From: Cellulophaga baltica
GTDB lineage: Bacteria > Bacteroidota > Bacteroidia > Flavobacteriales > Flavobacteriaceae
Reading direction: 5' to 3'
NCBI RefSeq assembly: GCF_018861125.1
Contig: NZ_JAHKQN010000019.1
Span: 1-64,000, forward strand
DNA: 64,000 nt
The notes under the pieces were generated by a model, which had not been told where the DNA came from, searched no databases, and was given only the letters and a program-made list of their open reading frames with translations. Position numbers and translations under genes: made by a program. Shown here piece by piece: positions 1 to 64,000 of this stretch. Each line of letters starts with the position of its first letter. Position 1 is the first letter of the stretch.

Positions 1-38
1 ATTTCAGGACAAGACATTTTCGGAACGAACCAGATAAA

Positions 39-635
39 CTACAAATTAATCATCAAATCGTTTAAAAAAACTCCGTAATTATTTAACTCAAAAGGGACAT
101 CTGCATTTTTCTCCATATCGTGAAAATGATGTGTTGCTAATAATTCCATTCCTGTAAAAGCATTCATTCTGTGAAACCCAAACATAACACCTTCATCTAC
201 ACTTTTTTGATTAAAAAATTCATTTTCTAAAGTGAATGCGGTTTTAGGTGCATTCCAACTTGTAGTCAATATATATTTTTTCCCGTGCATTAAACCACCT
301 GTTCCGTAATTGATGTTTGGATTTTTTCTACTTCTTCCATCACTTGCATAAATTCCATTTTGATGACCTTCCGTAAAGACTTCATCTATATATTTTTTGA
401 ATCCAAACGGTATTTGAAACCACCAAATTGGAGTATGATAAATCACTATATCAGCCCACTTAAATTTTTCAACTTCTTCTTTCACATTATAATTTTCACC
501 TACTTGAGTAAATTTCACTTCAAAACCCTCACGTGAATCAAAATATGAAATAGTGTTATTAAAAAGTGTTTCGTTAAATCTTCCACCAGAATGTGCAAAT
601 GGATGACTTCCATTAATTATAAATATGTTTTTCAT
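39..635 (-). CDS. MdaB-like NAD(P)H:quinone oxidoreductase (flavodoxin fold)
   Basis: The 198-residue protein reads as a flavodoxin-like quinone reductase of the MdaB/YwrO type, expected to be a cytoplasmic FAD- or FMN-dependent two-electron reductase of quinones. The N-terminus IFIINGSHPFAHSGG is the nucleotide-binding loop after strand 1. The HTPIWWFQIPFGFKKYIDEV segment near residues 67-86 is the typical active-site stretch, and the GGLMHGKKYILTTSW strand follows. Length is normal for MdaB. It is transcribed away from the LysR gene at 729, with a short shared promoter region, so it is probably the target of that regulator. The exact substrate cannot be read from sequence. Confidence 0.85.
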   Translation of the reverse strand: MKNIFIINGSHPFAHSGGRFNETLFNNTISYFDSREGFEVKFTQVGENYNVKEEVEKFKWADIVIYHTPIWWFQIPFGFKKYIDEVFTEGHQNGIYASDGRSRKNPNINYGTGGLMHGKKYILTTSWNAPKTAFTLENEFFNQKSVDEGVMFGFHRMNAFTGMELLATHHFHDMEKNADVPFELNNYGVFLNDLMINL

Positions 636-657
636 TTGTCTCTTATTTTATATGGGG

Positions 658-712
658 CAAAACTAAAGCAATGTTTGTTATTGTAAAAATAATACAAATC
701 ATACATTTGTAT
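658..712. promoter_or_regulatory. Divergent promoter region with LysR-type palindromic operator
   Basis: On the plus strand TACATTTG (702-709) fits the Bacteroidota -7 consensus TAnnTTTG, with TTG at 681-683 about 18 bases upstream, 20 bases before the lysR start. On the minus strand TAGTTTTG (complement of 658-665) fits the same box for the quinone reductase gene. A perfect inverted repeat, ATACAAAT-5-ATTTGTAT (692-712), overlaps the lysR -7 box and contains the T-N11-A pattern bound by LysR regulators. The boxes and palindrome are seen directly. Autoregulation is inferred. Confidence 0.6.
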
Positions 713-728
713 TAAATTTTTAATAGCT

Positions 729-1631
729 ATGGTGAATTTAGAATGGTACAGAACATTTAAAGAAATATATGAAAACGGAACTTTAACCAAAGCTTCTATT
801 GCTTTATATGCTTCTCAACCTGGAGTTAGTGTACATTTAAATGCTCTGGAAGCCTATGTTGGCAAAAAACTATTTGAACGTACTTCGAGAAAAATGATTC
901 CAACAGAAGATGGAAAGTTTTTATATGAATATATAATTGAATCTTTAAAAAAACTTGAAATAGCAGAACAGCATTTTAAAAAAACAACGCAAGAAAAAAA
1001 TCCATCTTTAAATATAGGAATGTGCTCTGAAATGTTTCAACTTATTATTGAACCAGAAATCCCAAAACTAGACTTTGACCTAGTAGCTCGATTTGGAGCA
1101 CATACAGATTTAATAAAAGATCTAAATAATGGAATTTTAGATTTAGTAATAACACCTAAAAAACAGAATGAAAAAAAATCATTAGTTGAGTATATTCCTT
1201 TTTCAAAAGAAAGAATCGTTTTAATAGCAGGAAATAAAACCAATGTAACTAAAATACAAAAACACATTAAATCAAAAAATCTAAGTCAATTAGAAGAAGA
1301 ACTCCTTCAAAATGTTTGGTATAGTTCATCAAACGAAATGGAACATTTTAGACGTTTTTGGTTTGAAAATTTCAAGAAGAAACCCGCTTTTAAACCAAAC
1401 TATATTTTACCAAATATTACTTCTATAATAAGATGTTTAAACAATGGAAACGGACTTGCATTAGTTCCAGATTTTTTATGCCAAGAACAAATTTTAAGAA
1501 ACGAAATAAATTTAGTTTGGGAAGGAAAAGTAAAAACGGAAAACACCTTATATTTTGCATCAAGAACGGATTTAAAATACAAAAAAGAATTAGATACAAT
1601 TAAGAATATATTTACATCAAAAATGAAATAA
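729..1631 (+). CDS. LysR-family transcriptional regulator
   Basis: This is a 300-residue LysR-type regulator of normal length. A winged helix-turn-helix covers roughly residues 1-60 (LEWYRTFKEIYENGTLTKAS, then ASQPGVSVHLNALE, the recognition-helix signature). A periplasmic-binding-protein-like effector domain follows from about residue 88 (NIGMCSEMF and onward). It is divergent from the MdaB-like reductase, the usual arrangement for a LysR protein that controls its neighbour in response to a redox or quinone-type ligand. The effector is unknown. Its 3' end is followed 9 bases later by a dispersed repeat that also supplies a terminator. Confidence 0.9.
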   Translation: MVNLEWYRTFKEIYENGTLTKASIALYASQPGVSVHLNALEAYVGKKLFERTSRKMIPTEDGKFLYEYIIESLKKLEIAEQHFKKTTQEKNPSLNIGMCSEMFQLIIEPEIPKLDFDLVARFGAHTDLIKDLNNGILDLVITPKKQNEKKSLVEYIPFSKERIVLIAGNKTNVTKIQKHIKSKNLSQLEEELLQNVWYSSSNEMEHFRRFWFENFKKKPAFKPNYILPNITSIIRCLNNGNGLALVPDFLCQEQILRNEINLVWEGKVKTENTLYFASRTDLKYKKELDTIKNIFTSKMK

Positions 1632-1640
1632 ACGCACCAC

Positions 1641-1729
1641 AACAAAGAACTGAGGTAAAAAACAAACAAAATCTTCGTTAAATTTAGATATTATTATTCT
1701 AGGCTTAAACTTTGGTTTAAGCTTTTTTT
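1641..1729 (+). repeat. Dispersed ~90-bp repeat, copy 1
   Basis: This is a near-identical relative of 4956-5046 and 43055-43121. It begins AACAAAGAACTGAGGTAAAA and ends in a GCTTAAAC hairpin followed by T residues. It sits right after the lysR stop, and its first AAC is the end of GCACCACAAC (1634-1643), which resembles the cassette-end (R'') sequences of the array at 33-43 kb. The matching cassette start would lie before the window. Confidence 0.75.
1703..1729 (+). terminator. Rho-independent terminator inside repeat copy 1
   Basis: A perfect 8-bp stem GCTTAAAC/GTTTAAGC (1703-1710 and 1715-1722) with loop TTTG is followed by seven T residues. It would end the lysR transcript. Confidence 0.8.
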
Positions 1730-1991
1730 ATGCTTGTTTTTTTATTTAAATTTTACTTAAGCTTTAAAACAGAAACATAGGTTTCATCATACGGCCTTTT
1801 AGATTTTGCAATAGCAAAACACTGTTTTAATAAGTTATTAGCTACTGCTATTAAAGCTAGTTATTCTTGAATAATCGCACTCAACTAATTCAAAAAAATG
1901 TATTTTAGTACACATATATAAAATTGCAGTAGATTATTAGACAAACTGCCGTTACCCATAAGCTAGAGAAACATCTCACTAAATAGAAAAT
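1730..1991. other. Non-coding gap before the AraC gene
   Basis: No credible gene was found here. The segment CGTTACCCATAAGC at 1950-1963 resembles the starts of the cassettes further downstream (GTT followed within ten bases by AAGC), so it may be the left edge of a cassette-like unit carrying the AraC gene cluster. A matching complementary end (GGGTAAC) was not found, so this stays tentative. Confidence 0.3.
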
Positions 1992-2906
1992 GTGAATTCT
2001 GAAATAAAAACATATAACTCTGAGGGTTTCCGAAAAGAATATTTCAACGCTAGTCCTGAACTTAATAAGCTTTTTGAAAAGAATATTGAAGATTTCTTTT
2101 GTCTAAAAATTGAAGAATTAATTGAAAGAGTTTTTAAACCAATACTTCCTTCAAGGGAAGAAAGTCACACGCTTATTTTTGTTACTGAAGGCTCATATAG
2201 AACTAAAATAGGATTTAGAGAATACACAATTACACCCAACAATATTTTAGTAATACAAGCAGGTGCAGTATTTTCAACAGAAGATATTTCTAAAAATGTT
2301 AAAGGATATACTTGTCATTTTCACCCAGAGATACTTGTTAGAGAATTTGGTAATCGTTCTTTGGTGTCAGATTTTCATTTTTTAAACAATGGTAATCATC
2401 CAATTATTCAAATTAATCAAGATTCAAAGCATGCAATTCTTAATGTATTTGAAAGGTTAGTTACTGAATTTAAAAGTGATGAAAAACCTAATCCAGATAT
2501 TGTTCATGCTTACCTTTATACCTTATTAACAGAATTAAAAATCTTGTATGGATTGAAAAATCAAAATAGGCAGAATGCGTCTTATCGCATTACTACTCAA
2601 TTTAAAATATTAGCAAATAAAAAGGCAAAAGATAATTTAAAAGTAGCTGACTTTGCCAAGTTGATGAACATAAGTCCTAACCACTTAAACAAATCAGTAC
2701 GAGTAAATACTTCAAAATCTGCAACTGAAATTATTGACGAGATTAAACTCATTGAAATTAAATATCTTCTCTACCAGTCCAACTTATCAATTAGCGAAAT
2801 ATCTTATGAAATGGGGTATTTGGATGTATCATATTTTACACGGTTTTTTAAGAAACGTGAAGGGGTTTCACCTAAAGAATTTAGAGGATTGATTGAAAAG
2901 TCCTAA
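1992..2906 (+). CDS. AraC-family transcriptional regulator
   Basis: This is a 304-residue regulator. Residues ~50-130 form a cupin-like sensing domain (TLIFVTEGSYRTKIGFREYT, then VIQAGAVFST). The C-terminal ~100 residues form the two-helix-turn-helix AraC/XylS DNA-binding domain (DLKVADFAKLMNISPNHLNK-type first HTH, then the signature ISEISYEMGYLDVSYFTRFF). The start is GTG at 1992. The overlapping ATG at 1990 is followed at once by TGA, and there is no other early Met. Four small genes follow on the same strand from 2976 and may be controlled by it. The ligand is unknown. Confidence 0.88.
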   Translation: MNSEIKTYNSEGFRKEYFNASPELNKLFEKNIEDFFCLKIEELIERVFKPILPSREESHTLIFVTEGSYRTKIGFREYTITPNNILVIQAGAVFSTEDISKNVKGYTCHFHPEILVREFGNRSLVSDFHFLNNGNHPIIQINQDSKHAILNVFERLVTEFKSDEKPNPDIVHAYLYTLLTELKILYGLKNQNRQNASYRITTQFKILANKKAKDNLKVADFAKLMNISPNHLNKSVRVNTSKSATEIIDEIKLIEIKYLLYQSNLSISEISYEMGYLDVSYFTRFFKKREGVSPKEFRGLIEKS

Positions 2907-2975
2907 TAACGGAATAAATATTTCTACTCAAAAATCGTTATAATACAGACCTTTGCACGGACAAAATAAAAGGTT

Positions 2976-3440
2976 ATGTATTCTACTGTTCTCATATTAC
3001 ATTCAATACTCAGGTGGTTTGTATTACTATCATTGTGCTATGCAATCTTTAGAGCTTACAAAGGGTTTAATACTCAGTCGGCCTTCACCAATATTGATAA
3101 CAAAGTACGTCATTGGACAGCTACAATAGCGCATATTCAGCTCATTATTGGTATGCTTGTATATATAAAAAGTCCTATTGTTAAATATTACTTTTCCGAT
3201 TTTAAAAACTTAATCAATAATTGGGATTTGACATTTTTTGGTCTGTTTCATTTTATCCTTATGGTTTCAGCAATAGTTATTATTACTATAGGGTCAGCAA
3301 AGGCAAAACGAAAGAAAACAGATCTAGAAAAATTTAAAACTATGTTGATTTATTTTTCAATTGGAATAACAATAATTTTTATAGCAATTCCTTGGCCGTT
3401 TTCACCATTGGCTAATAGACCACTTTTAAGAACATTTTAA
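2976..3440 (+). CDS. Four-helix membrane protein (cytochrome b-like hypothetical)
   Basis: This is a 154-residue integral membrane protein with four hydrophobic segments at about residues 3-25, 47-64, 85-108 and 123-142. Histidines lie in or near the first three (LHSILRW, IAHIQL, LFHFIL), which recalls small cytochrome b-type proteins of Bacteroidota, although haem binding is not proven. The next gene starts on the base after its stop, and the two after that overlap by ATGA, so 2976-4329 is one tight operon. Confidence 0.65.
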   Translation: MYSTVLILHSILRWFVLLSLCYAIFRAYKGFNTQSAFTNIDNKVRHWTATIAHIQLIIGMLVYIKSPIVKYYFSDFKNLINNWDLTFFGLFHFILMVSAIVIITIGSAKAKRKKTDLEKFKTMLIYFSIGITIIFIAIPWPFSPLANRPLLRTF

Positions 3441-3743
3441 ATGAAACAGCTTTTCAATTCAAGTTTAGGAAGATTACGTATACTAGCATTTTTAGAAGGG
3501 TTTTCCTTATTGATTCTAGTTTTTGTGTCAATGCCTCTCAAATACATTTATGGAGTAACTACAATATCTTCAATTTTAGGTCCTATTCATGGTTTATTAT
3601 TCTTACTATTCATTTTTAACACCATAAGTGTAGGTGCAGAATTTAATTGGAGATTCAAAACAGCAACATGGAAAGTATTAATCGCATGTATCATACCGTT
3701 TGGCACTTTTTATATAGACTATAAATTTTTAAGCAAATTATGA
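3441..3743 (+). CDS. DUF3817 membrane protein
   Basis: A 100-residue protein matches the DUF3817 pattern: an N-terminal LGRLRILAFLEGFSLL segment, a P-x-K-Y turn, a conserved GPIHGLLFLLFI helix, and a final amphipathic stretch ending in FGTFYIDYKF. Three transmembrane helices are expected. The molecular function of the family is unknown. It starts directly after the previous stop and overlaps the rhodanese gene by four bases. Confidence 0.75.
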   Translation: MKQLFNSSLGRLRILAFLEGFSLLILVFVSMPLKYIYGVTTISSILGPIHGLLFLLFIFNTISVGAEFNWRFKTATWKVLIACIIPFGTFYIDYKFLSKL

Positions 3744-4123
3744 AAACTGGTTATATAATAATCAGTGTTATTATTGCTGTCTTAATGCTATTTTTCACCT
3801 TCAATAAAATTTATCGTTATAAAATAATAGATAAACGTTTAAGAAAAAAGATTATAAGTGGAGCCACTATACTTGATGTACGAACAGATAGTGAATATAA
3901 AAAATGTCATATTGAAGGTTCTGTAAATATTTCTTTAGGGACAATTAGAGAACGTTATATTGAATTAGATTTAACTAAAACTTATGTTACATATTGCTCA
4001 CACGGATTACGGAGTATAAAAGTGAAAAACATTTTAAAAGATAAAGGCTTCAAAAAGGTTTTCAATGGAGGAACAATGTCTGACTTAGAGACCATAATTG
4101 AAAAATATAGTTTGAAAGAATGA
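3740..4123 (+). CDS. Membrane-anchored rhodanese-like protein
   Basis: This 127-residue protein has one N-terminal transmembrane helix (about residues 4-20) followed by a single rhodanese domain. The domain shows TILDVRTDSEYKKCHIEGSV (the DVR and HI-x-GS motifs) and the active-site loop YCSHGLRS, with the catalytic cysteine near residue 86. A sulfurtransferase or persulfide carrier at the membrane is the family expectation. The gene overlaps both neighbours by ATGA, which points to translational coupling with the membrane proteins. Confidence 0.82.
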   Translation: MKTGYIIISVIIAVLMLFFTFNKIYRYKIIDKRLRKKIISGATILDVRTDSEYKKCHIEGSVNISLGTIRERYIELDLTKTYVTYCSHGLRSIKVKNILKDKGFKKVFNGGTMSDLETIIEKYSLKE

Positions 4124-4329
4124 TTTATGTATTTAAAACCTCTGTAAATACTGAAATAGAAATTCAGGAGTTAAAACCATATATTGAAAAACTTTTTCCG
4201 TTTTCAAAATGGAGTTTTGACCTTGAGGATTGTGATAATATTTTCAGAATTGAGATTAATGAAAGTATGCCTGATTTAATTATCTTCTTATTTAAAGTAT
4301 TTGATTTTAATTGTGAGGAATTAGAATAA
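4120..4329 (+). CDS. Small hypothetical protein
   Basis: A 69-residue protein with no family I can name. It reads as an alternating beta/alpha protein (MIYVFKTSV strand, then an EIQELKPYIEKLF helix), acidic overall, without a signal peptide or membrane segment. The compact ferredoxin-like pattern recalls small metal-chaperone (HMA-type) proteins, but no CxxC is present. It overlaps the rhodanese gene by four bases and is the last gene of that operon. Confidence 0.55.
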   Translation: MIYVFKTSVNTEIEIQELKPYIEKLFPFSKWSFDLEDCDNIFRIEINESMPDLIIFLFKVFDFNCEELE

Positions 4330-4422
4330 AGCCCGAGTTTATCAACGTTAACCGTTGCACAAGCCTATAATTTATTATTAACTTGTGTAAACTATGTCTC
4401 TTTACGAACAGTTGAAGAAACT

Positions 4423-4957
4423 ATGAGGAAACAAATTTTAATATTATTATTATTTCTGACTTTTCTGTTTACTAGTAAATTTTTTGCTTGTGATTGTAAA
4501 GTGCCAAAAAGTTTGAAAGCAGTTCAGGACAGGGAATTTGAAAATACAGAATGTATTTTCATAGGAGAAGTTATAAAAATCGATGCTGAAAAAAATTCTT
4601 TTGAAATAAAAGTTATTGAATCTTTTAGTGGAGACGAAATCGGAAAAAATTTACAACGGAATTTATGATGAACTATGTGGTCTTATAATTGACGAAAAAG
4701 GAAAATGGTTAATTTATGCAAATTACAACTCTGACAATTTGATTGAAATAACTGTTTGTGGAATAACTCGGAGTTTTAAAAGACAAGAATATAATGTTTT
4801 TGCAACTAGATCACCTGAACCATTGTCACCAAATGAAAATAAATCTAAATCAAAAGCGGAGAAGAAAAGTAGAGAATGGAAATTAAGAACGAAGTCTGAT
4901 TTAGAAAACGAAATAATTGATTTAAAAAAGAGGATTGATTACAAAGCTAGTTGCTAA
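4423..4957 (+). pseudogene. Frameshifted TIMP/NTR-like secreted protein gene
   Basis: An open frame from 4423 encodes a signal peptide (residues 1-22) and a mature start at CDCKVPKSL, typical of TIMP-like (netrin-type) Cys-x-Cys proteins. It stops early at 4668. The adjacent +1 frame continues the same protein from IYNGIYDELCGLIIDEKGKW to 4957. The break lies at the six-A run 4644-4649: removing one A joins the two frames as DEIGK-IYNG and gives about 177 residues. This may be a recent inactivating mutation or a base-calling error. The C-terminal tail is charged and probably coiled. Confidence 0.75.
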
Positions 4958-5046
4958 CAAAAAAAACTGAAGTAAAAAACAAACAAAATATTCTTTAAAT
5001 TTAGATACTATTATAGCGGGCTTAAACTTTGGTTTAAGCTTTTTTA
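4956..5046 (+). repeat. Dispersed ~90-bp repeat, copy 2
   Basis: Aligns with copy 1 (1641-1729) over its whole length with scattered substitutions. The core GTAAAAAACAAACAAAAT and the terminator hairpin are conserved. Like the other copies, it begins immediately at the stop codon of the upstream gene. Confidence 0.75.
5020..5045 (+). terminator. Rho-independent terminator inside repeat copy 2
   Basis: The stem GCTTAAAC/GTTTAAGC (5020-5027 and 5032-5039) with loop TTTG is followed by six T residues. It is the same hairpin as in copy 1. Confidence 0.8.
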
Positions 5047-5562
5047 TTCACTAAAACGAAAATATAACTCTTGTTAAAAATATATTGCCAATTTTACAGT
5101 TACAAAACCTCACAAAAGCGCTCATTTAAAAAAAATATTAATTTTTTTACAAAAGTATTTTTTGGTTATCCTTTGACTAGTTAAATCACAAAATCAAACC
5201 ATTTTTAAACCCAATTATTCTCACAAAAACAACTTCAAAAAGTTATGATTTTTAAATAAATTCATTTTTAATAACAACTATTAACATAATATATATATAT
5301 AACAGCTTAATTATTATAATTTAATAATTATTGGCTTTAGTGTGTAAAGTAGTCAACTTTTTAGTTTTCAATTAAATGAATAAAGCATTTACTATTTAAA
5401 TTTGCACAATCGTTTGTACACTACGCTATATTTAACATCAAGCTTAGTAAACATTATTTTGAACCAATTACTTTTTTTCCTATTTTGCAAGAACGTTTTA
5501 ACTAAAAACCTTTAGTTGAACTACAGTTTATACTTCCAAATAGGCATTAGCAGATTAATTAT
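5047..5562. promoter_or_regulatory. Long AT-rich leader region upstream of the purine operon
   Basis: There is no gene in these ~515 bases. TAAATTTG at 5397-5404 matches the Bacteroidota -7 box, which would give a ~160-base 5' leader before xdhA, although no good TTTG -33 element was seen at the right distance. An AT dinucleotide stretch lies near 5290-5300. Control elements for the purine operon are expected here, but no operator could be singled out. Confidence 0.35.
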
Positions 5563-6978
5563 ATGATTGAATTCATTTTAAACGAGAGGCATATTCGTAC
5601 CGATGCAAAATCGGGTATGACCTTACTTGATTTTATTAGGTATGAAAAAAGATTAACAGGTACAAAAATTGGCTGTAGAGAGGGTGATTGTGCGGCTTGT
5701 ACAGCTTTGGTGGGCACTATGAATGCCAATGGCGTTTTAGAGTACCAAAGTATCACTTCATGTATTTCACCTTTAGGTAATGCCCATGGCAAGCATATTG
5801 TAACTATTGAAGGTATTAACCTGAAAAATGAATTGAATGTCGCTCAAGAAGCTATGAAGCTTAATTATGCAACACAATGCGGTTTTTGTACACCTGGTTT
5901 TGTATTATCACTTACAGGCTTTACATTTTCTGGTAAAGAGAATACAAACGAGAATATTATGGCCGCTATTAGTGGTAATATATGTCGTTGCACAGGGTAT
6001 AAATCTATTCAACGTGCCGCAACTGATATTGCAACTAAATTAGAGGCTTTAGAGCTTGATAATAAAATGGCATGGTTGGTAGCAAATAGTTTTATTCCTG
6101 AATACTTTTTAACAATCCCTGATAAAATTAAGAAAATACCTGTAAAGCAAGAAAGTGAGGCAAACTCATTTGTAGTTTCTGGTGGTACAGATATGTATGT
6201 ACAACGTGCCGATAGTTTAATTGATGAGCAGATCAATTTGGTCAGTGATCATATTGGTTTAAAAGGCATTATTGCTTCTGATGATAAAATTGTAATCGGA
6301 GCCAATACAACAGTAACCGAATTTGCATCGCATACTATAATTCAAGAATTATTTCCCAATTTAAAAAAGCATATGGCATTGGTCTCTTCAGAGCCTATAC
6401 GAAATATGGCATCATTTGGTGGTAATTTTGTGAATGCATCACCCATTGGTGATATGACTATTTTCTTTCTGGCTTTAAATACTAGCATTACATTACAAAA
6501 TGAAAAAGGAACTAGAGAAATTTTACTTAAAGATTTTTATAAAGGCTATAAAACATTCGATTTACAAGAAGGGGAGTTAGTGACTTCAATTAGTTTTAAT
6601 ACCGCTTCAGATTTCAAATTTAATTTTGAAAAAGTATGTAAACGTAGCTATTTAGATATTGCTAGTGTAAATTCCGCCATGCGTATACAAGCAGATGCTA
6701 ATGGTATAATTAGTAATGCACATGTAGCAATGGGTGGTGTGGCGCCAATACCAAAATATTTAGAGCAAACATCAGCATACTTAGTAGGTAAAACTGTTGA
6801 TGTAGTAATGGTTAATGTAGCAATGGAAAAACTACAAGAAGAAATTGCTCCTATATCTGATGTGCGGGGAACGGAAGACTATAAACGCTTATTAGCAAGG
6901 CAGTTGTTTATGGCACATTTTATAGAACTTTTCCCGAGTAAATTAAATTTAAAAGATTGTTTAGCCTATGAAAGCTAA
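5563..6978 (+). CDS. xdhA: Xanthine dehydrogenase small subunit (2Fe-2S and FAD)
   Basis: A 471-residue subunit that passes electrons from the molybdenum subunit through two 2Fe-2S clusters to FAD. The plant-type ferredoxin cluster is GCREGDCAAC (Cys 38, 43, 46, with a fourth in SCISP). The second cluster is CGFCTPG (Cys 106 and 109) with CRCTGY (141 and 143). The FAD-binding domain starts around residue 185 (SGGTDMYVQ), with the GGNFVNASPIGD flavin loop. It overlaps xdhB by 11 bases and leads a seven-gene operon running to 14882. It oxidises hypoxanthine and xanthine to urate. Confidence 0.93.
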   Translation: MIEFILNERHIRTDAKSGMTLLDFIRYEKRLTGTKIGCREGDCAACTALVGTMNANGVLEYQSITSCISPLGNAHGKHIVTIEGINLKNELNVAQEAMKLNYATQCGFCTPGFVLSLTGFTFSGKENTNENIMAAISGNICRCTGYKSIQRAATDIATKLEALELDNKMAWLVANSFIPEYFLTIPDKIKKIPVKQESEANSFVVSGGTDMYVQRADSLIDEQINLVSDHIGLKGIIASDDKIVIGANTTVTEFASHTIIQELFPNLKKHMALVSSEPIRNMASFGGNFVNASPIGDMTIFFLALNTSITLQNEKGTREILLKDFYKGYKTFDLQEGELVTSISFNTASDFKFNFEKVCKRSYLDIASVNSAMRIQADANGIISNAHVAMGGVAPIPKYLEQTSAYLVGKTVDVVMVNVAMEKLQEEIAPISDVRGTEDYKRLLARQLFMAHFIELFPSKLNLKDCLAYES

Positions 6979-9271
6979 TACCCAAAAAATAAAACCCACA
7001 AAGCAAACAAAAAAAAGCTTGCAGAATATAGATTCATACACACATCTTAGAGGTGAGTCTATTTATGTAGATGATGTAAATGTGCGTCAAGGTACATTGC
7101 ATGCGGTGGTTTTTGACTCTAATTGTGCGCATGGTAAAATTAAAAGTGTTGATTATTCTAAAGCATTAGCTTTAGATGGTGTGGTTCGTATTTTAACTTC
7201 GGATGATGTAACGGGTGAAAATCAAATTGGTGGTATTATTCCTGACGAGCCTCTGTTTGCTGAAGGTGAAGTACATTTTTGGGGGCAACCTATTGGTTTA
7301 ATAGTTGCGGAATCTATTAGTATTGCAAAAAAAGCACGCAAACTGATTATTGCAGAGTTTGAAGAGTTACCCGTAATAACAACAGCTAAACAGGCTAAAG
7401 AAAAGGGGAGTTTTATAAATGCACCAAGATCTTTTAATTTAGGAAATGTAAATGAGGCTTTTGCTAATTGTGAGTATGTTTTTGAAGGCGAAACTTTTTC
7501 AAACGGACAAGAACATTTATATATTGAATCACAAGGTGCTTATGTAGAACCTTTAGAAAATGGAAATTTCAGAATTGTTTCTTCAACGCAAGGCCCTACA
7601 CAAGTACAGCGAATAGCGGCACGAGTGTTGGGTATTCCAATGCATAAAATTGAAGTTGATGTTACTCGTTTAGGTGGTGGTTTTGGGGGTAAAGAAGATC
7701 AAGCTACACCTTGGGCGGTAATGGCTGCTTTAGCTGCTCAAATTCTAAACCAGTCAGTAAAACTAATTCTTGATCGTCATGACGATTTGCGAATGACAGG
7801 TAAAAGACATCCATATGAAACAACCTATAAAATTGGTTTATCAAAAGATTTGAAAATTCAAGCTTTTGAAATTGAATTATTGCAAAACTCAGGTGCAGCG
7901 GCCGATTTATCGCCTGCCATTGCCGAGCGTACGCTTTTTCATGCAACCAATAGTTATTATGTGCCGAATGTAAAATCTACCGTATATAGTTGTAAAACAA
8001 ATTTACCGCCTAATACGGCTTTTAGAGGTTTTGGTGGTCCACAAGGTATGTTTGTTATTGAGTCAGCTATTGCAAGAGTAGCATCAGAATTAGGTGTTTT
8101 GAACACCACAATTCAAGAAGCAAATTTATTAAAAGAGAATGATGAATTTTCATACGGGCAAATTGCTCAAAAAGTAGAAATCCGAAATTCTTGGAACACT
8201 GCTAAAGAAAAGTTTGAACTTGAAAAAGTACAAAATGAAGTAGCGGTATTTAATGAGAATTCTGCCAATATTAAAAAAGGGGTAGCTGTAATGCCTATCA
8301 CTTTCGGAATTTCTTTTACAAATACGCAAATGAATCATGCACGAGCATTAGTGCATATTTACCAAGATGGTAGTATTGGCGTGAGTACTGCTGCGGTTGA
8401 AATGGGGCAGGGTGTGAACACCAAATTATTACAAATTGCTGTAGACTCTTTTTCTATTGAAAACCATAGGGTAAAAATAGAAAGTACCAATACAACTCGT
8501 GTCGCAAATACGTCACCAAGTGCAGCAAGTGCAACAGCCGATTTAAATGGAAAAGCATTACTTATGGCTTGTGATAGTTTGTTATTTCGTTTAAAAAATA
8601 TTGTTGCAGAAGAATATAAAGTAGACATAAAAACTGTTTCACTGCGTGATGAATGGGTGTATATAAATGATCAAAAATCGACCATTTCTTGGGAACATTT
8701 AATTTTCAAAGCGATGGCGCTACGCGTCGCATTAACAGAAAATGCACACTACGCTACACCTGTTATTCATTTTGATAAAACAAAAGAAAAAGGGCATCCG
8801 TTTGCGTATCACGTATACGGAACTGCAATTGTAACCACTACAGTAGATTGTTTACGAGGAACTTATGAATTTGATAGCGTTAAAATAATACACGATTTCG
8901 GGAAAAGTATGAATTTAGGTATTGATTTAGGTCAGATTGAAGGCGGACTTATTCAGGGTATTGGTTGGATGACCATGGAAGAGATTTCGTATGCAGCAAA
9001 TGGTAAGTTGTTATCAAATGCATTATCAACGTATAAAGTACCTGATGTGTATTCGGTACCAAAAGAAGTTGAAGTTATTCCTTTAGAAACACCAGGTAAT
9101 GATATGGCTGTTTTAAAATCTAAAGCTGTGGGCGAACCACCGTTAATGTATGGCATAGGTGCTTATTTTGCCATTCAAAATGCGATACGAGCTTTTAACC
9201 CGAAGTATAAAATGAGGTTTCATGCGCCTATGACTCCTGAAAAAGTATTAATGGGACTATATCAAAAGTAA
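6968..9271 (+). CDS. xdhB: Xanthine dehydrogenase molybdopterin-binding subunit
   Basis: A 767-residue catalytic subunit. The aldehyde oxidase/xanthine dehydrogenase a/b hammerhead domain occupies the first ~150 residues (YTHLRGESIYVDDV). Cofactor-binding loops follow: RLGGGFGGKED, NTAFRGFGGPQG and MGQGVNTK. The catalytic glutamate lies in KAVGEPPLMYGIGAYFA near the C-terminus. The start at 6968 overlaps xdhA, as expected for coupled subunits. Together with xdhA and the maturation gene xdhC at 12953 it forms a complete enzyme set. Confidence 0.93.
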   Translation: MKANTQKIKPTKQTKKSLQNIDSYTHLRGESIYVDDVNVRQGTLHAVVFDSNCAHGKIKSVDYSKALALDGVVRILTSDDVTGENQIGGIIPDEPLFAEGEVHFWGQPIGLIVAESISIAKKARKLIIAEFEELPVITTAKQAKEKGSFINAPRSFNLGNVNEAFANCEYVFEGETFSNGQEHLYIESQGAYVEPLENGNFRIVSSTQGPTQVQRIAARVLGIPMHKIEVDVTRLGGGFGGKEDQATPWAVMAALAAQILNQSVKLILDRHDDLRMTGKRHPYETTYKIGLSKDLKIQAFEIELLQNSGAAADLSPAIAERTLFHATNSYYVPNVKSTVYSCKTNLPPNTAFRGFGGPQGMFVIESAIARVASELGVLNTTIQEANLLKENDEFSYGQIAQKVEIRNSWNTAKEKFELEKVQNEVAVFNENSANIKKGVAVMPITFGISFTNTQMNHARALVHIYQDGSIGVSTAAVEMGQGVNTKLLQIAVDSFSIENHRVKIESTNTTRVANTSPSAASATADLNGKALLMACDSLLFRLKNIVAEEYKVDIKTVSLRDEWVYINDQKSTISWEHLIFKAMALRVALTENAHYATPVIHFDKTKEKGHPFAYHVYGTAIVTTTVDCLRGTYEFDSVKIIHDFGKSMNLGIDLGQIEGGLIQGIGWMTMEEISYAANGKLLSNALSTYKVPDVYSVPKEVEVIPLETPGNDMAVLKSKAVGEPPLMYGIGAYFAIQNAIRAFNPKYKMRFHAPMTPEKVLMGLYQK

Positions 9272-9276
9272 ATTAC

Positions 9277-10638
9277 ATGTCAGATTTTTTTATTCACAGT
9301 ACACGTTGCTTTCTTAACGGAAGCTTTAAAGAAGCTACGCTTTATATTAAGGGAAATAGAATTGAACGCATTTTTGAAGGCGAAAAGCGTCTTGATAGTG
9401 TAACTTTTACATCTTACGGCAATAAAATTATGATGCCTGGTATTATTGATGCACATGTACATATTAATGAACCTGGCCGTACGTTATGGGAAGGTTTTGA
9501 TAGTGCTACAAAAGCGGCAGCAGTTGGTGGTATTACAACATTAATTGAAATGCCTTTAAATGCAAGTCCGGTAACCTCTACATTACCAGCTTTTAAACAA
9601 AAGAAAGTGGCTACAAAAGGTAAATTGCATGTAAACTGTGGTTTTTATGGAGGGATAGTGCCACACAATACAGAAGATATTGAAGATTTATTAAGGTTCG
9701 GAGCCTTTGGTATTAAAGGGTTTTTGTCTCATTCTGGTATTGATGAATTCCCAAAAGTTGATAAAAAAGTTTTGAGTACTATTGCTCCGATATTAAAAAA
9801 GTATGATGTTCCTTTATTGTTGCATTGTGAGTTAGAAGATACTGATGTTCCTGAGGTTGTAGATACCAAAAGTTATCAAGAATATTTAGCTTCAAGACCG
9901 CAACGTTGGGAGCAGAATGCGATTGACTTAGCGATAGAAGTTCAAAAAGAGTTTGATATAAAAGTACACGTAGTACACTTATCAGCTTCGGATGCGATTG
10001 ATAAACTAATTCAAAGAAAATTAGAGACCAGAAAACTGACGGTAGAAACTTGTCCGCATTACGTATATTTTAATGCAGAAGAAATACCAGATGCATCACC
10101 TATTTATAAATGTGCACCGCCTATTAGAGGAAAAGAGAATAATCTTTTGCTTTTAAAAGGAATACAAACAGGATTGATAGATTTTATAGGGTCGGATCAT
10201 TCACCAGCTCCACCAGATGTGAAACAATTAGAATCAGGTGACTTTTTTAAAGCTTGGGGTGGTATTTCAGGCTTGCAATTTTCACTGCCAGTAATGAATA
10301 CTAAATGTTTTAAAGAAGCGATTGCTTTAGAAAAGTTAATTCCATTACTTACTGAAAATCCTGCCAAATTTTTGGGTCTAGAAAATAAAAAGGGATTTTT
10401 AAAAGAAGGATTTGATGCCGATATTGTAGTTTGGGACGATAACGAAATTTTTGAATTAAAAGAAGAACTAATACAACACAGACATAAGCCAACGCCATAT
10501 TTAAATCATAAATTAAAAGGTGTAGTAAAAGCTACTTTTGTAAACGGAAATCTTGTATTTTCAGAATCGGAAATTATAGCAACAAACAAAGGAGAATTAT
10601 TGGAAAGAAATAACAAGAAACCGTATAACCATAACTAA
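9277..10638 (+). CDS. allB: Allantoinase
   Basis: A 453-residue cyclic amidohydrolase that opens allantoin to allantoate. Metal-binding DAHVHINEPGR lies near residue 60. Then come GGITTLIEMPLNASP, the ALLB-type GIKGFLSHSGIDEFP loop that carries the bridging lysine, HCE and HLS metal histidines, and GSDHSPAPP with the catalytic aspartate. Dihydropyrimidinase is excluded mainly by the EMPLNASP and GSDHSPAP signatures and by the neighbouring genes. It is separated from xdhB by only five bases. Confidence 0.9.
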   Translation: MSDFFIHSTRCFLNGSFKEATLYIKGNRIERIFEGEKRLDSVTFTSYGNKIMMPGIIDAHVHINEPGRTLWEGFDSATKAAAVGGITTLIEMPLNASPVTSTLPAFKQKKVATKGKLHVNCGFYGGIVPHNTEDIEDLLRFGAFGIKGFLSHSGIDEFPKVDKKVLSTIAPILKKYDVPLLLHCELEDTDVPEVVDTKSYQEYLASRPQRWEQNAIDLAIEVQKEFDIKVHVVHLSASDAIDKLIQRKLETRKLTVETCPHYVYFNAEEIPDASPIYKCAPPIRGKENNLLLLKGIQTGLIDFIGSDHSPAPPDVKQLESGDFFKAWGGISGLQFSLPVMNTKCFKEAIALEKLIPLLTENPAKFLGLENKKGFLKEGFDADIVVWDDNEIFELKEELIQHRHKPTPYLNHKLKGVVKATFVNGNLVFSESEIIATNKGELLERNNKKPYNHN

Positions 10639-10650
10639 ACCAAGCAAAAT

Positions 10651-12060
10651 ATGATGATGAAATATTTAATACTTTTTTGCTGGCTTTTTCTTTTTGTCGT
10701 AATAGTATCAGGTACCTACAAATTAAGAAGTTTAGTAGAGCAGTATAAAAAAGAAGATAACGAAGCTAAAGTGGCATCTTTACAAAAATCACAAAATTGG
10801 TTTTATGTACTTTTAGTTTTTGCCGCACTTTGTGGTATTGGTGTTGTGTATCTTTTTTTAAAGGGGACTATCTACGAAGGTCATTTTATGGAATGGCTGA
10901 ACCTAACTGTACGTTGGATACATATAACCTTTGGTATTGCATGGATTGGAGCATCTTTTTATTTTGTTTTTCTTGAAAATGCACTTAATAGAACAGAAAA
11001 TGTGCGTGATGAATTAGCAGGTAATTTATGGGCTGTACACGGTGGTGGGTTTTATTATTTAGAAAAATATAAACTAGCACCAAAAACAATTCCTAAAGAT
11101 TTACATTGGTTTAAATACGAAGCATATTTTACGTGGTTATCAGGTTTTTGTTTGCTAATGGTGGTGTATTATTTTAATGCAAATTCTATTCTTATCGATC
11201 CTGAGGTTTTAGATATTGAGCCTGTGACGGCTATCGCTATTAGCATAGCATCATTAATTGTAGGTTGGGTATTATACGATCAAATCTGTAAACATCTAGC
11301 CAAAAATAAATTGGTCTTTACTATTGCTATTACAGTTTTGGTTTTTTCATTTGCATGGTTTTATTGCCAAGTATTTAGTGGCCGTGCGGCATACATTCAC
11401 TTTGGTGCTTTTTTAGGAACTTTAATGGCTGCGAATGTATTCTTCGTGATTATTCCTGGGCAAAAACGTATGGTAAATGCGGCTAAAAAAGGGGAGTTAC
11501 CAAATCCTAAAGATGGGCAGGCAGCCATGATGCGTTCCTACACTAATAACTACTTTACATTACCTGTTTTGTTTGTGATGATTAGTAATCACTTCCCAAG
11601 TACTTTTGGGAATGAATATGAGTGGGCAGTGCTTATCGCTATTACTGTTGGTAGTGCAGGTATAAAACACTATTTAAATTTAAGAGAAAAAGGGCAGTTG
11701 TCGGTTTGGATTATGCCTGTTGCAGTGGTAGTTTTATTAACGGTAGCCTTTTTTACAGCTCCACAGCCTCCAAAATATGAAAATTGTGCCGAAGCGGTAA
11801 CATTTACAGAAGTTGTCGGTATTATACAAAATAGATGCATAGTTTGTCACTCAAAAACACCAACAGATGAGGTTTGGAAAGTTGCGCCAAATGGGGTTAC
11901 ATATGATACACCAGAACAGATATATAATCTAAAAGATAAAATATACCAAAGAGCAGTGTTGAGCAAAAACATGCCGTTTAATAACAATCAAACCGGAATG
12001 ACTCCTGAAGAGCGTGATATGATTAATTGTTGGATGATACAAGGCGCTCAAAATAATTGA
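10651..12060 (+). CDS. puuD: Membrane urate hydroxylase with C-terminal cytochrome c (PuuD)
   Basis: A 469-residue membrane protein with about eight hydrophobic helices. It carries the PuuD core (EWLNLTVRWIHITFGIAWIG, conserved histidines, and the VHGGGFYYLEKY loop) and a C-terminal single-haem cytochrome c domain with CIVCH near residue 399 and an axial-ligand Met region (KNMPFNN). PuuD oxidises urate to 5-hydroxyisourate using the respiratory chain, so no H2O2 is formed, unlike soluble uricases. No uricase gene occurs in the window. It sits between allB and the gene acting on its product. Confidence 0.9.
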   Translation: MMMKYLILFCWLFLFVVIVSGTYKLRSLVEQYKKEDNEAKVASLQKSQNWFYVLLVFAALCGIGVVYLFLKGTIYEGHFMEWLNLTVRWIHITFGIAWIGASFYFVFLENALNRTENVRDELAGNLWAVHGGGFYYLEKYKLAPKTIPKDLHWFKYEAYFTWLSGFCLLMVVYYFNANSILIDPEVLDIEPVTAIAISIASLIVGWVLYDQICKHLAKNKLVFTIAITVLVFSFAWFYCQVFSGRAAYIHFGAFLGTLMAANVFFVIIPGQKRMVNAAKKGELPNPKDGQAAMMRSYTNNYFTLPVLFVMISNHFPSTFGNEYEWAVLIAITVGSAGIKHYLNLREKGQLSVWIMPVAVVVLLTVAFFTAPQPPKYENCAEAVTFTEVVGIIQNRCIVCHSKTPTDEVWKVAPNGVTYDTPEQIYNLKDKIYQRAVLSKNMPFNNNQTGMTPEERDMINCWMIQGAQNN

Positions 12061-12063
12061 TTT

Positions 12064-12933
12064 ATGATGACATTAGAAGAATTAAATTCAAATACAGCTA
12101 TTGAAGTGGCAATGCATTTAGAGAAATGTTGTGTTTCTAAAACATGGATTTCTGAAATGGCGGCTTCAAGACCTTTTACTTCAAGTTCAGATTTGATTGA
12201 AAAAGCAGCTACTATTTGGTATACTAAATGTACTGCTGAAGACTATAAAGAAGCCTTTTCGGGGCATCCAAAAATTGGAGATGTAACTAGTTTAAAGCAA
12301 AAATTTAGCAATACAAAAGATTGGGCTAACAATGAACAATCAAAAGTAGATGATGCAGACGATAAAACCTTGCACGATTTAGCGAAAGGAAATGATGCGT
12401 ATTTAGAGAAATTCGGGTACATTTTTATAGTAAGTGCAAGTGGTAAATCAGCAAAAGAAATGTTGACTATTTTACATAAACGACTTTTAAATTCTGAAAA
12501 AGAGGAGTTGCAAATAGCCATGAACGAACAGCATAAAATCACAGTAATTCGTTTGAAAAAATTAATTACAGAGGTTAATGCAGATCAAAATTTGAAAAGT
12601 CATATAACTACTCATGCATTAGATACAACAAAAGGAGTACCTGCAAAGGCGATGCCAGTAGCGTTGCGAATTATTGAGGGGAATACTAAAACATTAGTAA
12701 GTATTGGTTTAACAAATTCAGACGGTAGAGTTGCCGATTTATTGCCTCCGGGAAGAATGTTAGCTGTTGGTACTTATGAGATGGAATTTGACACTAAATT
12801 TTATCATGAAGCTCAAGAACAGACTGTTTTTTATCCTGATGCTACTATAAAATTTATGGTGACCGATGCTGGACATTATCACATTCCGTTATTGATTAGT
12901 CCGTTTGGGTTTTCAACATATAAAGGAAGTTAA
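12064..12933 (+). CDS. Bifunctional allantoin synthase: OHCU decarboxylase fused to 5-hydroxyisourate hydrolase
   Basis: A 289-residue fusion. Residues ~1-165 are 2-oxo-4-hydroxy-4-carboxy-5-ureidoimidazoline decarboxylase (FSGHPKIGDV with the catalytic His, then a SKVDDADDKTL-type loop). Residues ~178-289 are a transthyretin-like 5-hydroxyisourate hydrolase (THALDTTKGVPAKAM) ending in YKGS, the family's C-terminal tetrapeptide. The domain order matches plant allantoin synthase. The enzyme takes the PuuD product to S-allantoin. It begins four bases after the puuD stop. ATG at 12064 is followed by a second ATG at 12067, so the true start may be one codon later. Confidence 0.92.
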   Translation: MMTLEELNSNTAIEVAMHLEKCCVSKTWISEMAASRPFTSSSDLIEKAATIWYTKCTAEDYKEAFSGHPKIGDVTSLKQKFSNTKDWANNEQSKVDDADDKTLHDLAKGNDAYLEKFGYIFIVSASGKSAKEMLTILHKRLLNSEKEELQIAMNEQHKITVIRLKKLITEVNADQNLKSHITTHALDTTKGVPAKAMPVALRIIEGNTKTLVSIGLTNSDGRVADLLPPGRMLAVGTYEMEFDTKFYHEAQEQTVFYPDATIKFMVTDAGHYHIPLLISPFGFSTYKGS

Positions 12934-12952
12934 AGCGTAGGGAAGGAGAAAT

Positions 12953-13732
12953 ATGTTTGATTGGATTCATATATTACAAGAATACAAACAGAAGTACGAA
13001 CCCGTAACTTTGGTCACGGTGACAAAAGTATTAGGTTCTGCACCTTGTGTTGTGGGTTCACGAATGATTGTAGTAAATGCTGATAAAGTGCATGGTACTG
13101 TTGGTGGTGGTAAAATGGAATTTCAGGTCATTGATAAGGCTTTAGATGTTTTATTTGCTAATCAAACTGAAGTAGTAGAATATATTTTAGGCCCGGAATA
13201 TGAACAATGTTGTGGCGGTAAAGTTGAATTATTAATAGAGCCTATGAATAAATTACCAGAGCTTTTTTTATTTGGAGCAGGACATATTGGAGTAGAGATA
13301 AGCAACCTTTTGGTAGGCACGCCTTTTCAAGTAAATTTAATAGACTCTCGTAAAGATTGGTTTGCTAAATTAGCTTTAGCTCCAGAAGTAAAAACAAAAG
13401 AAGTGCAAGTAGAAGATTTTAAAACATTTTCTGATGTAGTGCGCTGGGGTGATAATTGTTATGTTTTGGTATTAACACATGATCACACTATTGATTTTGA
13501 TATTATAGCAATGGCTATTCCTAAAAAAACAAAATATTTAGGGTTGATAGGTAGTAAAACAAAAGCAGTTCGTTTTAACAATATGCTAATTAATGAAATG
13601 GAAATTGCTGAAGGAATGAAGAATGTAGTTTGCCCAATTGGGTTAAAAATAGGAGGTAGTACTCCCAAAGAGATTGCTATAAGTGTAGTTGCAGAACTTT
13701 TACAGGTTCATTATAGCGATACGAATAAATAA
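12953..13732 (+). CDS. xdhC: Xanthine dehydrogenase accessory protein XdhC
   Basis: A 259-residue maturation factor that binds and sulfurates the molybdenum cofactor and inserts it into XdhB. It shows the N-terminal XdhC/CoxI domain (VTVTKVLGSAPCVVGSRM and GTVGGGKMEF, with a CCGGKVELLIEP stretch) and a C-terminal Rossmann domain (LFLFGAGHIGVEISNLL and YLGLIGSKTKA). It lies in the operon between the allantoin synthase and pucG genes, 20 bases after the former. Confidence 0.9.
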   Translation: MFDWIHILQEYKQKYEPVTLVTVTKVLGSAPCVVGSRMIVVNADKVHGTVGGGKMEFQVIDKALDVLFANQTEVVEYILGPEYEQCCGGKVELLIEPMNKLPELFLFGAGHIGVEISNLLVGTPFQVNLIDSRKDWFAKLALAPEVKTKEVQVEDFKTFSDVVRWGDNCYVLVLTHDHTIDFDIIAMAIPKKTKYLGLIGSKTKAVRFNNMLINEMEIAEGMKNVVCPIGLKIGGSTPKEIAISVVAELLQVHYSDTNK

Positions 13733-13769
13733 AATAGAATAAAAAAATAGATATTAAATAGAGAAGAAT

Positions 13770-14882
13770 ATGAGTTATACATTTAATCCGCAGAAAAGAG
13801 TTTTAATGGGTCCTGGACCTTCTGATGCACACCCAAGAGTACTAAAAGCAATGGCGACACCATTAATTGGGCATTTAGATCCGCAGTTTGTTCAAATGAT
13901 GGACGAAGTTAAGGATATGGTACAGCAGACTTTTTTGACTAAAAGCGAATTAACTTTTGTGGTTTCTGCTCCAGGAAGTGCAGGGATGGAAACTTGTTTG
14001 GTTAACCTTTTAGAGCCAGGTGATGAGTGTATTATTTGTGTGAATGGGGTTTTTGGTGGTAGAATGGTTGATATAGCAGAACGTTGTGGCGCAACAGTTC
14101 ATAAAGTTACCACTCCTTGGGGAGAAGTGACAACACCAGAGCAAATAAAAGAAGCTTTAAAAACATGTCCAAAACCAAAATTAGTTGCCCTTGTACATGC
14201 AGAAACTTCAACAGGAGCTTTGCAGCCAATGAAGGAAATTAGTGATCTAATACATGATGCAGATTCTCTTTTAGTGGTTGATGCTGTTACCTCATGGTGT
14301 GGTGTACCATTAAAAGTTGATGAATGGGGAATTGATGCTATTTATAGTGGTACACAGAAAAACTTAAGTGCACCTCCAGGCTTATCTCCTGTAAGTTTTT
14401 CGCCTAGAGCAGTGAAAGTTCTTGAAAACAGAAAAACAAAAGTACAGAGTTGGTTCTTAGATTTGAACTTGGTTAAAAATTACTGGGCAGGAGCTAAAAG
14501 AGCGTACCATCATACAGCTCCAGTTTCATCAGTTTATGCATTGCATGAAGCGTTAAATGTTGTTTTAGAAGAAGGCTTAGAAAATAGATGGGAACGTCAC
14601 CAAACAGTACATCAATATTTAAAGACAGAATTAGAAAGTTTAGGTTTTAAATATTTAGTTGATGAAGCTAATAGATTACCAAACTTAAACTCTGTGTACT
14701 TGCCAGAAGGTATAGAAGATGAAGCTAAAATTAGAACTACTTTATTAAATGACTATAACATTGAAGTTGGTGGTGGTTTAGGAGATTTTGCTGGTAAAAT
14801 ATGGAGAATTGGTATTATGGGCGAAAGCTGTACTAAAAACCATGTAAATATGCTTGTTGGTGCTTTAAAAGAAATTTTATAG
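13770..14882 (+). CDS. pucG: PucG-like aminotransferase (ureidoglycine- or alanine-glyoxylate)
   Basis: A 370-residue class V PLP aminotransferase. The N-terminal MGPGPSDAHPRVLKAM and LVVDAVTSWCGVPLKVDEWG motifs are typical, and the PLP lysine is in SGTQKNLSAPPGLSP. Homologues are annotated as alanine-glyoxylate or, in purine clusters, S-ureidoglycine-glyoxylate aminotransferase, which turns ureidoglycine and glyoxylate into oxalurate and glycine. As the last gene of a purine operon, the second role (or glyoxylate removal) is likely. Sequence alone does not fix the donor. A strong terminator follows. Confidence 0.8.
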   Translation: MSYTFNPQKRVLMGPGPSDAHPRVLKAMATPLIGHLDPQFVQMMDEVKDMVQQTFLTKSELTFVVSAPGSAGMETCLVNLLEPGDECIICVNGVFGGRMVDIAERCGATVHKVTTPWGEVTTPEQIKEALKTCPKPKLVALVHAETSTGALQPMKEISDLIHDADSLLVVDAVTSWCGVPLKVDEWGIDAIYSGTQKNLSAPPGLSPVSFSPRAVKVLENRKTKVQSWFLDLNLVKNYWAGAKRAYHHTAPVSSVYALHEALNVVLEEGLENRWERHQTVHQYLKTELESLGFKYLVDEANRLPNLNSVYLPEGIEDEAKIRTTLLNDYNIEVGGGLGDFAGKIWRIGIMGESCTKNHVNMLVGALKEIL

Positions 14883-14908
14883 TAGCCATTACAAAATAGT
14901 TTATACTA

Positions 14909-14938
14909 AAAAGAGCGCCAATTTAGGCGCTCTTTTTT
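14909..14938. terminator. Bidirectional terminator between the convergent purine operons
   Basis: The stem GAGCGCC/GGCGCTC (14913-14919 and 14926-14932) with a 6-base loop is flanked by an A run on the left and a T run on the right, so it can stop transcription from both sides. It closes pucG on the plus strand and the uah gene on the minus strand. Confidence 0.88.
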
Positions 14939-14961
14939 CATCTGTAATAATTCCCCTTAAA

Positions 14962-16185
14962 TTATTTTGAAGATAAAGTTTTTAAAGTCAGAGCAAGTGT
15001 TTTTACTCCTTTTTCAATCTGCTCAGGTGTACTGTATTCATCAGCATGGTGGCTAATTCCATCACGACACGGAATGAATATCATAGTTGTAGGGCAAACT
15101 TGTGCCATAAACAAAGAATCGTGGTATGCTCTACTAATCATCTTTTTACTAGTTAATCCTAATTCTTTTGTAGCAGCTTCAACTGCATCTATAAGTTTTG
15201 TTTCACAAATTGCAGGGCTATCTTTATTAATTAGTTCTACAGTACTTTCTATATTTCTACGTTTGCAAATTTCTTCAATTTCTTGTTTTAAATCTTCCAG
15301 GGCTTTATCGCGAACTTCAAGATCAGTATCTCTTAAATCAATCTCTAAATAGGCTTCTTTGGGTATACTATTTACAGCACGAGGTTTTATATCTAAAATA
15401 CCAGTAGTTGCTACGGTATCAGGGCTTGTAGATTCTTTAGCAATACGCTCAACAGCTAATGAAATTTCAGCAGCGGCACAACCAGCATCTCTTCTTTTGT
15501 CCATTAAAACTGCACCAGCGTGACCACCTTGCCCGATTAACGAAACACGAAGTGAACTTGGTGCTGCAATTTTAGTTACAATACCAATATCTAAACCTTC
15601 TTTTTCTAAAATAGGACCTTGCTCAATATGAAACTCTACAAAAGCATCATAATAATCATTCCCCATTTTTACTTCATCCAAAGTGCCATCAAAATCAAAA
15701 CGCTCTAATAATTCAGCAAGTCCTCGACCATCAAAATCTTTAAATTTTAAAGCTTCTTCAGGAGATAGTTGTCCACAAAGCATTCTACTTCCTAAACAAC
15801 CTATTCCAAAACGTGTTGGTTCTTCTGAAGTAAACATTAAAACTTCAATAGAACGTTCAGGTTCATAACCCATTTCCATTAAATAACGGATAGCTTCTAA
15901 TCCTCCAAAAACACCAACGGTACCATCATACATACCAGATTCTGGTATAGCATCAATATGAGATCCTGTACCAATTGCAGGTAAATCTTTGTTTTTACCT
16001 TCCCAACGGCAAAATGTATTTCCTACGGCATCAGTTCTCACTTTTAATCCGATATCGGTACATAGGCCAATAAAGTATTCTCTAGCTTTTGCATCTTGTT
16101 CAGAAAAAACAATTCGGGTAACTGATGGGGTAGGACAAGCAGAAATACTTGCTAATTTTTCAAGTTCTTTATGTATTTTTTGCAT
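14962..16185 (-). CDS. Ureidoglycolate amidohydrolase (M20-type, UAH-like)
   Basis: A 407-residue member of the Zn/Mn-dependent amidase/carbamoylase branch of M20. Metal-binding GTGSHIDAIPESGMYDGTVG and FTSEEPTRFGIGCLGSRM are seen, with a dimerisation domain in the middle (GQGGHAGAV). These two segments match plant-type ureidoglycolate amidohydrolase (SHIDAIP, SEEPTRFGI) rather than allantoate amidohydrolase, so I assign the last step: ureidoglycolate to glyoxylate, ammonia and CO2. It is the third gene of the minus-strand operon allC-allE-uah, eight bases after allE. Confidence 0.78.
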   Translation of the reverse strand: MQKIHKELEKLASISACPTPSVTRIVFSEQDAKAREYFIGLCTDIGLKVRTDAVGNTFCRWEGKNKDLPAIGTGSHIDAIPESGMYDGTVGVFGGLEAIRYLMEMGYEPERSIEVLMFTSEEPTRFGIGCLGSRMLCGQLSPEEALKFKDFDGRGLAELLERFDFDGTLDEVKMGNDYYDAFVEFHIEQGPILEKEGLDIGIVTKIAAPSSLRVSLIGQGGHAGAVLMDKRRDAGCAAAEISLAVERIAKESTSPDTVATTGILDIKPRAVNSIPKEAYLEIDLRDTDLEVRDKALEDLKQEIEEICKRRNIESTVELINKDSPAICETKLIDAVEAATKELGLTSKKMISRAYHDSLFMAQVCPTTMIFIPCRDGISHHADEYSTPEQIEKGVKTLALTLKTLSSK

Positions 16186-16193
16186 AGTTAGTT

Positions 16194-16955
16194 TTAAGGT
16201 TGAATAGGAAATCTGTTTACATTTTTATAGTAGATATATACGGCAGGCTCTTTACCCAAAGCACCAAACCATTGCGGACAATAAGGTGCCATCCAAATAC
16301 TATCTCCTTTTTTAATTGGGTACCATTTATCGGCTAGCCTATAAACACCTTGTCCTTGTAAGTACATTAATCCATGCTCCATAATATGAGTTTCAACAAA
16401 TGGAAGATTTGCACCAGGATTATACGTAAAAATATTTATCGCCATATCAAAAGCCATATCTGTGCTATCGGGTAATAAATTCTGCATTAATAAATCAGGA
16501 TCATCACAGTAGATATTTTGAGGTATATCAGCTTCATTTCCGATAACTACGCTAGGTATTTCATAACCATCTAAAGCTTCAAATTTTTTATGAAACGTAA
16601 GCAGTTGTGTGTTTTCTCCAAAACTGTCAAATACATATTCTTTTCCAACCGGAATATACACATAAGAACCTTTTGTAAGTGCTGTTTTAGCTCCGTCAAT
16701 AGTTACTGTGGCGGTACCTTCAACAACATAAAAGAATATTTGTGTTGCTATATTTTTTCCTTTAAGAATTGCGGTTTGTTCAGGAGTTACTAAAAGCTGG
16801 CAAAATTTTGCTCCCATAGCTTCATTGATAACTACATTTACAGTACAATTTGTCCAACCAGGGTACACACTGTTTACAAAACCATCACCCGTTAATACGG
16901 CATGGTCTCTTTCAAATACAGTAGTTGATATTGCTGTAAGTTTTATATCGTTCAT
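16194..16955 (-). CDS. allE: S-ureidoglycine aminohydrolase (bicupin, AllE/YlbA)
   Basis: A 253-residue two-cupin protein. The first cupin holds FFYVVEGTATVTIDGAK and GSYVYIPVGKEY. The second holds VETHIMEHGLMYLQGQGVYR with Mn-binding His and Glu, then KKGDSIWMAPYCPQWFGALG. This is the family that stereospecifically removes ammonia from S-ureidoglycine. It lies between the two amidohydrolase genes with gaps of only 8 and 10 bases, exactly where this step belongs. Confidence 0.9.
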   Translation of the reverse strand: MNDIKLTAISTTVFERDHAVLTGDGFVNSVYPGWTNCTVNVVINEAMGAKFCQLLVTPEQTAILKGKNIATQIFFYVVEGTATVTIDGAKTALTKGSYVYIPVGKEYVFDSFGENTQLLTFHKKFEALDGYEIPSVVIGNEADIPQNIYCDDPDLLMQNLLPDSTDMAFDMAINIFTYNPGANLPFVETHIMEHGLMYLQGQGVYRLADKWYPIKKGDSIWMAPYCPQWFGALGKEPAVYIYYKNVNRFPIQP

Positions 16956-16965
16956 ATTTTAATAA

Positions 16966-18204
16966 TTAATCGTATTGTTTTTTTAATTCTAAGATAAAGT
17001 TATCACATACTTCAAGTGATTTCTCTATATCTTCAGGACTTGCGTATTCTAATGGATTGTGGCTGATACCTTCTTTACACCGAATAAACAACATAGACAC
17101 TGGTGCTATTTTTGATACCATTACAGCATCATGACCTGCACCACTAGGCAATTCTACTATTTTTTTTATGCCTGAATTTTTTATACTTGTACGTAATACT
17201 TCTTTTAAAGTTTCATCGCACTGCACAGATGGGTTTGTTTGTTTTATATCCCAAACCAAATCAATGTTTCGTTCTTTTGCTATTTCAGTTGCTCTATCTT
17301 CTAAAATTTCAGAAACCTCTTTTAAAAAATCATCATCACTACTTCTAATATCTAGGGTGTGAATTACTTTTCCGGGGATTACATTAGGTGTATTGGGGAA
17401 TAGGTTTAATTTACCAATGGTAGCAACTAATTTATCGGTATTGTCTTTTCCTATTTTTTCTACTTCTAAAGCAAATGCTGCCGAAGCGCAAAAAGCATCA
17501 TTTCTATGCATCATAGGGTATGTGCCAGCATGACCACTAACACCAGACCATGCTACATTTATTCTTGTTTGCGAAGCAATTCCATCAACAAGGCAAACAG
17601 GCAAATCTTCGTTACATAAAACAGGTCCTTGCTCAATATGCGCTTCAAAATAACCCAAACAGTTTTCTTTTATAAAAGCATCGTTATTAATAGTACTGTT
17701 ATCGCAGGCATTATTTTTTAGAACTTCTGCTAATGAAATACCAGAATCATCTTTGCGTTCTAACCATTCGTGTTCAAAACAACCTGCGATGGCAGAACTT
17801 CCTAAATAAGCCGTATTGTAACGTGCACCTTCTTCATCGGCAAATGCTACAATGTTTAAATGAAAGGGTAGCGGAATATTGTTTTCGTAAAAATATTCGG
17901 CAACTTCTAAACCTAGAAGAATACCTAATGGTCCGTCATATTTACCAGCATCAAAAACAGTATCGTAATGCGAACCGATGATAAAATGTTTTGCACCTTT
18001 TTTTGATGAGGTAAGTTCTCCTTTTATATTACCAATAGTATCGCGGTATGCTTTAAGTCCAGCTTCTTGCATCCAAGTAATAAGTACATTTCCTGATATC
18101 GTATGTGCTTCGGTTCCATAAACTCTATCAATGCAATTTTCGCTATCACTTATGCTTGCAAGTGTATTTAAACGTTCAATTATTCTTTCAGTTCTAAATC
18201 TCAT
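16966..18204 (-). CDS. allC: Allantoate amidohydrolase
   Basis: A 412-residue M20-family amidohydrolase paralogous to the gene at 14962. It carries FIIGSHYDTVFDAGKYDGPLG, the AFADEEGARYNTAYLGS metal-bridging Glu segment, EAHIEQGPVL, and GVSGHAGTYPM in the lid domain. The DTVFDAGKYDG and DEEG variants fit allantoate amidohydrolase better than ureidoglycolate amidohydrolase. It is expected to convert allantoate to ureidoglycine, CO2 and ammonia. It is the first gene of the minus-strand operon, and its promoter must lie in 18205-18484. Confidence 0.82.
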   Translation of the reverse strand: MRFRTERIIERLNTLASISDSENCIDRVYGTEAHTISGNVLITWMQEAGLKAYRDTIGNIKGELTSSKKGAKHFIIGSHYDTVFDAGKYDGPLGILLGLEVAEYFYENNIPLPFHLNIVAFADEEGARYNTAYLGSSAIAGCFEHEWLERKDDSGISLAEVLKNNACDNSTINNDAFIKENCLGYFEAHIEQGPVLCNEDLPVCLVDGIASQTRINVAWSGVSGHAGTYPMMHRNDAFCASAAFALEVEKIGKDNTDKLVATIGKLNLFPNTPNVIPGKVIHTLDIRSSDDDFLKEVSEILEDRATEIAKERNIDLVWDIKQTNPSVQCDETLKEVLRTSIKNSGIKKIVELPSGAGHDAVMVSKIAPVSMLFIRCKEGISHNPLEYASPEDIEKSLEVCDNFILELKKQYD

Positions 18205-18454
18205 TATATGTTTTTGGAGTACAAAGCATCAGTGTTGTTGAGGCTAGCGCAGTATGCAATATAGCTGAAATTCAATATTTGAACAAGCGATTGTGCAATT
18301 ATTATGAATAATAAAAAAACGAACTCAATATTTTTAAAAAATGAAGTAATAAGTTGGGTGTTTATTGAATTTACTTGATAAAGTAGAAAAATTAAAATCA
18401 ATTAATTATACTTTTTTTAAGAAGAAAGGTACCCTGTAGGCTTTTTTTACTTTC

Positions 18455-18462
18455 TACATTTG
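18455..18462 (+). promoter_or_regulatory. Candidate -7 box for the MFS gene
   Basis: TACATTTG fits TAnnTTTG and lies 22 bases before the ATG at 18485, in the divergent region shared with allC. No clear -33 TTTG was seen. Confidence 0.4.
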
Positions 18463-18484
18463 TAGCCCAAAAAACTAGCCTCAA

Positions 18485-19675
18485 ATGGGTAATAAAGAAA
18501 ATAAAACCATAAGCAGGAGTTTGTTAGTTATTATGGCTACAGCCATAGCAGCAACAGCCGCTAACTTGTATTACAATCAGCCATTGATTCCAGAAATTGG
18601 AAAAACAATGGGTTTAGATGAGCACATATTGGGTTTTATTCCTTCAGCATCTCAAATTGGCTATGCAACTGCTATATTTTTTATCTCGCCTTTAGGTGAT
18701 ATTATGAATAGAAAATTGGTAATCCGCAACCTATCAATAGCATTAGTAACCGCACTTTTAGGAGTATATTTTGCGCCCAATTTTGCAGTATTAATAGTGG
18801 CTACATTTGTAGTAGGGCTTAGCTCTAATATAACACAACAGCTTATTCCTTTAGGTGTATCATTAACAAGTCCGGAAAATAAAGGTAGGGTAGTAGCTAC
18901 ACTAATGACTGGGTTAACAATAGGTATCTTACTATCAAGAACGTTAAGTGGTTTTATTGCAGAACATTTAGGGTGGCGCGCTGTGTTTTTAGGAGCAGCA
19001 ATTATAGCGGCTATAATTGGTATTGTACTGCAAATAGTATTACCATCAAACAAACCAATTGTAACACTTAGTTATTCAAAGCTTTTAAAATCAATGCTAA
19101 CGCTTATTAAAACCAAATCTTTATTACAAGAATCTGCTTTAGTAGGTGCTTTATGGTTTGCGGCATTTAATGCGCTTTGGGCAACAATAGCCATTCATCT
19201 TATGGATGATCCTTTTGGATATTCAGTACAGCAAGTCGGTTTGCTAGGTTTTGTTGGTGCTTCAGGGATTTTCGGAGCAAAAATAGCAGGTAAGTGGGCG
19301 GATAAAGTAGGATCAAGATCAGTAATGACCGTTTCGTTATCCGTTATACTTTTAAGTTTTGTAGTTATGGCTCTTGGTAAAGACTCTATAGCTATGCTTT
19401 GTATTGGTATTGTACTTTTAGATTTAGGCGTGTTTGGTTCTCAAGTGCCGAACCAAGTCCGCGTTTTTTCAGTAGATGTAAATGCGCAGAGTAGAGCAAA
19501 TGCGGTGTATATGTTGTTTTATTATTTAGGTGCTGCAGTTGGCTCTGCAATCGGGGTTAAAGTAATGAGCCAATTTGGTTGGTTCGGACTTACCGCTTTT
19601 GGTTTTACCCTAATAGCTATTGCACTTACTTTTCATTTGTATAAGACTCGAAAATTGAAATTGAAAGCTATTTAA
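18485..19675 (+). CDS. MFS transporter (drug/sugar efflux type)
   Basis: A 396-residue major facilitator with about 12 hydrophobic helices. The first helix is followed by ANLYYNQPLIPEIGKTMGL, common in bacterial MFS exporters, and the loop between helices 2 and 3 has PLGDIMNRKLVI (motif A-like G-x-x-x-D-x-x-x-R-R/K). The substrate cannot be predicted. It is divergent from the allC operon but lacks features of known purine permeases, so a role in purine uptake is only a possibility. Confidence 0.85.
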   Translation: MGNKENKTISRSLLVIMATAIAATAANLYYNQPLIPEIGKTMGLDEHILGFIPSASQIGYATAIFFISPLGDIMNRKLVIRNLSIALVTALLGVYFAPNFAVLIVATFVVGLSSNITQQLIPLGVSLTSPENKGRVVATLMTGLTIGILLSRTLSGFIAEHLGWRAVFLGAAIIAAIIGIVLQIVLPSNKPIVTLSYSKLLKSMLTLIKTKSLLQESALVGALWFAAFNALWATIAIHLMDDPFGYSVQQVGLLGFVGASGIFGAKIAGKWADKVGSRSVMTVSLSVILLSFVVMALGKDSIAMLCIGIVLLDLGVFGSQVPNQVRVFSVDVNAQSRANAVYMLFYYLGAAVGSAIGVKVMSQFGWFGLTAFGFTLIAIALTFHLYKTRKLKLKAI

Positions 19676-19815
19676 TGGCTATTTCATAAACTAAAGTACA
19701 TTGAGTTACTCTTTTTTATAGAAAAAATATTTATTGCGTATAAACGTATTACTCTGTTATATGATTTATTGAGATTTGGTTGTAAAAGCATTGTTGATTA
19801 AAAACAATTAATTCA

Positions 19816-21387
19816 TTACTTCTTAATAAAAAACTGTTCGTTATCTGTTTTATTGAAAAGCATTGTTTTAGCAGTTACATCTAAGCCGTAACTATTTTTA
19901 GCTTTTATACTTATTAAATGTATTCCGGGAGCTAAATCTTCAGAAATAGGGAAGCTCCATAGGTGCAGACTCTTTTTAGGTTTTCCTAGTTTAATACTGT
20001 TTTTACTAGGGGTAATTCCCATATTTTGGAGTTCATGTAGTCTCTTAAAAAACGGATCAATTTCATTGGTGTATATCATAGGCTCCCATGTACCGTTTCC
20101 AATTTTAATTTCGACCGTTGTATTTTCGTTTCCAGCATAAATATTAGCGATTATTTTTTGAGCACTAAAAGGGATTAATTCTCTATCAAACTCAAAAGGT
20201 GTCCAAATATGCATTTGTCGATTATCGGGCTCAGAGACTTTATAGTCATAGGTTTTTTTATTACCATTGAGGTTCATAATCCAAAACCCTTTTGGTGTTC
20301 CGTCTGCCATCATAGAAGCAGGAATACCAAAACTATCTTTTTCTCCGTGCCACCAAGAACCACATAGCGCACCAGCAACCAATTCTTCAACAGCATTATT
20401 CACAAGCCAACCATCTTTCTTTTTAATAGTTTCAAAAAACTGTGTGTGCGTATGACCAGCATAAGCATGTACATTAGGGTGTTTTTTAAATAGGCTAGAA
20501 AAGTCTTCTAAATTTATCAATTGCTCCAAAGGAATATGCATTAATAAATGGACTGTATTTTCTGTGGGAACTGTTTTTAAAAGCCCTTTTACAAACTGCA
20601 TTTGTTTGTCATCAATTTTGGCATCGTATTCATGATGCGGTTTTGGAAAAATATTATTTAATGCTATAAAGGTGTGAGAACCATAATTGAAAGCGTAATA
20701 TGAAGGACCAAAATTACGCTCATAGGTTTCGTCTCTTAAGTCGATATTCTCACCATCATAATTACGGTCATGATTCCCATAGATATAATAAACCGGAGCG
20801 CCTACTTTGCCTAAAACACTTTTAATAGGCTCAAATAATCTTAGGTTATCAAATGTGATATCACCTAGCGGTACTAAAAAATCATACTCTTCTTCGAGCA
20901 TTTTTTCAGAGACAGCTTTACTTAAATAATATACATCATCAATTGTTTTGGCTTGTATATCTCCTAAAAGTCCAATTTTTAATTCATTTTCTCCTTCATT
21001 TTTATAAAGCGGAAAATTTAATGTCGCATTTAATGTTTGAGCTTCAACACCTTTAAAATGAAGATCAGGAGTTCCGTTGGGCTTATTAAAGGCATAATTT
21101 TCAGGTACAAAATTAGTTGATACTTTAGAAATGTATCCGGAAGGTTTAATTAAAAAAACCGTGGTGTCATCGTCAATTTTTAGACTGTATTTTCCATTTT
21201 TATCTGTAACAACTACACCACTTCCGTTAGAGATTGCAACAGATGGAATTCCTTTTTCATTTGCGTCAAAAACTTCGTTTTTATTTAGATCGTGAAAAAC
21301 AAATCCTTCAATTTTTTTTGTTTGCGAAGTTGCAGTACTAGACTGAATACATATTAAAACTAAAAGAAATTTTAAAAAATAACGCAT
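19816..21387 (-). CDS. Secreted calcineurin-like metallophosphoesterase
   Basis: A ~523-residue secreted phosphoesterase. The open frame extends to 21456, but ATG at 21387 begins a proper signal peptide (MRYFLKFLLVLICIQ), so that start is preferred. A prealbumin/SdrD-like N-terminal beta domain (GFVFHDLNKNEVFD) precedes a metallophosphoesterase core with LLGDIQ, PLGDITFDN, YGNHDRN and YAGHTHTQF metal ligands, and a C-terminal beta domain follows. It is divergent from the regulator of the SusCD locus and is probably part of it, removing phosphate or cleaving phosphodiesters outside the cytoplasm. The minus-strand gene converges with the MFS gene. Confidence 0.85.
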   Translation of the reverse strand: MRYFLKFLLVLICIQSSTATSQTKKIEGFVFHDLNKNEVFDANEKGIPSVAISNGSGVVVTDKNGKYSLKIDDDTTVFLIKPSGYISKVSTNFVPENYAFNKPNGTPDLHFKGVEAQTLNATLNFPLYKNEGENELKIGLLGDIQAKTIDDVYYLSKAVSEKMLEEEYDFLVPLGDITFDNLRLFEPIKSVLGKVGAPVYYIYGNHDRNYDGENIDLRDETYERNFGPSYYAFNYGSHTFIALNNIFPKPHHEYDAKIDDKQMQFVKGLLKTVPTENTVHLLMHIPLEQLINLEDFSSLFKKHPNVHAYAGHTHTQFFETIKKKDGWLVNNAVEELVAGALCGSWWHGEKDSFGIPASMMADGTPKGFWIMNLNGNKKTYDYKVSEPDNRQMHIWTPFEFDRELIPFSAQKIIANIYAGNENTTVEIKIGNGTWEPMIYTNEIDPFFKRLHELQNMGITPSKNSIKLGKPKKSLHLWSFPISEDLAPGIHLISIKAKNSYGLDVTAKTMLFNKTDNEQFFIKK

Positions 21388-21473
21388 AATTGTAGCTGTG
21401 AAAAATAAATGTTGAACACACAAATAAAACCAATTACGTACTAAAAAATAGAACAACCAATTTTATCAAATCT

Positions 21474-21509
21474 TTAAGTAATTGCATCTTTAATATTAAG
21501 TAATTGCAT
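21474..21509. repeat. Direct repeat TTAAGTAATTGCAT x2 in divergent promoter region
   Basis: Two exact 14-base copies (21474-21487 and 21496-21509) start 22 bases apart, about two helical turns. They lie between the divergent phosphoesterase and regulator genes. The spacing suits a dimeric DNA-binding protein, plausibly the adjacent regulator. Confidence 0.55.
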
Positions 21510-21610
21510 TTAAAAAAAGTAGCTGTATAATGTTGTATGTAAGAGTCTTATTAGTTTTAGTAATATTGTATAATTGCGCCTGAAAATTGCTTTTACATTT
21601 AAGTCTGAAC

Positions 21611-24382
21611 ATGAAATTTTTACAGTTTATTTTTTCATTTTTAATTTGTCTATTATCATTTGGGCAAGAGTTGCCACCTATTGAAAATTTTTCAACGTCA
21701 GGGTATGGTGGAGACAACCAAAATTGGATGATTTCTCAAGATGAGAACAATTATATCTACGTTGCAAACAATACGGGTCTTCTAGAATTTAATGGCTCGG
21801 AATGGAATACCTACGCATCGCCTAATAAAACAAAATTAAGAGCTGTTAACGTTATTGGTGATAAAATTTACACGGGATGTTACGAAGAGTTTGGGTATTG
21901 GGTCAGGAATCAGCTTGGTAGATTAGAGTACACTTCATTAATGCCAAATTTAGGGAAAGATAAAATTGAGAATGATCGGATTTGGAATATTATTGATTAT
22001 AAAGAATGGGTTTTGTTTCAATCAAGCCACAGTCTCTATTTTTTTAATAAAAAAACAGAAGAATTTAAAACAATACACTCCGTAAATATAATCTACAAGG
22101 TTTTTAATATTGACAATCAAATTTACTACCATGTTGCCAATGAAGGTATTTATAGTATTAAAAATGGTACTTCGGAATTATTAAATAACGATGCTGTAGT
22201 TTTAAATGATAGAGTAATTAACCTATTTAAAATTGAAAGTAAATTAGTTGTTTTAACAAGAAGCTCAGGATTTTTTGAATTAAAAAAAGAAGGTCTACTT
22301 CCTTGGGACGTAGAAGCGAACGAACGACTAAAAGAATTGAGTGTGTTTAATAGTATTCAGCTCAAAGATGGAAGTTTTGTTGCAGGAACCATATCAAACG
22401 GAATTGTAAAAATTAGCCAACAAGGTAAAATTGAATATACGATAAACCATAAGTTAGGTTTAAGTAACAATACCATTTTATCTTTATTTGAGGATGCAAA
22501 AAATAATGTTTGGATTGCTTTGGATAACGGCATTGACCGTATAAATATGACATCGCCGTTGAAAACCTTTGTTGATTACGATGGTGTGTTAGGTACCGTG
22601 TACACCACACTAATTTTTGATGATAATTTATATGTGGGAACTAATCAAGGATTGTTTTACAGACCAATAGGTAATTCGGAAAAGCCATTCTCATACGTAA
22701 AAGGAACTGCTGGCCAAGTATGGAGCTTATATAGTGATGATAGTGAAAACCTTTTTTGTGGACATCATTTAGGTACCTATTTAATTAAAAATGAAAAAGC
22801 AAAACATATAAGTCCGATTTTAGGTGCTTGGAATTTCAAAAAAATACCTGAACGTGAGAATTTAATACTACAAGGTAATTATGATGGTTTGTACGTTCTT
22901 GAAAAGAAAAATGATTCTTGGAGTTTAAGAAATAAGATAGAAGGCTTTAGTAATTCATCACGTTTTTTTGAACTCAATGGTGCTAATAAGGTTTTAGTAA
23001 ATCATGAGTATAAAGGGGTTTTTGATATTGTATTAAATGACTCTTTAACAAAAGCAGAAAAAGTAAGTTTAAGAGAGGAGTTATCCATAGGAGAAAATTC
23101 AAGTTTAGTTACTTATCAAGGCAATATTTTGTATACATCAAAAGAAGGAATGTTTACATATAATACTACTGAAAATAAGTTTTTGAAAGATTCTCTATTA
23201 AGTACACTTATAGCATCAAAAATATATACTTCTGGTAAAATGATTTTTGACGAGACCGGAAAATTATGGACATTTTCTAAGGATAATGTTAGCTTTATTA
23301 CCAATGATAATCTTACCAATACACCTGAAATTAAAGATATTTACATTTCTTCAGATTTAAAAAAAGGAGTTGTAGGTTTTGAGAATATTCAGCACATAGC
23401 GAATTCAAAATATGTATTAGGTATAGTAAATGGTTATTTAACGATGGATTTATCTAAGTTAGTCACAAATAAAAAACATACCATTTACTTAAATAGTGTT
23501 AGTAAAAAAGATTTAGATTCAGAAAACGAACTTCTGCCATTAGCCCAAAGTGGTGAATTTGAACACAAACAAGGGAGTTTATCTTTCAACTATTCAGTTC
23601 CAGAATATTACAAGTATTTAGATATTACGTACCAATACAGGCTAGTTGGCCAGAGTGATCATTGGAGCGATTGGTCAAAAAAAGCAAGTATACAATTTGA
23701 AAACTTACCTTTTGGTGATTATACGTTTGAGGTAAAAGGTAAAGTAGGTAATCAGTTGACTAATAATACTGTATCGTATTCTTTTGAAGTAAATAGACCT
23801 TGGTACATAGCTAATGTAGCATTGTTTATTTATGTGCTACTACTTATAGGTATTGGTTTTTTTATTCATAAAGCCTATACCTTTTATTACGAGAAAATAT
23901 TAAAGCATGAACAAGTTAAGAGCGATCGTGCGATTATTGAAATAAAGAACGAAAAATTAAATCAAGATATTGATAGTAAAAATAGAGAGTTAGCAATATC
24001 TACAATGAGTATTGTTAAAAAGAATGAATTACTTCGGAAAATAAAAAAAGAATTAAAAAATGTTAAGGCCAAAGAAGATTTAGCCAGTGCAATTGAATTA
24101 ATTGATACGAATTTAAATAACAATAAAGATTGGAAGTTTTTTAAGCAAGCATTTAATAATGCCGATAAAGACTTTATGGATAAGATTAAAGTGGCACACC
24201 CAGACCTGACACCTAATGATTTAAAATTTTGTGCTTACCTAAGGCTTAATTTATCTTCAAAAGAAATTGCGCCTTTATTAAATATCTCTACAAAAAGTGT
24301 CGAAACCAAACGCTATAGATTGCGAAAAAGAATGAATTTATTGCATGATGATAGTTTGGTAGACTATATTTTAAAATTTTAG
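21611..24382 (+). CDS. Reg-prop/Y_Y_Y sensor with LuxR-type HTH
   Basis: A ~923-residue membrane regulator of the kind found beside SusCD genes. ATG at 21611 starts a signal peptide (MKFLQFIFSFLICLL) and is preferred over the in-frame codon at 21587. A periplasmic beta-propeller follows (repeats such as NVWIALDNGIDRINM), then a Y_Y_Y domain (YQYRLVGQSDHWSDW near residue 700) and one transmembrane helix around residues 735-755. After that come a coiled coil and a C-terminal LuxR/GerE HTH (LSSKEIAPLLNISTKSVETK). No histidine kinase domain is present, so signalling goes directly from the propeller to DNA. It probably controls 24686-31831. Confidence 0.88.
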   Translation: MKFLQFIFSFLICLLSFGQELPPIENFSTSGYGGDNQNWMISQDENNYIYVANNTGLLEFNGSEWNTYASPNKTKLRAVNVIGDKIYTGCYEEFGYWVRNQLGRLEYTSLMPNLGKDKIENDRIWNIIDYKEWVLFQSSHSLYFFNKKTEEFKTIHSVNIIYKVFNIDNQIYYHVANEGIYSIKNGTSELLNNDAVVLNDRVINLFKIESKLVVLTRSSGFFELKKEGLLPWDVEANERLKELSVFNSIQLKDGSFVAGTISNGIVKISQQGKIEYTINHKLGLSNNTILSLFEDAKNNVWIALDNGIDRINMTSPLKTFVDYDGVLGTVYTTLIFDDNLYVGTNQGLFYRPIGNSEKPFSYVKGTAGQVWSLYSDDSENLFCGHHLGTYLIKNEKAKHISPILGAWNFKKIPERENLILQGNYDGLYVLEKKNDSWSLRNKIEGFSNSSRFFELNGANKVLVNHEYKGVFDIVLNDSLTKAEKVSLREELSIGENSSLVTYQGNILYTSKEGMFTYNTTENKFLKDSLLSTLIASKIYTSGKMIFDETGKLWTFSKDNVSFITNDNLTNTPEIKDIYISSDLKKGVVGFENIQHIANSKYVLGIVNGYLTMDLSKLVTNKKHTIYLNSVSKKDLDSENELLPLAQSGEFEHKQGSLSFNYSVPEYYKYLDITYQYRLVGQSDHWSDWSKKASIQFENLPFGDYTFEVKGKVGNQLTNNTVSYSFEVNRPWYIANVALFIYVLLLIGIGFFIHKAYTFYYEKILKHEQVKSDRAIIEIKNEKLNQDIDSKNRELAISTMSIVKKNELLRKIKKELKNVKAKEDLASAIELIDTNLNNNKDWKFFKQAFNNADKDFMDKIKVAHPDLTPNDLKFCAYLRLNLSSKEIAPLLNISTKSVETKRYRLRKRMNLLHDDSLVDYILKF

Positions 24383-24685
24383 ACCTCTACGAATACTTTT
24401 TTCACCTAGACTTTACCACTACAAAGCATTGTTTTATGCTCTATTTTAGGCACTTAACGTAAAGATAATATTGCACCTTAACTAGTGTGTATTCAATAGT
24501 TTTTGAACTGTATTCAGCGCATTTTTGAGCTAAAAACGCGTTGTTCGTCTTTTGTCGAGGTCTTGTTTTTTAGTTCCAGAATGGTTTGAGTATACATTTG
24601 CCGGAGTATTGAAAGTGTTGAAAACCTATATGAACCAGAACAGCATTTTTGAGCAAATAATAAATTTTAACTAAATCAAACATTC
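24383..24685 (+). promoter_or_regulatory. Leader region before susC-like gene
   Basis: There is no gene in these ~300 bases. TACATTTG at 24593-24600 matches the -7 consensus and would give an ~80-base leader. A well-placed -33 box was not found, consistent with activation by the upstream regulator. Confidence 0.4.
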
Positions 24686-27600
24686 ATGAAATTTAAATTT
24701 CAAAAATTAAGAATTGCAGTATTCTTTGGTCTTTTTTTAGTTTGTGGTTCTTTTACCTTATTGGCCCAAACTACAGTAAGAGGAACAGTACTTTCAGCAG
24801 CAGATAACATGCCTTTACCAGGAGCATCTGTTGTAGAAAAAGGTACTACGAACGGAGCTTCTACAGATTTTGATGGAAACTTTACGTTAAATGTGTCAAA
24901 CCCATCAGGTACACTAATAGTGTCTTATGTAGGGTTTAAAACAAAAGAACTTAGCGCAAAAAATGCTGAGATGACTATTGCCTTAGAAAATGACAATTTG
25001 CTTAATGAAGTTGTTGTTGTTGGCTACGGTACACAAAACAAAAGTGATATTGTAAATGCAGTTGCAACTACCAATTTGGCACAAGCAACATTAACACCAA
25101 CATCTGATGTTAATGAAATGTTGAGAGGTAGAATTGCAGGTTTACAAGTTGATGTAGGTAGTGGTACTTTACGACCAGGCGGAACTTCTGATATTATTTT
25201 TAGAGGTCAAGGTTCTATTGAAGGTAATGTAAGTGCTATTTATGTTGTTGATGGTATTATTAGAGATGGCGGTATTGAAGATATAGATTCTGATGATATA
25301 GAATCTATAGAATTTTTAAAAGATGCATCAGCCCAAGCAATATACGGTTCAAGAGGAGCAAATGGTGTTGTATTAATTACTACGAAAAGAGGTGAAGCAG
25401 GTAAAGTAACTGTAAGCTATCATGGGTATGTAACAACAAAATCAATCGAAAGAAATTTTGATGTATATAGCGGTCAAGAATTTGCACAATTACGAAGAGA
25501 AGCGGTTAGGTCTACTATTGATGGTGATGCGTATCCTTTAGATTCGGATATTTTTTCAGAAATAGAATTAGAGAATATCGCAAATAATGAGTTTGTAGAT
25601 TGGGAAGATGAATTGATGACCAATGGCTTTGTAAACAATCAAGCAATTAGTATTTCTGGTGGTACAGAACTAACTAAAGTATTTGCAAGTATCAACTACT
25701 TTAAAGAAGAAGGTATGATACCAACATCAAGCTATACAAGAAAAACATTACGTTTAAATGTAGATCAAAAAATAAGTGATAAGTTCTCGGTAAATTTTGA
25801 TTTAAACTTATTAAATGATGATACAGATAGAGCTGCAAATGTAAATGTGATTACAACATCACCTTTAGGGAGTGCTTATGATGAAGATGGTAACTTGACA
25901 CAATATCCAAGTGGTGAAGAATCATCTGCAATAAATCCAATTTGGAATCTTAATGAACAAGAAAACCATGAAAAGGGAAATGATTATGTTATTAACGTGA
26001 CTCCAAGATGGCAAATAACAAAAGATTTAAACTATCAATTAAAAACAAATTTAACACGTAGAACATCAGAAAGAGGGCAGTATCAATCTTCATTAAGTTC
26101 TGCTGGTGACGATGTTGATGGTATTGCTACAATTGAAAATCAATTAACAGAATCATATCTTATTGAAAACATACTTACGTATGATAAAGCGTTTAATGAG
26201 AATAATAAATTGAATGTAACTTTTGTACAGTCTGCACAAGAGAATGGGTATTCAAGTACTTTAACAGAAGGCCAAGGATTTGTAAATGAGACGTTGAGTT
26301 ATGACGGAATTTCAAATGCTATAGGGAGTATAACTGTAGATCGTGAAAAAGATAAGCAAACCTTGGCTTCTTTTATGACCAGAGCACGTTACAATTTAAA
26401 CAATAAGTATTTGTTTACGGCAACGGCTAGAGCCGATGGTGCTTCGGTAAATTCAGAAGATAATAAATGGAGTTTTAACCCTGCAGCTTCATTTGCATGG
26501 AAAATTCATAATGAAAGCTTTTTAGAAGATGTTAGTGCTATTCAAGAATTAAAACTTAGAGCTAGTTATGGTTCTTTGGTGAATGATTTAGGTATTGCAT
26601 ATACTTCATTATTTACGGCTGATGGTGAAAATTACATTTTTGATAGTGAATCTACTTCAGGGTATTCTCCTTCAACTATTTTGCCAAATACCGATTTAAA
26701 ATTTGAAAGGATTACTACGGCTAACATTGGTTTAGACTTTTCAGTACTTAATAGAATATTAGAAGGAAATGTAAACTGGTATGATGCTCGCACGACAGAT
26801 TTGTTATTAAAAAGAGGTGTTCCTTCAACTACGGGTTACTCGTATACCTATTTTAATGCCGGCGAATTACAAAATACAGGTATAGAATTAAGCTTAACCG
26901 CTAATATTATCAATACTAAAGATTTTAAATGGTCAGTTTCAACTAACTGGTCTAATAATAAAAATAAAATCTTAGAGCTTTATGATGATGGTGATGGTAA
27001 TCCTATAGAAAATGATGATACTTATGGTTATTATGTAGGACAAGCAGTTGATGTAATATACCAATATGATTTTGATGGTATTTGGCAAGAAGGCGAAGAT
27101 TTTGAAAACGCACCGCAAGCAAATTCAGAATCTACACTTACTCAAGATTTAGAAGCGGGTGATATTAAGATTAAAGATACTAATGAAGATGGAATTATAA
27201 CTGAAGATGATAGAGTGTTTACTGATTCTAATCCAGATTGGTTTGGTTCATTATCTACAACTATAGTTTATAAAGGTTTTGATTTGTTTGTTGATTTTTA
27301 TGCGGTAGAGGGTGCAACAAAAGTGAATCCATTTTTATCAGATTATAACAATGGTGGTACATTATCGGGTAAATTAAATGGTGTAAAAGTAGATTATTAT
27401 ACTCCTGAAAATCCATCAACAGAATTCCCAAGACCAAATTATGATTCTACTCCTTTATATTTAAACGCATTGGCTGTAAGAGATGCTTCATATTTAAGAT
27501 TAAGAACATTGAGTTTGGGCTATACTTTAGATCAGGGCATAACTGATAAATTAAATATTGGACAAATTAGGTTTTACGCTACAGCGACTAATGTATTTAC

Positions 27601-27718
27601 TAAAACTGATTATATAGGCTATAGCCCTGAGGTAAATATTAGAGATACGTATTCAAGTGCAGATACTGGGTATCCAGATTCTAGTAGTTTCACATTCGGA
27701 GTAAAAGTTAAATTTTAA
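24686..27718 (+). CDS. SusC/RagA-family TonB-linked outer-membrane transporter
   Basis: A 1010-residue TonB-dependent transporter. A signal peptide (~1-28) is followed by a carboxypeptidase-D regulatory-like domain (TTVRGTVLSAADNMPLPGAS, YVGFKTKEL), the NEVVVVGYGTQ TonB-box-like segment, a plug (RGRIAGLQVD, YVVDGIIRDGG, ASAQAIYGSRGANGVVLITT) and a barrel ending in SSFTFGVKVKF with the final aromatic residue. It pairs with the SusD-like gene 14 bases downstream to import an oligomer. The ligand is inferred only from the neighbouring glycosidase and phosphoesterases. Confidence 0.95.
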   Translation: MKFKFQKLRIAVFFGLFLVCGSFTLLAQTTVRGTVLSAADNMPLPGASVVEKGTTNGASTDFDGNFTLNVSNPSGTLIVSYVGFKTKELSAKNAEMTIALENDNLLNEVVVVGYGTQNKSDIVNAVATTNLAQATLTPTSDVNEMLRGRIAGLQVDVGSGTLRPGGTSDIIFRGQGSIEGNVSAIYVVDGIIRDGGIEDIDSDDIESIEFLKDASAQAIYGSRGANGVVLITTKRGEAGKVTVSYHGYVTTKSIERNFDVYSGQEFAQLRREAVRSTIDGDAYPLDSDIFSEIELENIANNEFVDWEDELMTNGFVNNQAISISGGTELTKVFASINYFKEEGMIPTSSYTRKTLRLNVDQKISDKFSVNFDLNLLNDDTDRAANVNVITTSPLGSAYDEDGNLTQYPSGEESSAINPIWNLNEQENHEKGNDYVINVTPRWQITKDLNYQLKTNLTRRTSERGQYQSSLSSAGDDVDGIATIENQLTESYLIENILTYDKAFNENNKLNVTFVQSAQENGYSSTLTEGQGFVNETLSYDGISNAIGSITVDREKDKQTLASFMTRARYNLNNKYLFTATARADGASVNSEDNKWSFNPAASFAWKIHNESFLEDVSAIQELKLRASYGSLVNDLGIAYTSLFTADGENYIFDSESTSGYSPSTILPNTDLKFERITTANIGLDFSVLNRILEGNVNWYDARTTDLLLKRGVPSTTGYSYTYFNAGELQNTGIELSLTANIINTKDFKWSVSTNWSNNKNKILELYDDGDGNPIENDDTYGYYVGQAVDVIYQYDFDGIWQEGEDFENAPQANSESTLTQDLEAGDIKIKDTNEDGIITEDDRVFTDSNPDWFGSLSTTIVYKGFDLFVDFYAVEGATKVNPFLSDYNNGGTLSGKLNGVKVDYYTPENPSTEFPRPNYDSTPLYLNALAVRDASYLRLRTLSLGYTLDQGITDKLNIGQIRFYATATNVFTKTDYIGYSPEVNIRDTYSSADTGYPDSSSFTFGVKVKF

Positions 27719-27732
27719 AAAATTAATAAATT

Positions 27733-29337
27733 ATGGAGTTTAAGAATTCTTATATAAAATTAAAAAGTAGTTTGGTGCTACTTACAGTATTGTTTTTTGC
27801 AGTTTCTTGTGAAGATTATCTAGAAGAAGAACCAGGCACTTTAATTGATTCTGATTATATATATACTACGGAAGACGGTTTGCAATCGGGTGTAGTAAGT
27901 TTATATACCATAAATAGAGATCGTTATGAATATAGTTCAGAGGATTATATGGCAGCTGTTCTTATGTCTTCACGAAGTGATTTAGCTTTTAGTAGATCTG
28001 GCTATACAGGTTTAATGGGCAGGTACCAAAGGGGGATTTCATCTATTGATTATGGTACTGAATTGGCGTCAACATTGTTTTGGAAACATTTTTACAACCT
28101 AGCAAACAAAGCAACTGCACTTATCAACGCGGCAGAAGCAATGGAGGATATTGACGAAGACGTTAAAAATCAAATTATTGCTGAAGCTAAATTTTTCAGG
28201 GCAGAAGCATATTTCTATTTGTACAGAATGTATAACAACATTTATGTAACTACCGAAACAGTAACAGTTGATAATGCGTTTGATGTAATTAGCGATAAAT
28301 CTTCTGAAGAAGAAATTTTTGAACTAATTAATAGTGACCTTACGTTTTCAATAGAAAATTTAGAATGGACAGATACTTTTGGTCGTGTTACAAAAGGTAC
28401 AGCAAAACATGTAAAAGCTAAAGTAGCAATGTGGCAAAGTGATTGGGCAGAAGCGGCTAGCCAGGCAATAAGCCTAATTGAAGAAGGGCCACATAGTTTA
28501 GTAAGTTCTACAGCTGAAGTTTTTGCAGAAGATAGAAATAACTCAGAATCTTTATTTGTAATACAATCTGAAGATGATTTATCTGGTGGTGGAAGCACAA
28601 CAATGATTAACGCAAATTATGTTACGCAGTATTTCAATATATCGGGTATTGAGGCAAATGTAGAGCAAGGTGGTCGTGGTTTCTCACGTATATTACCAAA
28701 CCTCTATTTGCTTAATTTATTAGCGGAAGATGAGAATGATACGAGAGATGATGACACGTATTTTAGGTTAAAATATTATTATACCTCTGGGGACAGAATT
28801 GGAGAAGAAGTTGATGATTATGCTCCGATAACTGATTTAGACAATCCTAGTGATACGTATACAACATATTACCAAAGAATGCATCCATCTTGTATCAAAT
28901 TTGCACAAGAAGATGATGATCCTGATACGTATTTAAACAGAAGTAATGTAACAGTTTACAGGTTAGCAGAAACTTATTTAATAGCGGCAGAAGCTTTAAT
29001 GAGGTCATCAGAAGGTGATCCGCTTCCATACCTTAATGCAATTAGAACAAGAGCAGGAGCGGCTGCAGTAACAACAGTAGATCAACAAGCAATTTTAGAT
29101 GAAAGAGCTCGTGAACTAGCTTTTGAAGGGCAACGTTGGTTTACCTTAAAAAGAATGGGGCAAGATGTTATTGATTATCAAATAACAAATTATGCTGGTG
29201 ATGGAGAGTATTACCCAAATAACTTAGGTGAAAATGACCCGAGAGATAATTGGCAATCACATTTTATAAACTGGCCTATTGCAGAAATAGATTTAGATTT
29301 ATTAGGGTCTAGTTACCCACAAAACGATGGGTATTAA
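27733..29337 (+). CDS. SusD/RagB-family substrate-binding lipoprotein
   Basis: A 534-residue outer-membrane lipoprotein with lipobox FAVSC near residue 26 and the conserved N-terminal CEDYLEEEPGTL of SusD proteins. TPR-type helices follow (AEAKFFRAEAYFYLYRMYNN), and the C-terminal signature INAIRTRAG-like YLNAIRTRAGAAAV and DERARELAFEGQRWFTLKRM is clear. It caps the SusC channel and binds the ligand at the surface. A strong terminator-like hairpin follows its stop before the next gene. Confidence 0.95.
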   Translation: MEFKNSYIKLKSSLVLLTVLFFAVSCEDYLEEEPGTLIDSDYIYTTEDGLQSGVVSLYTINRDRYEYSSEDYMAAVLMSSRSDLAFSRSGYTGLMGRYQRGISSIDYGTELASTLFWKHFYNLANKATALINAAEAMEDIDEDVKNQIIAEAKFFRAEAYFYLYRMYNNIYVTTETVTVDNAFDVISDKSSEEEIFELINSDLTFSIENLEWTDTFGRVTKGTAKHVKAKVAMWQSDWAEAASQAISLIEEGPHSLVSSTAEVFAEDRNNSESLFVIQSEDDLSGGGSTTMINANYVTQYFNISGIEANVEQGGRGFSRILPNLYLLNLLAEDENDTRDDDTYFRLKYYYTSGDRIGEEVDDYAPITDLDNPSDTYTTYYQRMHPSCIKFAQEDDDPDTYLNRSNVTVYRLAETYLIAAEALMRSSEGDPLPYLNAIRTRAGAAAVTTVDQQAILDERARELAFEGQRWFTLKRMGQDVIDYQITNYAGDGEYYPNNLGENDPRDNWQSHFINWPIAEIDLDLLGSSYPQNDGY

Positions 29338-29362
29338 AATAGTAATTAAGTTTTAGTTTTAT

Positions 29363-29401
29363 GATATCATGGGTAATCTCATTTACCCGTGGTATCTTTT
29401 T
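29363..29401 (+). terminator. Terminator/attenuator hairpin between susD-like and GDPD-GH16 genes
   Basis: A 14-bp stem (29363-29376 with 29383-29396, two G-U wobbles) with a 6-base loop is followed by five T residues. The next start codon is only eight bases beyond, so read-through through this element is probably how the downstream enzymes are expressed at a lower level. Confidence 0.78.
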
Positions 29402-29408
29402 ATTTTAG

Positions 29409-30992
29409 ATGAAGTATATGCGATATTTTTTTATTTTAATTTTATGTGTTGGGTTATTTTCTTGTAATACGGCTACCCAAAAACCATCATTAGTTTTTGC
29501 AACCAATCCTGTTATAGCACATCGTGGTGCATGGAAAGCAAAAGAATTGCCTAAAAACTCAATAGCATCATTAAAAGAGGCTATTCGATTAAATTGTACA
29601 GGTTCAGAGTTTGATGTTCGTATGACGGCTGATGAGGTGTTGGTGGTAGCTCATGATGCTGCTTATAATGATTTGACTATTGAAACTTCAACCTATAATG
29701 AGTTGTCAAAATTCAAACTGTCAAATGGTGAAAAACTCCCAACATTAAAAGAGTACCTGCTAGTGGGTATGACCAATAATACAGCTACAGGTCTTGTTTG
29801 TGAAATTAAACCATCAAAATTTAAAGACCATAATGCGTTGATAGCAGGCAAAGTTGTTCAATTGGTAAAAGAGCTGAAGGCAGAAGCCTATGTATCCTAT
29901 TACATCAGTTTTAGTTACGAGATAATTAAACACATAAAGGCAATTGAGCCTAAAGCTAAGGTCTTGTATTTAGACGGTTCAAAAAAACCAGAAGCGCTTA
30001 AAAAAGATAGCATAACAGGACTTGATTATTTAATTTATAAACTCAAAATACATCCTGATTGGATTACAGAAGCTAAAGATTTGAATTTAGTTTTAAATGC
30101 ATGGACAGCAAATAAATCGGAAGATATTGATTGGTTATTGGCGAATGATTTTGATTACATAACCACTGATGAACCAGAGCTTGTTCTTGAAAAATTTAAA
30201 AACTTTCCTGTAGCAAAAGAGTATGAATTGGTTTGGAGTGATGAGTTTAATTATACAGGCAACCCAAATCCTTTAAAATGGAACTATGAAGTAGGTTTTA
30301 AAAGAAACCAAGAACAACAATATTATACAGATAGTTTAAAAAATAGTAGAGTAGAAAAGGGCATATTAATTTTAGAATCTTATAAGGAAAAGGTTGCTAA
30401 TAGCGCTTTTAAAAGTACTACTGATCCTGATTGGAGAAAGAATCAGAAATACGGTTCATACACTTCCGCAAGTTTGCACACAAATGGTTTAGCACAATGG
30501 ACTTATGGTCGTATAGATATTCGTGCGAAACTACCTAAAGGTGTTGGTCTTTGGCCTGCATTTTGGATGCTTGGCGAAAACCAACCAGAAGTAGGTTGGC
30601 CAGAATGTGGTGAAATTGATATTATGGAGCATGTAGGTTTTAATGCTGATTCTATTTTTGGAACCATACACACCAAAGCGTATAATCATATGATTGGGAC
30701 ACAAAGGGGTAAAACTATTGAAATTGAAAAACCGTATGAAACTTTTCATATTTATTCTATAATTTGGACACCAGAGTCTATTGATTTTTTATTAGATGAT
30801 GAGGTGTATAACCACATTGAAAATGACCATAAAACAACAGCAGAATGGCCATTTGATCAAAATTTTTATATTAAAATAAACACCGCAATTGGTGGTATGC
30901 TTGGCGGAAGAAAAGGTATTGATGATACTATTTTCCCGCAACAATTACTAATTGATTATGTTCGTGTATATCAAAAGAAAAAGGAATTATGA
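29409..30992 (+). CDS. GDPD-GH16 fusion lipoprotein
   Basis: A 527-residue lipoprotein (lipobox GLFSC near residue 20) with two enzymatic domains. Residues ~35-265 are a glycerophosphodiester phosphodiesterase: AHRGAW, SEFDVRMTADE, VVAHD and CEIKP retain the catalytic His and metal-binding acidic residues, although the usual PENT motif reads PKNS. Residues ~275-527 are a family 16 glycoside hydrolase: WSDEFNYTGNPNPLKW, and the catalytic GEIDIMEHVG near residue 400. GH16 enzymes cut beta-1,3 or mixed beta-glucans and related galactans. The pairing of both activities suggests a glycan with glycerophosphate or other phosphodiester groups. It overlaps the next gene by four bases. Confidence 0.88.
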   Translation: MKYMRYFFILILCVGLFSCNTATQKPSLVFATNPVIAHRGAWKAKELPKNSIASLKEAIRLNCTGSEFDVRMTADEVLVVAHDAAYNDLTIETSTYNELSKFKLSNGEKLPTLKEYLLVGMTNNTATGLVCEIKPSKFKDHNALIAGKVVQLVKELKAEAYVSYYISFSYEIIKHIKAIEPKAKVLYLDGSKKPEALKKDSITGLDYLIYKLKIHPDWITEAKDLNLVLNAWTANKSEDIDWLLANDFDYITTDEPELVLEKFKNFPVAKEYELVWSDEFNYTGNPNPLKWNYEVGFKRNQEQQYYTDSLKNSRVEKGILILESYKEKVANSAFKSTTDPDWRKNQKYGSYTSASLHTNGLAQWTYGRIDIRAKLPKGVGLWPAFWMLGENQPEVGWPECGEIDIMEHVGFNADSIFGTIHTKAYNHMIGTQRGKTIEIEKPYETFHIYSIIWTPESIDFLLDDEVYNHIENDHKTTAEWPFDQNFYIKINTAIGGMLGGRKGIDDTIFPQQLLIDYVRVYQKKKEL

Positions 30993-31831
30993 AAGCAGTA
31001 TATTTATTAGTTTTTTGTTTTTTAATCACTAGTTTTAATACAAAACGTACAACTACGTCACTTAAAGTAATGACCTATAATATTCGTTTAGACGTTGCTT
31101 CTGACGGTGAAAATGCGTGGCCAAACAGAAAAGATTTTTTAACCTCTCAAGTACTGTTTTTAGCACCTGATATTTTAGGGGTTCAAGAGGCGAAACCTAA
31201 TCAAATTCAAGATTTAAGTACAGCATTAACAAATTATAAATACGTTGGTGAGGGTAGAGACGGTAATGGTAAAGGCGAATACTCGGCAATTTTTTACAAT
31301 TCAGATAAATTAAAGGTAGAAAAAACGCACACTTTTTGGTTGTCTCAAACGCCAACCATAGTTTCTAAAAGTTGGGATGCTGCGTATCCTAGAATTTGTA
31401 CGTATGCTTTATTTTCATTTAAAAATTCAAATAAGAAATTCTGGGCTTTTAATACGCATTTAGATCATGTAGGGGCAATAGCTCAAAAGGAAGGTTTGCA
31501 ACTTGTGCTAAATAAAATAGCCTCTGAGAATACAGAAAATTACCCTGTTTTTTTAACAGGAGATTTTAATGTAACGCCTGAAAATGAAATTCTAACAGCA
31601 ACAAAAAAAGTGCTTAATGACGCTGAGAATATAGCAAATATAAAATTTGGAGCTACAGGAACGTTCAATGGGTTCAAGTACAATGAGCCTGTAACACGCA
31701 GAATAGACTACATTTTTGTATCAAAATCTGAAAATATAAAAGTAACTAAGTATGGTGTTTTGTCTAGTGCTGTAGCCTTTAAGTTTCCATCTGACCATTT
31801 TCCAGTTTTTGCGGAACTGCAAATGGAATAA
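30989..31831 (+). CDS. Secreted endonuclease/exonuclease/phosphatase-family hydrolase
   Basis: A 280-residue protein with an N-terminal signal sequence (YLLVFCFLITSF) and the DNase I-like fold: VMTYNIRLD, ILGVQEAKPNQI with the metal Glu, NTHLDHVG, TGDFNVTPEN, RRIDYIFVS and SDHFPVFAE. In polysaccharide loci such proteins act as phosphatases or phosphodiesterases rather than DNases. The start codon overlaps the stop of the GDPD-GH16 gene, so both are coupled. A terminator follows. Confidence 0.88.
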   Translation: MKAVYLLVFCFLITSFNTKRTTTSLKVMTYNIRLDVASDGENAWPNRKDFLTSQVLFLAPDILGVQEAKPNQIQDLSTALTNYKYVGEGRDGNGKGEYSAIFYNSDKLKVEKTHTFWLSQTPTIVSKSWDAAYPRICTYALFSFKNSNKKFWAFNTHLDHVGAIAQKEGLQLVLNKIASENTENYPVFLTGDFNVTPENEILTATKKVLNDAENIANIKFGATGTFNGFKYNEPVTRRIDYIFVSKSENIKVTKYGVLSSAVAFKFPSDHFPVFAELQME

Positions 31832-31861
31832 TAATTTAGACTATACTATAAAAACCATTAT

Positions 31862-31890
31862 AACCATCTGAATTTTTAGGTGGTTTTTTT
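31862..31890 (+). terminator. Terminator of the SusCD locus
   Basis: The stem AACCATCT/AGGTGGTT (31862-31869 and 31878-31885, one wobble) is followed by a T run. Confidence 0.7.
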
Positions 31891-32070
31891 GTGCCAAAAA
31901 ATAAAAAACTACTATTTGCAACCAAATAAGCGCCTTTTTTATTTGATTGAGTTAAAATTGTAAGAAACTAAACTTTTAAATATCAGATAGTTTTATATTT
32001 TAGCATTTAAAATTAACAAGATTTTTCTTTCTATTGTAAAGTGGAATCTTTTTTTGTAGTTGTTAAAAGA

Positions 32071-32424
32071 ATGAGTGTAATTATTGAGTTTAAAAATTGT
32101 GATAATTATTTATATGCAGAAATTGAAGCCGCATGGACAAAAGAAAATGCTTTTTTAATACTCGATGCAATTAAAGTTGAAGCCGATGCACAAGGCTATA
32201 ATTTAATTTTGATAAATGCTAGAGGAATGTCACTACCAGATAATGAAATGATTCGGTATTATACGGGAGAAATAATAGCATCTTTATTTAAATCGCACAA
32301 ACTAACTATTTATTTACAAGCAGAAAAGATTAATAAATTTGCCGAAAATGTAGCGGTAAATAGGGGAGCCACCGTTTATATATGCGACAATAAAGCGGAT
32401 GCTATTAATTGGCTGTTAAGCTAA
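32071..32424 (+). CDS. Small STAS/SpoIIAA-like protein
   Basis: A ~117-residue cytoplasmic protein of mixed alpha/beta pattern (SVIIEFKNCDNYLYAEIEAAW, NLILINARGMSLPDNEM, then LTIYLQAE) that resembles STAS-like folds. No known STAS phosphorylation motif is obvious. The open frame can extend to GTG 32041, but ATG 32071, preceded by a purine-rich AAAAGA, is preferred. It is a single gene with no operon partner. Confidence 0.5.
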   Translation: MSVIIEFKNCDNYLYAEIEAAWTKENAFLILDAIKVEADAQGYNLILINARGMSLPDNEMIRYYTGEIIASLFKSHKLTIYLQAEKINKFAENVAVNRGATVYICDNKADAINWLLS

Positions 32425-32613
32425 GCTTGTATTTAAACCTGTAATTAAACATCGATATTTTTTATTATAATCGATTGTTGCATTTACTTATAAATGTCAT
32501 CATTTAGTATTGTCACTAAAACTGTTTTAAATAGAGGGTAAATAATCTTCTTAAATTGTATCATAAGTTAAAGACTTACAAATGCAGTTAAAACATGTAA
32601 AACTCCTCAGTAG

Positions 32614-33237
32614 CTATTTACTAAATAGATAAATTACATTACCAATAGCTATTGCACCAGTTAAACAACCTAAAATAAAGTCCATTTTAGCGGCAATAAA
32701 ATTCAATCTATGTTCTATTTTTTTGGCAACCACAGCGTAAAGCGTGTACAGTGTAAATGAGCCTATTGTAGAACCAATAGAAAAGTAAAGTGCGTTTGTT
32801 AAACTATACTCAAAATACTCAAAACCAATTATTAGTGAAATAAACGTAAAATAAAACGGAATAGCCATCATATTTAATAATGACATTAAAATACCATAGA
32901 AGTATGATTTTGATTTCGGAATTTCTTTAGCCTTTACCTTATCTTTTGATGTAAAATAAAGTCTAAAAAAATTAATGGATAATAGAAATAAAATACCAAT
33001 TCCTATTTTTTGAATTGAGGTAATATATTCTGAATTTTTCATTAAAATATTTGCCAAGTAAGCGCCTAAATTAGCTTGAAAAAACAAAACAGTAGCATAA
33101 CCTGCAATTAAGTAAAACGTAGCATTTTTACCATTTCTTAAACTATATTTTACAACAGTTAAATTTAAAAAACTAGGTGTAATGCTCCCTAAAGCAGCAA
33201 TGCAAAAACCTAAAAGCAAACAGATTAAAAAGTTCAT
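32614..33237 (-). CDS. LysE-family exporter
   Basis: A 207-residue membrane protein with six hydrophobic segments and the LysE/RhtB pattern: an N-terminal GFCIAALGSITPSFLNLTVV helix and a second repeat starting near residue 110 (YGILMSLLNMMAIPFYFTFI). Family members export amino acids or small metabolites. The substrate is unknown. Confidence 0.8.
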   Translation of the reverse strand: MNFLICLLLGFCIAALGSITPSFLNLTVVKYSLRNGKNATFYLIAGYATVLFFQANLGAYLANILMKNSEYITSIQKIGIGILFLLSINFFRLYFTSKDKVKAKEIPKSKSYFYGILMSLLNMMAIPFYFTFISLIIGFEYFEYSLTNALYFSIGSTIGSFTLYTLYAVVAKKIEHRLNFIAAKMDFILGCLTGAIAIGNVIYLFSK

Positions 33238-33665
33238 AGTTAATTATTGTATAGCAAATAACTATAGAAATGAACTAATAAATTAATACGTTCCCTATTT
33301 TTAATGACTCTTAAACGTTTTTAGTTAAATGCTATATTTAACTTTTTAGAACTTAGTACTGTAAACTTATTTATTGTAAGAAAGTGAGCAGAGAATAAAT
33401 AGTAGAACTTAACTTAAAGGTATAGTGGCTTAAGTAGAATACGTGTAAGTTTATATTTCTTACCAAAATTTGACACATAAATTGCCTCATTGCGGAAAAC
33501 CGCAAGGTTAGTACCTGCTTAATTATCTAAATTTGAAGCAGTAAGGTTTTGTATTGTTAATAAAACTGTTAAAAAGAGATGAATGTTTTACACAATATGT
33601 TGCTTTAACCTGCTTATATTGTACCACAAATAAAATAAGAATTTTCGACTTTTAATTGTGGAGGC
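33238..33665. other. Non-coding region left of the cassette array
   Basis: No gene was recognised. A small palindrome TGCGG-AAAA-CCGCA lies at 33491-33504, and TAAATTTG (33528-33535) fits a -7 promoter box pointing into the array, a possible analogue of an integron cassette promoter. No integrase gene is present on either strand. Confidence 0.35.
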
Positions 33666-33756
33666 TAAAAACGTAAAGTTATACAAAACTTCCGCATAGC
33701 CACCCAAAATAGCTGTATAAGAGGAGGAAAGTTCCGTATATAAACAAGTTATGTGC
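33666..33756 (+). repeat. Probable attC-like site 0 (left edge of array)
   Basis: AAC at 33670-33672 with GTTATACAAAACTTCC (33678-33693) can pair, with bulges, with GGAAAGTTCC and TATATAAAC (33727-33745) ahead of GTTATGTGC at 33748. The right end is certain from its complement at 34684. The left arm is the weakest of the five. Confidence 0.45.
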
Positions 33757-33775
33757 AAGCTAAAAAAACATTTTG

Positions 33776-34111
33776 ATGTCATTTGAAACACGTACTCCAG
33801 ATTTTATAGCAGAACTGAAATATCGGACTACGGAAGAGGGAGGTCGACGGACACCTGCCAGTTCAGGTTATAGACCGCATGTGAAGTTTCCGTTTTCGAA
33901 AACGATGACTTCTGGACAACAGACCTTTATTAGACAAGACTCGGTTAATCCAGGCGAAACAGTTAAAGCTGAAATCATGATTCTTTCTCCGCAGTTTTTC
34001 GAAAATATGCTGGAAATAGGAATGGAATTTGAAGTAGGAGAAGGTTCGCATGTAGTCGCGACTGGAAAATTGATTGAAATCCTCAATACAGATTTAATAA
34101 AAGGTTTATAG
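33776..34111 (+). CDS. Stand-alone EF-Tu domain III-like protein
   Basis: A 111-residue protein aligned by eye with the third domain of elongation factor Tu: DFIAELKYRTTEEGGRRTPA and SSGYRPHVKF correspond to the EF-Tu segments around GGRHTPF and GYRPQF, and PGETVKAEIMIL and VVATGKLIEI match the later strands. There is no GTPase domain. The frame also offers TTG at 33773, but ATG 33776 is preferred. It is the first gene of cassette A (starting at 33748) and lies ten bases before the HEPN-like gene, so the two probably work together. Function is unknown. Mimicry of EF-Tu is one possibility. Confidence 0.75.
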   Translation: MSFETRTPDFIAELKYRTTEEGGRRTPASSGYRPHVKFPFSKTMTSGQQTFIRQDSVNPGETVKAEIMILSPQFFENMLEIGMEFEVGEGSHVVATGKLIEILNTDLIKGL

Positions 34112-34121
34112 AACACGTAAT

Positions 34122-34691
34122 ATGCACTTGGATTCAGATAAACATACTCTTAAGGGAAAAGAAGTTGAAAGATATTTTGATTTCAATCAAGCACTAATTG
34201 AATTTTCGGATTTGTTTAATCAAACCGAGACTAATGAACGTTCAATTGCAATATTAGGTGGGACTTTTTTGGAGATGACCTTGGAACATGTTTTATATTC
34301 ATTTCTGCCGGAATATGATAAGCAAGTTGAAAAACTATTTGAATTTAATTCTCCTTTGGGGAATTTTAGCAATAAAATACAGATGGCTTTTTGTTTAGGG
34401 TTAATTGAAAAAATCGTCATGCAGGACTTGAATTTAATCCGTAAAATCCGAAATAAATTTGCGCATCAAATGTTCGTGGACTTTCAAGATTCTCAGATTG
34501 AATCATGGTGTAAAGGACTTGAATGGCATAAAATTTCATTTATGGATTATGTACCCGAAGGAGCAACCAATTTGATGCTATTTCAAGTCGGAGTAAATCA
34601 ATTAATCTCAAATCTTAATGGACATATTAGCATCGCACGAGGCGAAAAACGACATATACTAAACAACTTTGGGAAAAAAGCCAGCACATAA
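34122..34691 (+). CDS. MltR/DUF4145-type HEPN-like protein
   Basis: A 189-residue helical protein with the MltR-like pattern: NERSIAILGGTFLEMTLEHV, SPLGNFSNKIQMAFCLGLI and DLNLIRKIRNKFAHQ. The last segment contains RNKFAH, the R-x4-H motif of HEPN folds (about residues 110-115). The family contains the mannitol operon repressor, but outside that context such proteins are often toxin- or defence-linked. Its stop codon lies within the R'' end (GCACATAAC, 34684-34692), so the gene fills its cassette to the last base. Confidence 0.72.
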   Translation: MHLDSDKHTLKGKEVERYFDFNQALIEFSDLFNQTETNERSIAILGGTFLEMTLEHVLYSFLPEYDKQVEKLFEFNSPLGNFSNKIQMAFCLGLIEKIVMQDLNLIRKIRNKFAHQMFVDFQDSQIESWCKGLEWHKISFMDYVPEGATNLMLFQVGVNQLISNLNGHISIARGEKRHILNNFGKKAST

Positions 34692-34885
34692 CAATGGCTA
34701 TAGCAAATAGGGCGGTAAGTGCTGAATTTAAAGGCTTGAGCGTGTTTGCTAATTCCGCCAAATCTTTTGGATTTGGCAATTAAAAAAGAAAAAATAATTA
34801 CAAAACAAAAAGCTATGGCTCGCAGACCAGACGGAAACGAAAAGTTTCCTTGCCTGCCCTACTTGCCATAGCCGAACCGTTGTGC
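34684..34885 (+). repeat. attC-like site 1 (202 bp)
   Basis: Left arm AACAATGGCTATAGCAAATA with GGGCGG pairs with the right arm TGCCCTACTTGCCATAGCCG just before CCGTTGTGC (mismatches and an unpaired spacer near the tips, as in attC). The apex holds an internal perfect hairpin GCCAAATC/GATTTGGC (34757-34777). Confidence 0.8.
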
Positions 34886-34904
34886 TTAATTTACCACGAA
34901 ACCA

Positions 34905-37139
34905 ATGATAGATAGAATTAAACAAATAGAAGGAGTTGGAAAGTTTCTTTCTGCTAAAAACTTAGGTGGATTGAAATTTAGTGAATTCAACTTAATTTAT
35001 GGTGGAAATACCAGAGGTAAAAGTACTTTAACTGCTATTTTTAAATCATTAAAACTAGGAGACAAAAGTGTTATCGAAGGTAGAAAAACCTTCGGAGTTT
35101 CTTCTCAAAAAATAGTTATTCAATTAGCAAATGAAGGAGAAATATCCTTTTCTAGTAACAAATGGAATAACGGAATTAAGGATATTATAATTTTTGATGA
35201 AGATTTCATTAACAATAATGTTCATCTGGGTGGTCAAATAATTTATGATAACCAAAAAAGTTTGAATTCAATAATTATTGGAGAGGAAGGACAAAAGTTA
35301 GCTATCGAAATAGAACAATTACAAAGTGAAATAAGTAAAGTTACTGCAAACAAAAAAAAACACGGAAATATTTTTACAAATAGATTTCCTGAAGCACCAA
35401 TAACATTACAGAAATTCAGAAAACTTAAGAATATAGAAGATATTGACAAAGAAATTTTAAAAGTTGAAGCCCAAATTGACGATTATAATAATCAAGACAA
35501 TATAAAATCGAAATGCAATCAAATTGAAAATGTCTTTTCTTCGATTCCAGAATATTCAATTATCAACCTTTTATCTAAACATTTTAAATTAAACAAGGAA
35601 TATGTAATTGAACATATTCAAAAAACTTGGAACAAGTCTGAGAACTCATTTAATTTCCTACAACAGGGTTTTCAATTGCTTAAGGAAGAACCTAAAGACT
35701 GTGTTTTTTGTGGTCAATCACTGAATATTGATGCTTTAAAATTATTAAATGAATATTCTAAATTATTTTCTAAAGAATTTATCGATTTTCAAAAGCAGAT
35801 ATCGTCAGTAATAAACGACTTCAATAACTGGAACATAGAACTTGCTATCAGTCAAATAAAGACAATAGGTGGAATGATTAAAATTAACATTGACATTCCT
35901 AAAGATAAACTCATTGAATTAAAAAATGAATGCAACAATGAATTTAATAAAAAATTGAATGACCTTTCATATTCTATAAATTTTCAAGAATTTGAAGAAC
36001 TTATCAAAACATTTGAAGACATAAAAGAAGAATATAATACTCAAAAGAAATCGAAATTAAAAGAAATCAATATCGATTTGAAAGAGTTAAAATCAAAACT
36101 TTCAACATTACAGTTTACTAAAATCAGATATTCAACTACTGAAAATTGGGAGAGTTATTTTGAGAAAAAAGATGATTTAGACAAAGAATTTAAATTACTA
36201 AAACAGAAACGAGAACAAAAAAGGGAGGAATTAGAAATTTATGGTAGAGAAATTTATAAAAAAAATCATCAGACAATAAATGAAGTTCTATCTAACCTTC
36301 AAGCAGATTACAGACTTGATGAATTTATACCTTTGAAAAAAATAATTGGTAAAACTGAGAGAATTTTTTCTTTAGTTTTTTATAATAACCACAAAATAAC
36401 TCTAGAGACTGAAAACTCTGCAATCCCAAATTTCAAAAACTCATTAAGCGAAAGCGATAAAAGAGTACTGGCTTTTTCATTTTTCATCTCTCTTTTAAAG
36501 AATAATGAAAAATTAAATAATAAAATTATAATTCTAGACGACCCTTTTTCAAGCTTAGATAAAGAAAGAAGAAGAGCAATTATCAAAGAGATTCAAAATA
36601 TTTCTTTTAATAGCACTATGTCAAAACCTAAACAAATAATTATTTTAACACACGAACTTGATTTTTATAAGTGGTGTTTAATTAAGTTTCCTGAAGCGAC
36701 AGCTTTAGAAATACAAAATGAAGGAATGCAGGACGGAATTAAAAAAAGTACAATTTTAAGAACAAATAAAGAATTATATCTGGAAAGTGATACTCGGAAA
36801 GATTTAAAAGAAATCATTAAACTAATTGATAATAATATTACACCGACTGAAATTGAAGGGTTATTTTCAAAATCTAGAAAAATATTAGAAGACGTGTTTA
36901 CTAAAAAATATTACAGTCATCTTAAAGAAGATATTAAGAGTAGAAAGAGCATAAGAACTTTTACTGAGACATTAAAGTCTAATAATGTCAATCAATTTGA
37001 AACACAAAATAAGTTTAGTCAAATTATAAACCTTTGTGACGATTTAAATATTGAATTGCATAATAATGAATTAAAGAATGAAGGAGAAAATGGAATAAAC
37101 GTACTTCAAGACTTTATAAAATGTTTAGAAATAATATAA
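34905..37139 (+). CDS. RloC-like AAA_13 ATPase with zinc-hook-type CxxC
   Basis: A 744-residue SMC/ABC-type ATPase. Walker A is GGNTRGKST at residues 33-41. Long coiled coils flank a CVFC pair (Cys 266 and 269), which resembles a zinc hook. LSESDKRVLAFSFFISLL is the ABC signature, and Walker B is IIILDDPFSSLD near residue 545, followed by the H-loop ILTHELDF. This architecture is shared by RloC and related AAA_13 proteins; RloC is a DNA-damage-responsive anticodon nuclease. The C-terminus carries RKILE and later LHNNE, but a full PrrC-type nuclease triad cannot be confirmed. It is the only gene of cassette B (34879-37154). Confidence 0.78.
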   Translation: MIDRIKQIEGVGKFLSAKNLGGLKFSEFNLIYGGNTRGKSTLTAIFKSLKLGDKSVIEGRKTFGVSSQKIVIQLANEGEISFSSNKWNNGIKDIIIFDEDFINNNVHLGGQIIYDNQKSLNSIIIGEEGQKLAIEIEQLQSEISKVTANKKKHGNIFTNRFPEAPITLQKFRKLKNIEDIDKEILKVEAQIDDYNNQDNIKSKCNQIENVFSSIPEYSIINLLSKHFKLNKEYVIEHIQKTWNKSENSFNFLQQGFQLLKEEPKDCVFCGQSLNIDALKLLNEYSKLFSKEFIDFQKQISSVINDFNNWNIELAISQIKTIGGMIKINIDIPKDKLIELKNECNNEFNKKLNDLSYSINFQEFEELIKTFEDIKEEYNTQKKSKLKEINIDLKELKSKLSTLQFTKIRYSTTENWESYFEKKDDLDKEFKLLKQKREQKREELEIYGREIYKKNHQTINEVLSNLQADYRLDEFIPLKKIIGKTERIFSLVFYNNHKITLETENSAIPNFKNSLSESDKRVLAFSFFISLLKNNEKLNNKIIILDDPFSSLDKERRRAIIKEIQNISFNSTMSKPKQIIILTHELDFYKWCLIKFPEATALEIQNEGMQDGIKKSTILRTNKELYLESDTRKDLKEIIKLIDNNITPTEIEGLFSKSRKILEDVFTKKYYSHLKEDIKSRKSIRTFTETLKSNNVNQFETQNKFSQIINLCDDLNIELHNNELKNEGENGINVLQDFIKCLEII

Positions 37140-37147
37140 AAAACTAA

Positions 37148-37344
37148 GCACAACAATGGCTATAGTTAATACGGGTTTTGGTGCTTAACCCAAAGTTCAG
37201 AGCTTTTAACTAAGTCCGCCAAATCTTTTGATTTGGCTTTAAAAATGAAAAGATAAAACAAAATAAAAAGCTTTGGCTAAGTGCTTAATTGGAAATTAAT
37301 TACTTTTAATTCCCGTACTAACCATAGCCTAATCGTTACCACAC
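37148..37344 (+). repeat. attC-like site 2 (197 bp)
   Basis: AACAATGGCTATAGTTAATA plus CGGG on the left pairs with CCCGTACTAACCATAGCC (37314-37330) on the right before CGTTACCACAC. It has the same apex hairpin GCCAAATC/GATTTGGC (37218-37237) as site 1, although the outer stems differ in sequence. Confidence 0.8.
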
Positions 37345-37358
37345 ATTTGAGAAAAAAT

Positions 37359-37976
37359 ATGACTAAAGAAGAAATAATAGCACATTGCGACCGAATTATT
37401 AAAGACGCTCAAAATCAACCTCACGGTGGACTGACTCAAGCTCGTGAATTTTTGAGAGTTGTCGCTGGCGAAGAAAGTTCTTTCTTTAAGACATTATCTC
37501 AGATTCAAAGTCGGGCGATTGATGCACAAAAGTCAAATAGAGTTCGTGAAGTATTAACATCATTTTCTCAATTTGTACAGAACGACCTTTTACGGAGTAT
37601 TTCTTTAGAACGTGAAATCCAAATCGATACAGTATCTGATTATCTCGAACAAGCAGAAAGTTTACTCAATGACAAAAAAGTTCATCCAGCTGCGCCAGCA
37701 GTTATTATCGGAGCATCATTAGAGGAATTTTTAAGAAACTGGTTGGAAGAAGAGGGAACTGATTTGACGAAAATTAAAAATAGCCTTGATGCATATTCGT
37801 CTGAATTAAAAAGGTTAGAAAAAATAACTAAACAAGACGTTAAAGATATAGTTTCTTGGGGCGGAACTCGAAATGATGCTGCTCACGGACATTGGGAAAA
37901 TGTTGCAGATAAGAACAGAATTAAAATTATGCTTGACGGAGTTAATTTATTTATGAGAAAATACGGAACGGAATAA
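37359..37976 (+). CDS. Small HEPN-domain protein
   Basis: A ~205-residue helical protein. ATG 37359 lies 24 bases into cassette C. The longer frame from 37281 would begin inside the attC-like site and is rejected. The C-terminal half reads as a HEPN domain: HPAAPAVIIGASLEEFLRNW, then a DIVSWGGTRNDAAHGHWENV helix with RNDAAH (R-x4-H, about residues 171-176), the RNase motif of HEPN toxins. The N-terminal half has no recognisable domain. It stands alone, without an obvious nucleotidyltransferase (MNT) antitoxin. Confidence 0.7.
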   Translation: MTKEEIIAHCDRIIKDAQNQPHGGLTQAREFLRVVAGEESSFFKTLSQIQSRAIDAQKSNRVREVLTSFSQFVQNDLLRSISLEREIQIDTVSDYLEQAESLLNDKKVHPAAPAVIIGASLEEFLRNWLEEEGTDLTKIKNSLDAYSSELKRLEKITKQDVKDIVSWGGTRNDAAHGHWENVADKNRIKIMLDGVNLFMRKYGTE

Positions 37977-37980
37977 AAAC

Positions 37981-38185
37981 GTGTGGTAACAATGTATATA
38001 AAAAATAGCGCGAGTCATTGCTAAAACAAAGATTCGGGCATTTTTAGGAAGTCGCCAAATTTTTAAATTTGACAAATTCCCAAAAATAAAATAATTAATA
38101 AAATTTAAAAATTCGGCTTGAATTTATTCCGAAAAGTTATCGCTTATTTTCAGCGCTACTTTTCATATACGAGCCGTTGTATGCC
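37981..38185 (+). repeat. attC-like site 3 (205 bp)
   Basis: GTGTGGTAACAATGTATATA with AAAAATAGCGC pairs with GCGCTACTTTTCATATACGA before GCCGTTGTATGCC. Apex hairpin GCCAAATTTTTAAATTTGAC (38054-38073) is a variant of the one in sites 1 and 2. Confidence 0.8.
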
Positions 38186-38215
38186 ATTAAAAACCAGCAA
38201 AATCAATTAATCAGA

Positions 38216-39364
38216 ATGGATGGAGGATATTATGCAATAAAAGGATTTGAATTTCAAATAGACAAAACACTTCTTGAAGTTCTTACCTCGTCTAGTAATG
38301 ATTCAGTGGTTAGACTTGAACAAATTCAAGACATTGATACCGATGATTACGTTATGCAGGTAAAGTACAAAGAAGCGACAAAATTGAATCCTTCTGTTAT
38401 TCGAAAACCTATAATTCAATTAATTGAGGAATATAGTTCTGATCCGAACAAGGACTATATTTTATATTGTTATTTCGCTGATAATAATGGCTATAATGAA
38501 ACGGTAGATTCTGTACTTCTTGACAAGATTTTAGGTAAGGAGGAAACTACTTTTTCAGTCTCATTAAAGACCAATTTTTTAACTAAGTTCAAACTTCGTT
38601 TTTCTCCTGAATTTCAAAATCAGTATGACATAGTAATAGATAAATTGCAAGAACTTTCTTTTTGCGGTTCTCAAGATGATGCGCGATATTATTACTCTAT
38701 CCTTGTTGATTTCTTGCGCAAAAAAGTAATAAACAATCCACCTTCAGATTTGGGTTCGAGACAAGTGACCAAGGGGGAATTACTTTCTCATCTAAACAGT
38801 GGCAGACGAATTGTATTTATGCCTGCATACAAAGAGTTTATTGGACAACAAGAATATTTCAAATTACTTAAATCTCGTTTTCTTAGGCCAAGAAAGAATC
38901 AAAATACAATCTTCAGATTTGGAAATGTGGAAGTGGAAGATTCTTGCACCCTTGGATCTCTTACGCATCAAATCGTAGAAAAACACTACTACAAAGCAAC
39001 TCATGATGTCAAGCCGTTAACTTTTATTATTACAGACGATAAAATTGAGGATGTAAAAAAGCATTTTATATCACAGAATTGTCCTTTTAATGATGGTTGT
39101 GAGACAATTCAGTTTAACCAAAAACTTTTTGAATCACCTGCTATCATCAATAAGAAAATCTCAGGAAGAAGGACAACCAATAGTTTATCAAAAACTTCAT
39201 TCAAAGCCAGATTGGTTTCAGAGTCTACTTTTAGTCAGATGTCTGAATTCGGAATCCAAGGTTCCTGGGTATTAATAAACACTCCCAGACACCAATTAAT
39301 CGGTGAAACGGACTTCCAAATAATTAACCAATTAAACACTCAACAAATACTAAAACTCTTTTAG
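38216..39364 (+). CDS. DUF4297/Cap4-type dsDNA endonuclease, partner of HerA
   Basis: A ~382-residue protein whose N-terminus matches the DUF4297/Cap4 nuclease fold: GGYYAIKGFEFQIDKTLLEV, then VRLEQIQDIDTDDYVMQVKY, the E-x-D and Q-x-K residues of a PD-(D/E)xK-type active site (about residues 32-50). The remaining ~300 residues have no family I can name. The frame opens with TTG 38177 inside the cassette-start sequence, so ATG 38216 is preferred. It ends one base before the herA-like gene, and both share cassette D. Such pairs are known as DUF4297-HerA antiphage systems. Confidence 0.72.
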   Translation: MDGGYYAIKGFEFQIDKTLLEVLTSSSNDSVVRLEQIQDIDTDDYVMQVKYKEATKLNPSVIRKPIIQLIEEYSSDPNKDYILYCYFADNNGYNETVDSVLLDKILGKEETTFSVSLKTNFLTKFKLRFSPEFQNQYDIVIDKLQELSFCGSQDDARYYYSILVDFLRKKVINNPPSDLGSRQVTKGELLSHLNSGRRIVFMPAYKEFIGQQEYFKLLKSRFLRPRKNQNTIFRFGNVEVEDSCTLGSLTHQIVEKHYYKATHDVKPLTFIITDDKIEDVKKHFISQNCPFNDGCETIQFNQKLFESPAIINKKISGRRTTNSLSKTSFKARLVSESTFSQMSEFGIQGSWVLINTPRHQLIGETDFQIINQLNTQQILKLF

Positions 39365-39365
39365 C

Positions 39366-41153
39366 ATGGACTCAAATAATTTTAAAATCATTAACGTTTC
39401 TTCAACTTCACTAAGTATTGAAATCGTTGATCCCACCCAGTTTGACGACCAGTTCAATCTAGGGAGTTACATAAAAATTCCATATAAAAACAACGATACT
39501 AAATTCGTTGTAGGTATAATAGAAAACTATCGTATTAAAGATGAAGATAATGGCGATGACGAAACAGACTCAACTCCTCCATCGTTTGTCCTAGAGGTTA
39601 AACTCACTGGTACAATAGATACAGAAGGTGGTGCTCCAATATTTGAACGAGGTGGGCATGGCATTCCACTACCTCCTAATAACGGAATTGCCTTGCTAAC
39701 AGAGGAAGAGTTGAATGGGATATTTACCACAAAAATGTCCGAAAATGAAAGGTTTTATTTTTCAGAATTAACAACAAAGGAAATACGTATTCCTGTTAAT
39801 GGCAACAAATTTTTTAATAAACACTTTGCTATAGTTGGATCAACAGGGTCTGGAAAATCCCATACAGTTGCTAAAGTAATACAAGAAGCTGTTAGTCAAA
39901 AAAATGGACAGTATGATGGGTTGAACAACTCTCACATAGTAATCTTTGACATACATGGTGAATATGAACAAGCATTTCCAGACGCTCAAATTCTTAATGC
40001 TTCAAATCTTTCGCTACCATATTGGATGTTAAATGGAGATGAACTCGAACAGTTATTCTTAGACACTGGTGATCGCAACAATTACAACCAATCTTCCGTG
40101 CTAAGGAAAATAATAACAGAAAACAAAAAAAAGCACAATTCAGGTATAGATAAAATTCATTTTGATTCACCTTTAAAATTTGACATTACAGAAGTTTATA
40201 ATTGTCTGTATAATGTGCAAACAGAATCTATTAATTCTAAGGCTAGTAACAGATATATGGTTGTTGGAGAATGCGAAGGCTATAATGCTGGAGATTCAAC
40301 TACTATCGAAAGTGGTCTTGAACTAACTCAAGAAGCTAGAATACTTAAATATTTTGAATCCAAGTTAGAATTTTACCCCAATAAAAATCAAAGTGTTGCG
40401 AATGGAGTTTATGCCGATGGAACACTAGATAAGTTTGTCGAAAGATTAGAGAATAAACTCCAGAATTTAAGATTAGAGTTTCTTTTTGGAAATCAATCTA
40501 GGGATATTTCATTTGAGGATACTGTCAAGCAATTTATTGGTTTTAGAGATGATAATAAAGCCAATGTAACTATTATAAATTTGGGAGGAATTCCTTTTGA
40601 AGTTCTCAGTATAACCGTTTCTTTAATCTCAAGAATTCTATTTGATTTTGGCTTCTTTTTCAATAAAACTCTACAACAAGGAGAAAAAACAAAAACTCCT
40701 ATTCTTCTCTTATATGAAGAAGCCCATATATATGTTCCTAAAAGTGATCTGCTAAAATATAAAGCATCAAAACTAGCTATTGAAAGAATTGCGAAAGAAG
40801 GTCGAAAATATGGAGTTACATTGGGTATTGTAAGTCAAAGACCTTCCGAAATATCAGAAACAATATTTTCTCAATGCAATAATTTTATAGCCATGAGACT
40901 AACAAATCCTGAAGACCAAAACTATGTAAAGAGATTGTTGCCTGATACTTTAGGTAATTTAACTGAAACTCTTCCTACGCTTCAGTCTGGAGAAGCATTG
41001 TTAATAGGTGAATCAATTGTTCTCCCTTCTTTAGTGAAAATAGAAAGATGTGATCCTGAACCAAAATCATCTGACATTGAATACTTTGAAATATGGAAAG
41101 AACAATGGAAGAATGTAAACTTCGAAAACATTCTAAACGAGTGGAAAAATTAA
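39366..41153 (+). CDS. HerA-like ATPase of a DUF4297-HerA defence pair
   Basis: A 595-residue HerA/VirB4-superfamily ATPase. An N-terminal HAS-barrel-like beta domain (~1-100) precedes Walker A GSTGSGKS at residues 158-165, HIVIFDIHGEYEQAF with the HerA-type D-x-H-G-E, the Walker B segment LLLYEEAHIYVPK near residue 447, and the arginine-finger region GRKYGVTLGIVSQRPSEISE with sensor SQRP. HerA forms hexamers that activate or load a partner nuclease, here the adjacent DUF4297 protein. An internal NurA partner is absent, which favours defence over repair. Confidence 0.85.
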   Translation: MDSNNFKIINVSSTSLSIEIVDPTQFDDQFNLGSYIKIPYKNNDTKFVVGIIENYRIKDEDNGDDETDSTPPSFVLEVKLTGTIDTEGGAPIFERGGHGIPLPPNNGIALLTEEELNGIFTTKMSENERFYFSELTTKEIRIPVNGNKFFNKHFAIVGSTGSGKSHTVAKVIQEAVSQKNGQYDGLNNSHIVIFDIHGEYEQAFPDAQILNASNLSLPYWMLNGDELEQLFLDTGDRNNYNQSSVLRKIITENKKKHNSGIDKIHFDSPLKFDITEVYNCLYNVQTESINSKASNRYMVVGECEGYNAGDSTTIESGLELTQEARILKYFESKLEFYPNKNQSVANGVYADGTLDKFVERLENKLQNLRLEFLFGNQSRDISFEDTVKQFIGFRDDNKANVTIINLGGIPFEVLSITVSLISRILFDFGFFFNKTLQQGEKTKTPILLLYEEAHIYVPKSDLLKYKASKLAIERIAKEGRKYGVTLGIVSQRPSEISETIFSQCNNFIAMRLTNPEDQNYVKRLLPDTLGNLTETLPTLQSGEALLIGESIVLPSLVKIERCDPEPKSSDIEYFEIWKEQWKNVNFENILNEWKN

Positions 41154-41164
41154 ATAGTAAAAAC

Positions 41165-41236
41165 GGCATACAACAATATGTATAGTGCATAGCACCCTTC
41201 GGAATGCTACGACACCATACATTAACCGTTGGGCAC
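41165..41236 (+). repeat. attC-like site 4 (72 bp)
   Basis: A compact palindrome of classic attC length. AACAATATGTATAGTGCATA with GCA pairs with TGCTACGACACCATACATTA before CCGTTGGGCAC. The right tip GTTGGGC fits the integron R' consensus GTTRRRY exactly. Confidence 0.8.
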
Positions 41237-41255
41237 AAGCTGAAAAAAACAAAAT

Positions 41256-43043
41256 ATGAGAAAAACATCATCATCACATTGGAAAAATCTTTCTGACTTA
41301 GAAGGTCTTTTATTTTTTGCGCAAACTGTAGATGAAATGTTATTCGAATACACTTTGGACTCATACAAACCAATGGCATTAAATTGTCGATTATTATGTA
41401 TTGAATGCTTAAGTACTATTGGAGAAATTAGAGATGGCTTTATGCCAAAAAAAAATCTTCAATCTGTTTTAGAAGAGTTAAAATGGAGTTTGGAGAAAGA
41501 TATTGCAGCCAAAAGCATTTTAGGGAAAAAATTTGAATTTTATTTAAACCAAATAAAACCTAATGAAATAAAACTTAAAACTTTAGAAAATGTAATAAAG
41601 TTTATTCATAACCATTTTAGTCAACGAAAATATCTCAAAGAAGTAAAAAAATGTCTTTATCAGCTTGTTGCGGAGGGCAAACAAAAAGAAAAGATAAAAA
41701 ACCTAACAAGCTCTCTGCTTACTGAGTTAATTAACTATGGTTATCATCCGAATCATATTGACTATCAGAACTACCATTTCTTTTTTGACACATCTAAAAA
41801 CCAAGAAGTAAAAGAAGTAAAACAGCTAAAAGACTTCTACAATTTATTTAATTTCGAATCAAATGAATATACAGTAGTCTTTATTGGAAGTATATTGTTT
41901 AGAGAATTTAAAGAAACATTAAATAAATATGATATTGTTGTTACTAGGACATACAACTGCTTTTCAACAATACCAGGAGATATTTCATTCCAAAAAAGTA
42001 GACGAAATAACGAATCATTCATTATTTGTTCTAAAGTTGATGGTTTGGACCACCACTCTGCTAGAGAAAATATAGAAAAATTTCTAGGACAAGTAACCAA
42101 TCTCTTTAATTTCTTTCATCACAAAGAGAAACCAAAAATAAACGACATTAGTATAGTTTCTCGAACAAGTGACAATTATGTTGTTGTAATTGATAAACCA
42201 ATAAAATCAATTCTAAAAACAAAAAGTGATGAATATCCTAACATTGCTGCGAAATCAGTCGAAAAGGTTCTAGAAGGTTTTAAATTCGATGGCGAATCAA
42301 CATATCGTTTTTCAAGAAGCATAGATTTACATAGTGCCGCACTTTCAGCTTCAGCAATTGAAAATCAAATGCTTGATTTATGGGCAGCATTAGAAACTTT
42401 AATACCCAAGTCTAACGAATCAAATAAGGATAGAATCGTACAAATAGCAGACCAGCTAATTCCATTTCTACAAATCAATTACATTGAAAAACAGTTTGCT
42501 GAATTATATGATAACTTAGAAAATTGGGATAGTGATTTTTTTCTTGAGCAACTAAAGAAGGCAAAAGGTTTTGAGGAAAATAATCCAATTGTATCAGTAG
42601 CAGCACTCGTAACTTTAAGTGAGAATAAGGATTTACGTTTAAAAATCTATGAAAAATTAGATGACTTTCCTTTGCTAAAAAATAGAATATATGGTATTCA
42701 CGAAATGTTTAATTGTCCTAAAAACATAAAGAAAGTCCTTTCTAAGCATTACACTAAAATAGGTTGGCATTTAAGAAGAATTTATCGCACTAGAAGTTTA
42801 ATTATCCATTCAGGCTCATATCCTACATACACTCAAATTTTAATTGAACATCTTCATAATTATTTAGATATCCTTGTAAAAAAGTTGATTGAATTAGGGA
42901 GCGAGAAGCAAATTGGAACAATTGAACAGGCAATTTTAGAAATAAATACAACTTTAGAGTATCATAATGATTTATTGGATAAGCACCAAGATGAGGATTT
43001 AACAATAGATAATTTCAAAGAATCTCTACTAGGAATAAAATAA
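41256..43043 (+). CDS. ApeA-like HEPN protein
   Basis: A 595-residue protein with a large N-terminal part of no clear family and a C-terminal HEPN-like domain: the AIENQMLDLWAALETLIPKS helix near residues 365-385, and HLRRIYRTRSLIIHSGSYP near 507-525 with R-x4-H (RSLIIH) followed by SG, as in ApeA-type antiphage RNases. A YxxRN/S-x-IxHSG pattern is typical of that group. It is the only gene of cassette E (41228-43057). An abortive-infection role is inferred from the family and from the company of other defence-like cassettes. Confidence 0.68.
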   Translation: MRKTSSSHWKNLSDLEGLLFFAQTVDEMLFEYTLDSYKPMALNCRLLCIECLSTIGEIRDGFMPKKNLQSVLEELKWSLEKDIAAKSILGKKFEFYLNQIKPNEIKLKTLENVIKFIHNHFSQRKYLKEVKKCLYQLVAEGKQKEKIKNLTSSLLTELINYGYHPNHIDYQNYHFFFDTSKNQEVKEVKQLKDFYNLFNFESNEYTVVFIGSILFREFKETLNKYDIVVTRTYNCFSTIPGDISFQKSRRNNESFIICSKVDGLDHHSARENIEKFLGQVTNLFNFFHHKEKPKINDISIVSRTSDNYVVVIDKPIKSILKTKSDEYPNIAAKSVEKVLEGFKFDGESTYRFSRSIDLHSAALSASAIENQMLDLWAALETLIPKSNESNKDRIVQIADQLIPFLQINYIEKQFAELYDNLENWDSDFFLEQLKKAKGFEENNPIVSVAALVTLSENKDLRLKIYEKLDDFPLLKNRIYGIHEMFNCPKNIKKVLSKHYTKIGWHLRRIYRTRSLIIHSGSYPTYTQILIEHLHNYLDILVKKLIELGSEKQIGTIEQAILEINTTLEYHNDLLDKHQDEDLTIDNFKESLLGIK

Positions 43044-43054
43044 AGCCAGTGCCC

Positions 43055-43121
43055 AACAAAGAACTGAGGTAAAAAACAAACAAAATCTTCATTAAATTTA
43101 GATACTATTATTCTAGGCTTA
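43055..43121 (+). repeat. Dispersed repeat, copy 3 (right edge of array)
   Basis: Matches copies 1 and 2 from AACAAAGAACTGAGGTAAAA through CTAGGCTTA. The terminator hairpin region then diverges into a longer, imperfect hairpin ending in GAGC and eight T residues (about 43144-43154). Its first AAC is the end of GTGCCCAAC (43049-43057), the R'' of cassette E, so the repeat takes the place of a full attC here. Confidence 0.75.
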
Positions 43122-43288
43122 TACATTCAAAAATAGATTATTTGAGCTTTTTTTTAGTATATTGATTTTCTATATAATTAGGCAATATTAAAGCTTAAGT
43201 TTTATAATGTAGTCTTCCTGATTTATAGTTAAATTTTATATATAACAAGCTTAATACGTTATTAAATAAGCCTATTTCTCCAATTTAA

Positions 43289-43753
43289 ATGAACAAGAAA
43301 TTTTTATTTATAACTATCGTAATTTTCGGATTCGGACTATTTATGTATTACTTAGCTTAGTTATTTGCACCCGGAAGTTATGCAAGATCTGAAACCTACG
43401 AGTTTCAAATATCAGAAGAAATATTTATTAAAATAATTGACGAAGTCAAACAGGAACATCAAGAACTTAAGGTGCCATCTTATGGTTATGAAGATGGAAG
43501 AAAAAATAATTTGTATTCTTTTTATTTTTATTACCAAGATAAGAATCAAATTATTCATACGTGGGCAAGACCAAAGAGTGAAACAACCACAACATTTGCA
43601 TTTAGTGCTTATAAAAGCGGCAATGATTTAGGAAATTGGACTGATGCAAATAAATATTTTTGGTGGTGGAAAAATTCGAAAGCAAAAAAAGAATTTGAAG
43701 CTAGAATTTTATATGAAATTGAAGAAAATATTAAAAAAAGAAAGCTTAACTAA
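43289..43753 (+). pseudogene. Small membrane-anchored protein gene with internal stop
   Basis: ATG 43289 opens a hydrophobic N-terminal helix (KKFLFITIVIFGFGLFMYYL) that hits TAG at 43358-43360. The same frame continues without interruption (LFAPGSYARSETYEFQISEE and onward) to the stop at 43751-43753, giving a coherent ~153-residue protein if the TAG is read through. A CAG-to-TAG change would explain it. A truncated product could start at the Met at 43472, but it would lack the anchor. It ends nine bases before the SRPBCC gene. Confidence 0.75.
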
Positions 43754-43762
43754 AGAATTAAG

Positions 43763-44245
43763 ATGGCAAAAATAAAATTAACCACAGAAATTGTAGCGGA
43801 TATTGATATTGTATTTGATTTATCAAGAAGTATTGATTTACATAAAATTTCTACAGAACAGACTAATGAAACGGCAATTGCAGGCAAAACTAGCGGTTTA
43901 ATTGGTATGAATGAATCTGTTACGTGGCGAGCAAAACACTTTGGTATTTATCAACGGCTTACTTCAAAAATAACAGCGTTTGAGCGTCCAAATTTGTTTG
44001 TAGATGAAATGGTTAAAGGAGCTTTTAAGAGTTTTAGGCATGAGCATCATTTTACTAAACTTGAAGCTGGTACTTTAATGACTGATTATTTTTATTATGA
44101 GTCTCCATTAGGTGTTTTGGGTAAGGTAGCAGATAAGTTATTCTTATTAAATTACATGACAGACTTGTTAACCGAGCGCAATAGAATTGTTAAAGACTTT
44201 GCAGAATCTGGTAAGTGGAAACAATTAGTGTTAACCGACGCCTAA
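43763..44245 (+). CDS. SRPBCC-family protein
   Basis: A 160-residue START/SRPBCC-type beta-alpha protein (KLTTEIVADIDIVFDLSRSI, then SVTWRAKHFGIYQRLTSKIT and KSFRHEHHFTKLEAGTLMTD). Such proteins hold a hydrophobic ligand in a deep cavity. Many bacterial members are listed as cell division inhibitors or cyclase-like without proof. No signal peptide. The ligand is unknown. Confidence 0.8.
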   Translation: MAKIKLTTEIVADIDIVFDLSRSIDLHKISTEQTNETAIAGKTSGLIGMNESVTWRAKHFGIYQRLTSKITAFERPNLFVDEMVKGAFKSFRHEHHFTKLEAGTLMTDYFYYESPLGVLGKVADKLFLLNYMTDLLTERNRIVKDFAESGKWKQLVLTDA

Positions 44246-44461
44246 AAAATGGAATCAGTAAATAAAGCTAATGCTTTAGAGAAGTCTGCATAAAGTATAA
44301 TTGAGTATTAGTAACTTATAAATACCTGATGTTTAACTAAGTTTTTATTACGGTTCATTTAGTTTATTTTTTTGTAAAAAAAGAAGCTGATTTAATGCGC
44401 TTTTATATGTATTTTTAGGTCGCCATTAGCTTTTTTTAGTAACAAGAATACCCTTAATACC

Positions 44462-46354
44462 ATGAAAAAAAGTACTATTTTAATAGTTGCGCTAATTGCA
44501 TTTTTTGCTGTAACAAATTTTAAACTTCAAGCACAATCTAAAGAACTTCAAGAGTTAAGAGAGATTGCGATTATTGATCAAAAGGTTAGGATACCTATGC
44601 GCGATGGTGTGCGTTTGGTGGCTGATGTGTACCGTCCAAAAACAGACAAAAAAGTCCCAATTATATTTTCACGAACACCATACAACTTCAACAATTGGGT
44701 TGATGGTAAAGAAATTACCACTATACGAGTTAGAAAAGCATTAGAAGCGGTAAAAAAAGGCTATGCATATATTGTTGAAAATGAGCGTGGGCGTTATTTT
44801 TCTGAAGGCGTATGGGATATTTTAGGTACCCCTGTAACTGATGGTTACGATACCTTTACGTGGATGAAAAATCAACCATGGTCTAACGGTAAAATTGCTA
44901 CGTATGGTTGTTCTTCTTCAGCAGAATGGCAAATGGCAGTAGCAGCCTTAGATCATCCGTCTCATGCCGCAATGGTATCACAAGGTTATGGTGCAGGTAT
45001 TGGTCGTATTGGTGATATATACGAACAAGGTAATTGGTACCGTGGTGGTGTTTTTCAAATGTCATTTATGGCGTGGTTGTATCGCGTAGAGCATGATAAG
45101 TTTAAGCCTCGAATTCCTAAAGATGCAACGCAAGAAGATTTAATTAGAATATCAAGGTATTATGATTTAGACCCTGAAAATCCGGCAGTAGATTTTGAAC
45201 AGGCTTTTGATTATTTACCCATACAAGATGGTATTAAAAATTTAAAAGGGAAAACGGAGATTTTTGATAAAATGATTCGTCGTGAACCCAATGATGAAGC
45301 TTGGTATAAAGGTGGTTTGTATCATGATGATATGGAAATTAAAGTGCCTAGTTTTTGGTTTGCTTCTTGGTATGATATGTCTATAACGCCCAACTTAAAA
45401 TTATTTAATCATGTACGTAAAACTACTAAAGATAAGGCCGTTAGAGATAACCAGTATTTGATAATTTCGCCAAATTTACATTGCGGTTTTACTCGTGGCT
45501 CAAGCGAAAATACCATGATTGGTGAGCTAAATGTAGGTGATGCACGTTTAAATTATACCGAGCAGATTTATGATTGGTATGATTTTCTATTAAAAGGCGA
45601 GGATAACGATTTTAAAGCGAAAACACCTAGAGTACAATATTATACGATGGGAAGCAACAAGTGGCAAGCATCAGAAACCTGGCCACCTGAAAATTCTAAA
45701 TTAACTACGTATTATTTAAACAGTAATGGTGATGCAAACAGTTTGTATGGTGACGGAATATTGAGCACTACAAAAGCAAAAACGAATAACCTTGATACTT
45801 TTACGTACGATCCAATGTTACCAATACCATCTTTTGGTGGCACTCCATGTTGTGATGATAGTATATTACGAGGTGGTGCTTTTGATCATCAAGAGGAAGA
45901 AACCAGAGATGATATTTTGGTGTACACATCTGATGTTTTAGAAAAAGGTATTGAAGTAACTGGTTTTATAGAATCAACCCTTTATGTATCGTCTGACGTA
46001 AAAGATACCGATTTTACCATTAAACTTATTGATGTTCATCCTGACGGAAAAGCGTACAATTTAGATGAAACCATTCAACGAGCGCGCTACCGTGAAGGCT
46101 ATGAGAAAGAAGTATTTATGAAAAAAGGAGAAGTCTATAAAATAGACTTAACGGCTATGGCTACCAGTAATTACTTTAAAAAAGGACACCGCATTCGTAT
46201 TGAAATTTCAAGTAGTAATTTCCCGCGATTTGCTCGTAATTTAAATACAGGTGGTAATAATTATGATGAAAAAGAGGGAATTGTGGCGCATAATACCATA
46301 CATCATTCTTCAAAATATCCGTCACAAATAAAATTGCCTATAATTAAAGATTAA
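44462..46354 (+). CDS. Secreted CocE/NonD-family alpha/beta hydrolase
   Basis: A 630-residue hydrolase of the S15-like CocE family. A signal peptide (~1-24) is followed by the family start [15 protein letters not shown]. The nucleophile elbow is GCSSSAEWQ (near residue 150), a variant of the usual GxSYxGxxQ. The C-terminal jelly-roll domain contains the [20 protein letters not shown] pattern. Members hydrolyse esters, glutaryl-acyl side chains or X-Pro peptides. The substrate is open. A small secreted protein gene follows 23 bases later. Confidence 0.85.
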
Positions 46355-46377
46355 AGTAGTTTTTATAAGATAAAAGC

Positions 46378-47136
46378 ATGAAAATAAAATTGTTATTTAT
46401 TCTATTCTTTTTTGTTTCCAACTTGAGTAAAGCGCAAGAATTAGAAACAAAGTATCATGATATTGTGTCCATATTCGCTGAAAGTATTAAAACACGGAAT
46501 ATTGAAAAATTAAAAACGTTAATAGCTTATCCATTAACACGGGAGTATCCAATTCCTGATATTAAAAATGAAATTGAATTTGAAAAAAGGTTTGATGACG
46601 TTTTTGACGATAAATTGATAAATGAAATATCTAGTTCTAACCTTTATAATGATTGGTCTGCTGTAGGCTGGAGAGGCATAATGCTAAATAACGGAACACT
46701 TTGGTTGGATTATGATGGAAAATTAATAGCCGTAAATTATCAGTCAGATATAGAAGCGGGGTTAAGAGCTAAGCTGATAGAAACTGATAGAAATGCAATT
46801 CATTATAGCTTAACTACATTTAAAAATCCGGAATTAATATTAGAAACTAAAAAATTTAGAATTAGAATAGATGAGCTTGAAGATCAAACGTATAGATATG
46901 CTTCATGGTCTATAAATTCAGGTATGGATTTAAAACCAGATTTAGTATTAAAAAATGGCCAATGGATAAGGGAAGGTACAGGTGGCAATCATAGTTATGA
47001 ATTTACTAATGGGAATTATAAATATATATGTTCTATAAATGTTATAGGAACATCAGAAAGTGCACCAGCTAATTTAATTGTTTATAAAAATGATGAAAGA
47101 ATATTGATTCAAAATGCTCAAATAGTAAAAAAATAA
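46378..47136 (+). CDS. Secreted hypothetical protein
   Basis: A 252-residue protein with a clear signal peptide (KLLFILFFFVSNLSKAQ). The N-terminal half resembles a small SnoaL/NTF2-like helical-beta unit (IVSIFAESIKTRNIEKLKTL), and the C-terminal half is beta-rich. I do not recognise a family. It shares strand and close spacing with the CocE hydrolase and ends at a terminator, so the two are likely cotranscribed. Confidence 0.6.
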   Translation: MKIKLLFILFFFVSNLSKAQELETKYHDIVSIFAESIKTRNIEKLKTLIAYPLTREYPIPDIKNEIEFEKRFDDVFDDKLINEISSSNLYNDWSAVGWRGIMLNNGTLWLDYDGKLIAVNYQSDIEAGLRAKLIETDRNAIHYSLTTFKNPELILETKKFRIRIDELEDQTYRYASWSINSGMDLKPDLVLKNGQWIREGTGGNHSYEFTNGNYKYICSINVIGTSESAPANLIVYKNDERILIQNAQIVKK

Positions 47137-47162
47137 ATCTTTATAATATTCAGGGTTAAATA

Positions 47163-47208
47163 AAAAAATCTCAGAGATCTAGCTATAGATTTTTTGAGAT
47201 TTTTTTTA
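47163..47208 (+). terminator. Terminator after 46378-47136
   Basis: AAAATCTCA (47165-47173) pairs with TGAGATTTT (47195-47203), and further T residues follow. The loop is long and can fold internally (AGATCTAGCTATAGATTT). Confidence 0.65.
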
Positions 47209-47321
47209 TACTTAAAAAAGAACGATTAAAGTATTTTAAATTATATTATTATGAAAAAATCCAATTATATTTAGCTTGTTAAAAACAAACTCAACCTTAA
47301 TTTAAAATATTCACAACTACT

Positions 47322-48944
47322 ATGGGGGAAACTAGTATTCAAACCAACTTAAAAAAATCAAAAATAGTACAAACTAAGTGGTTGCCACTTTTAGCAATTT
47401 CAGCTTTATTTATTGGGTGTAAACCCGAAGCCAAACCTGAAACTAAAAAATATACAACTGAAGTTTATCAAACATCATTTGCAGGCGATAATTTAAAACT
47501 ACTATCACTTGATAAACGTACCACAGATACTGAAGAATTAAAACAAGTAAACTTAGAACTACAACCCAATAAAACCTATCAAAAATATTATGGTTTTGGC
47601 GCATCATTTACAGAATCATCAGCATGGAATTTAGCAACCATTCCTGTAGCTAAGCGAAAAGAAGTAATGACTAAACTTTTTAGTCCAACAGAAGGAGCGG
47701 GTTTTTCACTTACCCGAACGCATATAAACAGTAGTGATTATTCTAACACACATTATACCTATGTTGAAGATGGAGATAAAGACCTTTCTACATTTAGTAT
47801 AGCAGAAGATTTAAAAGGTTTTACAGGTGATGAAAATGATCAAGTTCGAGGTGTCGCATTAGTAACACCAGGCTATGATCTTATCCCAATGATTTTAGAA
47901 GCATCAAACATTCCCGGAGCAGACTTTAAAATTATAGCATCAGCATGGAGTCCTCCATCGTGGATGAAAACTGGAGAAACAGCACCAATGACTAACGGCA
48001 GCTTACTGCCAAAATATTACGGACTTTGGGCCAACTATTTATCTAAATACATAACAGCTTATGCCGAAAAAGGTATTGCTATTTGGGGGCTTACACCACA
48101 AAACGAGCCTTTGCATTATCATGATGCGCAATGGGATAGTAATGGATTTGAACCCAAACAAGGGCGAGATTTTTTGAGAGATTATTTAGGGCCTCAACTA
48201 GTAAAAGATGGTCATTTAAATATTGATGATTTAGACGCTAGTTTGCATGTGTTGTTGTATGACCACAACAAATCAAACATGATAGATTATGTAACACCAA
48301 CTTATGAAGACCCAGAAGCATCAAAATATGCATGGGGAACAGCTTTCCATTGGTATGCAAATTCTGAATTAGAAGAAAACAATTACTATGCAGGTGAAAT
48401 TACAAAGCTGAAAGAGAAATGGCCTAACAAAGCAATTATACATTCTGAGTCTAGTATTGATATTGATGCTAATGATCCAATTGGTCAATATTGGAGGTTG
48501 AGTACTGATTATGCAGGAAAATTTATTCCGTTTGAGACCTATGCTTATGATATTATTAGCGATTTAAATCACGGAACACAAGGGTATGTAGAGTGGTGCA
48601 GTATTTTGAGCGATAAAGGGCAACCAAACCCGTATAATAACTTCAACAGTGCACCTGTACTTATTAACCCAGAAACGGATGAAGTAATTTACACACCATT
48701 GTATTACTTATTGAGTCACTTTAGTAAATTTATTCGCCCTGATGCAGAAAGAATTGCTTTGGATGGTGAACAGGTAGACGGAATTATATACACAGCGGCA
48801 AAAAACACAGATGGCTCAATAGCGGTTGTTATTTTTAATAAAAATGAAGAAGATGTGGAAGTGTCTATAAATTTAGAAACTGAGTTATACACTACTAAAA
48901 TTGCACCAAGAGCAATGCAGACAATCCTTTTGAATAGCAAATAG
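47322..48944 (+). CDS. GH30-family glycosidase lipoprotein (glucosylceramidase-like)
   Basis: A 540-residue glycoside hydrolase family 30 protein. The N-terminus has a hydrophobic segment and lipobox LFIGC near residue 33 after an unusually long charged lead (GETSIQTNLKKSKIVQ), so the true start could be later, although no other Met is nearby. The catalytic acid/base lies in WGLTPQNEPLHY and the nucleophile in IIHSESSID. The FGASFTESSAWNLA start of the barrel and the C-terminal beta domain are typical. Family members act on beta-1,6-glucans or glucosylceramide. A terminator follows. Confidence 0.88.
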   Translation: MGETSIQTNLKKSKIVQTKWLPLLAISALFIGCKPEAKPETKKYTTEVYQTSFAGDNLKLLSLDKRTTDTEELKQVNLELQPNKTYQKYYGFGASFTESSAWNLATIPVAKRKEVMTKLFSPTEGAGFSLTRTHINSSDYSNTHYTYVEDGDKDLSTFSIAEDLKGFTGDENDQVRGVALVTPGYDLIPMILEASNIPGADFKIIASAWSPPSWMKTGETAPMTNGSLLPKYYGLWANYLSKYITAYAEKGIAIWGLTPQNEPLHYHDAQWDSNGFEPKQGRDFLRDYLGPQLVKDGHLNIDDLDASLHVLLYDHNKSNMIDYVTPTYEDPEASKYAWGTAFHWYANSELEENNYYAGEITKLKEKWPNKAIIHSESSIDIDANDPIGQYWRLSTDYAGKFIPFETYAYDIISDLNHGTQGYVEWCSILSDKGQPNPYNNFNSAPVLINPETDEVIYTPLYYLLSHFSKFIRPDAERIALDGEQVDGIIYTAAKNTDGSIAVVIFNKNEEDVEVSINLETELYTTKIAPRAMQTILLNSK

Positions 48945-48970
48945 CAGTATAGAACAGGTAATTAAAAACT

Positions 48971-49018
48971 AAAAATCCCCATTGTCTAATTATTAGATTT
49001 TTGGGGATTTTGTTTTTT
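48971..49018 (+). terminator. Terminator after the GH30 gene (hairpin copy 1)
   Basis: AAAATCCCCA pairs with TTGGGGATTTT around an inner TCTAAT/ATTAGA stem, and T residues follow. It is nearly identical to the hairpin at 51389-51427. Confidence 0.8.
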
Positions 49019-49091
49019 ATTAAAAATGATTTTTATCAAATAAAAGATCATAATTAGACTAGTAGTCAATAAGTAAAACCTATGCAATAAA

Positions 49092-50228
49092 ATGAAATTG
49101 GATGTGTTTTATATTAATATAACCAAAAAACCACCAATTCGTATGGGATTTAACCTTTCAGGTATTGCCGTTAATAAAAACTACAAAGACAATTTTGAAG
49201 AATTACAAGAAGAGCTCGGTTGGCATTTAGAAAAAGAATCTGATATTATTTTTGAGACTGCATCATCTAATTGGAAAGAGGAAGGAATTTGTGATGTATA
49301 CTTTTCTGAAGAAGGAACATTACTTTTCATTAGTATGGATAGATGTACGAAAAGGTATAGTGTTGCAAATCAAAATGTGTTGACTTTTGCACTTTCTGAA
49401 ACTTCGATGGCATTTAATCTTGAGTATTTAGAAAACACAGAGGTAAAACGCTCAATTATGCAAATTGAAGATGATAGAATGAATGATGAAGGTGATCCAT
49501 TAGCGGTGGAAGCAACTTCAGGGGATACATCAGATTTAATTTGGAATCAAATAGGAGTTGTTCTTGGTAAACGTTTTTGGGATATTGATATGGAAGAAAA
49601 AGCCGTAAGATATGTTTTTAGTTCGGCTCCGAAAAAAAATGAGAATGATGAAATAGAGCGTAAAGGAAAAATAGATTCTAAAACTGTATTATTGAAAGAA
49701 GGAGAAGTTACTTGCCCAAGATGTTTAGGTGATGGTCATGTAAATAAAGACGATATTATAAGGTTAAATAAAGTAGGTGTTTGGGGTACTGGTAATTGTG
49801 CTTATTGTAATGCAACTGGAGTTGTTGAAGCAGAGTTGGCTGAAAGAGTACCTGTAGACTTAGCTAATTTAACCACTTGTTTAAGTGATAATGATAGGGA
49901 AAAAATACTTTCAAAAGATAAAAAAAATACTACTCAGAATATGGGTAGTTCTTTAGAAGAAAAGCCAAAAGAAGATAATGAATTATCAGAGTTTTCTACA
50001 ACGGAGTTAGATATGGCATTTGTTGCAATTACACAAATTCCGAATGCGCGAACAAATATTGAAGCGTTAAGGAAAATGTCTAAATTATTAGCGGAGTATA
50101 AAAATCGAGGAATTGAAACTCCTGATAAAAGAAGTGAAATAACTTCAACAAAACCGGAAACATCACCAGTAATTCAATCTAAGTCTACATTAAAATCACA
50201 AAAAAAATGGTGGCAATTCTGGAAGTAA
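49092..50228 (+). CDS. Hypothetical protein with CxxC zinc-finger pair and KKWWQFWK tail
   Basis: A 378-residue protein I cannot assign to a known family. Residues ~1-190 are a mixed alpha/beta domain. Residues ~210-250 hold CPRCLGDGHVN and CAYCNATGVV, a two-CxxC zinc-binding pair like the DnaJ central finger. Residues ~298-350 form a helical module (STTELDMAFVAITQIPNART) shared with the next gene, then a Ser/Pro/Lys-rich linker and the C-terminal KKWWQFWK. There is no signal peptide. It forms a two-gene unit with 50271, both bracketed by the same hairpin. Confidence 0.6.
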   Translation: MKLDVFYINITKKPPIRMGFNLSGIAVNKNYKDNFEELQEELGWHLEKESDIIFETASSNWKEEGICDVYFSEEGTLLFISMDRCTKRYSVANQNVLTFALSETSMAFNLEYLENTEVKRSIMQIEDDRMNDEGDPLAVEATSGDTSDLIWNQIGVVLGKRFWDIDMEEKAVRYVFSSAPKKNENDEIERKGKIDSKTVLLKEGEVTCPRCLGDGHVNKDDIIRLNKVGVWGTGNCAYCNATGVVEAELAERVPVDLANLTTCLSDNDREKILSKDKKNTTQNMGSSLEEKPKEDNELSEFSTTELDMAFVAITQIPNARTNIEALRKMSKLLAEYKNRGIETPDKRSEITSTKPETSPVIQSKSTLKSQKKWWQFWK

Positions 50229-50270
50229 ATAACATAAGTTCTCAATAACCAACCAATTAAATAATAAATT

Positions 50271-51368
50271 ATGGACATATTCAATTCAAATAGAAAATTA
50301 GAAGAACTAGTGATGTTTGGTGTTGATTGGGGTGTTTTTTTACGTCATGATATGGAATCGCCTATTTCTCCATTTATATATTTAAAAGACGGAGAGAACC
50401 AATATATTAGAAGTTTAATGGTAGATGGTGATCCTGTAGAGTTTGCTTTTAAAATTTTAGAGAAAGAAGAAAAACCATTTCAACAGTTTATCATAGGCTT
50501 TGAAGGTAATTTGGTTGGGGAAAATAATGAGCGAACAGATGCTATTATAGTACATGGTTATGATGTTACACAAGAGAAAGGTGTGGTATTAGGTCAAATG
50601 TTTTTACCAAAAGAAAAAGGAGCTTTTTCTAAAATTTCAAAGGTTACTTTTTTAGGCAGTCCTGAATTAAAAATGCCTGTTAAAGTTACTGATAACCCAG
50701 ATTATTCTGTTGAAGAAATTGGTTTTAATGGTATAGCATTAAAGGATAAAAAGACAGGGCTTGTAAATTATGTAGCAGTTTTAACTCATGATAACCCGAG
50801 TATTATTACCGCTACAATGAAAAGATTTTTAAGGAGTAAATTTTCTTCTCCAGATTCAAATAAATTGAGTGGTGAGTTTAAAATACAAATTCCTGATAAC
50901 TGTGTAAAAGATGAGAGTTTTTTAGCTTTTGCCATAAAGAATGCTATTAGAGAAGAATTAGCAGAAGAGAATACCAAAAATTGGTCAAAAACACATGGTA
51001 GAGAGGTTACTATAGAGGCTAAGTACAATGATAAAATTTTATTTGAAGCGAAATCAAATCACCTCAATTTATCAGAAGAAAAATCAGAAGAAGGTTTTGT
51101 TTTATCAGGACTGTCAACAGCTGAATTAGACTTGGCATTTGTTGCTATTTTACAAATTCCGAATGCACGAACAAATATTGAGGCATTAACAAAAATGTCT
51201 AAGTTATTAGCGGAATATAAAAAACGGGGAATTGAAACTCCAGATAAAAGAAGTAAAACAGCAGAATCAAGTTCGTCAGCATCGCAGGCGGTATCCAAAG
51301 TAAAAATAAGTCAAGATATAAAGAAAAATCCGGAACCAGCTAAAAAATGGTGGGAATTCTGGAAATAA
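50271..51368 (+). CDS. Hypothetical protein with KKWWEFWK tail
   Basis: A 365-residue protein with an N-terminal ~260-residue domain unlike that of its upstream neighbour (MDIFNSNRKLEELVMFGVDW start). From about residue 277 it repeats the neighbour's helical module (STAELDLAFVAILQIPNART, then EALTKMSKLLAEYKKRGIET) at very high identity, followed by a Ser/Ala/Lys linker and KKWWEFWK. The shared tail suggests a common docking or localisation signal. The function is unknown. Confidence 0.6.
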   Translation: MDIFNSNRKLEELVMFGVDWGVFLRHDMESPISPFIYLKDGENQYIRSLMVDGDPVEFAFKILEKEEKPFQQFIIGFEGNLVGENNERTDAIIVHGYDVTQEKGVVLGQMFLPKEKGAFSKISKVTFLGSPELKMPVKVTDNPDYSVEEIGFNGIALKDKKTGLVNYVAVLTHDNPSIITATMKRFLRSKFSSPDSNKLSGEFKIQIPDNCVKDESFLAFAIKNAIREELAEENTKNWSKTHGREVTIEAKYNDKILFEAKSNHLNLSEEKSEEGFVLSGLSTAELDLAFVAILQIPNARTNIEALTKMSKLLAEYKKRGIETPDKRSKTAESSSSASQAVSKVKISQDIKKNPEPAKKWWEFWK

Positions 51369-51388
51369 ATAACTTATATTAAAAACTA

Positions 51389-51427
51389 AAAATCCCCATT
51401 ATCTAATTATTAGATTATTGGGGATTT
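51389..51427 (+). terminator. Terminator after 50271-51368 (hairpin copy 2)
   Basis: AAATCCCCA pairs with TGGGGATTT around TCTAAT/ATTAGA. It is followed not by T residues but by C and a run of nine G (51429-51437), so its strength in the plus direction is uncertain. Confidence 0.6.
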
Positions 51428-51455
51428 CGGGGGGGGGATAAAAATTTAAAAACAA

Positions 51456-52034
51456 TTAGTTGTATGCTCCTGCAGAATAATTTAATTCGTAAGAGTGTGA
51501 GTATACTTCAAAAACATTCCCAAATGGATCTTCAACATAGCACATACGGTAAGGCTTTTCACCTGGGTAATACGCTCTAATTGGCATTCTTTGTTTGCCA
51601 CCTGCGACAACAATTTTAGCAACCAAACCTTCAATATCTGGATCCTGTACTGCAAAATGAAATAATCCTGTTTTAAAAGGCTCAAAAGATGGTTTCAAAT
51701 CTTTACTCTGTGGGAATTCAAATAACTCAACACCAATTTTATCACCTGTAGAAAGATGTGCGATATTAAACTGTTTCCAGCCCGTACCAAATACATCAAT
51801 ACACATTTTGCCTATAGCAGTATCACTCTCTTCTTTAATGGTTGTTGGTTCCATTATGGTATAAAAACCTAAAACCTCAGTATAAAACTTTACAGCTTTT
51901 TCAATATTAGGTACGGTAATACCAATATGTGAAAATGTTCTAGGGAATGGTTTTGCAACTTCTTCTTTATTTTGTGCTTGTCCCACTTGTAAAAACATAA
52001 GGGAGAAATATACTATTGTGAAAAATTTATTCAT
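51456..52034 (-). CDS. Secreted VOC-family (glyoxalase-like) protein
   Basis: A ~192-residue protein. ATG 52034 starts a signal peptide (NKFFTIVYFSLMFLQVGQA). The open frame from 52088 adds residues before it and is less likely. The mature part is a vicinal oxygen chelate unit pair: FSHIGITVPNIEKAVKFYTE with the first metal His, GVELFEFPQ, LFHFAVQDPDIEG and YVEDPFGNVFEVYSH with the last metal Glu. Exported glyoxalase/dioxygenase-like proteins of this type are common in Bacteroidota. The substrate is unknown. Confidence 0.82.
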   Translation of the reverse strand: MNKFFTIVYFSLMFLQVGQAQNKEEVAKPFPRTFSHIGITVPNIEKAVKFYTEVLGFYTIMEPTTIKEESDTAIGKMCIDVFGTGWKQFNIAHLSTGDKIGVELFEFPQSKDLKPSFEPFKTGLFHFAVQDPDIEGLVAKIVVAGGKQRMPIRAYYPGEKPYRMCYVEDPFGNVFEVYSHSYELNYSAGAYN

Positions 52035-52171
52035 AACTATACTTATTAATTTTAGGACAAAATTATAGTATATGATATTGTAAAACAATAAGTTACATTT
52101 TTGTAAGATAGTTACCTAAATGTGTATTATTAAGGGTTTTAGGTAGTTGCGGAGATAAAAAAATATAAAAA

Positions 52172-52213
52172 AACAACTATGGGTTTTAAAAGTAAAATCC
52201 ATAGTTGTTTTTA
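52172..52213. terminator. Terminator of the pta-ackA operon
   Basis: A perfect 11-bp stem AACAACTATGG/CCATAGTTGTT (52172-52182 and 52199-52209) has A residues on the left and T residues on the right. It works for the minus-strand ackA, whose stop is at 52224, and could also act on the plus strand. Confidence 0.85.
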
Positions 52214-52223
52214 TGATTGTGGT

Positions 52224-53402
52224 TTATAAGTTATATGCTTGTTTTGCAATTTCTAACTCTTCATTAGTAGGTATTACCATTACCTTTACTTTAGCATCAT
52301 CTTTACTAATTACATTAATACCTTTACTACGGGCTTCATTTTTAATGTTATCTATTTCAATACCCATAAAGTCCATATCACTACAAACCATAGTGCGTAA
52401 TAAATCAGAATTTTCACCAATACCAGCAGTAAATACAATAGCATCTAATCCGTTCATAGCAACAGCATATGAGCCAATATATTTCTTAATTCTATAAGCA
52501 TTCATTTCAAGTCCTAATTGGCAAGCTTTATTACCATTGGCGGCTTCAGCTTCAATATCACGTAAATCGCTATAGCCCGTTAGGCCAAGCATACCACTTT
52601 TTTTGGTTAAAAGCGTATTTACATCTTCAAGATTGTACCCCATTGTTGTTACCATGTGAAAAATAAGTGCATGATCAATATCACCACTTCGTGAGCCCAT
52701 AATAAGTCCGTTTGAAGGCGTAAAGCCCATACTATGATCAATACTTACACCATCTTTTACAGCAGTAATACTACAACCGTTACCTAAATGAATGGTAATT
52801 ATTTTAGACTGTTTTAGCTTTAAAAATTCAATTGCTTTTTCAGATACATATTTATGGCTTGTACCATGAAAACCATATAACTGAATTCTGTGATTATCAT
52901 AAAAATCGGTAGGAATTGCGTATTTCTTTACTTTTTCAGGAATAGTATGATGAAAAGCAGTGTCAAAAACCGCAACCTGTTTGGCCGTACTAAATATTTC
53001 TTCTGCCAGAATAATACCTTGTAAATTTGGCGGGTTGTGTAATGGAGCTAGGGTAAACAGACTTTTTATTTTGTCTTTTACATCATCATCAATAACCGTA
53101 GTTTTTTTAAACGGTTTTCCACCATGTACCACGCGGTGCCCAACAATATCAATTTCTTTAGTATCGGCAATAACACCAATTTCATTATCTAGAAGTAATT
53201 GTGCTATTTTTTGTAAACCAATTTGATGATCTGCAATAGGCAGTACTTCTTCAATATCTTCGGTTTCTGTTTTATATTTTATAGTTGCTTTATCAGTACC
53301 AATACGTTCAATTAAACCACCGCAAGTAACTTTTTCCGATGGCATATGAATTAACTGGTATTTGATTGATGAGCTTCCTGAATTTATGATTAATATGTTC
53401 AC
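52224..53402 (-). CDS. ackA: Acetate kinase
   Basis: A 392-residue cytoplasmic kinase interconverting acetyl phosphate and acetate with ATP. The N-terminal ILIINSGSSSIKYQLI matches the N-x-G-S-S-S phosphate loop. GHRVVHGG and FDTAFHHTIP follow, then YGFHGTSHKYVS with the catalytic His, HLGNGCSITA, and FTAGIGENSD for nucleotide binding. Full length. It lies 10 bases after pta in the order pta-ackA, a standard operon for acetyl-CoA/acetate exchange. Confidence 0.95.
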   Translation of the reverse strand: MNILIINSGSSSIKYQLIHMPSEKVTCGGLIERIGTDKATIKYKTETEDIEEVLPIADHQIGLQKIAQLLLDNEIGVIADTKEIDIVGHRVVHGGKPFKKTTVIDDDVKDKIKSLFTLAPLHNPPNLQGIILAEEIFSTAKQVAVFDTAFHHTIPEKVKKYAIPTDFYDNHRIQLYGFHGTSHKYVSEKAIEFLKLKQSKIITIHLGNGCSITAVKDGVSIDHSMGFTPSNGLIMGSRSGDIDHALIFHMVTTMGYNLEDVNTLLTKKSGMLGLTGYSDLRDIEAEAANGNKACQLGLEMNAYRIKKYIGSYAVAMNGLDAIVFTAGIGENSDLLRTMVCSDMDFMGIEIDNIKNEARSKGINVISKDDAKVKVMVIPTNEELEIAKQAYNL

Positions 53403-53412
53403 ATTTTAAATT

Positions 53413-55506
53413 TTATAAGCCTTCAGCTTGGATGGCAGTTATTATTACGGTATTAAAAATATCATCAACAGTACAACCACGACTTAAATCGTTTACTGGC
53501 TTGTTTAAACCTTGTAACATAGGGCCAATTGCTAGGGCTCCAGTTTCTCTTTGTACCGCTTTATAGGTGTTATTTCCAGTATTTAAATCTGGAAAAATAA
53601 ACACACTTGCTTGCCCTGCTACTTGAGAATTTGGTAGTTTACTTAAACCAACTTTACTATCTACCGCAGCATCGTATTGTATAGGACCTTCTACTTTTAA
53701 TTCCGGATTTTTTTCTTTGATAATTTCAGTGGCTTTACGAACACGGTCAACATCAACACCAACACCAGAGGCACCAGAAGAGTATGATAACATAGCTATT
53801 TTAGGGTCAATGCCAAATGCAGCACTTGTTGCTGCCGATGATATTGCAATCTCTGATAATTGTTCTGCCGTAGGGTTTGGGTTAATAGCACAATCGCCAA
53901 AAACAGTAATACGGTTAGGCAAGCACATGAAAAATACAGAAGATACGATTGATACGCCTGGTTTTGTTTTTATAAATTGCAATGCGGGTAAAATAGTGTG
54001 TTGTGTAGTATGTACTGCACCAGAAACCATACCATCTGCATGACCTTTATATACCATCATAGTACCAAAATACGATACATCTTCCATAAGATCTTTTGCC
54101 ATGGCAAGATTCACATTTTTATGTTTACGAAGTTCGTATAGGGTAGCAGCATAATCTTCAAAGTTATCAGACTTTAAAGGGTCTATAATTTGAATTTGAT
54201 TAGGGTCTATTGCCAAACCAAGCTCTTTCAAATTAGCTTTTACTTGGGCAACATCACCTAGAATGGTTAGTTTTACAGCATCAGACTCAATTAATTTTTT
54301 AGCAGCAATTAAAATACGCTCATCATTACCTTCGGGTAAAACAATATGTTTTTTTGATGATTTTGCTCTTTTCAATAAGTTGTACTGAAACATTCTTGGT
54401 GTAATACCTTCCGCCTTAAATGTAATGAGACTTTCCGCCAATTCATTAACGGGAATGTGTTTTTCAAACTCTTGTATTGAAGTGACAATTTTTTTAGTAT
54501 CATCAGCATAAATACGTGGTTTTATAGCGCCAATTTTATTAGTTACAGAGAATGTACCCTCATTAACAGCAACAATCGGGATTATATCAGACAAACCTTC
54601 AATTAGTTTAATAATAGAATCTTCAGGTATTAAGCCACCAGTAAGTATGATTCCTGATAAATTTGGGTAATTGCTTGATGCATTGGCTTGTAATGCACCC
54701 AATATAATATCTGCTCTGTCACCAGGAGTAATAACTAAACTACCTTTTCGTAAATGAGTGATGTAATTGCGAAGTTGCATGGCACCAACACCAAAACCTA
54801 ATACTTGGTTGTTAATATATTCTTCGCCGAATAACACTTGACCGTCTAACTCATCAGTAATTTGTTTGATAGTAGGGCTACCTAAAATATTGTTTTTAGG
54901 AATAGCGCCTAAGAGTACTTCTTTAGGGAATTTTTCTTTTAATTCGGCAAGTGTTTCTTTAACATTTTCTTCTTTTATTTTATTGGCGATTGCCAGTAAA
55001 ACTTCAACGCCTTTTTCTTTAAATGAATCGTAAGCCATATACAAGTTGCTTACCAAATCTTCAGTAGTTTTCTTTCTAGCGCTACTAATTACGATAGCAG
55101 GTATTCCTAAATTTTTAGCGATAAGTACATTGATATCCCACTCAATAATTGCACCCTCACCAGAAAAATCTGTTCCTTCTACTAAAACAAAATCAAACTT
55201 ATCTTCTACAGCTTTGTATTTATGAATGATGTGGTTTATAATCTCATCATCTTTATTTTCATTTTTTAGTTTTAAAACCTTACTACGTTTGTAAGCGTAG
55301 GCATCTTCAGGTTTCAAATCAACATCAAAATAACTTAGAACTGTTTGGATATGATTATCTGTTTTATCATCTTCAGAATCATCAATTATTGGTCTGAAAT
55401 AACCAACTTTAGCGGTTTTACCAAGTAGAATTTGCATTAATCCTAATGATATAATTGACTTTCCACTATTGGGTTCAGAAGTGGCAATATAAATAGCTTT
55501 GCTCAT
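53413..55506 (-). CDS. pta: Phosphate acetyltransferase
   Basis: A 697-residue long-form enzyme converting acetyl-CoA and phosphate to acetyl phosphate. An N-terminal BioD-like P-loop domain (YIATSEPNSGKSIISLGLMQ) is followed by a DRTGG domain (VLGFGVGAMQLRNYIT) and the C-terminal PTA catalytic domain (HIVLPEGNDERILIAA, then SYSSGASGVG and VEGPIQYDAAV). The three-domain form often responds to NADH and pyruvate. It starts the pta-ackA operon. Confidence 0.95.
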   Translation of the reverse strand: MSKAIYIATSEPNSGKSIISLGLMQILLGKTAKVGYFRPIIDDSEDDKTDNHIQTVLSYFDVDLKPEDAYAYKRSKVLKLKNENKDDEIINHIIHKYKAVEDKFDFVLVEGTDFSGEGAIIEWDINVLIAKNLGIPAIVISSARKKTTEDLVSNLYMAYDSFKEKGVEVLLAIANKIKEENVKETLAELKEKFPKEVLLGAIPKNNILGSPTIKQITDELDGQVLFGEEYINNQVLGFGVGAMQLRNYITHLRKGSLVITPGDRADIILGALQANASSNYPNLSGIILTGGLIPEDSIIKLIEGLSDIIPIVAVNEGTFSVTNKIGAIKPRIYADDTKKIVTSIQEFEKHIPVNELAESLITFKAEGITPRMFQYNLLKRAKSSKKHIVLPEGNDERILIAAKKLIESDAVKLTILGDVAQVKANLKELGLAIDPNQIQIIDPLKSDNFEDYAATLYELRKHKNVNLAMAKDLMEDVSYFGTMMVYKGHADGMVSGAVHTTQHTILPALQFIKTKPGVSIVSSVFFMCLPNRITVFGDCAINPNPTAEQLSEIAISSAATSAAFGIDPKIAMLSYSSGASGVGVDVDRVRKATEIIKEKNPELKVEGPIQYDAAVDSKVGLSKLPNSQVAGQASVFIFPDLNTGNNTYKAVQRETGALAIGPMLQGLNKPVNDLSRGCTVDDIFNTVIITAIQAEGL

Positions 55507-55619
55507 GCGTAATGGTTTCTTAAAAAGAGTTTTAAAAATAAGAATTTTGTATACCTATAACAACATTATTGCTGTTATATTTTGGTAACTTAATTAAGTT
55601 TATGTGAGTTTATTTAGAA

Positions 55620-56207
55620 TTATTCTACATTAATAAATAACTTAAAAAAAATGTTGATAGTATCATCAACTTTAATTAATCCAAATATTTTTTTTGGTGA
55701 CTTTAAATTGAAGTCATTTAAACTAAGTGATAAATCACCTGTAACCTGCATGTTTATACCATTTTCAATACCTACAGGTATTCTGTAATTATTAGTGACA
55801 CCTGCAATTGTGATAGCCAAATTAGCTTCAACGCTAGTGGTGTTTTTTATCGGATTAATTTCTTGTAATGTTAAGAATAGTTGAGGGTGATTATTAGAGT
55901 CTAATATTTTATTGAAGTCATTATTAATAGCTCTCCCACCACAATCAAAGCAAGAATTATTTAGAGTTAACAGCGTATTCTCAAATTTTAAATTCTCGTC
56001 TTTAAATTTATATTGTATAGGAATTGGGTTTCCTATTTTTTTGATGTTATAATAACATTTAAAGGAGTTTACATTACTTGTGCCTTTAATAAGTAAAGAG
56101 CTATTTTTTGAAATGTGTATTTGTGTCCTTTTTAGTGCAGTATCGCTATTGGTAAAAGCAAACACGAAAAAAAGGGTTAGCAACAGTAAAATCTTTTTTA
56201 GTGTCAT
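55620..56207 (-). CDS. YceI-family secreted protein
   Basis: A 195-residue protein with an N-terminal signal sequence (KKILLLLTLFFVFAFT) and a YceI-like lipocalin barrel: SLLIKGTSNVNSFKCYYN, VEANLAITIAGVTNNYRIPV, then LSLSLNDFNLKSPKKIFGLI. YceI proteins bind isoprenoid-type lipids in the periplasm. It lies downstream of the porin on the same strand, separated by a strong hairpin, and has a paralogue at 57591. Confidence 0.8.
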   Translation of the reverse strand: MTLKKILLLLTLFFVFAFTNSDTALKRTQIHISKNSSLLIKGTSNVNSFKCYYNIKKIGNPIPIQYKFKDENLKFENTLLTLNNSCFDCGGRAINNDFNKILDSNNHPQLFLTLQEINPIKNTTSVEANLAITIAGVTNNYRIPVGIENGINMQVTGDLSLSLNDFNLKSPKKIFGLIKVDDTINIFFKLFINVE

Positions 56208-56228
56208 GAGATTATATGTTGAGGTTAA

Positions 56229-56280
56229 AACAACACATCTTAAAATACGAGTAATGAGTTGTACTTTAAGATGTGTTGTT
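56229..56280 (-). terminator. Hairpin between the porin and downstream yceI gene
   Basis: A perfect 16-bp stem, AACAACACATCTTAAA (56229-56244) with its complement (56265-56280), has a 20-base loop and is followed on the minus strand by TTTTAACC. It would terminate or attenuate the porin transcript before the yceI gene at 56207. Confidence 0.7.
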
Positions 56281-56294
56281 TGTACTTGATTTAA

Positions 56295-57563
56295 TTAGAA
56301 GCTAATTACAGCCTCTGCAATAACACCATTAAATTGGCCATCTTCAAGAATGTCTCCAGTTGCGTAATCATTATAGTTTTGATTTACATATTCAGCTTTT
56401 AGTAATATATTTTTAGTCATAAACCAACCTGCACCTAATTGAAATCTATCAATATTAACATCGTCACCAGTATTTAGTTCGGCACTAACTGTATTGTAAC
56501 GACCGCCTACATAAACTTTTTCTTGTGGTCCGAATCTATAAATTACTTCACCAGCATATTGTTCTACATTTCTACGGTCAACTTCATCTAAACTTTTACC
56601 AGATGCAAATTCAAGTGTTCCGAAAAATTCTAAACCACCGTATTTTACAAATGGATTTACCATTACTGTGGTAATTTGGTTTGTAAACTCAGGATAAAAA
56701 CGACCTGATCTAAAATCGTCATCATCATCAACTGCTTGCATTACATGGTAATAACGTGATCCAGCTCTGTCTGCATGATATAAGTATACAGATTGTGCAT
56801 AACCTGTGTTGTATAATGACCCTGTTAACCTGAATCTTAAATCATCGTTTAATTGCTTATCATAACCAAGTTTTGCAATAAAAGCTGCACCGCCAGTACT
56901 GCCATTAGAGGTTTCGACACTTTGGTTTAATTTTCCATTAGTAAAACCAATCATTCCTAAAAATCCACTCTCTGTTCTATAGTACAATTCAGCACCAACC
57001 TCAGTAGTAAAAGCATCCATTATTAAGTTTCCAACAAAAGGGTTGTATATAGCTTGTGCATTATCAGTTCTTCTAAAATGAGTATCACCGTAGTTGATTT
57101 CCATATGACCAATTTTAATGGTCGTATTTTTCATGATATCTTCTAAAAAACCTTCTTTGATAAAATCTAGTTTGTCCACTTGAAAATAACCACCTTTTAC
57201 ATAAGGTTCATTATGGTGTCTTGAAGATAAATACGTACGTAAGTGCATATTTACACCGTCATATAGTGCCACATCTAAATCCCAGTTAGCTGTAGCTAAG
57301 TTAAAATTAGTTCCTATTTCAGCCAGTTCAACTGCTCCTGAGTTTTCGTGATCAATTGATTGGTATTGTAAAGCAAATGAACCTCCCACTCTTACTTTTA
57401 CGTTTTCAAACGTACTAGTTGTATCTTTTGGTGTTTCAAATACATTAATTCCATGTTGGTCTGGCTCTCTATAATTATCAATACTACGATTACTTTGTGC
57501 AAAAGTGCTGAATCCTGTAAGTATTATTCCTGTTACGAGTACTTTCTTTAAAATTGTTCTCAT
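56295..57563 (-). CDS. Outer-membrane porin (OprO/OprP-like)
   Basis: A 422-residue protein with a signal peptide (~1-22, ending TFAQS) and a sequence of alternating beta strands typical of a 16-strand porin (RVGGSFALQYQSIDHEN, TTIKIGHMEINYGDTHFRRT, AFTTEVGAELYYRT), ending in AEAVISF with the terminal Phe. The GHMEINYGDTHFRR segment recalls phosphate-selective porins, though selectivity is unproven. It is 27 bases downstream of a YceI gene, and both are probably cotranscribed. Confidence 0.82.
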   Translation of the reverse strand: MRTILKKVLVTGIILTGFSTFAQSNRSIDNYREPDQHGINVFETPKDTTSTFENVKVRVGGSFALQYQSIDHENSGAVELAEIGTNFNLATANWDLDVALYDGVNMHLRTYLSSRHHNEPYVKGGYFQVDKLDFIKEGFLEDIMKNTTIKIGHMEINYGDTHFRRTDNAQAIYNPFVGNLIMDAFTTEVGAELYYRTESGFLGMIGFTNGKLNQSVETSNGSTGGAAFIAKLGYDKQLNDDLRFRLTGSLYNTGYAQSVYLYHADRAGSRYYHVMQAVDDDDDFRSGRFYPEFTNQITTVMVNPFVKYGGLEFFGTLEFASGKSLDEVDRRNVEQYAGEVIYRFGPQEKVYVGGRYNTVSAELNTGDDVNIDRFQLGAGWFMTKNILLKAEYVNQNYNDYATGDILEDGQFNGVIAEAVISF

Positions 57564-57590
57564 GTTATATATATTTAGTGTTGTTTTATA

Positions 57591-58178
57591 TTATTTAAAT
57601 GTGCTTGAAAATTTTATAGTTACTTCTTCACCGGTAGTAATAGTGCCTAATAGCGCTTTTGGAGGTTCAATTTTGTAATGCGTCATGTTTAGCGTCTTTT
57701 CACCGGTAAGCATTATTTTACCTTGACTAATAGTTACTAAAAAATCTAAACCAATTTGTTTTTTTACTCCTGATATGGTTAAGTCTCCTAAACTTTTTAC
57801 TTGAAAAGTTCCATCACCATTATCAATGCTATTTTTTATGTTTGTTAAATTAAAAGTTATGTAGCTGTACGAGTCAGAGTTTAATGCTTTAAATGTGTTT
57901 TTGTCCATTCCGTTTTTGCCACTTTTTAAACTTTTAACAGTGACCTTTAAATTGCATTTTTCAATTACGGCAGTTTTTAAATTTTTAAATTTTATTACGC
58001 CACTTTGCTCTTCAGCATCAATATGCCAATCGTGTAAATTAGAAGTTCCATAAACTTTTAATGAAGACTCATTATTTGTTAAACTAAATTCTTGAGCTTG
58101 AATAAAATTTGATGTAAAAACTATAAAAGCAAATAAGCTTAATACTCTTGTAATTGTTCTTTTATTCTGTGTTTTCAT
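57591..58178 (-). CDS. YceI-family secreted protein (paralogue)
   Basis: A 195-residue YceI protein with a signal peptide (VLSLFAFIVFTSNFIQAQ) and the barrel segments LKVYGTSNLHDWHIDAEEQS, SLGDLTISGVKKQIGLDFLV and LNMTHYKIEPPKALLGTITT. Its closing PPKALLGTIT-type motif matches its paralogue's SPKKIFGLI. It is the first gene of the yceI-porin-(hairpin)-yceI cluster. Confidence 0.85.
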   Translation of the reverse strand: MKTQNKRTITRVLSLFAFIVFTSNFIQAQEFSLTNNESSLKVYGTSNLHDWHIDAEEQSGVIKFKNLKTAVIEKCNLKVTVKSLKSGKNGMDKNTFKALNSDSYSYITFNLTNIKNSIDNGDGTFQVKSLGDLTISGVKKQIGLDFLVTISQGKIMLTGEKTLNMTHYKIEPPKALLGTITTGEEVTIKFSSTFK

Positions 58179-58535
58179 AAGGTGATTGTTTTAATTACAC
58201 TACAAATTTGCGGTAGAATAGAAAGGCAGACTATGACAAAAATCATGTTTCAAAATATTCCGTTAAAAAAGTATAATATCTTATTTAAGTTGTTGTTTTT
58301 TAGCTGATTGTTTTATTATTAGTTTGCTTTATTTTTTTTGGTTAAAAAAATAAAGCAAACTGGTTTTTAGTTAACGGGAATATATTTTTAGAATTAAAAC
58401 AAAATTACTGTCTATAAAAAACAAAATGTGTACTTATTAGATTGAGGGCATAATTAGCATCTGTAAATTCTGATAATTATAGAAGCCAATTGTGTAATCA
58501 TTATGCCGTAGAATCTTAAACCAATCCGAATTAAT
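58179..58535. promoter_or_regulatory. Divergent intergenic region between yceI and M19 genes
   Basis: Holds no gene but contains a terminator-like hairpin (58321-58361) that belongs to neither divergent neighbour. No exact TAnnTTTG box was recognised on either strand. Confidence 0.4.
58321..58366. terminator. Orphan terminator-like hairpin in divergent region
   Basis: An 18-bp stem (AGTTTGCTTTA plus seven T on the left, seven A plus TAAAGCAAACT on the right) with a 5-base loop is followed by GGTTTTTAG. No annotated gene ends here, so it may close a short transcript or a 5' leader. Confidence 0.55.
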
Positions 58536-59681
58536 ATGGAAAAAACACGTAGAAATTTAGCCAAAATGTTATCAATGGGAATTGTATTTCCTAGTCAGCT
58601 TGCTCAAGGTTTTTCTTCAATAATGGAATCAATACCTTCTTTAGAAGCAACATTAAGTCCGTCAGAAAAAAGAGCACTTGAAACAAATGTTGAAGCTTTA
58701 TATAAAAAAGCGATTGTAATTGATGGTTTACTTATTCCTCGTGGTTGGAATGAAGATTCTTTTAAAGCATTAGATGAATCTGGTTATACGGGTTTTAGTG
58801 CATCTTTAGCTTCTGGTAATTTAAAAGTTGCTATGGCTGCATTAGCAGAATGGAGAGATAGAATAGATGATAATCCTGATACATTAATATACGCAACTAA
58901 GGCTGCTGATTTTGTGAGAGCAAAAAAAGAAGATAAAACGGCAGTTTTACTAGGCTTTCAAAATGCAACAATGATGGAAAAGTCGATTGAAAACCTTGAT
59001 ACACTGTACAATGCAGGTACACGATGGATTCAATTATCATACAATCAAAGAAACTTATTAGGTAGTGGTTGTACGGAGCGTTCTGATGGTGGTTTGTCTG
59101 ACTTTGGTATTGAAGCGTTAGAACGTATGAATGAGTTGGGTATTATAGTAGATTTATCACACTGTGGTGATCAAACTACTAATGATGGACTTAAATTTAG
59201 TAAAACAGGTGCTTGTTTTAATCATACCATGTGTGATGCTTTATATAAAGACCATCCGAGAGCAAAAACGGATGCTCAAATAAAAGCAATGGCTGATAAA
59301 GGTGGTATCATGAGTATAATCTGTTTAGGGTATATGATTGGTCCTGATCCGGGAGGAGAAACAACCATTGAAACATATGTAGATCATATAGATCATGCAG
59401 TAAAAGTTGCAGGTATTGATCATGTAGGTGTTGCATCTGATTTTGCTATTCAAGGTATGGAAGCAAACGGTGCTACTCGTGAAAATTGGTATGTACCACG
59501 TTTAACACGTTTTAAACCATCTTACCAGGTACGTTGGCCAGCCTGGATTGAAGGGCTAGATGAGCCAAAACGGTACTATAATGTAGCAAAAGTGTTAGAT
59601 AAAAGAGGTTACAGTACAGGTGATATTGAAAAAATATTAGGGCAGAACTGGTTACGCTATTTTGAAGAAACTTTAAAATAA
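58536..59681 (+). CDS. Membrane dipeptidase-like protein (peptidase M19 fold)
   Basis: A 381-residue M19-fold protein. The N-terminus (RNLAKMLSMGIVFPSQLAQG) looks like a weak Tat/Sec-type leader. The barrel shows AIVIDGLLIPRGW, AVLLGFQNATMM, RWIQLSYNQRNLLGSGCTE, IIVDLSHCGDQTT and HVGVASDF. The first strand lacks the usual His-x-Asp zinc pair and the usual Glu is Gln in GFQN, as in an M19 subgroup whose activity is uncertain. It is followed 45 bases later by an amidohydrolase gene, so the two are probably one unit. Confidence 0.78.
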   Translation: MEKTRRNLAKMLSMGIVFPSQLAQGFSSIMESIPSLEATLSPSEKRALETNVEALYKKAIVIDGLLIPRGWNEDSFKALDESGYTGFSASLASGNLKVAMAALAEWRDRIDDNPDTLIYATKAADFVRAKKEDKTAVLLGFQNATMMEKSIENLDTLYNAGTRWIQLSYNQRNLLGSGCTERSDGGLSDFGIEALERMNELGIIVDLSHCGDQTTNDGLKFSKTGACFNHTMCDALYKDHPRAKTDAQIKAMADKGGIMSIICLGYMIGPDPGGETTIETYVDHIDHAVKVAGIDHVGVASDFAIQGMEANGATRENWYVPRLTRFKPSYQVRWPAWIEGLDEPKRYYNVAKVLDKRGYSTGDIEKILGQNWLRYFEETLK

Positions 59682-59726
59682 AAGCTAAACCAAATCTGAA
59701 TATCAAAAAGAAATTTTAATCAAAAT

Positions 59727-61727
59727 ATGAGAAAACCAATTCTATTTATAGTATTAATGGTGTTGTTTGTTGTGAGTTGTAAAGAGACTGATAAAGTTGA
59801 AAACAACACAGACAAAGAGGTTGTATACGAAGTTGTTTTTAGAGAGAAACTAGCCGGTGAATACACAAAAAAAATCACGGGAGATAATAGTTATAACTAC
59901 TTTTATACCTACACAGATAGAGGTCGTGGTCCTGAATACACGGAACATATAACACTTAATGAAGACAGTTTCATTATAGACCAATCTATAGAAGGGGTTA
60001 ATTACCGTAAAGTACCTGTTAGTGAGTATTTTAAAAGTAATAGTGGTGCCGCTTCTTGGGAAAACTCAAAAGGAGAAGACAAAGGAAAAATAAAAGCTGA
60101 TGAATTGTATTTTAGATACGATGGTTCACCTGCTATTTATGAAATACTTGCACAAAAATTATTAGCTACCAATGTTAAAAAAGTAAATTTATTTCCTAAA
60201 GGAGAAGCTGAATTGGTTAAAAATATGCCTATGAAGCTTGAAAATGGAACTGAACTTGACCTACTAATGATTAAAGGGTTGGATATGAGTCCGACTTATT
60301 TGTGGATGAAAGGTGATCAAATGATTGCTAGCATTGACGGGAATTTGCACGTAATACAAAAAGATTATGTGCCAATGCGTTCTGAAATGCAAAAAATGCA
60401 AGGACAGGTTGAAGATGATTATTTAATTGAAATATCAAAAACACTTACGCATGATATTGATAAGGTTGTGATTAAAAATGTGAATGTTTTTACAGAAGAA
60501 GGTTCAATACTTGAAAATCAAGATGTATTTGTTGATGGCGATATTATAAAAGAAATTAGTCCTACAGATAAAGGTACTATTTATGCAGATGCCCAAGTTG
60601 TTGATGGAACAGAAAAAACGCTAATGCCAGGTATGTTTGATATGCATACACATAATGGTAAATCACGTGGTATTTTACATGTTGCAGGCGGTATAACCTC
60701 AGTAAGAGACTTAGCAAACAATAAGCAACTTTACAAATTGCGTGATCAATTTGAGGCAAATGATATTATTGGGCCTCATATAGTAACCTTTTGTGGTATT
60801 ATTGATGGTCCGGGTCCTTTTGCTAACCAACGTAATGTAGTAGAAACTTTAGAAGAAGGTTTAGCAGAGATTCAAGATTATAAAGATTTGGGTTACCAAC
60901 AAATAAAATTATACAGTTCTATTAAACCAGAATGGGTAAAACCATTAATAGATAAAGCCCATGGTTTAGGTATGCGTGTGAGTGGGCATATACCTGCATT
61001 TATGACCGCTTCACAAGCAATTAACCAAGGCTATAATGAGATTCAGCATATAAATATGTTGTTCTTAAACTTTTTAGGAGATACAATTGATACCAGAACA
61101 CCATTACGATTTACTATGGTGGCTAAGCATGGTTTAGATCTTGATTTAAAGTCTAAAGAGTATTTAGATTTTGTTGATTTACTAAAACGTAAAGATATTT
61201 TAATAGACCCTACCGTGGCAATTTTTGAAAACATGTTTGTTTCTCAAAAAGGAGAACCTAGCCCAACATACAGTAAAATAATGAATAGGTTACCGGTTAT
61301 TAATCAACGTCAATTTTATGCTGGTGGTTTACCTAAAACGGAAATAACAACACCTATTTATAAAGAGAGTTACGATAATATGTTAGCCGTAGTTAATGAT
61401 TTATTTAATAGAGGTGTGACGGTAGTTCCGGGTACAGATGGTTTACCAGGTTTTTTATATCATAGAGAATTAGAATTGTATGTAAGAGCAGGAATACCTG
61501 TTGCTGAGGTGTTGAAATTAGCAACTATTAAATCTGCAAAAATTACAGGTACAGATAAAGAATATGGTTCTATTAAAGAAGGTAAAAAAGCAGACCTTAT
61601 TTTAGTCGATGGAAACCCTTTAAGTGAGATTAGTGACATTAGAAGAGTAGAATGGACAATGAAAGGAGCTCATATGTTTTATTCGAAAGAACTCTACGAT
61701 GTTATGGGGATTAGTAATTTTGAATGA
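59727..61727 (+). CDS. Amidohydrolase-family lipoprotein (imidazolonepropionase-like)
   Basis: A 666-residue lipoprotein (lipobox FVVSC near residue 18). Residues ~1-235 are a poorly characterised N-terminal region. Residues ~240-666 are an amidohydrolase with the VDGTEKTLMPGMFDMHTHNG metal-binding H-x-H, GITSVRDLAN, VSGHIPAF, YNEIQHINML, and VPGTDGLPGF with the catalytic Asp. The C-terminal KEGKKADLILVDGNPLSEIS is typical. Such secreted enzymes act on peptides or cyclic amides. The neighbouring M19-like gene suggests peptide-type substrates. Confidence 0.83.
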   Translation: MRKPILFIVLMVLFVVSCKETDKVENNTDKEVVYEVVFREKLAGEYTKKITGDNSYNYFYTYTDRGRGPEYTEHITLNEDSFIIDQSIEGVNYRKVPVSEYFKSNSGAASWENSKGEDKGKIKADELYFRYDGSPAIYEILAQKLLATNVKKVNLFPKGEAELVKNMPMKLENGTELDLLMIKGLDMSPTYLWMKGDQMIASIDGNLHVIQKDYVPMRSEMQKMQGQVEDDYLIEISKTLTHDIDKVVIKNVNVFTEEGSILENQDVFVDGDIIKEISPTDKGTIYADAQVVDGTEKTLMPGMFDMHTHNGKSRGILHVAGGITSVRDLANNKQLYKLRDQFEANDIIGPHIVTFCGIIDGPGPFANQRNVVETLEEGLAEIQDYKDLGYQQIKLYSSIKPEWVKPLIDKAHGLGMRVSGHIPAFMTASQAINQGYNEIQHINMLFLNFLGDTIDTRTPLRFTMVAKHGLDLDLKSKEYLDFVDLLKRKDILIDPTVAIFENMFVSQKGEPSPTYSKIMNRLPVINQRQFYAGGLPKTEITTPIYKESYDNMLAVVNDLFNRGVTVVPGTDGLPGFLYHRELELYVRAGIPVAEVLKLATIKSAKITGTDKEYGSIKEGKKADLILVDGNPLSEISDIRRVEWTMKGAHMFYSKELYDVMGISNFE

Positions 61728-61753
61728 TTGTTTTTCAAAATTTGTTGAGTGAG

Positions 61754-61784
61754 TAACCCTGCCTTTGGCGGGGTTATTTTTTTT
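61754..61784 (+). terminator. Terminator after the amidohydrolase gene
   Basis: TAACCCTGCC/GGCGGGGTTA (61754-61763 and 61767-61776, one wobble) with loop TTT is followed by eight T residues. Confidence 0.88.
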
Positions 61785-61949
61785 AATATGTTATATATTT
61801 TATAATTATTACTCCTTTTTAATGCTAATTCTCAAGAATATTATATTATTGATGTTTATGTGTTTTTGGTCTTTATAAACACGTGTTCTAAATATAGTAG
61901 ATTTTAATTTTTATCTAGTTATGGTAGCTCAAATCATGATGGTTAGTTT

Positions 61950-63221
61950 ATGAAAAAACTGAAAAAAATCTTTTTTCAATTACATAGTTGGATTGGTATT
62001 AACCTTAGTATCCTATTTTTTGTTGTATGTTTTTCAGGTACATTAGCTACTATTGCTCGTGAAATAGATTGGATATTCAGACCAGATATTAGAGTTTCTG
62101 TTCAAGAACTTAAAGCTGATAAAAACGAAATAGTAAAAAAAATTGAAAAAGCGTATCCTGATGGAGTTATTACAGAGTGGGAAGGTGGTAGAATGCCTTA
62201 TTTGTGTGATCTTGTATCAGTAGAAAAAGAGGGTTTAGAATGGTATGTATTTGTAAACCCATACACTGGTGAAATACAAGGAGCCACAACACTTACATTT
62301 CAGCGATTTATTAGAGATTTTCATTATTACTTTTTTATAGACTATAACAACGTAGGCCATTTTATGGTACTTGTTTTTGCTTTTATGTTGTTTATAGTCA
62401 CTATTACAGCACTGTTCTTCTATAAAAACTGGTGGAAAAAATTATTTGAGTTAAAAATAAATAAAGGAAGCGCAGTACTCTTTAGGAGTTTACACAGATT
62501 AGTAGGTGTTTGGTCTGTTCCTTTTTGTTTATTGATTTCTATAACAGGAATTTGGTATTTTATAGAACGAACAAACACAGCTAACGTATCTGATGTTGCA
62601 AATCCAGAGACTCCCAAAATAGAAACGTTAGATTTAGATGAAACATCTTTTTCAAATTTAGGTTTTACCGTAGATTATAATAAAGTGGTTAGTACTGCAG
62701 AAAATGCTATACCAAACTTAAAGGTAAAAGATATTAAACTTCCTAAGAATTTAAATAGCCCAATATATGTGACAGGTAAAAGCGATGTGCCTTTAGTGAG
62801 GTATAGAGCGAATAGAGTTTGGTTGCACCCATTAACTTATGATGTTGTAGGTATACAAAAAGCAACTGAAGTAGGTGCAAAAACATTAATAAATGATAGT
62901 GCAGATATGCTTCATTTTGGTGTTTGGGGAGGCTTAATTACCAAAATTATTTGGTTCTTTTTTGGACTCTGTCTTTCAACTCTTGTGTTAACGGGTATTG
63001 TTATCCGTTTGAAAAAGAAAACGAAAAAAGAAGCTGACCTAAAGGTTGCCAAATGGAATTACTTTAATATTTCTGTAGTAGTGCTATTATTCGGAGCCAT
63101 GTATTATACTTTGGTTGTAAAATATGCATTAGCTCCGTATCAAATAGTTTTAATTACGGGTGCTTTTGTAATTCTAATACTTTTAGCTTACTACGTTTTT
63201 GGTTATAAATTAAAAAAATAA
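61950..63221 (+). CDS. PepSY-associated membrane protein
   Basis: A 423-residue protein of the PepSY_TM (PiuB-like) family. The first helix opens with KIFFQLHSWIGINLSILFFV, where the His and W-x-G pattern is typical. A PepSY-like periplasmic domain follows (ADKNEIVKKIEKAYPDGVIT), then helices near residues 140, 185, 330, 370 and 400, with FRSLHRLVGVWSVPFCLLIS and ADMLHFGVWGG. Members are linked to iron-siderophore reduction or uptake, which is not shown here. It converges with the nucleoside hydrolase gene, 11 bases away. Confidence 0.82.
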   Translation: MKKLKKIFFQLHSWIGINLSILFFVVCFSGTLATIAREIDWIFRPDIRVSVQELKADKNEIVKKIEKAYPDGVITEWEGGRMPYLCDLVSVEKEGLEWYVFVNPYTGEIQGATTLTFQRFIRDFHYYFFIDYNNVGHFMVLVFAFMLFIVTITALFFYKNWWKKLFELKINKGSAVLFRSLHRLVGVWSVPFCLLISITGIWYFIERTNTANVSDVANPETPKIETLDLDETSFSNLGFTVDYNKVVSTAENAIPNLKVKDIKLPKNLNSPIYVTGKSDVPLVRYRANRVWLHPLTYDVVGIQKATEVGAKTLINDSADMLHFGVWGGLITKIIWFFFGLCLSTLVLTGIVIRLKKKTKKEADLKVAKWNYFNISVVVLLFGAMYYTLVVKYALAPYQIVLITGAFVILILLAYYVFGYKLKK

Positions 63222-63232
63222 TAATTAGTAAT

Positions 63233-64000
63233 TTATTGTAATGATTTATGAAGCATAGCAATAAACTTAGCTCTATCTGCCTGTAAAACTATTTCAGCAT
63301 TTGGTTCGTAACCTGTAATACCAATATAATCAATAGCTGTTTGTCCTCTAGAATAATCATCGTTAGTCAAAATAGTTACATGAGCTTTTTTTATTTCAGT
63401 AGCAATACTTTCATCAATAGCAATAGCCATAGCAATAGGGTCTGGTAAATCAAAACCTTCAAGTTTGGCCATTTTTTTAGTAAATTCATTTCTAGTTGCT
63501 TGTATAGAAAGTGCAAAATCTGCTAGGGGAGTACCAATAGCTTTAATTTGATTGCTATCTTCTTCTTCAAAAACTGCGAAATCGCGTGAAATGTCCCAAC
63601 CCACCATTCTAATAGGTATTCCAGATTCAAATACAATTTTAGCAGCCTCAGGGTCAGCCCAAATGTTGTACTCAGATATTGGAGTAATATTCCCTCTTCC
63701 TTGTCCAACACCACCCATAATCACACATTTTTTAAGTTTGTGTACTATAGATTTATCCAATTGTATTGCAGCTGCAATATTCGTTAGTGGAGCCATACAT
63801 ACTAAGGTAATTTCACCAGGGTTTTCATTTATTTTTTCAATAAGAATTTGAACCGCATGTTTTTCTTTAGCTTTAAAATTTTTTGGTTCTAAACCGATAC
63901 CTCCAAGACCATCATTACCATGCACATGATAAGCAGTTTTTAATGGTCGTAGTAAAGGTTTATCCATACCAGCATAAACAGGCAGTTCTTGATCACAAAG
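63233..64000 (-). CDS. Nucleoside hydrolase, partial (N-terminus beyond window)
   Basis: The frame remains open to the window end (LCDQELPVYAGMDKPLLRPL), so the Met at 63967 is internal and the gene is cut. The visible ~255 residues belong to the inosine-uridine nucleoside N-ribohydrolase family: HGNDGLGG, ITLVCMAPLTNIAAAIQLD, IMGGVGQGRGNITPISEYNI, and NIWADPEAAKIVF with the catalytic Asn and metal region. The DxDxxxDD metal motif is outside the window. It releases bases from nucleosides and so could feed the purine island, but it is 45 kb away. Confidence 0.88.
   Translation of the reverse strand, partial: LCDQELPVYAGMDKPLLRPLKTAYHVHGNDGLGGIGLEPKNFKAKEKHAVQILIEKINENPGEITLVCMAPLTNIAAAIQLDKSIVHKLKKCVIMGGVGQGRGNITPISEYNIWADPEAAKIVFESGIPIRMVGWDISRDFAVFEEEDSNQIKAIGTPLADFALSIQATRNEFTKKMAKLEGFDLPDPIAMAIAIDESIATEIKKAHVTILTNDDYSRGQTAIDYIGITGYEPNAEIVLQADRAKFIAMLHKSLQ

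Follow-up and report, generated by a model that had tools for sequence, protein, structure and literature searches.

What kind of element is formed by the five consecutive gene units, all in one direction, that stand in the Cellulophaga baltica chromosome within the 64,000-nt stretch analysed here (the window; contig NZ_JAHKQN010000019.1, C3 below)? The original prediction, read from the letters, was a cassette array with attC-like sites. Its five same-direction units and four palindromic sites are all present at the positions given: the array consists of five cassettes with four hairpin sites between them, all on the (+) strand. Counted from GTT to AAC, cassettes 1 to 5 occupy 33748-34692, 34879-37154, 37335-37990, 38176-41174 and 41228-43057. 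Counted from AAC to GTT, attC-like sites 1 to 4 occupy 34690-34881, 37152-37337, 37988-38178 and 41172-41230. The sites are real and measure 192, 186, 191 and 59 nt (the last of a short class), the 197-205 and 72 bp first proposed having included flank. Four complete sites bear out the claim that a palindrome bounds every unit; it fails for cassette 5, which has no complete site at 43058. Sites 1 to 4, which were absent from the training rows of our covariance model of the sites (R1), matched it with 64.8, 66, 57 and 57.1 bits (E 1.2e-11, 6.5e-12, 7.7e-10 and 7.5e-10).

The two ends of each unit had been described as pairing with each other in a unit-specific manner (5/5, 7-10 bases). We found this pairing, slightly more uniform, at 9, 10, 10, 10 and 9 bp in units 1 to 5 (a script gave the same for units 2 and 3, unit 5 was rechecked, and units 1 and 4 were read from sequence): GTTATGTGC is complementary to GCACATAAC in cassette 1 (9 bp), and GTTGGGCAC to GTGCCCAAC in cassette 5 (9 bp). 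That it exceeds chance was confirmed on larger sets. Among 38 consecutive units from the C. baltica genome and relatives, 28 paired start to end over at least 8 bp, against about 1.1 expected with ends swapped between units; the other ten paired over less than 8 bp. From this set and from the site set described below, identical sequences were removed (duplicate records L056/L187, L060/L184 and L067/L188). In 20 further regions the figure was 95/116, against 3.2 expected, with 21 units below 8 bp; these regions had been selected for site-model matches, so that unit pairing is there the sole independent test. This second set took in 154 of 157 model rows (one was cut at the stretch end and two were opposite-strand echoes), and units in which AAC or GTT could not be located were excluded. 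A GTT/AAC core whose complementary ends would be restored in a circular cassette is a feature of attC.

The sites share a 17-bp inner stem whose positions 7 and 12 are A.C when read on the top strand and G.T when read on the bottom one, which favours folding of the bottom strand. In a set of 80 sites, A.C stood at arm position 7 in 70 and at position 12 in 77, although the site search penalised such pairs. At the 15 ordinary arm positions, 90.9% of pairs were Watson-Crick, against 58.1% with partners swapped; the 80 sites had been selected for good pairing and the detector demanded AACA[AC] and CGTT, so that 90.9% is an overestimate and these letters carry no weight as evidence. The covariation score of the stem was 0.465; shuffled controls gave 0.101, and slid ones no more than 0.069. 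The bottom strand was the more stable one in 72/80 sites, and in 79/80 when the arms alone were folded. A.C was less constant in the further regions (102/139 and 95/139), a set assembled by means of a model already trained on A.C. The bottom-strand fold check proposed for the four window sites came out positive, with DNA folds at z = -3.74, -3.30, -2.44 and -2.34 for sites 1 to 4.

Conserved hairpins between same-strand genes could also be terminators or regulatory RNA structures. A terminator scan of 33300-43300 returned three terminator-like sites (shuffle mean 3.2) with none on any of the four hairpins, in agreement with the original view that ordinary terminators cannot explain the unit-specific pairing, and an Rfam search of 32500-44500 at E up to 1 gave no match. 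A scan for sigma-70 promoters, the sole promoter type covered and one that might reveal a Pc promoter driving the array, stayed at background with 49 against 45.1 expected. The strand favoured by the asymmetry is, moreover, the one opposite to the transcript sense, and RNA hairpins leave unaccounted for the start/end pairing proper to each unit as well as the change of content and the integrase linkage described below. We regard this explanation as extremely unlikely.

A closer competitor is an ordinary CALIN, in which canonical attC sites were left or moved by a classical IntI. The layout, the GTT core and the 9-10-bp outer pairing are indeed as in attC, to judge from part of one source (PMC2727003), and the predicted attC layout stands as regards core, unpaired spacer and outer pairing. 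It does not extend to canonical attC: the consensus GTTRRRY occurs in 7/79 sites, and the arms pair gap-free, with paired A.C/G.T positions and no single-sided extrahelical bases, the bottom-strand preference being present. Site lengths are mostly about 123 or about 188 nt. R1 gave no match in 17 regions holding classical IntI (in 15 of them a motif scan located the recombinase again, the other two resting on the profile match), and two arrays found in the same sequence set both lie beside insert-less integrases. Classical IntI over cut-off does occur in the phylum, in 105/395 genomes, but in other classes: of 107 matching genomes one is marked as belonging to the same class. In the C. baltica genome none exceeds the cut-off, the best TIGR02249 pieces reaching 118 and 104 bits against 265. 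Sub-cut-off TIGR02249 matches were found in all 14 control genomes, so that own-genome scores alone mean little, and we dropped TIGR02249 as a marker. Taken with the integrases themselves, these observations make the ordinary CALIN unlikely.

The array was predicted to lack an integrase, which would lie elsewhere or belong to a new lineage, and this agrees with what we found: none of the genome's eight Phage_integrase matches is on C3. With four sites and no integrase on its contig, the window array resembles a CALIN, defined as two or more sites with no integrase nearby, although its sites are not canonical attC. Two tyrosine recombinases of the same genome, on contigs C2 and C34, adjoin other arrays of these sites. 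The expectation of a recombinase with the IntI-specific patch was not borne out by these two enzymes, which lack the insert and score below the IntI cut-off. In all 18 integrases aligned, 64 residues separate two anchors, against 107 in 13 measurable IntI; the anchors are defined one residue apart, which puts the true shortfall at about 42 residues. The alignment with PDB 2a3v falls into two pieces and leaves out chain residues 180-247. In a tree that took 5 of 21 IntI rows and does not settle deep branching order, the five fell on one side of a branch (100/99) with the array-linked rows outside. A structural comparison ranked Xer first and VchIntIA third, a ranking that does not decide ancestry.

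Sites and integrases are linked also by orientation. R1 was run over integrase loci from 98 sources (without L074-L076, L079, L080, L083 (Algoriphagus) and L124-L127), and 90 of the 92 rows of L054-L123 were counted. Of these matches 63 lie downstream on the integrase strand, 21 upstream and divergent, five upstream on the same strand, one overlapping and none downstream and opposed, so that 84/90 point away from the integrase. The two weakest rows were not counted: L110 7004, an upstream divergent match with E 0.03, and a match in L067 (E 0.027) that echoes another on the opposite strand and would be downstream opposed. With the pairing detector, eight Algoriphagus loci whose integrase belongs to the array-linked clade had no sites within 10 kb.

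Integrons carry their attI beside the integrase gene, and a comparable position exists here. In 29/35 rows (28/34 distinct, L067/L188 counted once), a GTT located 25-136 bp after the integrase stop pairs over 9-12 bp with a cassette-like end. In the window, an attI-like leader at 33680-33756 (+) has a predicted crossover G^TT, its GTT lying at 33748-33750. This leader, ..CCGTATATAAACAA^GTT, resembles ..CCGCATATAAACAA^GTT located 3' of the C34 integrase, a likeness of about 17 bases; its own fold is not unusual (z = -0.55). One of the genome's own integrases, that on C34 or that on C2, most likely serves the window array in trans or formerly did so. Linkage to an array does not prove which enzyme acts among eight Phage_integrase matches.

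The content of the arrays changes by whole cassettes. Another Cellulophaga species (G164) has different cassettes at the same locus, and homology with the window ends on the left at 33751, at the predicted crossover. On the right the boundary is blurred, with no clean crossover: both loci have an IS remnant, and they differ over 43134-44409 as well. In Galbibacter, where integrase, attI-like site and eight sites occur together, a 336-bp cassette is present four times at 94-97% identity; the hairpin that follows it is of one type in 4/4 copies and the one that precedes it is of another type in 2/4 (read from sequence). The original prediction had been staked on syntenic strains not all keeping the same units and on an attC-like fold; one same-genus species differs, and the stem covaries.

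Such changes might also come from transposon-like or IS-derived units, or from a reshuffling of blocks in which repeated sites recombine homologously. The sites are repetitive, several lie near contig ends, and an IS110-family element is tied to them: a right-end remnant of about 75 bp follows R' of the last window site directly, at 43058-43133 (+). The genome contains its motif in ten exact copies, which on visual inspection follow cassette-like ends. We had taken this tail, AAAGAACTGAGG, for a chromosomal array end, and dropped that idea for an IS110 right end once Cellulophaga L054 had shown a complete element with IS110 transposase (PF02371 + PF01548) that interrupts a site at the point where the remnants lie. 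Most tail copies are without transposase, and in no more than 6/20 own-genome rows, some of them chance matches, does the end that precedes the tail have a start pairing with it over 9-10 bp; the IS110 reading thus explains the tail in part. IS1111/IS110 elements are known to target attC; the present element is likewise inside a site, and differs in occupying the left spacer of the new site type. The IS, then, is an insertion within a site, and none is present in the four complete sites of the window. Ends that are complementary within a unit and differ between units would not be created by homologous exchange, and the matches point away from the integrase. Transposition or homologous shuffling is in our judgement very unlikely.

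Further sites, whose search the prediction had suggested, are numerous: the C. baltica genome holds at least 63, a lower bound because at most 150 candidates were scored. Covariance model matches occur in 248/395 Bacteroidia genomes, with at most eight candidates scored per genome, so that site counts are lower bounds; the system looks common in this class, for which few integrons were on record. Ten genomes from other phyla, all with integrase relatives, served as control: nine had no match, the exception being an Atribacterota MAG with three matches, either real or on a foreign contig.

The sequence shows a cassette structure, pairing specific to each unit, a stem that covaries, an asymmetry between strands, an attI-like position, linkage to integrases, a content change between two species and a duplicated cassette. 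On these grounds the region is very probably an array of cassettes belonging to an integron-type system of gene capture that has a site type and insert-less recombinases of its own. The layout is integron-like, but several of the canonical IntI and attC features tested are lacking; on this combination we treat the system as a new integron variant, named patchless-integrase integron. The likeness to integrons (IntI/attI/attC, including sedentary chromosomal ones) covers one-direction cassettes, an attI-like site by the integrase, a 3' palindromic site, a GTT core, outer complementarity restored in the circle and bottom-strand bias. The differences are an insert-less integrase outside the sampled IntI group, the absence of GTTRRRY, paired G.T wobbles in place of extrahelical bases, sites of the two main lengths and an array often on the integrase strand. 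CALIN, as the term is used in the IntegronFinder 2.0 paper (PMC9024848), likewise denotes sites and cassettes with no integrase on the contig; the window differs in its site type and its attI-like leader. From Xer and the 'integron-like' simple tyrosine recombinases, as described in part of PMC8138268, array integrases differ by an extra N-terminal portion of about 80 residues; cassette arrays are not described for the insert-less members in that part, whereas here the integrases are array-linked.

In the mechanism that we propose, a cassette would be a GTT-genes-AAC unit with a hairpin site at its 3' end. Upon excision as a circle, its two ends would meet and complete the palindromic site. 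The bottom strand would then fold into an outer GTT/AAC stem, which each cassette lengthens to 9-10 bp, followed by an asymmetric unpaired spacer (3 nt vs 5-6 nt), the 17-bp inner stem with its two conserved G.T wobbles and a variable terminal part. An insert-less tyrosine recombinase would recognise the folded strand, cut it at G^TT and join the cassette to double-stranded attI beside the integrase gene, or to another site, and arrays might thereby grow, shrink and reorder. That recombination involves a single strand, which enzyme acts and that it is active at present are inferences from sequence features.

Bacteroidota are abundant in many habitats. For Bacteroidetes proper, the IntegronFinder 2.0 paper (PMC9024848) gives a single complete integron, that of Salinibacter ruber, and other reviews list Bacteroidota among integron carriers. 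Our literature search, with preprints outside its scope, found no description of such a system. If active, it would be a large overlooked gene-exchange system in Bacteroidota, one site type being present in the 248 Bacteroidia genomes above. We lean, by a little, towards a broader proposal: that insert-less integrases and wobble-marked attC define a separate integron class, the main one of Bacteroidota and present in most Bacteroidia genomes, which would choose its strand without extrahelical bases and bind its substrate without the IntI insert, and which would be older than IntI or have arisen independently from Xer-like enzymes. Two questions become testable with this system: whether recombination of single strands requires the IntI insert, and what determines the choice of strand.

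As to cargo, cassette 1 encodes an EF-Tu-domain-3-like protein (about 111 aa) and a 189-aa MtlR-like protein, with Pfam matches (PF03143 and PF05068) barely above cut-off. One window unit searched against plasmid records gave no match. Cassette 3 holds the gene of a 205-aa protein (37359-37976) to which no family was assigned, PADLOC giving no match and Pfam a sub-threshold one. The other three cassettes hold genes resembling PADLOC defence families: a 744-aa AAA_13 ATPase (Pfam; PADLOC PDC-S06 family, E 1.5e-58) in cassette 2, a defence-like pair of a DUF4297-type protein (38216-39364; E 4e-27) and a HerA-type ATPase (39366-41153; E 4.1e-225) in cassette 4, and, weakly, a 595-aa protein similar to ApeA (41256-43043; E 9e-8) in cassette 5. 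The cassette system may thus also shuffle phage defence; among eight proteins of two other arrays, two matched PADLOC weakly.

Positions 33680-43133 of the window comprise five cassettes and four complete hairpin sites, preceded by an attI-like leader; every one of these elements reads on the plus strand. Each cassette start pairs with its own end, over 9, 10, 10, 10 and 9 bp from the first to the fifth. Cassette gene content includes an AAA_13 ATPase, PADLOC family PDC-S06, together with a DUF4297/HerA pair and a weak relative of ApeA.

The anatomy of these attC-like sites was established on 80 sites chosen because the unit on one side pairs over 8 bp or more. Their order is AAC, a 3-nt spacer, a 17-nt arm, a variable middle, a 17-nt arm, a spacer of 5-6 nt (77/80) and GTT. 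The letters AACA[AC] and CGTT are no finding, since both were required by the site detector. Site lengths form two clusters, near 123 and near 188 nt, and two sites measure 56 and 59 nt. Fifteen arm positions covary, 90.9% of the pairs being Watson-Crick versus 58.1% after partner swap in the 80 sites. At arm positions 7 (70/80) and 12 (77/80) the left arm carries A and the right arm C, which is a mismatch on the top strand and a G.T wobble on the bottom strand. The bottom strand gives the better fold in 72 of the 80 sites, and in 79 when the arms alone are folded. Counts of pairs made by a tool on 23 diverse sites give the same picture. In canonical attC, according to PMC2727003, an extrahelical G selects the strand, with up to 9-11 nt of outer pairing. 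The outer pairing of the new sites is alike, whereas their strand mark takes another form. From this anatomy and by analogy, we infer that the recombination substrate is the folded bottom strand. Very short sites, AAC-AATARTAACC-GTT, perhaps deletion forms, were also seen behind cassette ends in another Cellulophaga region (L054:3713-3734 and L054:8029-8050).

As in integrons, the predicted crossover falls at G^TT in the right-hand part of the site, on three lines of evidence. Pairing of the unit ends begins at GTT. In Galbibacter orientalis, one cassette is present four times; on inspection, all four copies are followed by the same type of hairpin, whereas the 5′ hairpin is of that type in two and of other types in two. 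The site therefore moves with the preceding gene. Of 35 rows, 29 have a GTT past the integrase stop that is complementary to a cassette-like end over 9-12 bp; no such pairing was found in the other six (L055, L059, L061, L069, L077 and L185). Individual rows with a 9-bp match are weak, because such a match has a chance of about 0.2 per row (rough estimate), but pairing reaches at least 10 bp in 21 of the 29 attI-like rows, and C2-type rows have motif and position in common.

No Phage_integrase match was found on the window's contig. Across the whole genome, a simple left-arm pattern occurs 23 times versus 3 for the control, a covariance model of the new site type detects at least 63 sites (E up to 0.001), and further arrays lie on other contigs. 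Two are headed by a tyrosine recombinase in the same direction as the array (C2:8630-9640 and C34:3143-4258). By the same anatomy and analogy, integrases of this kind, which lack the IntI-specific insert, would catalyse the reaction, and the window array would be served in trans, now or formerly. The C2 integrase reads as 336 aa from a TTG, its upstream frame being interrupted (L040:9640-9700, minus strand); close relatives have 368 aa.

Model matches occur in 248 of 395 Bacteroidia genomes and 142 of 197 genera of that class (E up to 0.01), in 156 of 390 genomes of the phylum (E up to 1e-4) and in 1 of 10 genomes from other phyla. Twenty regions from genomes outside model building, picked for having model matches, hold 157 of them, including a 15-site run with 14/14 units paired (L296). 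Three new-type sites outside Bacteroidota lie on contigs C30 and C139 of an Atribacterota MAG (G889, genome of L101), through either transfer or a foreign contig. Classical IntI is common in other classes of the phylum, and no model matches were found around it in 17 regions of 4-19 kb each. Two arrays retrieved together with these regions (adjacent L263 and L264; L265) each lie beside an insert-less integrase. One of the two genomes (G201; L265, L266) combines such an integrase and its new-type array with a classical IntI at another place. Among the titles and abstracts listed in searches of the published literature, none describes such sites or insert-less integrases with arrays in Bacteroidota; within that scope, both appear to be new.

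In another species of the genus (G164), homology to the window is piecewise; it stops at 33751 and resumes at 44410. Between these positions only an IS remnant (43059-43133) is common, and the cassettes at the locus differ. On the left, homology ends at the predicted crossover, and its right-hand limit is blurred; a single species is a small sample. One cassette found in two genomes, at 92% identity over 1326 bp (L058:12058; L290 unit at 4064, minus-strand count), hints at between-species transfer.

An IS110-family element lies in the left spacer of new-type sites (window 43058-43133, window 1644-1860 and L054:1861-3082). Exact copies of this right end (AAAGAACTGAGG...) occur 10 times genome-wide, and most of them have no neighbouring transposase. 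The contig seemingly starts inside another cassette (window 1-1640), with divergent oxidoreductase-like and LysR-like genes recognized by eye; this putative cassette ends in ..GCACCACAAC, followed by an IS110 remnant.
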